DNA of 35,350 nt from a virus, in the IMG/VR virus record IMGVR_UViG_3300042291_000886, positions 1 to 35,350 of that record. One strand, given 5' to 3'. The notes under the pieces are model-generated. The model had not been told where the DNA came from. It was given only the letters and a program-made list of their open reading frames with translations, and did not search any database. How positions within the stretch are numbered: the first letter of the stretch is position 1; each line of letters starts with the position of its first letter. Positions 1 through 35,350 of the stretch are shown here, piece by piece. Position numbers and translations under genes: made by a program.

Positions 1-251
1 AGTCGAAAAACAAAATCTCTTTCAACTGAAAATTCCCAAATCCAATGAGTGGCAGCACCTTCTATAGCATCGGGTAGTCTACCTGTGTGGCATTCTGGGT
101 CTCGATCCCATTCCACATTTGACCTAATGCCAATGGCCTGTATGAGGCTGTTGAAATTGGCCTGTTGCCCCAATTTCAAATGATCTGTTTCTGATCTAGA
201 TGGACGAGAACGTGTGATATCAACCACACTGACAAGTTTGAACAGTTGCAT
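1..251 (-). CDS. Conserved phage protein, C-terminus outside window
   Basis: An open minus-strand frame runs from ATG at 251 off the left edge (83 complete codons, no stop). The protein begins MQLFKLVSVVDITRSRPSR and continues through WDRDPECHTGRLPDAIEG and HWIWEFSVERDFVF. The composition is that of a soluble, Trp- and charge-rich phage protein. I do not recognise a functional family; the start resembles conserved hypothetical proteins I associate with T4-like phages. A late-promoter match (TTAAATAG) ends 13 bases before the ATG, giving a predicted leader of about 8 bases with no clear Shine-Dalgarno. It is insulated from the upstream minus-strand gene by a strong terminator, so it is probably transcribed on its own late in infection. 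Function is unknown. Confidence 0.7.
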   Translation of the reverse strand, partial: MQLFKLVSVVDITRSRPSRSETDHLKLGQQANFNSLIQAIGIRSNVEWDRDPECHTGRLPDAIEGAATHWIWEFSVERDFVFR

Positions 252-263
252 AATTATATGCTA

Positions 264-271
264 CTATTTAA
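264..271 (-). promoter_or_regulatory. T4-type late promoter, TTAAATAG
   Basis: The minus strand reads GAGTTAAATAGTAGC just upstream of the ATG at 251. It shares the core TAAATA with the other late-promoter matches in this window and lies directly after a terminator, where a new promoter is needed. Predicted start is about position 259. Confidence 0.55.
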
Positions 272-291
272 CTCTACAAAATTGTAGTCGT

Positions 292-315
292 AAAAAAGCC
301 CGGCGAACCGGGCTT
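292..315 (-). terminator. Rho-independent terminator
   Basis: Read on the minus strand, an 8-bp perfect stem (AAGCCCGG / CCGGGCTT) closes a TTCG tetraloop and is followed by a run of six T. It lies 27 bases after the stop of the 343-717 gene. Confidence 0.93.
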
Positions 316-342
316 AGTCTTCCCATCCCTGAGAATTTTAAA

Positions 343-717
343 TTACATACCTTCTAGGTTTGTCGGAACAGTTACTGTAATTGTGTTGGAATCAGACAAT
401 GTAGCAACACCGCTGCCGGCTGTATTAGTAAATGCAGCTCCTGCTGTCTGTAAAACTTGAGCAATTAGTCTAGCAACAGAGTCAATGTCGGTGCTATGAC
501 GATCTGCTACCATAAAAATTTCAAGACCGTCGCTTTTGAATTGAAACAAACGAGCTATAGAACCTAGTGCATCGGAAATCTTTGCTGCGGCTGCGTCTGA
601 AGCTGCTACTGCTAGTCCTGATCCATTTAGAACTACTTTGTAGAATGTTAATTCGGATGTGTATTGAATTGTACCGCGAGCTACTGCTGTTGGATTTGTT
701 CTTGTGAATGTTGCCAT
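343..717 (-). CDS. Small phage protein of unknown function, possibly virion-associated
   Basis: 124 aa, starting MATFTRTNPTAVARGTIQYT. The protein is rich in Ala, Thr, Ser and Val and low in Cys and Trp, with a C-terminal beta-like stretch (SGVATLSDSNTITVTVP), a composition common in small phage structural or decoration proteins. There is no signal peptide, no membrane segment and no recognisable catalytic motif. The start is well supported: AAGGAGA lies a few bases before the ATG, and a perfect TATAAATA late promoter sits 75 bases upstream. A strong terminator follows, so it forms a single-gene late unit with the best expression signals in the left part of the window. A role as an abundant virion protein is inference from these signals and composition only. 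Confidence 0.75.
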   Translation of the reverse strand: MATFTRTNPTAVARGTIQYTSELTFYKVVLNGSGLAVAASDAAAAKISDALGSIARLFQFKSDGLEIFMVADRHSTDIDSVARLIAQVLQTAGAAFTNTAGSGVATLSDSNTITVTVPTNLEGM

Positions 718-792
718 GATATGTTCTCCTTAAATCAATAGTCCCGCTCCGGGACTGGCATTGTATAAGAATCACCTCGATTCCTATGCAAG

Positions 793-800
793 TATTTATA
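793..800 (-). promoter_or_regulatory. Perfect T4-type late promoter, TATAAATA
   Basis: The minus strand reads CCAATATAAATACTTGC, an exact match to the T4 late consensus recognised by gp55/gp33-modified polymerase. Predicted start is near 787, giving a leader of about 70 bases that ends in AAGGAGA before the ATG at 717. Confidence 0.8.
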
Positions 801-834
801 TTGGATTGAAGAAATCACGCCAAAACGGCTGATT

Positions 835-1935
835 TTAGTCGGTTCTAAATGGAGTCCAGCGATCACGTGGCACTAATTTTGAACCACCTGCAACATAGCC
901 TTCTCCGCCTGGTTTACCCCCTGTAGTTTGCTCTATGTCGCCGCCTGATGCATCCAGCTCACGAATTACTTCGTCTTTGGCCGCCATGATCTCACGCACC
1001 AGTTCAAACATCACATCCATGACTCCTGGGTGCTGTTCACTGTGTGCTGCAATCTTGGCAGCTTTGGCAGGAGTCTTTTGCACAAAGGCCATGAAAGCTT
1101 CTGTGTTGATATTATCCAGTTGTTTTGTTTTGGATTGATTATTAACAAAGGTGTAGATTTCACTCTGTAGATAGCCCATACCAGCAACAGGTGCTAACAA
1201 TTTATCAATGGCCTGTTGATTTTTAGCAAGTGCTTCAATAGCAGCAAGATTGTCTGCACCCACTGCTGGTCTATAGCTAACACTGGTCAAGCCAAATACT
1301 TTTAATTCTGGATTGCCACTGAACTGATCAGGATTATCAAAGTCCTCACCTGTCTTGTCTCCAAAGTAACCAAACACCTTGTGAGCTGCCACTGCTATCT
1401 TGGCCTTGGCCAGGGCTCGACCAATTTCACTAGTACCAGCAACAGAGTAAGTGGTTTGATTAGGAGTAAATGTAATTTTGCCGTCAGCGCCGGTATATGG
1501 TTTGCCTGGGTGGAATAGGATATCTCCGTAGACATAACCACGGAATTCTGCAGGAGTTGCACGTTCAAATATGGGCCATAGTGCTGCCATATCTCCGGCG
1601 AACTTTTCACGCCAATCTTCGCCCTTGCCACGACTCATGATAAACTGTTGGAGTTCTTCTGGACTGGAACTTTTGCCTTCTTCACGACCCCAATTGTTTT
1701 TACCCACTAGTCGGAAGGAGCCATCATCTTCACGTCCCCAATACACAGTGGGATTGCCGTCCCACTTGATTGTGATACTAGTTTCAGGACTGGCTAGATC
1801 TTTAAGTATCTTGATGGCCTTGTTAGCACCATTGGCTTCTGTGAACACAAGATCTTCTAGATGATTGAACTCACGCCCTACTTTCTTAGGAGGAGGTGCT
1901 GCTTCTGCTTCACGTAAAAATTCAAATGCTCTCAT
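835..1935 (-). CDS. Phage protein with ligase-like KWDG motif and capsid-targeting-like N-terminus
   Basis: 366 aa. Residues 57-60 are KWDG inside TITIKWDGNPTVYWG-like sequence, matching the KxDG nucleotidylation motif of the covalent nucleotidyltransferase (ligase/capping) superfamily. GYVYGDILF near 133-141 could correspond to motif III. It resembles a phage family I recall as DUF6267. Assignment as a ligase-like enzyme is inference, because motifs IV and V are not obvious. The N-terminus MRAFEFLREAEAAPPPKK resembles the T4 internal-protein targeting peptide, with a candidate gp21-type cleavage after LRE (residue 9), which suggests packaging in the head. It overlaps the upstream 1932-2747 gene by 4 bases (ATGA), so the two are translated together. 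The C-terminus (QTTGGKPGGEGYVAGG) is flexible. Confidence 0.8.
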   Translation of the reverse strand: MRAFEFLREAEAAPPPKKVGREFNHLEDLVFTEANGANKAIKILKDLASPETSITIKWDGNPTVYWGREDDGSFRLVGKNNWGREEGKSSSPEELQQFIMSRGKGEDWREKFAGDMAALWPIFERATPAEFRGYVYGDILFHPGKPYTGADGKITFTPNQTTYSVAGTSEIGRALAKAKIAVAAHKVFGYFGDKTGEDFDNPDQFSGNPELKVFGLTSVSYRPAVGADNLAAIEALAKNQQAIDKLLAPVAGMGYLQSEIYTFVNNQSKTKQLDNINTEAFMAFVQKTPAKAAKIAAHSEQHPGVMDVMFELVREIMAAKDEVIRELDASGGDIEQTTGGKPGGEGYVAGGSKLVPRDRWTPFRTD

Positions 1936-2747
1936 TTAACTCGTTCCATCATTTTGCGGAACCAAGAGGGTGTTCCTGTTTGAGCACTTTCAAACGAAAT
2001 AACATTTTCCGGCAGACTAATACCCTGCTTGCCCAGTGTTTCTCTTGCACCTGCAACTAGTTCTTCATAGTTAGGCAGTTTCTTGATATAGTTGAGAATT
2101 GCGTCAACTGATTTAATATCTTTGACTGTGGCACTTTGTCCCAGCAAAACTTTGGCAATTTGATTCCAATCGTTACCATTGGGCAATAGTTCGTCTGTGG
2201 TAGCATTCAGTATTCCGTGCTTGGGACTGTACTTGATACCGCGGGCACGAGCAATTGAGCTTAGTACAATATGGCGATGCTCACCCCTATATTCACCTTG
2301 CCCACCAATCATGCTGCCTTGTTGAAATTTAGGATTAGCGGAAAACATAAAATCTGCTTGCACAAATCCATTGTCTGGACTGCCCTTGATAGGCACCTTC
2401 CAGTGTACATTGTCTCCGCTGAGTTTGATATTTTCTTTGCCAAATTGTGCAATCAGTTTTTCAGCGAATGATTTTTTATCTACTTCGTTAGCGTCTACTG
2501 ATAGGTCTAGATCGCCACTGCTGTTCTTTTCAAAGGTGCCATCTGGATCTTCTTTACGGCCTGTTGTGCCAAGCCATTTTACAGGCTTCTTGTCATCAAG
2601 ATGTTTTTCTTTGGTAAAATCTAGGCCTGTGATCTTTTCAATGTAAAGAATGGTTTCCTCTACATCTCCTGTGGCGATACGCTGTGTTAGTGGTTGTTTT
2701 TCCGGGCCTTTGAATACATTGCCGCCTTCTGACAGTTTACTGATCAT
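1932..2747 (-). CDS. Putative pol-beta-type nucleotidyltransferase
   Basis: 271 aa. Residues 76-85 read SSGDLDLSVD, the glycine/serine-then-DxD signature of the pol-beta nucleotidyltransferase fold, and a third acidic residue is available in FVQADFMF (Asp132). Known members transfer nucleotides to RNA, proteins or small molecules; the substrate here is unknown. Gly-rich GGQGEYRGEHRH follows the catalytic region. The start MISKLSEGGN contains LSE followed by G, a possible but weaker prohead-protease site. The gene overlaps both neighbours (2737-3021 upstream by 11 bases, 835-1935 downstream by 4), forming a three-gene late operon. Coupling to the KWDG protein suggests the two act together, for example in nucleic-acid end processing or nucleotide modification. 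Confidence 0.78.
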   Translation of the reverse strand: MISKLSEGGNVFKGPEKQPLTQRIATGDVEETILYIEKITGLDFTKEKHLDDKKPVKWLGTTGRKEDPDGTFEKNSSGDLDLSVDANEVDKKSFAEKLIAQFGKENIKLSGDNVHWKVPIKGSPDNGFVQADFMFSANPKFQQGSMIGGQGEYRGEHRHIVLSSIARARGIKYSPKHGILNATTDELLPNGNDWNQIAKVLLGQSATVKDIKSVDAILNYIKKLPNYEELVAGARETLGKQGISLPENVISFESAQTGTPSWFRKMMERVK

Positions 2748-3021
2748 TGCTTTCGTCCAATTTTTTCTTGAGTTTACGTGCTTCTGCTATTCTGCGAACA
2801 CCACGTGTAAATTTTGCAGGGTCTTGGCCCTTGATTGCATTAATAAACCTGCGTTCAAGTTCGTCTGCTGAAGCAGAATCATAATTTTTATGAATACTTT
2901 CCAAGAGATTGATAGCAGAATTAATGATGTTGGTAGCACGACTTTCTATCAACGAATCGGTGCTGCGCACATCGGCAATAGAATTTAGTTCTTGCAAAAT
3001 CGATCTAGTTTGTAACTTCAT
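2737..3021 (-). CDS. Small helical phage protein, unknown function
   Basis: 94 aa, predicted mostly alpha-helical, with a basic C-terminal stretch (TRGVRRIAEARKLKKKLDES) typical of nucleic-acid-binding or scaffold-contacting segments. It has no Cys, signal peptide or membrane segment. The N-terminus MKLQTRSILQELNS contains ILQE, which could be an I/L-x-E prohead protease site, but this is the weakest of the candidates in the window. It is the first gene of the minus-strand operon running to 835 and has a TTAAATAC late-promoter match 18 bases upstream of the ATG. Function not recognised. Confidence 0.7.
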   Translation of the reverse strand: MKLQTRSILQELNSIADVRSTDSLIESRATNIINSAINLLESIHKNYDSASADELERRFINAIKGQDPAKFTRGVRRIAEARKLKKKLDESNDQ

Positions 3022-3038
3022 TGAAATATTCCTATTGT

Positions 3039-3046
3039 GTATTTAA
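3039..3046 (-). promoter_or_regulatory. T4-type late promoter, TTAAATAC
   Basis: The minus strand reads GAGTTAAATACACAATAGG upstream of the ATG at 3021. Predicted start near 3034 gives a 13-base leader. It drives the 3021-835 operon and diverges from a plus-strand late promoter at 3102. Confidence 0.65.
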
Positions 3047-3081
3047 CTCATTTTAAACAATAATAACATTGTACTGAAAAA

Positions 3082-3095
3082 TGTGCGATCGCACA
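3082..3095. promoter_or_regulatory. 14-bp perfect palindrome between divergent late promoters
   Basis: TGTGCGATCGCACA is a perfect 14-bp dyad lying midway between the two divergent late promoters (minus 3039-3046, plus 3102-3110). It is a candidate protein-binding site; no regulator can be named. Confidence 0.35.
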
Positions 3096-3101
3096 AGAGC
3101 C

Positions 3102-3130
3102 GGATAAATAACTCAGTAGAAACACTGAGT
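3102..3130 (+). promoter_or_regulatory. Late promoter GGATAAATA followed by a 7-bp dyad
   Basis: GGATAAATA at 3102-3110 matches the late-promoter core. It is followed at once by ACTCAGT (3111-3117), six bases, and ACTGAGT (3124-3130), a 7-bp inverted repeat spanning the predicted transcription start (about 3116). The next gene begins at 3155. Confidence 0.55.
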
Positions 3131-3154
3131 CTACACTAACACACAGGAAACACA

Positions 3155-3331
3155 ATGAAATTTTTATCAGATCGAATGTTAGCTATTATGGAACGTCTAT
3201 CCGAAATGTTCCCTGGATCTAGCTATCAAAGCCGCTTAGACGCATATCTAAGCACCAAAGGCATTACCGATGCCGCACAGTTGGAAAACTACATCCGACA
3301 ATTCAATTCTCAAAAGGAAAGCTATCTATGA
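3155..3331 (+). CDS. DUF3563-like small protein
   Basis: 58 aa beginning MKFLSDRMLAIMERL. The C-terminal part, YQSRLDAYLSTKGITDAAQLENYIRQF, fits the short DUF3563 family of proteobacterial proteins, in which an R-D-A-Y-L segment is followed by a helix beginning D-L/A-x-x-L-E. Function of that family is not established. The start is supported by ACACAGGAAACACA before the ATG (AGGA). Its stop overlaps the next start (ATGA at 3328). It lies downstream of the 3102 late promoter. The family is common in Burkholderiales, which is a weak hint about the host. The identification comes from remembered family features, so it should be treated as probable. Confidence 0.7.
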   Translation: MKFLSDRMLAIMERLSEMFPGSSYQSRLDAYLSTKGITDAAQLENYIRQFNSQKESYL

Positions 3332-3447
3332 AAAAACTATTAAATCTATTATACATTATTAGCACCAGTATGGGACAAGCCCGTGCTGCTTCAGCACTGG
3401 CTAGAGCAGGAATGTATGCAGAAGCCAAAGCCTTAATGACCAAGTAA
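3328..3447 (+). CDS. 39-aa peptide, unknown function
   Basis: MKKLLNLLYIISTSMGQARAA begins the peptide, and the rest reads SALARAGMYAEAKALMTK. The first 15 residues are hydrophobic and the tail is an Ala-rich amphipathic helix with R-x-x-x-A-x-x-L-A-R-A-G-x-Y-x-E-A-K, a pattern seen in small bacterial peptides that accompany DUF3563-like genes. The ATGA overlap with the preceding gene and its AAAGGA ribosome site make translation likely. Membrane or signal-anchor localisation is possible but unproven. Confidence 0.6.
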   Translation: MKKLLNLLYIISTSMGQARAASALARAGMYAEAKALMTK

Positions 3448-3476
3448 CGTGTTGCAGCGCAAGAGATATATACACT

Positions 3477-4052
3477 ATGAACTTAGTTTATATACACGGT
3501 GCCAATGCCACCAGCGAAAGTTTTAATTATATCAGAAGTAAATTAGGCAAAGGGTTAGACATTAACTATGATAGCCGAAATGGCTTTGAAAACAACCTCA
3601 ATGATATGCAGTCTACCTTAAAAGATTGCAATAACATAGTGTTTGTTGCACATAGTCTAGGAGGTATCTACAGTTTGCATTTGGCCAACTCGATGCCCGG
3701 TGCTGTTAAGGGTGCTGTTACCCTAAGCACACCCTATGGTGGTGCAGAAGTAGCAGACTATGCCCAATACTTCCTACCGTTCAGCAGACTTATGCGTGAC
3801 ATTGGACCCAGTTCGTGGGTAATGAAGCAAGCTAGAAACATTAAGATACAGCACCCGTGGACTAACATTGTTACTGTAAAAGGGCAAAGTGCTTTTATGC
3901 ATGAACCCAATGATGGTGTTGTAACCATTGCCAGTCAGAAGCATCATGAGGATATGGAACTAGTAGAAGTAGATTATAACCACTATGAGGTTGTGCTCAG
4001 TGACGTAGTGGTTAAACTTATTAAAGAACGAGTAAACAAGTTCAAGAAATAA
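3477..4052 (+). CDS. Alpha/beta hydrolase (lipase/esterase-like)
   Basis: 191 aa. The N-terminus MNLVYIHGAN is the first strand and oxyanion HG motif of the alpha/beta hydrolase fold. The nucleophile elbow is AHSLGG with Ser60. Asp146 in HEPNDGVV and His169 in DYNHYEV complete a plausible catalytic triad, in the right order and spacing. At under 200 residues it is a minimal form without a large lid. There is no signal peptide, so it acts in the cytoplasm or virion. The closest described relatives are short RcsC-type/YqiA-like esterases and lipases; the substrate is unknown. It lies 29 bases after the preceding peptide and has no clear Shine-Dalgarno. GATATATACACT ends right at the ATG. Confidence 0.85.
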   Translation: MNLVYIHGANATSESFNYIRSKLGKGLDINYDSRNGFENNLNDMQSTLKDCNNIVFVAHSLGGIYSLHLANSMPGAVKGAVTLSTPYGGAEVADYAQYFLPFSRLMRDIGPSSWVMKQARNIKIQHPWTNIVTVKGQSAFMHEPNDGVVTIASQKHHEDMELVEVDYNHYEVVLSDVVVKLIKERVNKFKK

Positions 4053-4053
4053 G

Positions 4054-4082
4054 TTGTTTTTTTATCACAAGGCATATATAAT
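4054..4082 (+). promoter_or_regulatory. Sigma70 promoter TTGTTT-17-TATAAT
   Basis: TTGTTT at 4054-4059 and a perfect TATAAT at 4077-4082, separated by exactly 17 bases. It lies just after the hydrolase stop and about 58 bases before the 4140 gene, indicating that gene can be transcribed early by unmodified host polymerase. Confidence 0.75.
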
Positions 4083-4139
4083 AGTACATAGAGAAAAAGA
4101 AGTATCTATGCAAACAGACATTACACACAGGAGATTAAT

Positions 4140-4415
4140 ATGTCAGAAATTTTTACAGCACCAAAATTACCAGAAGTTAAATTCAACAAGAACGGTTACG
4201 AAATCCGTACAGATATCTTGGGTATGGCCAAGAGCCTAGTACAAGATGACTTTCAAGCCAAATTTCAAGGTTGGGAAATGACTGCTACTCGCGATGAGAA
4301 GACTGGTCAAATTGTTACCAAAGTAGACATGCCAACTTTCCCAGGATTGGAAAAAGTCCTAGAAACAGCAGAGAAAATGTACGCATTTGTAAATGCTGGC
4401 GCTACCAAAAAATAA
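4140..4415 (+). CDS. 91-aa phage protein, unknown function
   Basis: MSEIFTAPKLPEVKFNKNGY begins the protein. It is soluble, of mixed charge, with helical segments (GLEKVLETAEKMYAFVNAG), and has no cysteines, signal peptide or known motif. The start is chosen because ACAGGAGATTAAT directly precedes the ATG. It has its own sigma70 promoter (4054-4082) and a strong terminator 44 bases after the stop, so it is a single-gene early transcript and probably well expressed. Function not recognised. Confidence 0.75.
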   Translation: MSEIFTAPKLPEVKFNKNGYEIRTDILGMAKSLVQDDFQAKFQGWEMTATRDEKTGQIVTKVDMPTFPGLEKVLETAEKMYAFVNAGATKK

Positions 4416-4458
4416 GCTATTGGCCGCATAGCGGTATTAAAATAAAAATAGTAAAAGA

Positions 4459-4480
4459 AAAGCACCTTCGGGTGCTTTTT
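4459..4480. terminator. Bidirectional rho-independent terminator
   Basis: AAAGCACC (4459-4466), TTCG loop, GGTGCTTT (4471-4478), with T-run to 4480 on plus and a T-rich run on minus. It separates the convergent genes 4140-4415 and 4482-5186; its right side abuts the stop codon of the desaturase. Confidence 0.92.
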
Positions 4481-4481
4481 C

Positions 4482-5186
4482 TTATGTGCGTAGTTTGGCC
4501 AGTCTTAAGAACTGTAGAATTTGTATGTAGGTCCACCCTATGTCAATTTCCCACCAACGGTGTTTGAATTTAGCACTGGCTCCATCTGCGTGATGATTGT
4601 TGTGTAGTTCTTCACCGCCAATCCATATGCCCCAAGGCACTAGATTACGGCTGGTGTCTTTGGTATCAGTGTTGCGATAGCCAACCCAATGTGCTACGCC
4701 ATTAACTACTCCTGCGGCCCACAGTGGTATCCATATCATTTGAATACCCCACACTACTAGTCCGATAGGGCCAAAAACAACAAGGTCTATGACCAACATG
4801 ATTAGAATCCCTAAGCGGCTGTGTGGAGTATAAAGTTTACGCTCAATCCAGTCGTTGGGTGTACCTATGCCCAACTTCTCGACCATTGCGGTGTCTTTGC
4901 TGGCATCGTGATATAAAATCCAGCCTTTGAATAGCACACGCCAAATTCCGTAAATCTGTGGGCTGTGTGGATCCCCTTCTTGGTCCGAACGTTGATGATG
5001 TCGGCGATGTATGGCTACCCATTGACGAGTAACCATGCCTGTTGTTAGCCAAAGCCAACCACGCATAAAATGTTCTACTACTGGATGAAATGTTACTGCT
5101 CTATGTGCCTGGCTTCTATGTAGGAATAGAGTAACACAGGCAATGGTAATTTGAACCATTACCAAAGTTGCGATTATTATAGTCAT
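4482..5186 (-). CDS. Fatty-acid (acyl-CoA/acyl-lipid) desaturase
   Basis: 234 aa integral membrane di-iron enzyme. All three histidine boxes of the stearoyl-CoA-type desaturases are present: HRSQAH (23-28), HRRHH (60-64) and HNNHH (195-199). Hydrophobic segments lie near 1-22, 45-52 and 125-160. The protein is shorter than typical bacterial desaturases (about 300 aa) because the N-terminal membrane hairpin is reduced, but no catalytic box is lost. The expected reaction is O2-dependent introduction of a cis double bond into acyl chains, altering host membrane fluidity. Desaturase genes are known in other T4-like aquatic phages. No Shine-Dalgarno is visible. A TAAGTA element 4 bases upstream of the ATG is one base away from the late-promoter core and has the leaderless spacing seen elsewhere here. 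Confidence 0.9.
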   Translation of the reverse strand: MTIIIATLVMVQITIACVTLFLHRSQAHRAVTFHPVVEHFMRGWLWLTTGMVTRQWVAIHRRHHQRSDQEGDPHSPQIYGIWRVLFKGWILYHDASKDTAMVEKLGIGTPNDWIERKLYTPHSRLGILIMLVIDLVVFGPIGLVVWGIQMIWIPLWAAGVVNGVAHWVGYRNTDTKDTSRNLVPWGIWIGGEELHNNHHADGASAKFKHRWWEIDIGWTYIQILQFLRLAKLRT

Positions 5187-5190
5187 CTTT

Positions 5191-5196
5191 TACTTA
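5191..5196 (-). promoter_or_regulatory. Possible variant late promoter, TAAGTA
   Basis: The minus strand reads GGGCTAAGTAAAAG immediately before the desaturase ATG, close to the GGGCTAAATATTACT in front of the 14563 gene. One mismatch to TAAATA makes this tentative. Confidence 0.3.
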
Positions 5197-5201
5197 GCCC
5201 G

Positions 5202-5230
5202 TTGACACAGAGGTTAAAGTATGTTATAAT
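5202..5230 (+). promoter_or_regulatory. Consensus sigma70 promoter TTGACA-17-TATAAT
   Basis: TTGACA at 5202-5207 and TATAAT at 5225-5230 with a 17-base spacer, a perfect consensus. The HAD gene's ATG begins at 5236, so a start seven bases after the -10 box would fall at the initiation codon (leaderless mRNA). Confidence 0.85.
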
Positions 5231-5235
5231 ATGGT

Positions 5236-5820
5236 ATGAAAAACAAACTTATACTCACAGACGCAGACGGTGTTCTACTAGATTGGGAATGGGCATTCTC
5301 AGTTTGGATGCAAGAACGTGGTTATACGCTAACCGCCGATAATAAGAAAAGCTATTATCTGCATGATCACTACAATGAGCTAGAAGAAAAAGACTCAAAA
5401 AAAGTCATTAAGACATTCAACGAATCAGCGGCTATTGGATTTCTTCCTGCGCTACGTGATAGTGCTCACTATGTTAAAAGACTGCACGAAGAACACGGCT
5501 ATGAATTCCGGGTGATCACCAGTCTAAGTCTAGACAAGAACGCAGGCCGACTGCGTGAAATGAATCTGCGCAAGTTGTTTGGCAATGCAATTGAATCAGT
5601 GATTTGTTTAGATACAGGTGCAGACAAAGACGACGCACTTGCACCTTATCGAGATAGTGGACTATGGTGGATTGAAGACAAGCCGGCTAATGCTGATGTT
5701 GGCTACCAGTTAGGACTGCGTTCTATCTTAATCGAACACGGACACAATATGCATCATCTTTGCAATTACCCTGTGGTCAAGAATTGGCGTAAACTCTACG
5801 AAATAATTCTAGCAGAATAA
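5236..5820 (+). CDS. HAD-superfamily phosphatase, 5'(3')-nucleotidase-like
   Basis: 194 aa. HAD motif I is LTDADGVLLDW with Asp9 and Asp11; motif II is VITSLS near residue 95; the motif IV acidic pair is IEDKPANAD. A small cap (residues about 20-75) follows motif I, as in cytosolic 5'-deoxynucleotidases, so dephosphorylation of nucleotides is the most likely activity; the substrate is inferred. There is no signal peptide. A perfect sigma70 promoter ends 5 bases before the ATG and no Shine-Dalgarno is possible in the transcript, so translation is predicted to be leaderless. An alternative ATG at 5231 is out of frame. The next genes downstream are convergent. Confidence 0.82.
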   Translation: MKNKLILTDADGVLLDWEWAFSVWMQERGYTLTADNKKSYYLHDHYNELEEKDSKKVIKTFNESAAIGFLPALRDSAHYVKRLHEEHGYEFRVITSLSLDKNAGRLREMNLRKLFGNAIESVICLDTGADKDDALAPYRDSGLWWIEDKPANADVGYQLGLRSILIEHGHNMHHLCNYPVVKNWRKLYEIILAE

Positions 5821-5938
5821 AAAAGCCACTATTTAAACGATACATTCCGGGCACGACTCCGATATCATTTGGGCTAGTGGCCAACCCACACACAAACCGT
5901 TACGAATAACGGGTCCTAAGGTGTGTTCTGTTCTTAAA
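5821..5938. other. Structured intergenic segment between convergent genes
   Basis: Three inverted repeats sit in 118 bases. GCCACTA (5825-5831) pairs with TAGTGGC (5875-5881). CCGTTA (5897-5902) pairs with TAACGG (5907-5912) around a CGAA tetraloop. ACACAC (5888-5893) pairs with GTGTGT (5921-5926), enclosing the second. No U-tract follows, so this is not a classical terminator; it could be a small RNA or an RNA-stabilising element. No tRNA features are present. Confidence 0.4.
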
Positions 5939-6379
5939 TTAATTGCACCAGCTTTGTTTAGCGTCACCGTAATACTCACGGGCATGACCATTACTGATAA
6001 GTCCCTGACGAATGCTTTGTCCGTTTACCAAGATGTCTCCCAATATACGGCCACCAAACTTATCCCATCCGTAGATAATAACTTGATGCTTTGGGTGGGA
6101 TTGTAAGGCTTGAGTTGTAAATTTACTCGCCAATTGCGCTCGCTGGTCTTCTTGTGGACATTGAGCTCTGTGTCCTTTTTCTGGTGTGTCAACTCCGTAG
6201 ATCCTAACAGCAAGTTCGGGCTTGAGAGGCTGTGGTAGAAAGGGAGCGGCGATTACAATAGTATCGCCATCACTCACTCTAATAACTTGTGCATCGTATG
6301 TTGCTGACTTTGCAGGCATCTTGCCTTGTGCAAATGCTAGTGCAGGTACTGCCAACAACAATAATAAAAACTTTTTCAT
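5939..6379 (-). CDS. Secreted thermonuclease (staphylococcal nuclease family)
   Basis: 146 aa. A signal peptide is clear: MKKFLLLLLAVPALAFAQ, with likely cleavage after AFA (residue 17). The SNase core follows. DGDT (38-41) holds a calcium-binding Asp, RIYGVDTPEKGH carries Arg59, Asp64, Thr65 and Glu67, and FGGRILGDI carries Arg111, matching the catalytic Arg/Glu/Arg set of micrococcal nuclease. The mature product should cut DNA and RNA in the periplasm or outside the cell. A ribosome site (TTGGAG) lies 5 bases before the ATG and a late promoter (CATAAATA) overlaps the stop codon of the upstream gene. Periplasmic action suggests degradation of incoming DNA or debris rather than host-chromosome breakdown, but that is inference. 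Confidence 0.9.
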   Translation of the reverse strand: MKKFLLLLLAVPALAFAQGKMPAKSATYDAQVIRVSDGDTIVIAAPFLPQPLKPELAVRIYGVDTPEKGHRAQCPQEDQRAQLASKFTTQALQSHPKHQVIIYGWDKFGGRILGDILVNGQSIRQGLISNGHAREYYGDAKQSWCN

Positions 6380-6400
6380 ATCAACTCCAATAAGTGCTAG

Positions 6401-6408
6401 TATTTATG
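6401..6408 (-). promoter_or_regulatory. Late promoter CATAAATA
   Basis: The minus strand reads GGGCATAAATACTAGC; it overlaps the TAA stop of the 6404-7045 gene. Predicted start near 6395 gives a 16-base leader containing GGAG for the nuclease gene. Confidence 0.65.
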
Positions 6409-7045
6409 CCCAAGCAACCATTTTGAATCGCTCTTCGGGGATGCCAAAGTAACTGCACTTCCACGCACTCTGAGCAAAGAAGTCTAAGTGATGCCACGAA
6501 TCTTTATTAGCTAGGATATTCTGTGCAGCGTCTTGCCAATCAATGGCTTTTAGTACCGGCTCTATCTCTAACTTAACTGCCTGTATCTCTTCATAGTCAA
6601 AGCTGTCCCATTCCCAATGCAGTACTTCAAATGCATTGCCCGCACGGTCAACATAGTCCATAGAGAAGTCTAGTCCCCACTTAGGGCGGATGGCAATTAC
6701 TTTATTGATTAGGGGCAGTGCTCGTGCCCAGTGTTGCAATTCTTCTAGGGCAGCACCTGCGTAGCCCTTGCGTTCAAATAGCAGGCTGTGATTGAGATGT
6801 GCGCCTTCTACTGTGTGTTCTTGCGTAAACCAGGGCTGCTTCAGTGCTACTCGATGTTCGCGATGTTTCTTGGGCTTGTTCCAATTGCTGTAGGCATAGT
6901 GCTTTTCTAGATCAGTAAGGTCATAACCATTCTGATCAAATAGAGCAACATCTTCAGGAGTAGGAAGATAGATTATCTTTTCTACAGGATTTGTCCAGTA
7001 GCCGTTAGCGTCAAACTGACTATCAGTTATAACCACGGTTGTCAT
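6404..7045 (-). CDS. Phage protein of unknown function
   Basis: 213 aa, acidic to neutral, rich in Trp and His (for example KCSYFGIPEERFKMVAWA, SWHHLDFF, VLHWEWDSFDYEEI). It has no signal peptide, membrane segment or recognised active site. The N-terminus MTTVVITDSQFDANGYWTNP and the phrase YLPTPEDVALFDQNGYDL look conserved rather than random, and coding quality is good. It starts inside the 3' end of the small Cys-rich gene (7023-7181), so translation is coupled. The DxxxD/WHW content might bind metal, but nothing permits an assignment. Confidence 0.7.
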   Translation of the reverse strand: MTTVVITDSQFDANGYWTNPVEKIIYLPTPEDVALFDQNGYDLTDLEKHYAYSNWNKPKKHREHRVALKQPWFTQEHTVEGAHLNHSLLFERKGYAGAALEELQHWARALPLINKVIAIRPKWGLDFSMDYVDRAGNAFEVLHWEWDSFDYEEIQAVKLEIEPVLKAIDWQDAAQNILANKDSWHHLDFFAQSAWKCSYFGIPEERFKMVAWA

Positions 7046-7181
7046 TTTTGTCTAAACAATCACTACACTGGCATTCATTACAATCGCAATCATCTGTCAT
7101 ACAACTTGATCCGCAGTGTCCGGTGCACCAGCATACACATTTAGGTTTTAATCTTTGATAGCTTGTGTCGTTGTCTTCCAA
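7023..7181 (-). CDS. 52-aa cysteine-rich peptide, metal-binding candidate
   Basis: Starts with TTG at 7181, preceded by AAGGAG at a good distance, and ends with TGA inside the next gene. The central part, KCVCWCTGHCGSSC followed by MTDDCDCNECQCSDCL, has eleven cysteines in about 30 residues, mostly CxC and CxxC. That density is typical of metallothioneins and small zinc or copper chelators, or of a disulfide knot if exported; there is no signal peptide. The gene fills what would otherwise be a 146-base gap between 7045 and 7192 and overlaps its downstream neighbour, which supports translation. Use of a TTG start parallels the ligase and the 34888 gene. No named family is assigned. Confidence 0.6.
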   Translation of the reverse strand: MEDNDTSYQRLKPKCVCWCTGHCGSSCMTDDCDCNECQCSDCLDKNDNRGYN

Positions 7182-7191
7182 GGTTCGCTCC

Positions 7192-7596
7192 TTATTTTAC
7201 TATCGGCCCGCCGGTGATCCATAGTTCACAGCTACGAGTTCCTGCGCATTTGAAGTGTAGTAGATTACAGTAGCCTAGATCAGCTGCTTCACGAGTCTTT
7301 TCAGCATCATAAGCCTCTTTGCCCATACCGTCGTGTATGCACTTGTACATTGCATCGGTGATGTTGAAAGCCGCACAGTTAGCGCACTGCATTGTCTTAG
7401 CTGTCTTTTCGTCAATGTTCCATTGCTTGGCAGCATCCTTCCAATAGCTTCCAGGCTCGTCGGGATTGGCAGGACCGTAGTGATGCTTGTCTATAGCAGT
7501 CTGACGGTTCTTGACATTTACTTCTAGATCGTGTGTGGCAATGGGACAGCCTTTGTTGGCTGCTTCTACAATGTTGATATATTTTCTATAGGTCAT
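7192..7596 (-). CDS. HiPIP-like cysteine protein with capsid-targeting-like start
   Basis: 134 aa. The C-terminal half contains CANCAAF, then a single Cys in MYKCIHDG, then LGYCNLLHFKC and GTRSCELW. The CxxC ... GxC ... CxxW arrangement resembles high-potential iron-sulfur proteins, and I recall a conserved T4-like phage family with the same pattern. The middle phrase LEVNVKNRQTAIDKHHYGP is also typical of that family. The N-terminus MTYRKYINIVEAANK parallels the T4 internal-protein leader MKTYQEFIAEA, with IVE followed by A as the candidate cleavage site, so the protein may be packaged in heads. Cluster binding is inferred. It lies upstream of the Cys-rich peptide and next to the virion genes. 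Confidence 0.72.
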   Translation of the reverse strand: MTYRKYINIVEAANKGCPIATHDLEVNVKNRQTAIDKHHYGPANPDEPGSYWKDAAKQWNIDEKTAKTMQCANCAAFNITDAMYKCIHDGMGKEAYDAEKTREAADLGYCNLLHFKCAGTRSCELWITGGPIVK

Positions 7597-7603
7597 ATAT
7601 TGA

Positions 7604-8809
7604 TTAAGGGTTAGCTACTAACAATATCTCATAGTTCACAGCCGTTTTACCCGACCCTGCTTCTATTACAGTATACATGTCAGTCTTTTCCGGCAATGGC
7701 ATTGGGAATGGAAAGTCGTAGATATAAGTGCTGTTGTCCACAATGGCCACGTGAACAACCATAAATGCCTTACCAAAGTAGCGAGCCATAAAGTTTACCA
7801 CAGTAGCCGCTGTTGAGCTGGCATCACCTTTGAACAAGTATCCAGTATAACCTGCGGGTATGGTATACACACCTGCTTGAGCACTGCCTCTACCTGCTGA
7901 TATTTTAGAAACCAATGTGCCAGTTCCTGAAGTAACAGTTGTAAGAATGTCACCCACGTTGGTGTCTGTGCCATTACACATAATGCTGTGAATACGTAAG
8001 AATTGTTTGGTTGATGCGACTGCTGTTCTTGAGTCCGAAGCATTTAGTGTCACCACTTCGGTTTGATTATTATAGCTAGAATCCAATCCGTCAATAAGAA
8101 ATGGCATACTTCTGTCAGTGGCATTGTTGGTAGAACTTTTTAGATACAGGGTCTGTGCTGTGGTAAAACTACTCCACGGATATGCTGTTCCACCTGACCA
8201 TACAGCATCACCTGCTGATGTAGAGGGATTGTATCCTGTAACTTGTTCTACAGTATGTCCGGCAATCAATCCTTGTGCAATCTGCATGGTCCATAGTTTA
8301 CCTTGAGCACTACCACCAATAGTAGTCACACTGCCTGTAACTGTTATTGGATTGCCTGCGTCGTTCTTGATCTCTACTTCTGGAAGTGAGGCGATACTAA
8401 CTGGTTGTGTTGCCTGCCAGAATGTACCTGTTACTGCTTGAGTAGCGGGAAAGTTAGATACTGATACACTACCGTCTACTGTTAAACTACCGTTGTTGTC
8501 TGTTACTGCCACAGGTTGATTTACGGTAACTGTGCCGCCTACGGGCAAGTAAGCAGTGGTCAATTCACCGCTGGTACCTACTTCTGTAATGTGGGTGTGA
8601 ACGGGATCTGCTGGTGTTGAGTTAACTGTAACCGTACCGGGAATGTTAACATCGCCGTTGATATTGATATCGCTTCCAATGTCAACACGCAGAACTGGTT
8701 TACCAGCTACATCATACTCCATGGCATTTTCAATCCTATGGAGATGAGGATCCCTAGGATGCACGTAGTCCGAAGTGTTTACCGGTTGATCGTTAGGATT
8801 GAATGCCAT
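7604..8809 (-). CDS. Virion structural protein, beta-rich (fibre or surface protein)
   Basis: 401 aa, Thr/Val/Ser/Gly-rich, with repeated short beta-strand phrases in residues 45-170 (GDVNIPGTVTVNS, VGGTVTVNQPVAVTD, GSLTVDGSVSVSNFP, TQAVTGTFWQATQPVSI). This is the look of beta-helical or repeat-stalk fibre proteins. The C-terminal 200 residues form a globular domain ending KTAVNYEILLVANP. There are no catalytic motifs. The start MAFNPNDQPVNTSDYVHPRDPH follows the neighbouring gene by three bases, and the three genes 10155-7604 form a structural operon driven by the 10161 late promoter. Receptor-contact or head-decoration role is inference. Confidence 0.75.
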   Translation of the reverse strand: MAFNPNDQPVNTSDYVHPRDPHLHRIENAMEYDVAGKPVLRVDIGSDININGDVNIPGTVTVNSTPADPVHTHITEVGTSGELTTAYLPVGGTVTVNQPVAVTDNNGSLTVDGSVSVSNFPATQAVTGTFWQATQPVSIASLPEVEIKNDAGNPITVTGSVTTIGGSAQGKLWTMQIAQGLIAGHTVEQVTGYNPSTSAGDAVWSGGTAYPWSSFTTAQTLYLKSSTNNATDRSMPFLIDGLDSSYNNQTEVVTLNASDSRTAVASTKQFLRIHSIMCNGTDTNVGDILTTVTSGTGTLVSKISAGRGSAQAGVYTIPAGYTGYLFKGDASSTAATVVNFMARYFGKAFMVVHVAIVDNSTYIYDFPFPMPLPEKTDMYTVIEAGSGKTAVNYEILLVANP

Positions 8810-8812
8810 TAA

Positions 8813-9760
8813 TTAGAATCCGTTAGTGGCAGTATTGTAGAAAACTTTGCCGGTCCATACTTGTGTCTTGGCCTGTCCTGAGTGTGCGTAACTGGCAAAT
8901 AGTTGTCCAGGACCCGAAGGACCATTGCCAAACTGTATACGTATAGGATAGTATGTGCCAGCAACTAAACTTATGGTAGCACTAACCTCACTGAGAGCAT
9001 GTAAGCCACCGTTCTGCACCAAGGCATTGGCAGTGGTAAATCCAGTTAATGCCGTTGGTCCAATCCATAACCAACTGCCATCATCTGAGTTTAGATAAAA
9101 AGTATGTGTTCCAGTATAAGTAGCAAGAAAGTAACCCTTGTATTCAATACTGGTGTTGTTTAATAAGGTTGGTTCGCTGATAGTTGTATCAGTGCCGTTG
9201 TAGTCGTTAGGTGCGGCCTTCAATGCGGCTGTGGCAAAGAATGAAGGCGTATCGTTGAAGTAGAGTTCGTAGTCTGTGCGCCAGATATTTGGTGCAAATG
9301 CAATGCCTGCATAGTTTACCCAAGGGCGGCCTTGTAACAATCCTCCGGTATTGGCGTTATCATCTGCGTCAGTGGCATAGGTGTCCGGTAATAGAGTGAT
9401 ATCAAAAGTGTTGTTTACACGATAGTAAGGTTTAGTAACGTCGCCAAATGCTTGTTTTTTTGCCTGAGCAATGTATAGTTTTCTTAGCTGCCGTTCTTGT
9501 TTAGATTCATTTTGTTGAGGAGTACACAACACAGTATCTCCATCGACAACACCCATTGCTGATAACTTTGTAGAACTATCACCAAAGGTAATGCTGTTTT
9601 TACTGGGATCTCTTAAAAGACTCCAGTGATAATAATCTGCTGGTAGTCCTTCGTCTGCGGCAATGGCAGTGATTAGTGTATCAACTGTGGCAGTGGCTAG
9701 AGTGATTCCGGTAACGCTGCGTTTTGTTCCTGTGAGTCCCCAATAGTTAATATCAGCCAT
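8813..9760 (-). CDS. Virion protein with PA14-type carbohydrate-binding domain
   Basis: 315 aa. The C-terminal half contains SIEYKGYFLATYTGTHTFYL and LNSDDGSWLWIG, the hallmark core strands of a PA14/GLEYA beta-barrel. Calcium-dependent sugar binding is known for such domains. The following SLVAGTYYPIRIQFGNG is the usual late PA14 strand. The N-terminal 100 residues (MADINYWGLTGTKRS, TVLCTPQQNESKQERQLRKL) are a separate, partly helical attachment region. It overlaps the upstream gene by one base. In a phage this arrangement suggests a fibre or baseplate protein recognising surface glycans; that role is inferred. Confidence 0.8.
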   Translation of the reverse strand: MADINYWGLTGTKRSVTGITLATATVDTLITAIAADEGLPADYYHWSLLRDPSKNSITFGDSSTKLSAMGVVDGDTVLCTPQQNESKQERQLRKLYIAQAKKQAFGDVTKPYYRVNNTFDITLLPDTYATDADDNANTGGLLQGRPWVNYAGIAFAPNIWRTDYELYFNDTPSFFATAALKAAPNDYNGTDTTISEPTLLNNTSIEYKGYFLATYTGTHTFYLNSDDGSWLWIGPTALTGFTTANALVQNGGLHALSEVSATISLVAGTYYPIRIQFGNGPSGPGQLFASYAHSGQAKTQVWTGKVFYNTATNGF

Positions 9761-10155
9761 TATGCTTTCCTATAAATTGAAAAACTATTACCTCTGATAT
9801 CATCTGGGTGCTTTGGACCATTAAGTCCGCCGCCTGCTCCTGTAGTTACACTTTCTATACTGGCATATTCTTCTTTGGGATTATTAGAATACTCTGTCTG
9901 CTGTTTATCAGCAAGATCGACAATCTGACGGAATCTGCGAATGTCATCGTTAACAGCTGGTTCTTTTGCAGGATCACCTTGCTTTTGCATAAAACCTACG
10001 ATTTGATCATAGTCAGCCATAGTAACAACACCCTCTTGTGATAATTTGATCACAGCTTCTGCAACATCGTGCAGATCAGCATCCTGTTTGACGTCTTCAC
10101 GAGCCAGCTCAAGCAGGCGTATAAACAAAGGCACATCTAATTTAATTATATCCAT
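9760..10155 (-). CDS. Conserved T4-like phage protein, virion operon leader
   Basis: 131 aa. The N-terminal 60 residues (MDIIKLDVPLFIRLLELARE, DADLHDVAEAVIKLSQEG) form a helical domain I associate with a conserved hypothetical protein of T4-like cyanophages. The C-terminus is flexible and Gly/Pro-rich (TTGAGGGLNGPKHPDDIRG), like a tail used to dock on a virion partner. It is the first gene of the structural operon 10155-7604. A TAAATA late-promoter core lies only 7 bases before the ATG, so its transcript would have almost no leader. No enzymatic motif is seen. Confidence 0.7.
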   Translation of the reverse strand: MDIIKLDVPLFIRLLELAREDVKQDADLHDVAEAVIKLSQEGVVTMADYDQIVGFMQKQGDPAKEPAVNDDIRRFRQIVDLADKQQTEYSNNPKEEYASIESVTTGAGGGLNGPKHPDDIRGNSFSIYRKA

Positions 10156-10160
10156 AGTCA

Positions 10161-10170
10161 GTTATTTATT
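10161..10170 (-). promoter_or_regulatory. Late promoter AATAAATAAC
   Basis: Minus strand GCAATAAATAACTGACT precedes the ATG at 10155. With T4 geometry (start six bases after the last A of the core) transcription would begin at about 10157, two bases before the start codon. It should serve the whole structural operon. Confidence 0.6.
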
Positions 10171-10209
10171 GCTTTTCATCTACGGAACAGTTCCTTTAAT
10201 TATTGATTT

Positions 10210-11013
10210 TTATGTTGGTGCTTGCCAACCCGCTTGCAACCAATGCCAATAGTGGGGTTTGAATTCCCAAGGTATCAGCGTGGTAGGTGCATGGTCTACA
10301 AACACATGTGAAGTGAGATGGTCACACCAAATGCCTTGTGCCTGCAGGCTTTGCGCCAAGCCCTGGCTGTAAGTGGCGTCTATATAGCGTGGACATACGT
10401 TTTGACGCACAGCTTGCATGTGTGCATCTTGTTGTGTAGGGCCCGACAGCAAATCATGCACACTGCCCCAATCGCGCCCCTTTAATGTGGTTTTGAGTGC
10501 GCGGAGATCTTGTTCCACTTGCACTTGATCACGTATGCGGTAGAGGTGTTGCCCCAGCATGTTGTCAAACCAGATGCTGGCTTGAGGATGTGTTGCTAGT
10601 ATTTCAGGCAAAAGCGCCATAGCATCTTGGCGGTGGTGAGTGATTTGCGTGTTGCTTTTGTGCAGCGCAGGTCCATGCCGCCAATTAAACAAGTGTTGGG
10701 CGAGTGGATCTAAGTCGTAGGCATCAATTTGCTTGAACTGGGTAAGCCATGCCGTGGGCATCATCCAACCCGCACTGCTGCCCATCAGCAGCAAATGGGT
10801 GTGGCGTGGTTGGCAGTGCATTAAAAAGTCAGTAATATGCGCCACTGTGGGTTGCCAACGCTTGCGAGACTCAAAGGCCTGCACATGCCAATTCAGCTTC
10901 AGCCCATCGGTGCCTCCGACATCTACCAAGTCTCTCAGTACGGCTATCAATCGCATGAATTCTTGATCGTCTAGTTCAGTCACTGAACGACATCTTTCAT
11001 CTGGTAATGTCAT
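10210..11013 (-). CDS. Methyltransferase-like protein with BPSL0761-like N-terminus
   Basis: 267 aa. Residues 70-110 contain HLLLMGSSAGWMMPTAWL followed by AYDLDPLAQHLF, resembling motif I and the acidic ribose-binding residue of class I SAM-dependent methyltransferases (a Rossmann strand then Y-D-L-D). The central SIWFDNMLGQHL would be the motif IV region. Substrate is unknown. The first 30 residues (MTLPDERCRSVTELDDQEFM) match the start of the BPSL0761-type protein at the right end of the window, and the first 22 coding bases are identical between the two. The gene looks richer in G and C than its neighbours, with His/Gln/Trp-rich composition, suggesting transfer from a bacterial host. AGGAG precedes the ATG. 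Confidence 0.65.
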   Translation of the reverse strand: MTLPDERCRSVTELDDQEFMRLIAVLRDLVDVGGTDGLKLNWHVQAFESRKRWQPTVAHITDFLMHCQPRHTHLLLMGSSAGWMMPTAWLTQFKQIDAYDLDPLAQHLFNWRHGPALHKSNTQITHHRQDAMALLPEILATHPQASIWFDNMLGQHLYRIRDQVQVEQDLRALKTTLKGRDWGSVHDLLSGPTQQDAHMQAVRQNVCPRYIDATYSQGLAQSLQAQGIWCDHLTSHVFVDHAPTTLIPWEFKPHYWHWLQAGWQAPT

Positions 11014-11098
11014 TGGTCTCCTAAATCTTCTTTACGGACTCGACTAAACAGATAAGCACATCAAGTTTAGTAATATCCAACTATGGATATTTATAGTG

Positions 11099-11104
11099 TA
11101 AATA
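11099..11104 (+). promoter_or_regulatory. Late promoter TAAATA directly before the ALAS start
   Basis: GTGTAAATAAAGTT precedes the ATG at 11110 with five bases between core and start codon, the same spacing as at 14552 and 34308. Predicted transcription start coincides with the A of that ATG. Confidence 0.55.
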
Positions 11105-11109
11105 AAGTT

Positions 11110-12312
11110 ATGATTAATAAAGTTCCCTTTAATGCTCTGCTTAAAACACTCAAAGACACGGGAAAATACCGTGTGTTCAACGATATCATACGCGAAAAGG
11201 GCAAGTTCCCTTCAGCCATGTGGTACGGACCCTACAACATCAAAACCATCACCAACTGGTGCAGCAATGATTATCTAGGTATGGGTCAGCATAAAGTTGT
11301 ACTAGATGCCATGCACACTGCGCTAGATCACACAGGAGCAGGCAGTGGAGGCACTCGCAATATTGCAGGTACCAGCCACTATCACGTGGCACTGGAACAC
11401 GAACTGGCCACCTTGCACAACAAGGCCCGGGCTCTGCTGTTTTCATCAGCCTATGTGGCCAATGAGTGGACCTTGATTGCACTGAGCAAGATTATACCTA
11501 ACATACATTTTGTAAGTGACAGTGAGAATCACAACAGCCTAGTGATCGGTATGGTACACAGCCGTGCGCCAAAGACTGTGTTTCGTCACAACGATCTCGA
11601 TCACCTAGAAGATATATTAACCAGTATACAGCTCACAGGAAACGTGCCCTGTATAGTATTTGAATCAGTTTACTCAATGGATGGCGATGTTGGACACATC
11701 AAAGAGATCTGCGACCTAGCAGATCGTTATGGTGCTATAACATATATCGATGAAGTTCATGCGGTAGGACTCTATGGTCCCCACGGTGGTGGGAAAGTTG
11801 AAGAACTTGGGCTACAATCCCGTATTGACATAGTCAATGGTACATTAGGGAAAGCCTATGGAGTCCAAGGTGGCTATATAGCTGCCGATGTAGAAGTCAT
11901 TGACGCCATCCGTTCAGTAGCTGCGGGCTTTATCTTTACCACATCAATGAGTCCTGTGGCCTGTGCTGGTGCGTTGGCTGCGGTCAAGTACCTAAAGGAT
12001 CACAATGAATTGCGTGACAAACATCAAGAACGGGCTCGCAAACTAAAGCATCGTTTAAGTGTGGCAGGTATGCCTGCGATGGAATGTACTACCACACACA
12101 TTGTGCCCATACTGGTTGGAGAAGCTGTTCGTTGTAAGGCCATCAGTGATGAGTTGTTAAACGAGCATAACATCTACATCCAGCCTATTAATTCACCTAC
12201 AGTTGCCGTAGGCACAGAGCGGTTACGTATTGCTCCCACTCCGTTTCACGATGATGGCATGATCGAAGATCTAATTACTGCTCTTCAAGCATCATTTAAC
12301 AAGACTTATTGA
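11110..12312 (+). CDS. hemA: 5-aminolevulinate synthase (Shemin pathway)
   Basis: 400 aa, PLP enzyme of the alpha-oxoamine synthase family: condenses glycine with succinyl-CoA to 5-aminolevulinate, the first step of tetrapyrrole synthesis. ALAS-specific phrases are [28 protein letters not shown] (separating it from KBL and BioF, which lack GGTRN), [17 protein letters not shown] and [16 protein letters not shown]. With this start the Schiff-base Lys is residue 248, and the ring-stacking His of DSENH is 141. No Cys-Pro heme-regulatory motif was seen near the N-terminus. An in-frame ATG at 11083 would add nine residues, but it has no ribosome site and places the late-promoter core inside the coding sequence; the family N-terminus begins at about VPFNALL. 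The 3' end overlaps the convergent gmhB by 21 bases. Confidence 0.93.
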
Positions 12313-12963
12313 TTCTACAAATGCTGCAAGATCATCAAACACCTTGGTCTTGCTCTTGATATCTCGATAGGTCCACTTGTCTAATTCTTTTTCTGTTTCT
12401 AGACCGTAGCCAGTTCGTACCAGCACAGGTATTGCGCCAATTTTATGTGCTGCTTTGAGATCAGACATTTTATCACCTACAAAATATCCTTTATTAAATT
12501 TAATATGTTTGATTTCGTCTTCGCATCGTTTAAACATTCCAATATTTGGTTTAGCAAATATATCACTTCTTAAATTAGTGTTGCTATAAAACAATCCGTC
12601 TATGCTAAGGCATCCTGCCTGCCCCAATAATTGAAACATATGTTCATGCACACGTTCAACATCGGCTGAAGTGTACAATCCTTTTCCAATTCCGGACTGG
12701 TTAGTGATAACAACAATTTTATGACCCTCTCTTCGTAGCTTGGCCATGGCTTCTAAGCTACCAGGGATAGGTATAAAGTCTTCCGGACGAAAGGTATATG
12801 TTCCACGATCAACATTAATAACCCCATCACGGTCTAGGCCTATAACACACTTAGGGGCAATGTTTTTATTATCGTAAAATGGTATTCCTTGGACACTAGA
12901 ACCTGAGTCCTGCACTGGCGGAACATCAGAGGTCCATTTAATCTTTGACGACGGATTTTGCAT
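12292..12963 (-). CDS. gmhB: D-glycero-D-manno-heptose-1,7-bisphosphate 7-phosphatase (HAD)
   Basis: 223 aa with the chosen start. HAD motif I is [15 protein letters not shown] (Asp44, Asp46), motif [14 protein letters not shown], a conserved Lys in FAKPNIGMF, and motif [18 protein letters not shown]. This order and the D-R-D-G-V-I-N core are diagnostic of the GmhB/HisB-N histidinol-phosphatase-like family; GmhB removes the 7-phosphate during ADP-heptose synthesis for LPS. The usual zinc-binding Cys loop before motif IV is not evident ([10 protein letters not shown] has one Cys), so substrate range is uncertain. Start at 12963 ([10 protein letters not shown]) overlaps the cupin gene by 26 bases; an upstream in-frame ATG at 13026 would bury 89 bases in that gene and adds non-family sequence. 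Third gene of the clpP operon. Confidence 0.85.
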
Positions 12964-13327
12964 TTTGAGTATCACCGGGCGCAAGTCTAAAACGATCTTC
13001 CGCATAGTCTCCAGTGCCAACTTCAAATATCACACTGTTGGCCACTAGAGATTCTACTTGATGTGGCCCTAACTGCCCAAAGTCAGCAGTCTGTCCTTCT
13101 TCTAGCACAGCTTCCTTTACTTCTCCAGTAGCCACATCAATAAATTTAACTTTGAACTTGCCTGCATTCACAAACCAACTCTTGGCTTTTTCTTTGTGAA
13201 ACACCAAACTGGTTTTGGCACCTGCACGTTCAAATACCAATAGCTTGCCGCAGTATTTGTCGTTGTTGGCAAATACCAATTCAAATCCCCAACCCTTGTC
13301 TATTTTACCCAATGTCTGTAAGTTCAT
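12938..13327 (-). CDS. Cupin-domain protein, sugar-phosphate isomerase/epimerase-like
   Basis: 129 aa single cupin barrel. [20 protein letters not shown] and YCGKLLVFERAGAKTSLVFH carry the start seen in mannose-6-phosphate isomerase type II cupins (W-G-x-E then K-x-L-x-x-x-x-G). The first metal box is reduced to SLVFHKEKAKSWFV, with one clear His and a Glu/Lys pair; the second, LGPHQVESLVANSVIFEV, has the usual Pro-His. Such domains act in mannose, GDP-mannose and heptose pathways, fitting its place before gmhB. Its start overlaps the clpP stop (TAATG) and a GGAGAG ribosome site lies inside clpP, so translation is coupled. Precise substrate is unknown. Confidence 0.75.
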   Translation of the reverse strand: MNLQTLGKIDKGWGFELVFANNDKYCGKLLVFERAGAKTSLVFHKEKAKSWFVNAGKFKVKFIDVATGEVKEAVLEEGQTADFGQLGPHQVESLVANSVIFEVGTGDYAEDRFRLAPGDTQNAKSVVKD

Positions 13328-13911
13328 TATCTCTCCGTTATAATTTTGTCGATGAGTCCGTAGGCCAATGCTTCGTCGGCACTCATAAATTTGTCTCGTT
13401 CCATATCAGCAGTCATCTGTGCAAAAGTTTTGCCCTGGCTGTTGTGCTTGACATAGATTTCAGTCAAACTCTTTTTCATTTTAATAATCTCTTCAACTTG
13501 AATCTGCATATCGGTGGCTTGTCCACGTGCGCCACCGCTGGGCTGATGTATCATGTGTCGAGCATTGGGCAACATAAAACGTTTGCCTTTGGCTCCGGCA
13601 GTGGCCAACAATGATCCCATTGAACAGGCCTGTCCCATAACATAAGTTGATACATCGGGTTTGATAAACTGCATGGTGTCATAGATGCTCATACCTGCTG
13701 TGACAACTCCGCCAGGACTGTTGATAAACAGGCTGATGTCTTTGTCTGGATTTTCACTTTCCAAAAACAGTAGTTGTGCTACAATAATATTGGCCATTTG
13801 ATCCTCCACAGGACCATTTAGCATGATGATGCGTTCTTTAAGCAAGCGACTGTAGATGTCGTAGGCCCGTTCGCCTTTACTAGATGATTCAATTACCATT
13901 GGTACTAACAT
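13327..13911 (-). CDS. clpP: ATP-dependent Clp protease proteolytic subunit
   Basis: 194 aa, full-length bacterial ClpP. Catalytic triad: Ser97 in [11 protein letters not shown], His122 in [10 protein letters not shown], Asp173 in MERDKFMSA. The N-terminal start [20 protein letters not shown] and the helix-E region [20 protein letters not shown] are typical. ClpP forms a tetradecameric serine protease fed by ClpX or ClpA; no unfoldase gene is in the window, so it would use the host's. In phages such genes may serve head maturation or redirect host proteolysis; the window does not decide. It is the first gene of an early operon (13946-13974 promoter, AAGGGA ribosome site) with the cupin and gmhB. 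Confidence 0.95.
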
Positions 13912-13945
13912 TAACTAATCCCTTTATAAATTTGCTGTATCATAT

Positions 13946-13974
13946 ATTTTATACAAATTTGTCTTGCTTTGCAA
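13946..13974 (-). promoter_or_regulatory. Sigma70 promoter TTGCAA-17-TAAAAT for clpP operon
   Basis: Minus strand TTGCAA (13974-13969), 17 bases, TAAAAT (13951-13946); predicted start near 13939 gives a leader of about 28 bases with AAGGGA before the clpP ATG. Its -35 box overlaps that of the divergent promoter by one base. Confidence 0.6.
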
Positions 13975-13992
13975 GTAATCTGAGTATATAAT
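13964..13992 (+). promoter_or_regulatory. Sigma70 promoter TTGCTT-17-TATAAT for HNH gene
   Basis: TTGCTT 13964-13969 and TATAAT 13987-13992 with a 17-base spacer. A dyad CTTGC-TTT-GCAAG (13963-13975) covers both divergent -35 boxes, and a palindrome ACAAATTTGT lies just to the left at 13953-13962; either could be an operator. Confidence 0.7.
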
Positions 13993-14004
13993 AGTGAAAC
14001 AACT

Positions 14005-14010
14005 TAAATA
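14005..14010 (+). promoter_or_regulatory. Possible late promoter TAAATA
   Basis: ACTTAAATACTTGAC lies between the early promoter and the HNH start, predicted start near 14016. If used, the HNH gene would be transcribed both early and late. Confidence 0.35.
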
Positions 14011-14044
14011 CTTGACTACGAGAATTTTTGGATTTGAAGATCAA

Positions 14045-14554
14045 ATGAGTACATTATTATTAAACGCAGATATGCAGCCGGTCAGTCTTTTACCATTGAG
14101 TACAGTAGACTGGCAAGAAGCCGTACGATATCTCGTGCTGGACAAAGTTGAGGTACTAGAATGGTACGACGATTGGGTAGTTCACTCTGCTCGATGGAGT
14201 ACTCGTGTGCCCGCTATTGTCATGCTTAGAGAATATCAAAAACCAAAGAGTTCAATTCGCCTAAGCAAACGCAACATTTTCCTAAGAGACGAATACTGTT
14301 GCCAGTATTGTGGAGTTCAAGTGACTGAACAAAATGCAACACTAGATCACGTTCTGCCTGTGAGCAAGGGTGGAAAGACCACTTGGGAAAACTCAGCCAC
14401 TGCCTGCAAGACCTGCAACTATCGCAAGGCCGCAAGTACCAAAATGAAACCAAAACATCTGCCCTACAAGCCGCATTTTTGGGATCTAGTTGAAAAACGC
14501 AAAAAACGTGGGTTCCACCTACAGCATCCTAGCTGGTCCAACTATTTGGGCTAA
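14045..14554 (+). CDS. HNH endonuclease
   Basis: 169 aa from the chosen ATG (MSTLLLNADMQPVSLLP). The C-terminal HNH fold is complete: zinc-binding CCQYC (86 and 89) and CKTC (121 and 124) frame the catalytic stretch LDHVLPVSKGGKTTWEN, with Asp101-His102 and Asn116. The N-terminal 80 residues (LNADMQPVSLLPLSTVDWQE, WSTRVPAIVMLREY) are the usual pre-domain of free-standing phage and bacterial HNH proteins of this type. Possible roles are DNA packaging, nicking or host-DNA cleavage; no intron or homing context is seen. An upstream GTG at 13994 is rejected because it would sit at the transcription start and adds non-family residues. The stop is eight bases before the next ATG, and the next promoter lies between them. 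Confidence 0.88.
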   Translation: MSTLLLNADMQPVSLLPLSTVDWQEAVRYLVLDKVEVLEWYDDWVVHSARWSTRVPAIVMLREYQKPKSSIRLSKRNIFLRDEYCCQYCGVQVTEQNATLDHVLPVSKGGKTTWENSATACKTCNYRKAASTKMKPKHLPYKPHFWDLVEKRKKRGFHLQHPSWSNYLG

Positions 14555-14558
14555 ATAT
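14551..14558 (+). promoter_or_regulatory. Late promoter CTAAATAT with leaderless spacing
   Basis: GGGCTAAATATTACT runs directly into the ATG at 14563. The core TAAATA is 14552-14557, so the predicted start is 14563, the first base of the start codon. It overlaps the HNH stop codon. Confidence 0.65.
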
Positions 14559-14562
14559 TACT

Positions 14563-16101
14563 ATGAGATTTTTCGAATTGTCTGAAGCCAAACCAAAACC
14601 ACCTATAGCACCCGGTGCTGAACAGCCCGCTGTTGAGCCATCTGTACAACCTGCACCAGAAGCACCTGCAGACCAAACTAAACAACCACATCCTGCGGAC
14701 AAGGTAAAACCAAATTATGCAGACAATAAAAATCTAAAAGCTGCCGCGGCATTTCTACAACAACAACTACCAGATGGTAAGTTTTCTGTGCAAAATGCAG
14801 GCGGTACTAAACAGGTTAGTTCCATTAGAGCTAGAGGCATCTCGCTGGCTGCATTGAAACAGGCAATGACTGCATTTGGAGCTGCTACAGGAGCAACAGA
14901 TACTACACAGTCTACTGCTAGTAGTTCTTTTCCTGCACATAGTTTTGAAAAGGCCGGAGAACTTTATACTGTTGTTATTGGTATGAAGGGTGTTAAAGGT
15001 GACGACGAATCATCTGTTGGGCTTGCTAGGAAAGAACTAACTCCTACAGGGTTAGGCATTGCTGGTGGATTCTTCGACAAGGAAGAATTAATCAACGATA
15101 CTAAGAAAGCTGTAGAATCTAAGATTAGAAAAAGAGATGCTGTGCTAGCTGATGCACTCATTGCCTTAGTAGATAGTGCAGCCGCAGGTGGAAAAAACCC
15201 AATTGCTCCAGAATTGATGGCACACATTTCTCCTTATCTTGGAACAGTAAGTCAAGATTTCGGAGAAATCCTTGCTCCTATTTTGATTCTTGAGCCTGGA
15301 CAGAAAGCAGAATTACCAAAAGGCAATGAACCTCTAGTTGATGTTAAGATTCCGGGAATGAATCTTAGCATTAAGGCACTAACTGGTTCGGGTACTAGTT
15401 TTAGATCCATTTCTAATCTAATGGACAAGTATGAATCTACTATTGCCGACGACAAAGAGTCTAAAAAACACTTTGAAGTATTAAAGGCTTTTCATCCCAG
15501 TGCCGGCGGCAAGAATGTAGACAAGATTATCAAAGCGGCGGCCAAAGCCAATATCAAAGAATACAAAGAAGCTGTTAGGAAGTTTGGCAGCTTTGACGAC
15601 TTTGCTAGTCTATTTAGACGTGCCAGTACGTTCAATTGGCGAGATGGCAGTGTTGAAAGCTATCGTGACTTTTTGAATTTATCATTAGATGTGTTCACAG
15701 CTTCAGACAGTGGCGGAACCAAATTTGTTGGGATGCCGGCAGATGGTAAATTCTATTTAGGTAGCGGAAAGAAAAGTTCTTCTCCTCGAGAAAAGGCAGC
15801 CGGATATGCAAGTTTCCGTGCTAATCCATTTAAAGCTGCTGCTGATATTATTACCTATTCGCTAGGTGTTGGTCTTCTCAATTATGTCAAAGGCGGCAAG
15901 AACGCTGAAAAATACAGAACAATGATGACCGACATTGTAAACAAGGCCGATGCTGTGATTGGACATATCACTGTTAGCAAAGACGGCACAATGAGTTTGG
16001 TTACCAAACCGTTTAGCACATTACAATTCCAATTTCAATATCACGCACCTAGCCACATTCCGGGCAACAACCTTCCAGGATTCATTGCTCTTTTAGATTA
16101 A
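14563..16101 (+). CDS. Large late phage protein with capsid-targeting-like N-terminus; possible nuclease fold
   Basis: 512 aa. The N-terminus MRFFELSEAKPKPPIAPG parallels T4 internal-protein leaders, with LSE followed by A as the candidate prohead-protease site. A Pro/Ala-rich linker follows to about residue 50. In the middle, FGEILAPILILEPG, then LVDVKIPGMNLSIKALTGSG and TSFRSISNLMDKYE have the spacing of an E ... D ... x-x-K restriction-endonuclease-like core (acidic Glu, Asp of DVKIP, Lys of SIKA followed by a Gly/Ser-rich loop). This is a suggestion from pattern only. The C-terminus, FSTLQFQFQYHAPSHIPGNN, is a conserved-looking beta segment. It starts under a leaderless late promoter and has no Shine-Dalgarno. 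Most likely a virion-packaged protein. Confidence 0.72.
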   Translation: MRFFELSEAKPKPPIAPGAEQPAVEPSVQPAPEAPADQTKQPHPADKVKPNYADNKNLKAAAAFLQQQLPDGKFSVQNAGGTKQVSSIRARGISLAALKQAMTAFGAATGATDTTQSTASSSFPAHSFEKAGELYTVVIGMKGVKGDDESSVGLARKELTPTGLGIAGGFFDKEELINDTKKAVESKIRKRDAVLADALIALVDSAAAGGKNPIAPELMAHISPYLGTVSQDFGEILAPILILEPGQKAELPKGNEPLVDVKIPGMNLSIKALTGSGTSFRSISNLMDKYESTIADDKESKKHFEVLKAFHPSAGGKNVDKIIKAAAKANIKEYKEAVRKFGSFDDFASLFRRASTFNWRDGSVESYRDFLNLSLDVFTASDSGGTKFVGMPADGKFYLGSGKKSSSPREKAAGYASFRANPFKAAADIITYSLGVGLLNYVKGGKNAEKYRTMMTDIVNKADAVIGHITVSKDGTMSLVTKPFSTLQFQFQYHAPSHIPGNNLPGFIALLD

Positions 16102-16113
16102 TCGTGCTATAAT
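16085..16113 (+). promoter_or_regulatory. Sigma70 promoter TTGCTC-17-TATAAT
   Basis: TTGCTC 16085-16090 lies inside the end of the preceding gene; TATAAT is 16108-16113. A start seven bases after the -10 box falls on 16120, the first base of the methyltransferase ATG. Confidence 0.7.
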
Positions 16114-16119
16114 TATAGT

Positions 16120-17073
16120 ATGACTACTCTTATTCACGGCGACTGTACCGAAATTGCAGATCAAATCAAAGATGCTTCTGTTGATTTTCTCTTAACAGAT
16201 CCTCCCTACAACATATCCAATGACGGTGCCAAACCTGTTTGGATTGACAAAGAAACGGGTGAAAACAAAAACACCATCCACAGTCAAAAATTCAGTGAGA
16301 GCTTTGATGAAGATTGGGATGCTGTCACACACGAACAGTTCTTGTTCCAGCTAACACAGTGGAGTGAGATGTGGTATAAGAAAGTACGCAAAGGTGGATC
16401 CTTTGCTGTGTTTATCAGTGACCAATATGTCAGCTATCTTTGGAAAGTTATGGCCGATACAGGGTTCGAACCAAAACGTGTTTGGTCTTGGAAGAAGCCT
16501 GCGGCAGTTCCGTTCAATCGACACGTTAATCCTGTCAGTGGTTGTGAGTATATACTTTGGGGCATCAAGCCAGGAGGCAAGAGAACATTTAACAGTGACA
16601 CAGATCTAAACAGTATTGTTGATCGATATGCTGTGGCAGACAAGGTATCCAGCATTGTCTACAGAGAAGTCAAAGACGGACTGGGTAATCGCAGTTTGGA
16701 TGCCATCTTTGCAGATGCCAAACGAGAAGCCGAAGCAATGATTCTCAGTCGTAAACAAAGCAACGGCAAGGTGCAGGCAATCATTCCAAATACCATTACC
16801 TACAGTGGAGGATTGGGCAAAGACAAAATCCATCCTACACAAAAGCCCACGGAGATATTGGAATACTTTATTGAACTGTGTACCAATCCAGGCGATGTTG
16901 TTTTGGATACATTTGCAGGATCGGGCAGTACCGGTATCGCGGCAAAGAACACAGGACGAGACTGCATTCTCATAGAGCGTGACGCCAAGATGTTTGCCAA
17001 AATGAGCGAACGATTTACAGATCGATCCAATCCTGCTCAATCACATCCAACGCTATTCATAGAAACTGATTGA
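16120..17073 (+). CDS. DNA amino-methyltransferase (N6-adenine or N4-cytosine, beta class)
   Basis: 317 aa. The catalytic motif DPPY is at 27-30 and the SAM-binding FAGSGSTG at 265-272, so the motif order IV-then-I is that of the beta class (CcrM-like). The target-recognition region lies between them, including KVWSW-type catalytic-loop residues (KRVWSWKKPAAVPF) and VSGCEYILWGIKPGG. KIHPTQKP just before motif I is a further hallmark of this family. No cognate restriction enzyme is adjacent, so it is an orphan enzyme, probably shielding phage DNA from host cleavage. Target sequence cannot be read. It has its own early promoter with leaderless geometry and precedes the ligase gene, whose -35 box overlaps its stop. 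Confidence 0.92.
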   Translation: MTTLIHGDCTEIADQIKDASVDFLLTDPPYNISNDGAKPVWIDKETGENKNTIHSQKFSESFDEDWDAVTHEQFLFQLTQWSEMWYKKVRKGGSFAVFISDQYVSYLWKVMADTGFEPKRVWSWKKPAAVPFNRHVNPVSGCEYILWGIKPGGKRTFNSDTDLNSIVDRYAVADKVSSIVYREVKDGLGNRSLDAIFADAKREAEAMILSRKQSNGKVQAIIPNTITYSGGLGKDKIHPTQKPTEILEYFIELCTNPGDVVLDTFAGSGSTGIAAKNTGRDCILIERDAKMFAKMSERFTDRSNPAQSHPTLFIETD

Positions 17074-17098
17074 CAAAACTCTCCTATGGTGCTATACT
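17070..17098 (+). promoter_or_regulatory. Sigma70 promoter TTGACA-17-TATACT
   Basis: TTGACA 17070-17075 overlaps the methyltransferase stop; TATACT 17093-17098; spacer 17. Leader of about 24 bases carries AGGAG before the TTG start at 17129. Confidence 0.8.
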
Positions 17099-17128
17099 AG
17101 TAGCACAGTAAACAACTAGGAGTAGATT

Positions 17129-18442
17129 TTGCGAACGCAACCAGAATACCTTATTCGGCAATTGGAAATACACAATAGCCGCATTAACAAAGAACAGATA
17201 CTCGAAGCTGCCGTTGAAGAAGGTCTAGAAGAATTCTTCGAAGGACTGCGTATGGCACTGGATGGCCTATACACCTTTGGAGTCAAGCAGGTTCCTACAA
17301 AAGACAAAGATGAAGGACAAGGTCTTAGCTGGACTAACTTTGTGGAACTTGCAGACAGTCTCTATCGCCGCAAACTTACAGGACACGATGCTCGTGATGC
17401 TATTCAATTGGCTATGGATGTGTCTACGCAAGGTCAATGGAACGATTGGTATCGTCGCATACTGATCAAAGACCTACGTTGCGGTGTCAGCGAGAAAACA
17501 GTCAACAAGGTACTCAAGGGCAAGACCATTGCATCTGTACCTGTGTTTGAATGCATGCTGGCACACGACGGAGCCAACCACGAAAAGAAGATCACAGGCA
17601 AGAAACTACTTGAGCCCAAGCTCGACGGTGTTCGTGCTATCACTGTGGTAGACTACGAATCTAAAACTGTTACTATGTACACACGTAACGGTAAAGTACT
17701 TGAAAACTTTGCTCACATCACTAGCTACCTAGAAGGCTACATCGAAGAGATTGGTCGCAGTATGGTGTTTGATGGTGAGGTTGTTAGTCATTCATTCCAG
17801 GACCTTATGAAACAGGTTCATAGAAAAAGCAATGTTCAGGCACAGGATGCCCGCTTGTGTTTGTTCGATGCTGTTCCACTTGTAGAGTTTAAAGCTGGCA
17901 AGAGTGTGATGGGACAACGTCGACGTTCTAATCTGCTAAAGAATTGGGCTAACATCTTTGCAGACAGTGGATGCGTTGAGATCATTCCGCAGATTGAAGT
18001 TAATCTTGACGAGTTCTTGGGAGAGATCGAATACAAGGACTACAACAAGAAAATGGTCGCAGAAGGTTTTGAAGGTATAATGATTAAGGATCCGGATGCC
18101 AAATATGAATGTAAAAGATCTGTTTCGTGGCTCAAACAAAAGCCCTTTATCGAAGTTAGTCTTTCGATCACATCCGTGGAAGAAGGTACCGGAAGAAATA
18201 TTGGCCGTCTTGGTGCTTTGGTCTGCGAGGGTGTCGATGATGGTAAGACAATTTGCGTCAATGTGGGTAGTGGTTTTAGTGATGGGGATCGTGATTCTTA
18301 TTGGCAAGAACGTGATACAGTGGTGGGGCAGGTAGTAGAAGTACGTGCCGATGCTGTCACACAGAATCAAGACGGCACCTACAGTTTGCGCTTTCCTCGC
18401 TTCCTACGCTTTCGTGGCTTCAAGGCAGGAGAGAAGATCTAA
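17129..18442 (+). CDS. ATP-dependent DNA ligase
   Basis: 437 aa. Motif I is EPKLDGVRA with the adenylated Lys164; motif III FDGEVVSHSF (Glu217); motif IV EGFEGIMIKDP near 312-322; motif V SWLKQKPF at 333-340; the C-terminal OB-fold region reads LGALVCEG then VNVGSGFSD. The N-terminal 140 residues are the helical DNA-binding domain common in T4 gp30-type ligases. It seals nicks for replication and repair. The start codon is TTG at 17129, preceded by AGGAG at 8 bases; no ATG or GTG is available in frame nearby. The stop overlaps the next ATG (TAATG). Confidence 0.94.
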   Translation: MRTQPEYLIRQLEIHNSRINKEQILEAAVEEGLEEFFEGLRMALDGLYTFGVKQVPTKDKDEGQGLSWTNFVELADSLYRRKLTGHDARDAIQLAMDVSTQGQWNDWYRRILIKDLRCGVSEKTVNKVLKGKTIASVPVFECMLAHDGANHEKKITGKKLLEPKLDGVRAITVVDYESKTVTMYTRNGKVLENFAHITSYLEGYIEEIGRSMVFDGEVVSHSFQDLMKQVHRKSNVQAQDARLCLFDAVPLVEFKAGKSVMGQRRRSNLLKNWANIFADSGCVEIIPQIEVNLDEFLGEIEYKDYNKKMVAEGFEGIMIKDPDAKYECKRSVSWLKQKPFIEVSLSITSVEEGTGRNIGRLGALVCEGVDDGKTICVNVGSGFSDGDRDSYWQERDTVVGQVVEVRADAVTQNQDGTYSLRFPRFLRFRGFKAGEKI

Positions 18443-18705
18443 TGAAAGAGATTCTAGAGTTTATTAGTTGGCAATGGTGTAAATGGGAAATCTGGCAAAA
18501 AGGTTTTATCATTGGTTCGTTCTTTGCAGGGGCCGGTGTGTTTGCACCCAAACCCTATGATCTATATCTATTTGCTATTCCTATGATTGTGCTGTTCATT
18601 TGGACTGGCAAATGGTGTGTTTGGGATCAAGTTAAGGAAAGCTGGGTCAAATACAAAACGGAAAAACAACAACTTTTTACCACTATCAAGGACAGCCACA
18701 AATGA
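18442..18705 (+). CDS. Small membrane protein, two hydrophobic segments
   Basis: 87 aa, Trp-rich. Hydrophobic stretches at about 20-36 (GFIIGSFFAGAGVFAPK) and 42-56 (LYLFAIPMIVLFIWT) predict two transmembrane helices with a charged C-terminus (KESWVKYKTEKQQL). No enzymatic motif. Its ATG overlaps the ligase stop, and its stop overlaps the next start (ATGA), so it belongs to the ligase transcript. Role unknown; holin-like size and topology are possible, but no lysis enzyme is next to it. Confidence 0.68.
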   Translation: MKEILEFISWQWCKWEIWQKGFIIGSFFAGAGVFAPKPYDLYLFAIPMIVLFIWTGKWCVWDQVKESWVKYKTEKQQLFTTIKDSHK

Positions 18706-18935
18706 CTGTTAACATTACTGCCAGTAAGAGTTTTATAAAAACTTTTAGACCCGGTGATCCGGAATTTACTATCATCGACGGATTTATGACCAGTCCTCGA
18801 GCAGGATTTGAAATTAGCAATAATTGTCCTGCTGAATACAAAAGTATCTTTATCACAGCTATCAATGCAGGATGGCTCAAGCCTGTAGCCCATATGCACG
18901 AACGAGAAGTTCTTATTTCAGGATTAGCACGATGA
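18702..18935 (+). CDS. 77-aa phage protein, unknown function
   Basis: MTVNITASKSFIKTFRPGDP opens the protein, followed by FTIIDGFMTSPRAGFEIS and WLKPVAHMHEREVLISGL. It is soluble and of mixed composition; KPVAHMHERE could bind metal, but there is no recognised family. Its start and stop both overlap neighbours in ATGA fashion, which strongly supports translation. Confidence 0.65.
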   Translation: MTVNITASKSFIKTFRPGDPEFTIIDGFMTSPRAGFEISNNCPAEYKSIFITAINAGWLKPVAHMHEREVLISGLAR

Positions 18936-19186
18936 GCAGTTATAACTTTCAACCATTACAGAATGTAATGAATAATTGGGGCAAAGAATCATCCAAAGAA
19001 TTAACAGTTGGTGAACTCAATCCTAACACTATCACCTGCGTTGCAGGAGGTACTGAGATGCTGAAGGTAGCTGACGATGGTTTTTATGTTCGCGGAACAA
19101 AAGTCCCAATGGATGACAAAGAAGCAGAAACAGTTTATAATGCTTTTAAAGAGTTCCTAGTTTGGAGCAGATTGAGTAGAGAATGA
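18932..19186 (+). CDS. 84-aa phage protein, unknown function
   Basis: The start at 18932 (MSSYNFQPLQNVMNNWGKES) is chosen for the ATGA overlap with the previous stop; a further upstream ATG would run through that gene. The middle TCVAGGTEMLKVADDGFYVRG resembles the short beta-turn repeat of phage tail-fibre proteins (I-x-x-DGFYVRGTKV), then comes a helical tail. It may be a small adaptor or regulatory protein. Not recognised. Confidence 0.68.
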   Translation: MSSYNFQPLQNVMNNWGKESSKELTVGELNPNTITCVAGGTEMLKVADDGFYVRGTKVPMDDKEAETVYNAFKEFLVWSRLSRE

Positions 19187-19461
19187 AACCACTATTACTT
19201 GTTCTATTGTTATCTGGCTGTGCAACTGCACAGCATAACAGTGCCAGTCCCAATCACGCAATACAACCGCTTCAGGTTGATTGTAGATATGGACACATGA
19301 TGTCAGCAGACCTAGAAGCGATAATTTCTAATCCGCAGATTGAAAACCCTACTTGGCAGGGGACGTTTGCTACAATATCCGGCAATCAAACTGCTATACA
19401 ACGAACACAGTCAGCAAAGGTAGTCTTATGGACAATAAGAACACAGTGTCAAGGATTCTAA
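19183..19461 (+). CDS. Small lipoprotein
   Basis: 92 aa. MKPLLLVLLLSGCATAQH is a clear lipoprotein signal with lipobox LSGC, so the mature chain starts at Cys13 and is lipid-anchored; no Asp follows the Cys, so sorting to the outer membrane is expected. The mature part has two further Cys (VDCRYGHMM and TQCQGF) that could form a disulfide. The start overlaps the previous stop; the 3' end overlaps the next gene by 34 bases. It resembles small phage envelope lipoproteins, including outer-membrane spanin subunits, but lacks the Pro-rich linker expected of Rz1. Confidence 0.75.
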   Translation: MKPLLLVLLLSGCATAQHNSASPNHAIQPLQVDCRYGHMMSADLEAIISNPQIENPTWQGTFATISGNQTAIQRTQSAKVVLWTIRTQCQGF

Positions 19462-20012
19462 CCAGTTTGATATTGCTTTCTGCCGCAACTGTGCAGGCAG
19501 AGTGTTATACTCGTTCGTCTACCGTGAGCAAACTGACTGCATCAATTGAACAGATTGCAGACGTAGAACGAAAAGTGTTGCCCGAAGGCAACGGTAAGAA
19601 CTTGTGCCGCATCACGTTTCGAGCCTATATCAACAACAAATGGCACACTGCTCAAGGTGAGGAAATTGGCAGTGTCAATGACAGTTTGGATACTATCTGT
19701 GCCAAAGCATTGAATTCCGGACGTGTGAGTATTTTGGAATCTGTAAGTGGTACCAAAATTACAGGCAGTCAAGAATTGATTTGTACAGATGAACCCAAAC
19801 CCAAACAAAAGGCCTCTGTGTCTATAGGTGATTTGGTTTGGGAAAGTGAAGTTCAAGTGCATCCTGCCTACAAAAATGTATTTAGATACCGAGGTAGTTT
19901 TTGTAAATGGTTTATTGAATCTAATCCAAATATTGGAAAAATTGATATGCATCAAGGAATCATATGTCGAAGCCCCGATCAAAAGGTTTGGCGAGTGGTT
20001 GACAAGTGGTAA
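19428..20012 (+). CDS. Secreted periplasmic protein, unknown function
   Basis: 194 aa from ATG 19428, preceded by AAAGG. The N-terminus MDNKNTVSRILTSLILLSAA followed by TVQAECYTRS is a signal peptide with cleavage after VQA. The mature protein has six cysteines (ECYTRS, KNLCRI, DTICAKA, ELICTDE, SFCKWF, GIICRS), likely paired as disulfides in the periplasm. No catalytic motif. It begins inside the lipoprotein gene in another frame. Together they form an envelope-directed pair in the early region, as expected for superinfection exclusion or surface remodelling, though that is inference. Confidence 0.7.
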   Translation: MDNKNTVSRILTSLILLSAATVQAECYTRSSTVSKLTASIEQIADVERKVLPEGNGKNLCRITFRAYINNKWHTAQGEEIGSVNDSLDTICAKALNSGRVSILESVSGTKITGSQELICTDEPKPKQKASVSIGDLVWESEVQVHPAYKNVFRYRGSFCKWFIESNPNIGKIDMHQGIICRSPDQKVWRVVDKW

Positions 20013-20027
20013 GTTTCACGTTATAAT
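19999..20027 (+). promoter_or_regulatory. Consensus sigma70 promoter TTGACA-17-TATAAT
   Basis: TTGACA 19999-20004 lies within the end of the previous gene; TATAAT 20022-20027; spacer 17. Leader of about 20 bases with AAAGG before the ATG at 20055. Confidence 0.85.
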
Positions 20028-20054
20028 ATTAACATCACACACAGAAAGGCTCAT

Positions 20055-20183
20055 ATGAGAAACTTTATTATAGGCACAGTCTTTGGACTTATACTAGCAA
20101 CTGTTGGATTCTCCGGCATTGCTCGTATGCTTGACAAGGGCGTAGACACAGTTAAAACACACTCACAGGAGATGGCAAAATGA
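20055..20183 (+). CDS. 42-aa single-span membrane peptide
   Basis: MRNFIIGTVFGLILATVGFS forms one hydrophobic helix after a basic start, followed by GIARMLDKGVDTVKTHSQEM as an amphipathic cytoplasmic or periplasmic tail. A consensus early promoter and AAAGG lie immediately upstream, and the stop overlaps the next start (ATGA). The small size fits a regulator of an envelope process; function unknown. Confidence 0.65.
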   Translation: MRNFIIGTVFGLILATVGFSGIARMLDKGVDTVKTHSQEMAK

Positions 20184-20941
20184 AAAAGTCGTTGGCATTA
20201 ACACTAATCGCTACTGCAATTCTTGCAGGATGCAGTACCACTAAACCCGCAGAGACAAAGATCTCAAGTCCGACACCGGCAGTTAAAGAAGTTCAGGTGT
20301 TGCCTGCACCGGGCAAAATTGAAGCTCCGTTGACTATCGATGTACCGCCCTGGTACGTTAAGGCTCCTGCTAGCACAGACGAGTATATGTTTATAACTGG
20401 TACTGGCCTTAGTTCAGACTTGTCTATGAGTCGGGCCAAAGCCTTGTTGGATGCTCAACATCAGTTGGCTTCTAAGCTAAACGGTGTTATTGATGCCGCA
20501 ACTAGACAGCAACGTAAAGACACTGCCGGCACAGTCAATAGTGATTATACCAGTATAACTATTCGAAAGAATATTATTGAAACTGCTATCACTGGTCACC
20601 ATTTAGAAGACAGCAAGATTCAAGCAGAGAATCGCGGATACAGAACATTTGTATTGGTTCGATATCCCGTAGGCGATGCTAATAAATTGTTACGTCAGCA
20701 AGAGCAACGAGATTCTAAGAAACAAGACGAAGACTCGATGATTGATAAAGAACTCGGTAAGTCCCAATCCAAAGTTGTTTCAGTAGTTGTTCCGGAAGCA
20801 AAGCCTGTGGCAATTGAATCTAAAGCTGTTCCAATCAGTGAGCTTAAACTAATGGAAGTAGACAACGAAGAATATAAGAAGCGTCGAGCCGAAGCATTAC
20901 AGAAGCCGGGTGCTGTTGTGGGCAATGTAACATATCGTTGA
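20180..20941 (+). CDS. LPP20-like lipoprotein
   Basis: 253 aa. MKKSLALTLIATAILAGCST is a lipoprotein signal with lipobox LAGC, followed by a Pro/Thr-rich linker. The region PPWYVKAP ... YMFITGTGLSSDLSMSRAKAL ... DAQHQLASKLNG fits the LPP20 domain (aromatic W before a G-x-G-x-S strand and an Ala-rich helix), common in bacterial outer-membrane lipoproteins. YRTFVLVRYPVGDANKLL is the expected last strand. The C-terminal 80 residues are charged coil. Role in a phage is unclear; outer-membrane modification is inferred. It is the second gene of the 20022 promoter's transcript. Confidence 0.75.
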   Translation: MKKSLALTLIATAILAGCSTTKPAETKISSPTPAVKEVQVLPAPGKIEAPLTIDVPPWYVKAPASTDEYMFITGTGLSSDLSMSRAKALLDAQHQLASKLNGVIDAATRQQRKDTAGTVNSDYTSITIRKNIIETAITGHHLEDSKIQAENRGYRTFVLVRYPVGDANKLLRQQEQRDSKKQDEDSMIDKELGKSQSKVVSVVVPEAKPVAIESKAVPISELKLMEVDNEEYKKRRAEALQKPGAVVGNVTYR

Positions 20942-20957
20942 TTGTTAGGTATTAAAA

Positions 20958-21308
20958 ATGCGTTATTATATTGTTAGCTGGGATATGCATGGTGTGGAGT
21001 TCTTTGAAGAGATCACAGAACATCATCCCGACAATTGGGCCAAAGGCCATTTGTTTGATTCAATCAAACAAAGCAAGCGGGTTGAAAAGCCTATGAGCTT
21101 TAGTATTCAATCGCTAAAACTCCGAGCTCAAGCTAACGGTCATCGCCACTATGAAATCTACGTATTCACCAGCAATGACGACATTACAAAAACAGACATC
21201 CAAGATTGGTTTACCACAGATGCTCAGAGCTTTGCCAATTGGGTGCGCAAGAATCATAGCTACAAGATCTGGGATGAACGAGCCATAGAGCAAGCAGTAA
21301 TTGTATGA
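20958..21308 (+). CDS. 116-aa phage protein, unknown function
   Basis: MRYYIVSWDMHGVEFFEEIT begins it; ITKTDIQDWFTTDAQSFANW and VRKNHSYKIWDERA follow. It is soluble, rich in Trp and His, with no signal or known motif. The initial Y-Y-I-V-S-W-D-M-H-G looks like a short beta-hairpin fold used in phage inhibitors of host proteins. AGGT before the ATG and ATGA overlap with the next gene support it. Not recognised. Confidence 0.68.
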   Translation: MRYYIVSWDMHGVEFFEEITEHHPDNWAKGHLFDSIKQSKRVEKPMSFSIQSLKLRAQANGHRHYEIYVFTSNDDITKTDIQDWFTTDAQSFANWVRKNHSYKIWDERAIEQAVIV

Positions 21309-21499
21309 ACGAACGAATTCAAAAACTTGCTGAACAGGCTGGATACACAACGGATATGTTTGGTGTTGGACACTGGGACATGCCAGAGTGTCAAAAGTTC
21401 GCCGAGTTGATTGTTCGGGAATGTGCCAATGTTGCCGCCGAACACGATGCATTGGACATTTACGAGGAGATTCGGGAACATTTCGGAGTTGAAGAATGA
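21305..21499 (+). CDS. 64-aa phage protein of a common small family
   Basis: MNERIQKLAEQAGY and CQKFAELIVRECANVA give the pattern M-x-x-R-I-x-x-L-A-x-x-A ... F-A-x-L-I-x-x-E-C, widespread in small proteins of T4-like and other large phages. These have no established function. It is helical with two Cys and overlaps both neighbours. Confidence 0.72.
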   Translation: MNERIQKLAEQAGYTTDMFGVGHWDMPECQKFAELIVRECANVAAEHDALDIYEEIREHFGVEE

Positions 21500-21732
21500 G
21501 CGGTACCCCAGCAAGCTCTAGTCCGGGCATAACGGGCTTTATTGAAATCTTTGAAGGTCGCTTGAATAAAATGAAGCTACACCTTAAAGAAGAATTAAGT
21601 AAGGCCAAAAGCGAACGAAATCGTAAGTTGATTAAAAGTCAGCTGGCTGATGCCAAGAAACTAAATCGGACACTGAAGGAAATGCGTAATGCCAATACCA
21701 AACTGTGTCCACATTGTGGAGAAAAACTATGA
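21496..21732 (+). CDS. Coiled-coil protein with C-terminal zinc ribbon half
   Basis: 78 aa. The middle, GRLNKMKLHLKEELSKAKSE then KKLNRTLKEMRN, is a basic amphipathic helix or coiled coil. The C-terminus NTKLCPHCGEKL has one CPxCG zinc knuckle; a full ribbon would need a second knuckle from a partner or a dimer. Nucleic-acid binding is plausible. Both ends overlap adjacent genes in ATGA fashion. Confidence 0.65.
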   Translation: MSGTPASSSPGITGFIEIFEGRLNKMKLHLKEELSKAKSERNRKLIKSQLADAKKLNRTLKEMRNANTKLCPHCGEKL

Positions 21733-21905
21733 CTTACAAAGAAATATTCATCAGCGTATGGTTTATATCCTTGATGTTTTTTACTATAACAACAGGTCTG
21801 GCTATGTACAAGACCGAGGGAGGATTGGCAACGACTATATTCACTTCAATGATGAGTGTGGTATTTGTTATTTCTTTATTTGCAACTGTGTTTTTAATTA
21901 CCTAA
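21729..21905 (+). CDS. 58-aa membrane protein with two helices
   Basis: MTYKEIFISVWFISLMFFTI then GLATTIFTSMMSVVFVISLF predict two transmembrane helices joined by a short polar loop. The start at 21729 overlaps the previous stop (ATGA); an in-frame ATG upstream at 21705 would overlap the zinc-ribbon gene. Unknown function. Confidence 0.62.
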   Translation: MTYKEIFISVWFISLMFFTITTGLAMYKTEGGLATTIFTSMMSVVFVISLFATVFLIT

Positions 21906-21915
21906 AGGACAAGAA

Positions 21916-22431
21916 ATGATTACAATGAAAGAATGGATGGAATTGGTAGGCTATCGCATTACAGAAGGTAGCGACTATATGTGGCAATGCTACGGTTCCG
22001 ATGCTTATGCACTAGATTCGTGGAACGGGGAGCAAGATGGTCATAGCTTTACTGTGATCTTTGATACCAAGACTCAAGTGGTTTATGAAGTACAGGCTCA
22101 CGACTATGTACATGATCGTGCCTATCGTATGATTAATCCAGACTTTCAAAAAAAGAATCGTAAAGAAGCCAAGAAGAGAGACATTGACAAAGACAATGCC
22201 TGGGACGATGTTGACTATGTTGATTTGGACGTAGACGACGACTTTATTCAAAAGTGTCTAGCTATTCGAGCAGGCGAAGACTACGATACTCGTGTAAGTG
22301 TTCCTATGGAGTTTTCCGATCAAGAACTTCTTATCTATATGAAACTGGCACACGAACAAGATATCACTTTTAATCAATTAGTTGAACGAGCCCTGCGTGA
22401 AGCACTCGAACGAGAAGGAATTACTGTTTAG
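21916..22431 (+). CDS. Phage protein with acidic middle and ribbon-helix-helix-like C-terminus
   Basis: 171 aa. MITMKEWMELVGYRITEGSD and SWNGEQDGHSFTVIFDTKTQ begin a conserved-looking domain. Residues about 95-120 are highly acidic (DDVDYVDLDVDDDFIQ). The last 45 residues, VSVPMEFSDQELLIYMKLA then TFNQLVERALREALEREG, have a strand followed by two helices as in Arc/MetJ-type DNA-binding proteins. A DNA mimic plus RHH regulator is one idea; it is untested. GGAC precedes the ATG. Last gene of the long plus-strand block; its end overlaps the convergent radical-SAM gene by 11 bases. Confidence 0.7.
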   Translation: MITMKEWMELVGYRITEGSDYMWQCYGSDAYALDSWNGEQDGHSFTVIFDTKTQVVYEVQAHDYVHDRAYRMINPDFQKKNRKEAKKRDIDKDNAWDDVDYVDLDVDDDFIQKCLAIRAGEDYDTRVSVPMEFSDQELLIYMKLAHEQDITFNQLVERALREALEREGITV

Positions 22432-23308
22432 TAGCGTGTATGTCAAAGCCGTTGCGACAGGCATCAGCTTTGCAAATTACAGGCACCTGAACTCCTGTAA
22501 ATTCTATTCCTAGTTTTCCAATGAGGCCACCTTGACCACAGTGGCCTCTTTTTATACGGCCCCAAGCATCAATGATCAGTTGTTCAATGCCTGCCTGACA
22601 CGTTTGATTTTGAAACTTATTTTTACCTTCCAAAATTAAAGTTTGAAAATCTGTAAATTCTTCTTCACCATGATCATTAACATAAATCAAATTTTCGTGT
22701 TGGCGTTTTAATTTTATTGTGTGTTCCAGTTTGTATTCCATAGGCTGTTTGTTGATAGCAGGATCTTCAAACAGCATCTTTCTATGAACGGATTGATCCG
22801 GCCACATTTTTTTTATTTTAGTAATAGTATCTTCTAGTTCTTGCCAGCGGTCCGGCAACATACTCACTGTTATACTCACGTTTACATTTTTCTTTTTAGC
22901 GGCATATAAACAAAGCATAAAATGACTGATAGGTGTATGTTCTGAATGCACTTCTAGATTGATGCTATCAACTGTATCCAACAGCCGTTGCCATTCTGCA
23001 ATAGGAATACTGGCATTAGTTCTTATGCATACACTACTGTTTTTTGTTTTGATATGTTTTATTAAATCCACAAGCCATGGCCATTGCGTAACTTCGCCTC
23101 CTGTAAAATAATAACTACAGGTCTTGCCTAGAGTTTTGGCAAAATTATTAACTTGATTAACAAATTCCAAACAGTGTTCTATGTTTGGCAAGTCAATGCT
23201 ACCACTTTTTATAATATCAGGACAGTAACTGCAATTGTAATTGCAGTGATTCATTAACCACCAATCAATATAGAGATATTTGCTATCCCTAGTACTGCGG
23301 AGTTGCAT
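22421..23308 (-). CDS. Radical SAM protein with C-terminal Cys region
   Basis: 295 aa. The radical-SAM cluster motif is HCNYNCSYCP (Cys22, Cys26, Cys29). FTGGEVTQWP (69-77) is the GGE motif binding the SAM amino group. A C-terminal auxiliary region (NQTCQAG, RGHCGQGG, ICKADACRNGFDI) offers four or five more cysteines as in SPASM or twitch domains. SAM radical chemistry on a peptide, sugar or nucleotide is expected. It ends the minus-strand modification island and is the only member here with core and Cys tail in one chain apart from 27349-28206. GGATGG lies before the ATG; it adjoins the YqgE gene with no gap. Confidence 0.9.
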   Translation of the reverse strand: MQLRSTRDSKYLYIDWWLMNHCNYNCSYCPDIIKSGSIDLPNIEHCLEFVNQVNNFAKTLGKTCSYYFTGGEVTQWPWLVDLIKHIKTKNSSVCIRTNASIPIAEWQRLLDTVDSINLEVHSEHTPISHFMLCLYAAKKKNVNVSITVSMLPDRWQELEDTITKIKKMWPDQSVHRKMLFEDPAINKQPMEYKLEHTIKLKRQHENLIYVNDHGEEEFTDFQTLILEGKNKFQNQTCQAGIEQLIIDAWGRIKRGHCGQGGLIGKLGIEFTGVQVPVICKADACRNGFDIHATKQ

Positions 23309-23866
23309 CTAGGCCATCCAACTGTCAGTGGCCTGTTCTCCGCATAGCTGTGTAGAGTCTATCCACATTTCTTTAGTATTAGTTTCTAAAAGCCAAACTG
23401 GGTCAGGTGTTTTTAGCGTTAGCCAACTTTGTTGTCTGCTCCACGGTGGATCGCCTAGCAGTTCGCCTTCAAGTTGTCCCGGTCCCCAACTGCTCTGTCC
23501 AAAGAATATTCTAAAACGCTCTGGGTAATCGTTGTCGGCTAGATGATGAAACATACCAACATTGCTGGTCACCGACCAATCGGCATTGACCCTGTGAGTC
23601 GAGTCCATCTTCCAATTACTGTCGTGTAACATCCAAACTGTGTTAAGTCCTACTGGGCCTCCCCAATAGAGATTAAAATTTTGCGATAGTTCTATGTTTA
23701 TTTCTTTAAGGACGCTGTTTATTGAATGGCTTGTTGGTCGATTCACACAAAGTGCCAACGATCCTTGATTTGTATTACGAGTAACTAATAATACACTTTT
23801 GTCGAATCTCGAATCGCTCATATTAGGAGGAGCTATTAACAGATCTCCTTTTCCGATTCTATGCAT
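23309..23866 (-). CDS. YqgE/AlgH (UPF0301) family protein
   Basis: 185 aa, the usual family length. Diagnostic phrases are GDLLIAPPNMSDSRFDKSV, LALCVNRPTSHSIN, YWGGPVGLNTVWMLH and FFGQSSWGPGQLEGEL, which align with the bacterial G-x-L-L-I-A-x-P, V-N-R-P, GGPV and G-W-x-x-GQLE-x-E-L blocks. Biochemical role in bacteria is poorly defined (AlgH was linked to alginate regulation in Pseudomonas). It sits inside the radical-SAM island, translated from TGGAG within the preceding small gene. A host-derived acquisition is likely. Confidence 0.9.
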   Translation of the reverse strand: MHRIGKGDLLIAPPNMSDSRFDKSVLLVTRNTNQGSLALCVNRPTSHSINSVLKEINIELSQNFNLYWGGPVGLNTVWMLHDSNWKMDSTHRVNADWSVTSNVGMFHHLADNDYPERFRIFFGQSSWGPGQLEGELLGDPPWSRQQSWLTLKTPDPVWLLETNTKEMWIDSTQLCGEQATDSWMA

Positions 23867-23871
23867 CTAGA

Positions 23872-24114
23872 TCAACTCCAGTCTGGAAGTGGGCCGCCAT
23901 ATTTCTTGCCCTTGATTCTTTTGCCTTTTACTGTGGTGCGTTCATTGCCAATCTTGTGTGATTTATTACCGTGTCGACCACGATAGCCCTGACTCTTGCA
24001 GCTAGCCAGTTGACTGGCACCTAAAGCAGCATTTGGCTTGCCTGATGTGCAAAGAGCTCGGCTTGCGGGCTCTTCGTCTAATTCTTTATTTTGGATAACT
24101 TCAAATATTCGCAT
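23872..24114 (-). CDS. Basic 80-aa phage protein with capsid-targeting-like start
   Basis: 80 aa. The start MRIFEVIQNKELDEEPASRA parallels the MRAFEF and MRFFEL leaders in this window and contains LDE as a possible prohead-protease site. The rest is very basic: TSGKPNAALGASQLASC, KSQGYRGRHGNKSHKIG, RTTVKGKRIKGKKYGGPLP. The A-S-C-K-S-Q-G phrase and KKYGGPLP end are, as I recall, conserved in large-phage proteins. It could bind packaged DNA. ATG at 24114 is preferred to TTG at 24117; the TAAATA late promoter ends four bases before this ATG, giving a leaderless transcript. Confidence 0.72.
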   Translation of the reverse strand: MRIFEVIQNKELDEEPASRALCTSGKPNAALGASQLASCKSQGYRGRHGNKSHKIGNERTTVKGKRIKGKKYGGPLPDWS

Positions 24115-24118
24115 CAAG

Positions 24119-24127
24119 TATTTATTA
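24119..24127 (-). promoter_or_regulatory. Late promoter TAATAAATA with leaderless spacing
   Basis: Minus strand CCTAATAAATACTTG runs into the ATG at 24114. T4 geometry puts transcription start at about 24113, within one base of the start codon. Confidence 0.65.
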
Positions 24128-24167
24128 GGAATTAAAAGTTTTGTTCCAAAATAAAAATGGTAGTGTT

Positions 24168-24189
24168 GTACCAGCAGAAATGCTGGTAC
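24168..24189 (-). terminator. Strong hairpin after the double methyltransferase gene
   Basis: GTACCAGCA (24168-24176) and TGCTGGTAC (24181-24189) form a 9-bp perfect stem with a four-base loop, 30 bases after the 24219 stop on the minus strand. A T-rich stretch (ATTTTTATTTT) follows only about ten bases later, so it is a non-classical terminator or a 3' mRNA stabiliser. Confidence 0.5.
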
Positions 24190-24218
24190 TTGAACACATT
24201 ATTAATTGTAAACTGAGA

Positions 24219-25844
24219 TTAAGCAGTTATTTTGCCAATAATAGTATATCTAGTGCCTTTTTCATGTTCCGATTCGTCTTCAAACATTACTTCTACATTT
24301 AGTGGAAGTTGTGTTTTGAATTCATCTAGGGAAGTGACACAATTAGTAAGTCCATCTTTGTTAGATGAATTATTTGATTGGAATACAACGTGTGATCCTG
24401 TTTTGAATCTCTTCCAAGATTCCCATTCATTCATAGGCGGCATGTGTTCGCATATGGTATTAATCGTTAGATCTGCATCTTCGAATCGTTTTGCATTTTT
24501 AGTAATTACGTCAGCATCAATAATTTCTATATTAGAATACTGTTCGAGTACGTTATGTTTTAACGATCTAACTAAAGAATCGTCGCTGTCAAAGCCTGAC
24601 ACTCTTTTTTTGCCTTCAGCTAATGTGGTCATTAGTTCAACCGTATGTTTACATCCAAACACAACTATCTCAGATTTGTCATCCAAGATAGATAGGCCGT
24701 TAATAAATTCCAGCATTTTTGTCTGAGACTGATCTAGTGTTCCGTTTTCTTTTAAATCATTTGCCATATCAATTTCCTTTTTTTTGATTTTTTGTTGTTC
24801 TAACAACTTTTTTTGTTGCCTCAGCTCTTCCTCTAACTTTCGTTTTTGTTGCCGCTTCAGCTCTTCCTCTAACTTAATCTGTCGTCTTGCTTCTATCTCT
24901 GCTTCTTTCTTAAGACGTCTTGCTTCTTCTTCTGCTTCTTTCTTAAGACGTCTTGCTTCTATCTCTTGTAGCTTGATCTGACGTCTTTCTTCTATCTCTA
25001 CTGCTTTTGCCCACCACCTTTTTTCTTCTTCTGCTGCTTTTGCAACACGCCGTTCTATCTCTGCTTCTTTCTTAAGACGTCTTGCTTCTTCTTCTGCTTC
25101 TTTCTTAAGACGTCTTGCTTCTATCTCTGCTGCTTTCTGTAGTTTTGGTAAATCTCTTTCTTGAATAGCCTGGTTTGACCATATCTTGCCTACAAGTGTA
25201 AATCTAGTGCCTCGATCGTCAGTTAATTCTTCTTGATGTAAAACTTCAGCATGTGCTGGCAGTTGTTTTTTAAAATCCTCTATAGTATCAACACAATTAA
25301 TATGTCCCTGAATGCCATACATATTATTAGATTGAAATGCAAAATATGCATCGTCACTTACTTTTGACCAACTAGGCCAATCTTTCATTGCGGGCATATG
25401 TTCGCACGAAGTATTTATGAACAGCTTGGCTGTGCCATAATTTTTTCGAAAGCTGGCAAACGCATCTCCTTCGATCAGTTTAATTTTAGAGTTATCCTTC
25501 CAAAATTTATTCTTTGCAATATGTATCACTTGTTTATCAAGATCAATACCGTAGATACTTTTTACTCTCTTGGCCAATTTAGGTATAATAACGCTACCAT
25601 ACCAACAACCAAATATAACCACTTCAGATTCGCTATCTAAACATTCCATTTGGTCTATTAGATCTACTAACAGTGATTTGGCTGCAAATTGATTTCTACC
25701 AAATGAGTCCTTGATGTCATGTGCTAGCTCTGGATTATCTCTCATAGTAGACAGGATGTTTTTTAGTAAAGACAAGTCTACAGAAGCATTATTCTGTAAA
25801 TGTAAAACATTTCCAACAAACTCTAGGTCTTCAGTATCGATCAT
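24219..25844 (-). CDS. Two methyltransferase-like domains joined by a coiled coil
   Basis: 541 aa. The N-terminal domain (about 30-225) has SAM-fold motif I VVIFGCWYGSVIIPKLAK with acidic IYGIDLD, and a later LFINTSCEHMP. A 125-residue charged coil (EARRLKKEAE repeats, about 232-358) follows. The C-terminal domain (360-541) repeats the same layout: IVVFGCKHTVELMTTLAE, GFDSD, LTINTICEHMP, VVFQSNNSS, then TRYTIIGKI. The two domains are paralogs. Substrate unknown. At residue 360 an ATG with an excellent ribosome site (AAAGGA) begins the second domain, so a 182-aa product may also be made from 24767. It overlaps the carbamoyltransferase gene by 4 bases. Confidence 0.82.
   Translation of the reverse strand: MIDTEDLEFVGNVLHLQNNASVDLSLLKNILSTMRDNPELAHDIKDSFGRNQFAAKSLLVDLIDQMECLDSESEVVIFGCWYGSVIIPKLAKRVKSIYGIDLDKQVIHIAKNKFWKDNSKIKLIEGDAFASFRKNYGTAKLFINTSCEHMPAMKDWPSWSKVSDDAYFAFQSNNMYGIQGHINCVDTIEDFKKQLPAHAEVLHQEELTDDRGTRFTLVGKIWSNQAIQERDLPKLQKAAEIEARRLKKEAEEEARRLKKEAEIERRVAKAAEEEKRWWAKAVEIEERRQIKLQEIEARRLKKEAEEEARRLKKEAEIEARRQIKLEEELKRQQKRKLEEELRQQKKLLEQQKIKKKEIDMANDLKENGTLDQSQTKMLEFINGLSILDDKSEIVVFGCKHTVELMTTLAEGKKRVSGFDSDDSLVRSLKHNVLEQYSNIEIIDADVITKNAKRFEDADLTINTICEHMPPMNEWESWKRFKTGSHVVFQSNNSSNKDGLTNCVTSLDEFKTQLPLNVEVMFEDESEHEKGTRYTIIGKITA
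24765..24780 (-). promoter_or_regulatory. Internal ribosome site and start for C-terminal methyltransferase domain
   Basis: Minus strand AAAGGAAATTGATATG in frame with the 541-aa gene, preceded by an A-run. An independent 182-aa protein (MANDLKENGTLDQSQTK...) would start at 24767, exactly at the domain boundary. Confidence 0.6.
24891..25128. repeat. 76-bp perfect direct repeat in the coiled-coil region
   Basis: Positions 24891-24966 and 25053-25128 are identical, 162 bases apart. Each contains two copies of a 27-base unit spaced 33 bases (24901, 24934; 25063, 25096), encoding an 11-residue EARRLKKEAEE pattern. A copy-number-variable tract is likely. Confidence 0.88.
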
Positions 25845-27352
25845 TTTTTTACTACATAGTCATTTATTACTAACATGTCTAGCCCACATTTTTTAAATGT
25901 ATTTACAGCATGTTCGGGTGTTTCCACAATAGGCTCTTGACAGTTAAAGCTGGTGTTGAGCAGCATTGGAATTCTGGTGACTTTATAAAAGGCATTTATC
26001 AGATTATAATAATTATGATTAAACTCTTTATTAACAGTTTGAATTCTTGCGGTACCGTCTACGTGTGTTACTCCCGGAATCTTATCTGATATCACAGGCA
26101 TGATCCTCGACATAAACGGGCTAGGTTGATTAGTATCAAAGTAGTCTTTGTAATGTTCTTCTAACACACTGGGAGCAAAAGGTCTAAAGTCTTCACGCAT
26201 TTTAATACGACTATTAATAATAGTTTTGATATCTGGGTTTCTAGGATCAGCTAAAATACTTCTATTACCTAATGCTCGATTGCCCGACTCACTTTTACCT
26301 TGAAACCATCCAACAATATCACCGTTGGCAATGGCATCGGCTACCTCAACATAGATTTCGTCCATTGGCTTTTGTTGATAGGTCAATCCCTTAAAAATTT
26401 CAGGGTTGACAGTATACTCTTTTCCTGCATATACATTGGGTATATGAATGTTTTTATTTAGAACATAGTCGGCATGCATATATGTTCCAATTGATTGTCC
26501 CTCATCGCCTGCAGCAGGTGGAACGTGAACATTTACATAATGTTTTGTAAATTCTTCGTTCATATATCCATTATAAGCAACTCCTCCAGCAATGCATAGA
26601 TTATCTGATGTTTTAAGAGGGTATACAAATTTCTTAACAATTTCAATAGTCACATACTGTAGTGTGAATGCTACATTTTCTTTAGGGATCCGTTTTAGAA
26701 TTTCTTTTGCATTACCAGGCAGTCTATGATTGGGAGTTTTCAAATACTCATGAATCATTGTATAGACTTCTTCGTTGTATTCTCCATACCCTACTAGGCC
26801 CATTACTTTGCCTGCATCAAGATATCCAAATCCAAGATCCTGCGCCAGCCTGTTCCACAAGCCGCCTATCGACATTTTTTCAGACAAGTTTGTAATAGTG
26901 CCTTGCTTGTCAACAAAAATACAATTAAATTGCCAGCCCCTACCATCAATTGCTAAAATATCTGATTCAGCGAATCCTGAACTTAGAAATGCATAAGCAG
27001 CATGACTTTGATGATGGTCAATATAATAATATTTTTCAGTGTGCAACTTATCCCATAAGTTAGTTGGGTTAAACGCCAAGAAATCTGTATCCGGCAATGT
27101 AGCTTGCAGTAAGTCTAGTACAAATTCCTGCCCTAGATTAGAAACAGTAAAGGCAAACACATCATCATTGGCTGTGTTAACATAATTGGGTAAGAAGTGT
27201 TCATTAAAGAACTCTCTACTATAGGTAGGATCGTGCGAATTCTTTCGATTGAGATTATGCTTTCTTCTATTATGACGTTCTACTTGATTATGAACTACTC
27301 CGTCATAGGTGTTATGATCGTGAATATTCACTGCAACTGAAAAAATATTCAT
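25841..27352 (-). CDS. Carbamoyltransferase, NodU/CmcH/TobZ family
   Basis: 503 aa. The N-terminal Kae1-like domain carries HDHNTYDG near residue 11 and HHQSHAAYAFLSSGF (113 on), metal- and nucleotide-binding in TobZ. AIDGRGWQFNC and IAGGVAYNGYMN follow. The C-terminal YrdC-like part has GWFQGKSESGNRALGNRS, MREDFRPFAPSVLEE and LLNTSFNCQEPIVETPEHAV. The family makes carbamoyl-AMP from carbamoyl phosphate and ATP and transfers it to a hydroxyl; viral members have been reported to carbamoylate hydroxymethylcytosine in DNA. Whether the acceptor here is a base, sugar or antibiotic-like product is open. It overlaps the radical-SAM gene upstream (ATGA) and the double methyltransferase downstream. 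Confidence 0.93.
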   Translation of the reverse strand: MNIFSVAVNIHDHNTYDGVVHNQVERHNRRKHNLNRKNSHDPTYSREFFNEHFLPNYVNTANDDVFAFTVSNLGQEFVLDLLQATLPDTDFLAFNPTNLWDKLHTEKYYYIDHHQSHAAYAFLSSGFAESDILAIDGRGWQFNCIFVDKQGTITNLSEKMSIGGLWNRLAQDLGFGYLDAGKVMGLVGYGEYNEEVYTMIHEYLKTPNHRLPGNAKEILKRIPKENVAFTLQYVTIEIVKKFVYPLKTSDNLCIAGGVAYNGYMNEEFTKHYVNVHVPPAAGDEGQSIGTYMHADYVLNKNIHIPNVYAGKEYTVNPEIFKGLTYQQKPMDEIYVEVADAIANGDIVGWFQGKSESGNRALGNRSILADPRNPDIKTIINSRIKMREDFRPFAPSVLEEHYKDYFDTNQPSPFMSRIMPVISDKIPGVTHVDGTARIQTVNKEFNHNYYNLINAFYKVTRIPMLLNTSFNCQEPIVETPEHAVNTFKKCGLDMLVINDYVVKK

Positions 27353-28206
27353 TGGTCGGCTACTTGTAATTTTTGCAATTCTTCTTCTTTAAGTATTTCA
27401 ATAATACGATTTCTTTGAGCAGTTGGTCGCTTTGGAATAATATCAAGACATTTCTCACAATACTTTTCAAAGTCAAACAGTTTGTAATTCATCATCTTAT
27501 CAATGTTTTCTTTGGTAACGTCAAACTGTCTTGAACCGTTAATAACCTTTCTGCTACAATGGCGAATTTTTTGTATTTCAAAATCAAACACTGGTACTAG
27601 CGGAAACTTGGCACACACTTTACGATCGAGCTCAGGCGCCTTTACCGGTATATGATCTGTGAAAAAGTCAGGTGATCTAGAATTGTACTCTTTAAATTCA
27701 GTGTTCTTATGTTTGAGATAGGATAGATCGTGCTCGTCTTTGTATTTAAAGTAGCCCGGAGTTTCAATAATCAAATTATAGTTGTTTAAATCGTTGGGTT
27801 CAAAGAACGGAAAGTTGCCTAATTTTTCAATACGGTCTTCGTAAAAATCCAACACCAAATGTTCGATGTAGATAATTTCGGGATCTTCCAATACTTCCGG
27901 ATAAAATTTGCGTATCAGTGAGTTGGACAATACTTGAATTACAAGATTGGGATGTTTCTTTATTTCGGCAATGACTTCTCTGAGATTCTTAACAAGTCCC
28001 GGCTCGCCGCCTAACAGGCAAATGCGTGTCTTATAAGGACTTAATCCATCTAAAATAGTTCTTAGAAAATCCATGTCTACATGGAGATTACGCATTTCCA
28101 GAGTCCAAGCGGTGCAGTAATGACAGGACTTGTTACATGACTTTGTCATATAAAAGTCAACTGTACGATATTCTGATCCTTTTAGGTCAGCTAGTGTCTT
28201 GATCAT
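27349..28206 (-). CDS. Radical SAM protein
   Basis: 285 aa. Cluster motif KSCNKSCHYC (Cys24, Cys28, Cys31), GGEPG at 66-70, and a C-terminal set of cysteines (RKVCAKF, RHCSRKV, YCEKCLD) suggesting an auxiliary Fe-S site. Its short spacing between motif and GGE fits the core SAM barrel. AGGA lies before the ATG. It is translated just ahead of the carbamoyltransferase, so a product may be hydroxylated, rearranged or crosslinked before carbamoylation; this is an inference from order. Confidence 0.9.
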   Translation of the reverse strand: MIKTLADLKGSEYRTVDFYMTKSCNKSCHYCTAWTLEMRNLHVDMDFLRTILDGLSPYKTRICLLGGEPGLVKNLREVIAEIKKHPNLVIQVLSNSLIRKFYPEVLEDPEIIYIEHLVLDFYEDRIEKLGNFPFFEPNDLNNYNLIIETPGYFKYKDEHDLSYLKHKNTEFKEYNSRSPDFFTDHIPVKAPELDRKVCAKFPLVPVFDFEIQKIRHCSRKVINGSRQFDVTKENIDKMMNYKLFDFEKYCEKCLDIIPKRPTAQRNRIIEILKEEELQKLQVADQ

Positions 28207-28236
28207 TTCTTATCCTGAATGTTTCTTAATTAATAC

Positions 28237-28911
28237 TTATTTGACAAAGTTTACAATGCGGTTATAATCTGGCCTAAGATCTAGTTTCTCTAGTGCAGTA
28301 TACTCGTCCCGAAGATATTCTAGTGCTTTGCCAACTGTCATAATGAAAACTGGTTTTTGCTCTAAGAATTCAAATCCGGGTTCCTGCCAATGTTCTATAG
28401 TTTTAGGAAGGCATAGTGTATAAGATACATCCAATTGAGATTCTATACACAGTGCGGCAAATGTATTACAAAACATTCCAATTTCCAAAAGTGCATTGCT
28501 GTAGTGTTCCCCTAATTTATTAGGATCTGTTTGTGTATAATTTCTTCCGAGAGCAATTAGCTCTTGTTGGTGTGCATTTGGTTGATCTTCGACACGTTGC
28601 GTGAAGATCAACAAGTAATGGCAAGATACTATGTTATGAAATCTTGGCATTTTAGGAGAAGGAACAGTAAGATGGTCTTGATCATCTTGATGCTTTAACG
28701 CCTTTTCGTATGCTTTATCTTTTAAATCTTGGTGTTGTGGGCCTAATACGTGTAATTTGTATGGCATGAAATTATTTTTTGACGGAGTTACTTTCCAGGT
28801 TCGTTGCAGTAAATCGTCTATAACCGATTGTGGAACATCCCGACTTCGGTCGTACGTTTTTACATATTTGTAATGTTTTAAAACGTTGTCTATCATGTTA
28901 TTCTGTTCCAC
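28237..28911 (-). CDS. Nitroreductase-like flavoprotein
   Basis: 224 aa. RSRDVPQSVIDDLLQRTW then KVTPSKNNFMPYKLHVLG fits the nitroreductase N-terminal FMN pattern (R-S-R, then T/A-P-S-x-x-N-x-x-P-Y). LLEIGMFCNTFAALC is the dimer helix and CLPKTIEHWQEPGFEFLEQ a conserved late segment. FMN-dependent NAD(P)H oxidoreduction is the family activity; the substrate is unknown. It is a paralog of the C-terminal two-thirds of the next upstream gene, overlapping it by 14 bases, suggesting a heterodimer. Confidence 0.78.
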   Translation of the reverse strand: MEQNNMIDNVLKHYKYVKTYDRSRDVPQSVIDDLLQRTWKVTPSKNNFMPYKLHVLGPQHQDLKDKAYEKALKHQDDQDHLTVPSPKMPRFHNIVSCHYLLIFTQRVEDQPNAHQQELIALGRNYTQTDPNKLGEHYSNALLEIGMFCNTFAALCIESQLDVSYTLCLPKTIEHWQEPGFEFLEQKPVFIMTVGKALEYLRDEYTALEKLDLRPDYNRIVNFVK

Positions 28912-30061
28912 TTATAAATTTTACAATTCTTTCAAAGTCGGGTCTGTAGTCCATTCCGTGTGTTAAATCTGGGTAAAAATCTCTACGATATTCTTTTCCA
29001 AATCCAGCTGATAGGATCAATTGAGGTGGATTTTCTAAAAAACTAAATTCCGGTTCGGTCCAAAAGTCCATAGTGGTTGGCAAACATCTGGTATGAGAAA
29101 CATCAATATTGTGTTTTAAACACAAGTTTGAAAATGCTTGCGTAAACATACCAATTTCTATCATGGCTAGTCCTTGTGCGCGATTTTTTCTTTTGGGATC
29201 TGTTTGCCATTCTCTAGTTGTCTGCTCAAAATTAAAACCTTTAGACTGCTGTAGTTTATTAAAAGGATTTACTTGATCTTCTACTCTCTGCGTACAAATT
29301 AGTATATAAGGAGCAGTTTTATAATTTAGGTACTGAGGCGGTGACCGATGACTCAAGAAGGCCTTTTCAACTGCCACGGGATCTTTTACATCAACATCCC
29401 ATTTTGGAAAATTAGTTTCGTATTCTCTAACCAACGCTTTATAATAAATCATTTCTTTAATTTTTGTATCACCGGGTCCTAGCACAAATATGTTGTAAGG
29501 CATGAATTGTTGTTTGGATGGAGTACTGGACCACGCTTCGTATAACGATTGCTTTATTATAAAAGGATCCGGCAACTTTTCAGTGTCGTATTTCATTACA
29601 TACTGATATTTGTGCATATGACTGTAATTCATATACTTGGGTCCGGTTTTTATAGTTTCGATTAAAATAGATTTTAAATTAACCAGTTCATCTGCTGTTA
29701 CCTGCCGATTCTGTGGAGTTAATAGAAGATCAAACGCCAGCCCGAAAGTCTGTACTTGACCAATTGTTTGACTATCTCGATCGACTAGCATACGCTCCAT
29801 CATATAATTGTGTACGGCTATCTCCGTTTCGTAGTTTTGTATTTGTCGTTTATTGTCGAACCAATATTTAGATGCTATATAGGTGATATTTCTTGTGGTT
29901 TCAAAAGTCAAATCATCTATGTAGGCATCAAAAACAAAATTTAGATCTCTAGTGCATTTGGCAAGACTTCGTGATTTTGGAATTCGATGATTAATTTTCT
30001 GCCAACTTATAGTTTCTTTTATAATTAGTGATTTATTGTTTTTTAATGTTTGAATGTTCAT
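28898..30061 (-). CDS. Nitroreductase-like protein with extra phage-type N-terminal domain
   Basis: 387 aa. Residues about 155-387 are a nitroreductase-like domain homologous to the downstream protein: SSTPSKQQFMPYNIFVLG, ICTQRVEDQVN, MIEIGMFTQAFSNLCLKH, CLPTTMDFWTEPEFSFLE, MDYRPDFERIVKF. The first 150 residues are different; SLAKCTRDLNFVFDAYIDDL then TFETTRNITYIASKYW resembles a repeated motif I recall from large virion proteins of T4-like cyanophages (C-x-R-D-x-x-x-x-x-D-A-x-x-x-D-L). A fusion of a phage docking domain to a flavoprotein is therefore possible. AAAGGAA precedes the ATG. Confidence 0.78.
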   Translation of the reverse strand: MNIQTLKNNKSLIIKETISWQKINHRIPKSRSLAKCTRDLNFVFDAYIDDLTFETTRNITYIASKYWFDNKRQIQNYETEIAVHNYMMERMLVDRDSQTIGQVQTFGLAFDLLLTPQNRQVTADELVNLKSILIETIKTGPKYMNYSHMHKYQYVMKYDTEKLPDPFIIKQSLYEAWSSTPSKQQFMPYNIFVLGPGDTKIKEMIYYKALVREYETNFPKWDVDVKDPVAVEKAFLSHRSPPQYLNYKTAPYILICTQRVEDQVNPFNKLQQSKGFNFEQTTREWQTDPKRKNRAQGLAMIEIGMFTQAFSNLCLKHNIDVSHTRCLPTTMDFWTEPEFSFLENPPQLILSAGFGKEYRRDFYPDLTHGMDYRPDFERIVKFISGTE

Positions 30062-30070
30062 ATTATTCCT

Positions 30071-30397
30071 TTAGAAATGTATTCTTAGATCCGTATTTTC
30101 TATATGTTTATTAGTAATCTTGCCACTACAATGATGCCAACAGGCTTTAGGAGCATGCAGAGGCTCGTTTTTTAGTGTCATCATAAATTTATTCCAATAC
30201 TCACCTTCGATGATAGTGGCTGGATCAGCGTGATTATTTATGTTTAAGCTGGGGTCAAAAAAACCTTCTACAAGGGGATCTGCTTTACGAGCATCTTCGG
30301 CATCAAACCAGCAGCATGGAGTAAAATATCCTGCAGCATTTAGGCATATTTCTTCTCGAGTATTGAGACACTTTGGAACAAGCTCTCTATCATTCAT
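30071..30397 (-). CDS. Stand-alone SPASM-like Cys protein
   Basis: 108 aa from ATG 30397. Six cysteines sit at 10, 18, 28, 29, 86 and 90 (VPKCLNTREEICLNAAG, TPCCWFD, KACWHHC). The phrase CLN ... G-Y-x-x-P-C-C-W matches the SPASM/twitch C-terminal segment of radical-SAM enzymes, but no SAM motif is present, so it is probably the detached auxiliary domain of the upstream radical-SAM gene, with which it overlaps by 8 bases. An in-frame ATG at 30415 is rejected: GGAGG lies 7 bases before 30397, and a TATAAATA promoter lies just upstream. It should bind one or two Fe-S clusters. Confidence 0.75.
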   Translation of the reverse strand: MNDRELVPKCLNTREEICLNAAGYFTPCCWFDAEDARKADPLVEGFFDPSLNINNHADPATIIEGEYWNKFMMTLKNEPLHAPKACWHHCSGKITNKHIENTDLRIHF

Positions 30398-31013
30398 CGT
30401 AAGTCCTCCAATCATATTTTTTATTTATAGGAGCAAAACCGTCTGGTAATCCTCTTGCACTAAGTTTAAAATAAATTTTTATACCTTTAGATTGTGCCAA
30501 TTCTCTACATCGTTCAACATCATTCTCATTATAGCTGAAAACAAGATATTGCCAGTGCGCATCTATTCCTAATTCTTTAGCTAGGCACATCATATTAAAC
30601 AAATGTACACCATCTTGATTTATTCTATATAAATGACTTAGTTCGGGAGGGCCATCAATACCAAAGCTCCAACGTGCATCAGTATTTGCAAGAAATGCTT
30701 CGCGCCACCATGTTTCTGGTTTATGCGAAGCAGCGGTATGTACTTCTGTAGGTACATTGCTATCCTTACAGACTTTTAACATTTCTATAAAGTGTTGTCC
30801 AAATATAGGATCAGAATGTTGACCACAGAAATTTATACTATTAAAATATTTCAAACATTTTTTTAATTGATCGGGCGTAATGTCGCTTCCGGGTAAGGGC
30901 ACATTCTGCCCGTACTTAATTTTAAACTTGGTGCGTTTACAACAAGCACACTGCAAGGTGCATCTTGGACTATTTTCGATGTTTAAACTCTTATGTCTAA
31001 AACTTACACTCAT
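30390..31013 (-). CDS. Radical SAM core protein lacking its own SPASM domain
   Basis: 207 aa, short. Cluster motif PRCTLQCACCKR (Cys18, Cys22, Cys25). INFCGQHSDPIFGQHFIEML is the strand carrying the usual GGE equivalent (here GQHSDP), and SFGIDGPPELSHLYRI and HWQYLVFSYNENDVER complete the barrel. It is a paralog of 32092-32838, sharing FCGQ-S-DPI and WQY-F-YNE blocks. No Cys-rich tail is present; the adjacent 30071-30397 gene supplies one. Target unknown. Confidence 0.88.
   Translation of the reverse strand: MSVSFRHKSLNIENSPRCTLQCACCKRTKFKIKYGQNVPLPGSDITPDQLKKCLKYFNSINFCGQHSDPIFGQHFIEMLKVCKDSNVPTEVHTAASHKPETWWREAFLANTDARWSFGIDGPPELSHLYRINQDGVHLFNMMCLAKELGIDAHWQYLVFSYNENDVERCRELAQSKGIKIYFKLSARGLPDGFAPINKKYDWRTYDE
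30422..30429 (-). promoter_or_regulatory. Perfect late promoter TATAAATA inside the radical-SAM gene end
   Basis: Minus strand CCTATAAATAAAAAAT; predicted start near 30416, leader of 19 bases with GGAGG before the SPASM-like start at 30397. It gives the downstream half of the island separate late expression. As it lies within coding sequence, chance occurrence is possible. Confidence 0.5.
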
Positions 31014-31021
31014 ATTACACT

Positions 31022-32095
31022 CTAAAATTGTTTTTTAACTGTATTGATTATTGTGGATATCTCGTCATCAGTCAGCCATGCATGAATGGGCAAAGAAATT
31101 ATTGTGTCAGCTACTAATTTTGAATTTACACAATTATCTTTTCTATATTGGTGTGTGTTGTACATGCCATTTTCAGACAAGGGTTTTTCGTAATGCACAC
31201 TGGCTTTCAAGGCATCTTTTACACGCTTTCTAACATCTTTATTTTGAAATCTAATGGTATATTTATGGTAGTTATGGGACAGCCCTTCTTGACCCTGCTG
31301 TGTAAAAACTGGCAAATCTTTAAACGCTTGATTGTACTGTTGCGCAATTTGTTGACGTCTTGCTTGATTCCTTTCGGCATTTTGCAGTCGAAGATTAATA
31401 ACTTCAGCGTTAAGCACATACATACGACTGTTAAATCCCAGCATCTCAAAATCTTTATCTTTGCCGTGACGCCTAATCTTTTTGACCAACTTTGCTTTGG
31501 ATTCGTCATCGGTTAGGAAAACACCTCCGCCATTAATCCCCGAAATCACTTTGTTGCTGTTAAAGCTGTAGACACTACAGTCGCCGATGGTGCCTGCTCG
31601 AACATTGTTTAGACTTGCTCCCAAGGCCTGAGCAGCATCTTCAAAAAACACTAGGCCTTTTTCTTTACAAAACTCTCGAATCTCAGTGGTATCTGTCATA
31701 TTACCAAAAAGGTGTACATATACAATTGCCTTGGTCTTTTCGGAATACATTCGTTTGATGCTGTCCAGATTCATGTGATAGCTGTCTAGATCTATTTCAC
31801 AGAACACAGGTGTAGCACCCACATGACTCACACAGGCAGCTGAAGTAATCCAACTGAAGTCTGTCACAAGTACCTCGTCACCTGCACCAATGCCATATGC
31901 CAATAGTGCAAAGTGCAGTGCATCGGTGGCACTGGCCACACTGACTGCATACTTGCGACCTACCCGTTTGGCAAAACTTTCTTCCCAGGCTTCGTTGTTT
32001 TCGTAGTTGAGTTGCGACATAAATCTGTCGAACAGGTCTAGATATGCCTGTTTGTTTTCTTGGTACTCTCGGTCCCAGCCGTCATATGATGTCAT
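31022..32095 (-). CDS. DegT/DnrJ/EryC1/StrS aminotransferase
   Basis: 357 aa, standard length. PLP Lys182 in SFNSNKVISGINGGG, the FEDAAQALGAS motif (151-161), and VSVASATDALHFAL and YVHLFGNMTDT blocks are diagnostic. Family enzymes aminate keto-sugars (nucleotide-linked) for O-antigen, capsule or antibiotic sugars. Here no sugar dehydratase or epimerase is adjacent. It lies between two radical-SAM paralogs, so the substrate may be a carbonyl created by one of them. Overlaps 32092-32838 by ATGA. Confidence 0.93.
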   Translation of the reverse strand: MTSYDGWDREYQENKQAYLDLFDRFMSQLNYENNEAWEESFAKRVGRKYAVSVASATDALHFALLAYGIGAGDEVLVTDFSWITSAACVSHVGATPVFCEIDLDSYHMNLDSIKRMYSEKTKAIVYVHLFGNMTDTTEIREFCKEKGLVFFEDAAQALGASLNNVRAGTIGDCSVYSFNSNKVISGINGGGVFLTDDESKAKLVKKIRRHGKDKDFEMLGFNSRMYVLNAEVINLRLQNAERNQARRQQIAQQYNQAFKDLPVFTQQGQEGLSHNYHKYTIRFQNKDVRKRVKDALKASVHYEKPLSENGMYNTHQYRKDNCVNSKLVADTIISLPIHAWLTDDEISTIINTVKKQF

Positions 32096-32838
32096 AGTGA
32101 TTCCAATTTTTTATGTGATATCTTGCGCCAAAGATCAAGGCTTTTGGATTTATAGCCCCAGTACTCTTTTTTAACTCTTTCTTCAGTGTGTTTCTTATCG
32201 GGACTGGTCAAGGTAAAATCCACACTTTTTCTCAGCAGGGGATTGTCTGATCTGAATCCTCTGTTGGTGTTTATTAACAGTAGACTAAAATCTTCTTGTT
32301 TGGCAATTTCTATAGCACGATCTATTTCGTGTTCATTGTAGCCAAAAATAATGTATTGCCACACTATGACATGTCCAAGATCTCTACCCTGCTGCATACG
32401 CTTCCAAACGTCTTCAAAGTTTGAACCCACACGATACAATTCACTCTTTTTGTCAATGCCGTCTACACCAAAGTACCAGGCGTTTTCGCCCACACCATAG
32501 CTGTAGGCTTCGTCCCACCAGGCATCACTTTTGCCACTGCCCACTGTGGCAATCCTAATGGCCTTGCCCTGTCCGTCGCACATTTTCAACAGCTTGAGAA
32601 AGTTGGGATGATAGATAGGGTCAGATATTTGTCCGCAGAAGGTGATACCATTGTCATAGTAATCCAGTATCTTTTTAAAATTGTGTTCTTCCAGATCAAA
32701 GGATCTACGTATCTGCTCTTGGCTGGAAGTTTTTTGACGTATGCACTGGGGACACTTGAACACGCACCTGTGTGACGTATCTATGTTAGGTCGCACAAAT
32801 CGTTGATACTTGACATAATCATCAGTTATTCTTGCCAT
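32092..32838 (-). CDS. Radical SAM core protein lacking its own SPASM domain
   Basis: 248 aa. Cluster motif HRCVFKCPQC (Cys25, Cys29, Cys32); ITFCGQISDPIYHPNFLKLL and WYFGVDGIDKKSELYRV plus VWQYIIFGYNEHEIDRA match the 30390-31013 paralog. The C-terminal 50 residues are basic and lack the Cys set. It is preceded by its SPASM-like partner (32822-33172), which overlaps by 17 bases, and followed by the aminotransferase with an ATGA overlap. Confidence 0.9.
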   Translation of the reverse strand: MARITDDYVKYQRFVRPNIDTSHRCVFKCPQCIRQKTSSQEQIRRSFDLEEHNFKKILDYYDNGITFCGQISDPIYHPNFLKLLKMCDGQGKAIRIATVGSGKSDAWWDEAYSYGVGENAWYFGVDGIDKKSELYRVGSNFEDVWKRMQQGRDLGHVIVWQYIIFGYNEHEIDRAIEIAKQEDFSLLLINTNRGFRSDNPLLRKSVDFTLTSPDKKHTEERVKKEYWGYKSKSLDLWRKISHKKLESL

Positions 32839-33172
32839 TGGCCTGCTCCTTTACTTCAATTCGTTCCTCGTCTCTAACTGCGTTTTTATCTATGTCTACC
32901 CCGCACTTCTTTTTGCACATATATGAAGCATTTTCAGGATCCGTTAGCAGTGTCTGAAAAAAGTTTTCCCACTGATCAGATGCAAAAATATCTTCCAATC
33001 TGTCATTACGAGATAACAGTAGTTCCTCATCTTTTAGGCCGCACTGTTTGACATAGCGATAGACCGGGGGATCGTCCAGCCAGCAACAGGGCAGCATGTA
33101 TCCGTCTGATGTGTATGCAGCCCCTTTGTTATCTGTGGATCTATAGTTGAGGCATTTGGGTTTTATTTTCAT
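32822..33172 (-). CDS. Stand-alone SPASM-like Cys protein
   Basis: 116 aa. Cysteines 7, 29, 30, 44, 86 and 90 (PKCLNYRS, LPCCWLDD, KQCGLK, YMCKKKC). The CLN ... G-Y-x-L-P-C-C-W-x-D and C-x-x-x-C pattern matches the 30071-30397 protein, and TSDGYMLPCCW matches SPASM segments of radical-SAM enzymes. Six Cys could hold one or two 4Fe-4S clusters. Overlaps the downstream core radical-SAM gene by 17 bases and the upstream putative glycosyltransferase by 4. Confidence 0.75.
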   Translation of the reverse strand: MKIKPKCLNYRSTDNKGAAYTSDGYMLPCCWLDDPPVYRYVKQCGLKDEELLLSRNDRLEDIFASDQWENFFQTLLTDPENASYMCKKKCGVDIDKNAVRDEERIEVKEQANGKNN

Positions 33173-34023
33173 TGTAATTGCTCTAGGGCAGCCAGTATTG
33201 GTGCTGCATCGGGTTCTGCTATATCACGTGTGTAGTACACACTACCCCCGTCATGTATGGCAGGGTCTCTTAGGTAAATCAAGCCCTTGTTGAAATATTT
33301 ACATTCTTGCACAATTCTAGGGGCTGGGTCAAATGTTTCTTTCACATACACATAGGTATCAAAGATACCCAGAAGGTTTTCTACGGGTGCAAATATGTTG
33401 TTGTAGTTGATGTTAACATATTTTTCACGATAGGTCAATATGCCATGGTCAGGGTACTGATCAAGAAACTTTTCTGCTGTGGCATAGTATTGCTCATTAG
33501 AGCCCTGGAATAGATATCGAAATTGAACACTGTCCGTGTGGGGTTTGTACAGTGCAAAATTGATGCGCTTTTCAAAATGCAGCCCCTGACCCTCAGGGTA
33601 GACTTCTCGATCACATAGATCCACTACCTGCTGGGGCCTGTAAAACGCCAGGGCCTGTGGGTAGAGTTCAGGGTGGTTTTCAGAATACACACTGATCACC
33701 CTTGAGCCAAATACTGATCGCAGGGTCTCCTGCTGGGTGCTGTTATAGTCTTTGAAGGCCTGCCAGCTGAGTGTGATCATGCTGCGACCCATAACCAGGG
33801 TGACATCATTGGGATTGGGCTGATACTGATCAAACACCACGTGTTCAAATAGGGTATACTTGTTGGTAATTGCAGTGCGATAGCTAGAGGGAGTGTAGCG
33901 GCGATGGCTGACAATGATCAACCTAGCTGATATACCCAAACTATTCAAGAGACAGCAGTATTCGTAGCTGTAGTATAACAAGCCGTCAATGGGTTTGCTG
34001 GTGCATATGATGTTAACAGTCAT
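33169..34023 (-). CDS. Putative glycosyltransferase (GT-B-like)
   Basis: 284 aa. The N-terminus MTVNIICTSKPIDGLLYYSY then ARLIIVSHRRYTPSSYRTA looks like a GT-B nucleotide-fold domain, and the C-terminal KETFDPAPRIVQECKYFNKG resembles the F-x-P-x-x-R-x-x-x-E-x-x-x-x-x-K donor-binding helix of GT-B enzymes of phages. A donor and acceptor cannot be assigned; glycosylation of DNA bases or of a surface sugar is possible. First gene of the island; a TTAAATAC late promoter with leaderless spacing precedes its ATG. Confidence 0.65.
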   Translation of the reverse strand: MTVNIICTSKPIDGLLYYSYEYCCLLNSLGISARLIIVSHRRYTPSSYRTAITNKYTLFEHVVFDQYQPNPNDVTLVMGRSMITLSWQAFKDYNSTQQETLRSVFGSRVISVYSENHPELYPQALAFYRPQQVVDLCDREVYPEGQGLHFEKRINFALYKPHTDSVQFRYLFQGSNEQYYATAEKFLDQYPDHGILTYREKYVNINYNNIFAPVENLLGIFDTYVYVKETFDPAPRIVQECKYFNKGLIYLRDPAIHDGGSVYYTRDIAEPDAAPILAALEQLQ

Positions 34024-34027
34024 CTAG

Positions 34028-34033
34028 TATTTA
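34028..34033 (-). promoter_or_regulatory. Late promoter TAAATA with leaderless spacing
   Basis: Minus strand CAGTTAAATACTAG runs into the ATG at 34023, four bases between core and start codon; predicted start near 34022. It begins the island. Confidence 0.6.
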
Positions 34034-34086
34034 ACTGAGCTGTTAACTCTACCAGCCACGAAGTGGTAGCGAAGCTGCCAAAATTT

Positions 34087-34302
34087 TCAAATCAAATCCA
34101 GGTTATACTGACGTGTGAGTTCGGGATAGGCCAAAGCAAACAGCACTTGATATTCAACGGGTACAAAGTAGTCTATACAGTCATTGCGTATGGAGATATG
34201 GCCTCCGTGTCGCTGTACAAAACTCCATACAGCTTCACAGTCATAGTCGTGTGTCCAGGCCTGATAACGATAGCAAACAGCAGTGACTTCAGAATGTTGC
34301 AT
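34087..34302 (-). CDS. 71-aa phage protein, unknown function
   Basis: MQHSEVTAVCYRYQAWTHDY opens it; then CEAVWSFVQRHGGHISIRND and IDYFVPVEYQVLFALAYPEL. Soluble, aromatic, His-rich; Y-F-V-P-x-x-Y-Q-V-L-F-x-L-A-Y is likely a beta-helix-turn pattern. No family recognised. It is taken as real because of the late promoter with exactly five bases to the ATG, as at 11099 and 14552. It lies leftward of the non-coding repeat region. Confidence 0.62.
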   Translation of the reverse strand: MQHSEVTAVCYRYQAWTHDYDCEAVWSFVQRHGGHISIRNDCIDYFVPVEYQVLFALAYPELTRQYNLDLI

Positions 34303-34307
34303 AGTGT

Positions 34308-34313
34308 TATTTA
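34308..34313 (-). promoter_or_regulatory. Late promoter TAAATA with leaderless spacing
   Basis: Minus strand GATGTAAATAACACT runs into the ATG at 34302. Predicted start coincides with the A of the ATG. Confidence 0.55.
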
Positions 34314-34416
34314 CATCAAAAGATTACAGAACGATTATAGTGATCTAAACCCAAATACGCACATAGGCCCCGCTGCTGATAAAGAGTGTATGTGTGTATT
34401 AGCGAGTGTGAGTATA

Positions 34417-34464
34417 TGTATAGTATACACAACAGTGAGCGCAAGGTGTTGACTATACTATACA
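34417..34464. repeat. 18-bp inverted repeat, 12-base loop
   Basis: Left arm TGTATAGTATACACAACA (34417-34434) and right arm TGTTGACTATACTATACA (34447-34464) pair at 16 of 18 positions around GTGAGCGCAAGG. A substantial hairpin in RNA or a cruciform in DNA. Confidence 0.75.
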
Positions 34465-34554
34465 GTGTGTGAGTGAGTGATCACGCTGGGGGGTCAGCGA
34501 GTTGACTCTGGCAGAACAACCATATTGGCACAAGGCCCCGCTGCTGAGTATTAT

Positions 34555-34591
34555 GAATTATAGTGAATTATGGAGAACTATCGGGAATTAT
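34555..34591. repeat. Four GAATTAT-type units at 10-bp spacing
   Basis: GAATTAT at 34555, 34565 and 34585 and GAACTAT at 34575, each exactly ten bases apart, so all lie on one face of the helix. Confidence 0.8.
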
Positions 34592-34666
34592 ACTAGAACA
34601 CAGTGTATAGAGTGGGAGACTGGGTGGCACCATTTGAACTATGCCTCATCAACCACGGTTCTCGAA

Positions 34667-34693
34667 AGTGCAAAATAGTGCAATAAAGTGCAA
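34667..34693. repeat. Three AGTGCAA units at 10-bp spacing
   Basis: AGTGCAA at 34667-34673, 34677-34683 and 34687-34693, followed by an inverted TTTTGC end. Looks like a short iteron array. Confidence 0.8.
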
Positions 34694-34753
34694 TTTTGCC
34701 CACCAAACGATGGAAACGGCCTAGTTTACAGGCTGGTCTAACGGTGCTACCAG

Positions 34754-34760
34754 TATTTAT
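34754..34760 (-). promoter_or_regulatory. Possible late promoter GATAAATA facing the repeat region
   Basis: Minus strand TAGATAAATACTGG. It points leftward into the non-coding repeats; no gene starts nearby, so it could make a non-coding RNA or a long leader for the 34302 gene. Confidence 0.35.
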
Positions 34761-34847
34761 CTACACTAAATCCACGGTGAAATAGCAGCGACTCTTCACT
34801 ATATAGGACCGAGATCCCACTATACACACATAGGCCCCGCTGCTTGA

Positions 34848-34861
34848 TATGTGATCACATA
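34848..34861. promoter_or_regulatory. 14-bp perfect palindrome, operator candidate
   Basis: TATGTGATCACATA ends four bases before a TAAATA late core. The following 12-mer GATCACATACAG (34853-34864) recurs at 34918-34929, inside the next gene. A shorter GTGATCAC is at 34477. Confidence 0.4.
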
Positions 34862-34864
34862 CAG

Positions 34865-34870
34865 TAAATA
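34865..34870 (+). promoter_or_regulatory. Late promoter TAAATA
   Basis: CAGTAAATACACTACTAGGAG; predicted start 34876, 12-base leader containing AGGAG (34878-34882) before the TTG at 34888. Confidence 0.5.
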
Positions 34871-34887
34871 CACTACTAGGAGCGACC

Positions 34888-35115
34888 TTGTCACAGAATC
34901 ACATTAAGGCCATAGCAGATCACATACAGGGCACTGTCTCAGTGCTAAATCCACACGGTGATACCAGACTTAATACCTTATATACACAGGGATTCATACT
35001 GGGACATCTGGCATCAATCTTCTCAAACGATGCCATACTCTACCGAGAGTTCCTGGAACACTGTGAACATCTTGCTCAAAAACAACACAAAAAGATTGAC
35101 ACGCACCGTAAATGA
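34888..35115 (+). CDS. 75-aa phage protein, unknown function
   Basis: Starts with TTG, preceded by AGGAG at 5 bases (the ligase start uses the same signal). MSQNHIKAIADHIQGTVSVL is the beginning, then TLYTQGFILGHLASIFSNDA and LYREFLEHCEHLAQKQHKKI. It is helical, basic at the end, with one Cys, and no signal peptide. I recall small phage proteins with the same HIKAIADHI-type helix, but no function. A consensus early promoter for the next gene lies at its 3' end. Confidence 0.62.
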   Translation: MSQNHIKAIADHIQGTVSVLNPHGDTRLNTLYTQGFILGHLASIFSNDAILYREFLEHCEHLAQKQHKKIDTHRK

Positions 35116-35124
35116 TCATATAAT
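35096..35124 (+). promoter_or_regulatory. Consensus sigma70 promoter TTGACA-17-TATAAT
   Basis: TTGACA 35096-35101 and TATAAT 35119-35124, spacer 17. About 40 bases of leader with TAGGAG before the ATG at 35167. Confidence 0.85.
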
Positions 35125-35166
35125 AAGTATATGCTGAAGAAAAGGCAGTTAAGTAGGAGCAGAGAC

Positions 35167-35350
35167 ATGACATTACCAGATGAAAGATACCGTGCAGTCA
35201 AGGCAGCAGCACAGTTTCTAGCACGACTAGCGGGTGGGGAATATCCCCGTGTGCCCAAGGCAGTTCGTGCAGAAGCTCGCAGCGTGTTGAGACACTATCC
35301 ACTAGACTGGGATTTGAAGCAGGCAGCTGATGCAGCGCCACACGTATTCC
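35167..35350 (+). CDS. BPSL0761-family protein, 3' end outside window
   Basis: 61 codons read to the window edge with no stop: MTLPDERYRAVKAAAQFLAR, then PRVPKAVRAEARSVLRHYPL, then DWDLKQAADAAPHVF. It matches the small BPSL0761 family of proteobacteria: M-T-x-P-x-E-R-x-R-A-V, F-L-x-x-L, V-P-x-x-V-R-x-E-A-x-x-L-L-R-H-Y-P, ending A-P-x-x-F. Members are of unknown function and common in beta- and gammaproteobacteria. The sequence looks richer in G and C than the phage average. Its first 22 coding bases equal those of the 10210-11013 gene. Probably only a few codons are missing. Confidence 0.8.
   Translation, partial: MTLPDERYRAVKAAAQFLARLAGGEYPRVPKAVRAEARSVLRHYPLDWDLKQAADAAPHVF

Follow-up and report, generated by a model that had tools for sequence, protein, structure and literature searches.

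The minus strand of the window (the whole 35,350-nucleotide stretch of viral DNA that was analysed) carries a run of enzyme genes whose core is shared by many phages, and there is perhaps an even chance that this cassette is a phage pathway that makes and then transfers an unusual residue, either a sugar or something resembling an aminocyclitol. An earlier note on this DNA had placed the enzyme run between 34023 and 22421, and every ORF that it listed is present and intact on the minus strand. The overlapping junctions were also confirmed as given, the one at 30390/30397 depending on an internal ATG, at 30397, of the twitch 2 ORF 30071..30415. The run from the glycosyltransferase onwards is conserved, but the island had been drawn too long at its 3' end. 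A small basic ORF of 81 amino acids (23872..24117), a peripheral YqgE/AlgH (DUF179) gene (23309..23866; PF02622 2.5e-31) and a fourth radical-SAM protein (22421..23308; PF04055 2.7e-7) lie outside the conserved core. Among loci centred on the third radical-SAM protein (rSAM3), relatives of the first two were found only in the same virus, and the fourth radical-SAM protein, an optional accessory, has relatives in the cassettes of three other contigs (L026, L028 and L030).

A gene-neighbourhood search across phages found the arrangement to be conserved. The most conserved marker of the cassette, rSAM3, is encoded at at least 270 IMG/VR loci, and the glycosyltransferase, DegT, radical-SAM, carbamoyltransferase and methyltransferase genes occur together in 25 of the 27 non-redundant loci with adequate flanks, the radical-SAM/twitch pairs and the nitroreductases being variable. 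The genes lie on one strand and overlap, and natural (Rosetta-stone) fusions join radical SAM to twitch, glycosyltransferase to twitch in both orders, and glycosyltransferase to methyltransferase. The only cultured phage found to carry the cassette is Pelagibacter phage Mosig EXVC030M. No clearly cellular copy was found in a scan of 84,980 genomes, which yielded three marine MAG contigs with the cassette and one weak, unrelated match; phage tail-type genes adjoin the cassette on two of these contigs and the third, of 7.6 kb, carries the cassette only. A cellular origin was rejected and all three contigs are interpreted as mis-binned phage. In Mosig and other relatives further glycosyltransferase-like genes occur in the cassette, with tail-fibre and baseplate genes nearby; no tail gene was recognised beside the cassette in the window's own 57-kb relative. 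The window has no close DNA relatives among phage records. No paper describing the cassette was found in the open-access literature, and the neighbourhood is common to many phages; the earlier proposal of an undescribed phage pathway is supported.

The first gene of the cassette (33169..34023) encodes a protein of 284 amino acids that had been called a putative glycosyltransferase. No Pfam glycosyltransferase family was matched by any of the 45 relatives scanned, but the AlphaFold model (pLDDT 95.3) predicts with confidence a GT-B fold with two Rossmann-like domains, which bears the assignment out. Structures that match the model include PimA (Z 15.4 over 253 residues; Foldseek 1.5e-5) and, among other GT-B structures, the T4 alpha-glucosyltransferase, a DNA enzyme. 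A D232-x7-E240 motif is invariant in 48 of 48 sequences.

Four further families accompany it. The DegT/DnrJ/EryC1/StrS PLP aminotransferase (31022..32095; PF01041 1.2e-87) has an invariant PLP-binding lysine (K182, 55/55) and is most similar to transaminases of scyllo-inositol and of sugars; its closest solved chain is named as a glutamine--scyllo-inositol transaminase (1.3e-60). Two nitroreductase-like flavoproteins, of 387 amino acids (28898..30061) and 224 amino acids (28237..28911), are 37% identical, and the longer has an N-terminal extension of 140 amino acids and no protein match among phage records. Although the window's shorter copy matches PF00881 only weakly (6.6e-4), the family was recognised in 17 of 35 relatives, the best at 3.7e-12. 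The O-carbamoyltransferase (25841..27352; PF16861, Carbam_trans_C, 4.7e-66) belongs to the NodU/TobZ family, its nearest relatives being GdmN (7.7e-54) and TobZ (4.6e-44). The HHxxH metal site (H113, H114, H117), RExFRPFAP (R386-P394) and NTSFN (N466-N470) are conserved in at least 49 of 50 sequences, and W349, G362 and R364 are residues of the TobZ type (W408, G421 and R423 in TobZ). The methyltransferase (24219..25844, 541 amino acids; PF13649 4e-8) consists of one domain in two copies, residues 1-221 and 359-540.

The auxiliary domain is detached in two of the cassette's four radical-SAM enzymes. Core 1 (32092..32838, 248 amino acids; PF04055 4.5e-7) and core 2 (30390..31013, 207 amino acids) are 32% identical; core 2 has no Pfam match, but it matches a PHROG radical-SAM family (phrog_21308, 1.8e-7) and carries the CxxxCxxC SAM-cluster motif that is invariant across both sets of cores (59/59). 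Each is paired with a small separate protein, twitch 1 (32822..33172, 116 amino acids) and twitch 2 (30071..30415, 114 amino acids), which are 28% identical (E 5e-10) and share the same invariant cysteines, C7, C29, C30, C86 and C90 (60/60). PF13186 was found in 23 of 45 relatives of these proteins, with a best value of 3.2e-6. The description of them as SPASM-like stands in so far as they are detached auxiliary-type domains, but by their cysteines they look like putative cluster binders of the one-cluster twitch type; the cysteine pattern gives no support to a full two-cluster SPASM domain.

The earlier note regarded this splitting as unusual, and that view is supported; no paper on standalone SPASM proteins was found in the open-access literature. 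In a tree of 88 rows core and twitch are split in 68 and fused in 10. The twitch gene lies upstream (5') of the core in the core 1 subfamily and mostly downstream of it in the core 2 subfamily. A frameshift artefact as the origin of the split was ruled out, because the gene order in the former is opposite to the domain order of the fused enzymes, and because many contigs preserve the two genes, with dN/dS of about 0.05 (0.047 for core 1, and 0.056 for twitch 1 compared with its relative in L006). The separation of core and twitch is ancient, is maintained by strong purifying selection and is bridged by natural fusions. If the proteins do work in pairs, they would represent a large enzyme superfamily in a natural two-protein form, and the long-debated role of the auxiliary cluster could be examined with the partner protein present or absent.

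The third radical-SAM protein, rSAM3 (27349..28206, 285 amino acids; PF04055 1.9e-7), is full length and has core and auxiliary domain in the same polypeptide. Its CxxxCxxC motif is invariant, as are the four twitch cysteines C198-x18-C217-x32-C250-x2-C253. The structures most like its AlphaFold model (pLDDT 86.7) are BtrN (Z 14.1), which is an aminocyclitol dehydrogenase, and BlsE (Z 13.7); SpeY, AbmM and DesII score lower. It counts against a sugar substrate that the two best matches are nearly level with the peptide enzymes SuiB, which is within 1 Z unit of the top, and anSME.

The protein families, the folds, the conserved neighbourhood, the conservation of the putative cluster-binding cysteines, the fusions and the purifying selection are directly supported; for the pathway we infer a substrate, an order of reactions, a product and an acceptor as follows. 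Radical-SAM enzymes carrying an auxiliary cluster of the twitch type, some of them having two subunits with the auxiliary-cluster domain on the separate protein, would oxidise or rearrange a carbon of a sugar or cyclitol, and the DegT enzyme would convert the resulting keto group to an amine. The nitroreductase-like flavoproteins may provide variable redox tailoring, a carbamoyl and a methyl group would be added by the carbamoyltransferase and methyltransferase, and the GT-B glycosyltransferase would pass on the finished residue; the acceptor is most likely a glycan, either of the virion (tail) or of the host surface. The cassette would spread horizontally among phages as a biosynthetic unit. 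It counts against this pathway that the conserved core contains no NDP-sugar dehydratase, epimerase or nucleotidyltransferase that might supply the substrate. A more specific version, that marine T4-like phages have a new pathway to a carbamoylated, methylated amino sugar, made in part by obligate two-subunit radical-SAM enzymes whose twitch proteins may dock on the glycosyltransferase or be held in common with it, is put forward only tentatively. Were the sugar pathway confirmed, ocean phages would possess a natural product-like assembly line of their own and a chemical group new to viruses, encoded in hundreds of genomes and yet represented by one deposited phage record. Mosig being a cultured SAR11 phage, the product of the cassette is directly testable.

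The earlier note had left the target open between a DNA base, a surface glycan and a peptide, and of these a sugar or glycan is now favoured, with TobZ-type residues telling against a DNA base and the want of a precursor against a peptide. Direct modification of a protein or peptide by radical oxidation, methylation or carbamoylation, for instance on a side chain of the tail fibre or in a RiPP, is rather improbable, even though peptide substrates are common among SPASM/twitch enzymes, rSAM3 closely resembles SuiB and anSME in fold, and tail-fibre and Asp/Arg-hydroxylase-like genes often adjoin the cassette. A RiPP is disfavoured because no small ORF of at least 50 amino acids recurs within the cassette in 81 loci; the overlapping junctions leave scant space for a precursor gene, and DegT, NodU-type carbamoyltransferases and GT-B enzymes usually act on sugars and small molecules. 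A soluble small molecule, an aminoglycoside-like compound or nucleotide analogue aimed at competing phages or host defence, would fit the resemblance to natural-product clusters (relatives of BtrN/BtrS, BlsE, GdmN and TobZ), but no recurring transporter or self-resistance gene was seen in the cassette and a lytic phage would presumably gain little from a secreted product, so that such a role is very doubtful. That the genes are the unrelated cargo of a variable island is highly improbable: radical-SAM/twitch pairs and nitroreductases do vary in copy number, and nitroreductase relatives occur without the core in 14 of 44 long loci, but for the five core families this reading is already contradicted by their conserved co-occurrence on one strand, with overlaps and multiple fusions.

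Hypermodification of the phage's own DNA, in which a glycosyl, amino or carbamoyl group on a hydroxymethylated base would evade restriction, must also be considered, since a phage-encoded enzyme of the same NodU/TobZ family is known to carbamoylate 5hmC (MetaGPA, PMC8670742), and the T4 alpha- and beta-glucosyltransferases likewise have the GT-B fold. The cassette carbamoyltransferase is only 25% identical to that enzyme, has no hydroxymethylase neighbour, and at the positions diagnostic for 5hmC has W, G and R in 49-50 of 50 sequences in place of I, C and T in the tested enzyme. One cassette-bearing contig (G009) has two thymidylate synthase-family genes, but PF00303 was found neither in the complete Mosig genome nor in 17 of the 18 cassette-bearing records searched. 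PF00145 (C5-methylase) and PF12851 (Tet/JBP) were absent from every record searched, the latter being weak evidence as it had no match in any control genome either. Because residues of the 5hmC type are missing from the carbamoyltransferase, and most records have no genes for base hydroxymethylation, DNA modification is disfavoured and we consider it unlikely.

The sugar or aminocyclitol pathway has partial parallels elsewhere. BtrN of the butirosin pathway has a twitch radical-SAM fold, the top match of the rSAM3 model though tied with BlsE and SuiB, and a four-cysteine auxiliary cluster, comparable to the four cysteines of rSAM3; that pathway includes a DegT-family aminotransferase. It differs in that identity across the structural alignment is only about 15% and in having no detached auxiliary domain, and no 2-deoxy-scyllo-inosose synthase of the butirosin type was found among the scanned cassette proteins. 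Radical-SAM islands are known in the T4-related Campylobacter phages CP220 and CPt10 (PMC2853527), where several radical-SAM genes (28% identity to core 1) and nucleotide-diphospho-sugar-transferase-like genes form a variable module, but with an amidinotransferase in place of DegT, carbamoyltransferase and nitroreductase, and no detached twitch was called next to the CP220 radical-SAM copies in the tree. The Nol-like carbamoyltransferases of marine cyanophages belong to the same PHROG family as that of the window (phrog_1601), and in HTVC008M the gene likewise lies amid glycan-type genes; the cyanophage enzymes are only 30-40% identical, and this glycosyltransferase and rSAM3 are not found alongside. 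The Mosig cassette (MT647606, genes 82-94) is far closer, with identities of 51% for the glycosyltransferase (Mosig_00083), 54% for DegT, 53% for rSAM3, 58% for the carbamoyltransferase and 50% for the methyltransferase. It too has split radical SAM/twitch and nitroreductase genes, but one radical-SAM/twitch pair where the window has two, together with an SGNH hydrolase-like gene and three extra glycosyltransferase-like genes. In the Mosig record the glycosyltransferase is annotated as a molybdenum-cofactor enzyme.

The gene cassette on the minus strand of the window is real and conserved. Its enzymes come from known families, and its radical-SAM enzymes are split in an unusual way. All of the ORFs named in the earlier note are present and intact, and their family assignments stand by Pfam, PHROG and protein comparison. 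In Pelagibacter phage Mosig EXVC030M, genes 82-90 form one run of nitroreductase, glycosyltransferase (GT), radical SAM, detached twitch, DegT, full-length radical-SAM/twitch protein (rSAM3), carbamoyltransferase and methyltransferase, and the five core proteins (GT, DegT, rSAM3, carbamoyltransferase, methyltransferase) are 50-58% identical to those of the window. Mosig alone among 50,697 phage records has a relative of GT or rSAM3, and at least 270 IMG/VR stretches encode an rSAM3 relative. Removal of near-copies and a requirement for adequate flanks gave 27 loci for co-occurrence counts, with DegT (31022-32095 in the window), carbamoyltransferase (25841-27352) and methyltransferase (24219-25844) each found in all 27, GT (33169-34023) in 25, radical-SAM core and detached twitch in 24, and nitroreductase (28898-30061 and 28237-28911) in 22. 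The genes share one strand and their junctions mostly overlap, median gaps being -1 (rSAM3/carbamoyltransferase), -14 (twitch/core) and -5 (core/twitch). The nitroreductase family is least tied to the cassette, since all five core families occurred in 19/44 long loci when the search began from nitroreductase versus 37/66 when it began from the radical-SAM core. The proposed gene neighbourhood is thus borne out in Mosig and the IMG/VR loci by the co-occurring core families, but the small basic ORF (23872-24117) and YqgE (23309-23866) fall outside the conserved set. The methyltransferase has two tandem domain copies in the window, one in most relatives and three in one locus (L063 12350-14152).

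Detachment of a SPASM-type domain from the radical-SAM core was rightly called unusual. Among 88 non-redundant core domains a twitch gene lay upstream of 36 and downstream of 32 (68 with a separate twitch gene), was fused to 10 and was not called for 10. In the detached proteins (32822-33172 and 30071-30415) the cysteines C7, C29, C30, C86 and C90 are invariant (60/60), and as five cysteines suffice for one auxiliary cluster these proteins are twitch-like, a twitch being a truncated SPASM with one cluster (PMC9012708). The window's two cores (32092-32838 and 30390-31013) belong to different, old subfamilies, one nearly always twitch-upstream and the other mostly twitch-downstream. Purifying selection on the separate twitch and core genes is strong: dN/dS against the related locus L006 is 0.056 (twitch 1) and 0.047 (core 1). 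That core and twitch belong together is shown by their natural fusions, and we infer that core and detached partner make up one enzyme. GT-twitch and twitch-GT fusions also occur and link radical chemistry to glycosyl transfer, although some fusions could be mere read-through between neighbouring genes. A frameshift was rejected as the cause of the split because in one subfamily the twitch gene stands 5' of the core, an arrangement that a frameshifted core-twitch gene of the usual order could not give.

The most likely function of the cassette is sugar tailoring and transfer. The model of the window GT (pLDDT 95.3) matches PimA (Foldseek 1.5e-5, Z 15.4) and has a GT-B fold, although no glycosyltransferase Pfam family was matched across 45 relatives. 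GT4 enzymes carry an E-x7-E motif, which D232-x7-E240, invariant in the GT family alignment, resembles. The Mosig orthologue, Mosig_00083 (L003 11563-12429), is labelled a molybdenum cofactor enzyme in GenBank. In rSAM3 (27349-28206) the radical-SAM and twitch parts are both complete and four auxiliary cysteines are invariant. The rSAM3 model (pLDDT 86.7) has BtrN as its best match (Z 14.1), followed by BlsE (13.7) and SuiB (13.3), three scores that the tool's criterion treats as tied. The reaction of BtrN is the oxidation of 2-deoxy-scyllo-inosamine to a ketone (PMC9012708). The PLP lysine of DegT is intact, and among solved structures the closest to DegT bears the name glutamine--scyllo-inositol transaminase; the carbamoyltransferase is closest to GdmN and TobZ. 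A sugar or cyclitol would be tailored by rSAM3, DegT and carbamoyltransferase and then transferred by the GT-B enzyme. Further GT-like genes surround the cassette in Mosig and in several relatives, where it also adjoins tail-fibre or baseplate genes, a setting that suggests a virion or surface acceptor.

A DNA base and a peptide had been put forward as targets beside a surface glycan, and both are disfavoured. Precedent makes DNA modification the strongest alternative, since 5-hydroxymethylcytosine (5hmC) is carbamoylated by a phage member of this carbamoyltransferase family, but the positions of TobZ W408, G421 and R423, which divide DNA-modifying from other family members (PMC8670742), are I, C and T in the tested 5hmC enzyme and W, G and R in the cassette family, as placed on the window protein by alignment and identical spacing (13 and 15 residues). 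Thymidylate-synthase family PF00303 was found in 1/18 cassette-bearing records (contigs that are fragments) and is absent from the complete Mosig genome, and no C5-methylase (PF00145) was found in any of the records; residues and family distribution together make DNA modification less likely, although it might proceed by an unfamiliar route. Across 81 loci no small ORF of at least 50 aa was seen repeatedly inside the cassette, which counts against a RiPP pathway. Contig G009, which bears the cassette of L074, has two thymidylate-synthase-family genes (L241 68023-68934 and L242 27318-27857), one of them divergent, which may be a nucleotide hydroxymethylase.

Gp23-type capsid genes at two distinct score levels were found in 8/20 records searched, Mosig included (two of the 20, L194 and L211, had been fetched by nitroreductase alone), which places the cassette in T4-like phages that probably fall into two or more groups. 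Matches in genome contigs were three 'bacterial' MAG contigs (L245, L246 and L247; Pelagibacter, Rhodobiaceae and Gammaproteobacteria), which are probably mis-binned phage; L246 and L247 are clearly phage by the tail-type genes that adjoin their cassettes. In Campylobacter phages, radical-SAM islands were already known in 2010 and form an interchangeable module with no known function (PMC2853527). No description of the present cassette or of standalone SPASM/twitch proteins was found in the open-access literature and this conserved set is, as the earlier note supposed, apparently undescribed.

The window, 35,350 bases of an IMG/VR virus record, is 100% identical across at least 17,999 bases to IMGVR_UViG_3300044630_003005 (57,338 bases; loci L070, L086 and L165). 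GC is 36.7% in 24219-32095 versus 43.0% in 1-22420, a compositional island compatible with horizontal acquisition. Elsewhere the window encodes a 5-aminolevulinate synthase homologue (11083-12312, plus strand; best solved relative ALAS, 2e-132), matching a class of phage tetrapyrrole genes reported in PMC11480375, and, on the minus strand, a fatty-acid desaturase-like protein (4482-5186; PF00487, 2.1e-12), a ClpP-like serine protease (13327-13911; phrog_94 head maturation protease, 3e-52) and a GLEYA/PA14 lectin-like domain protein (8813-9760; 2.2e-21), a possible glycan-binding tail protein. A gene for a desaturase-like protein adjoins the Mosig cassette too. An MRxFE-type N-terminus is common to several window proteins (835-1935, 14563-16101 and 23872-24117) and is possibly a targeting signal common to T4-like virion proteins.
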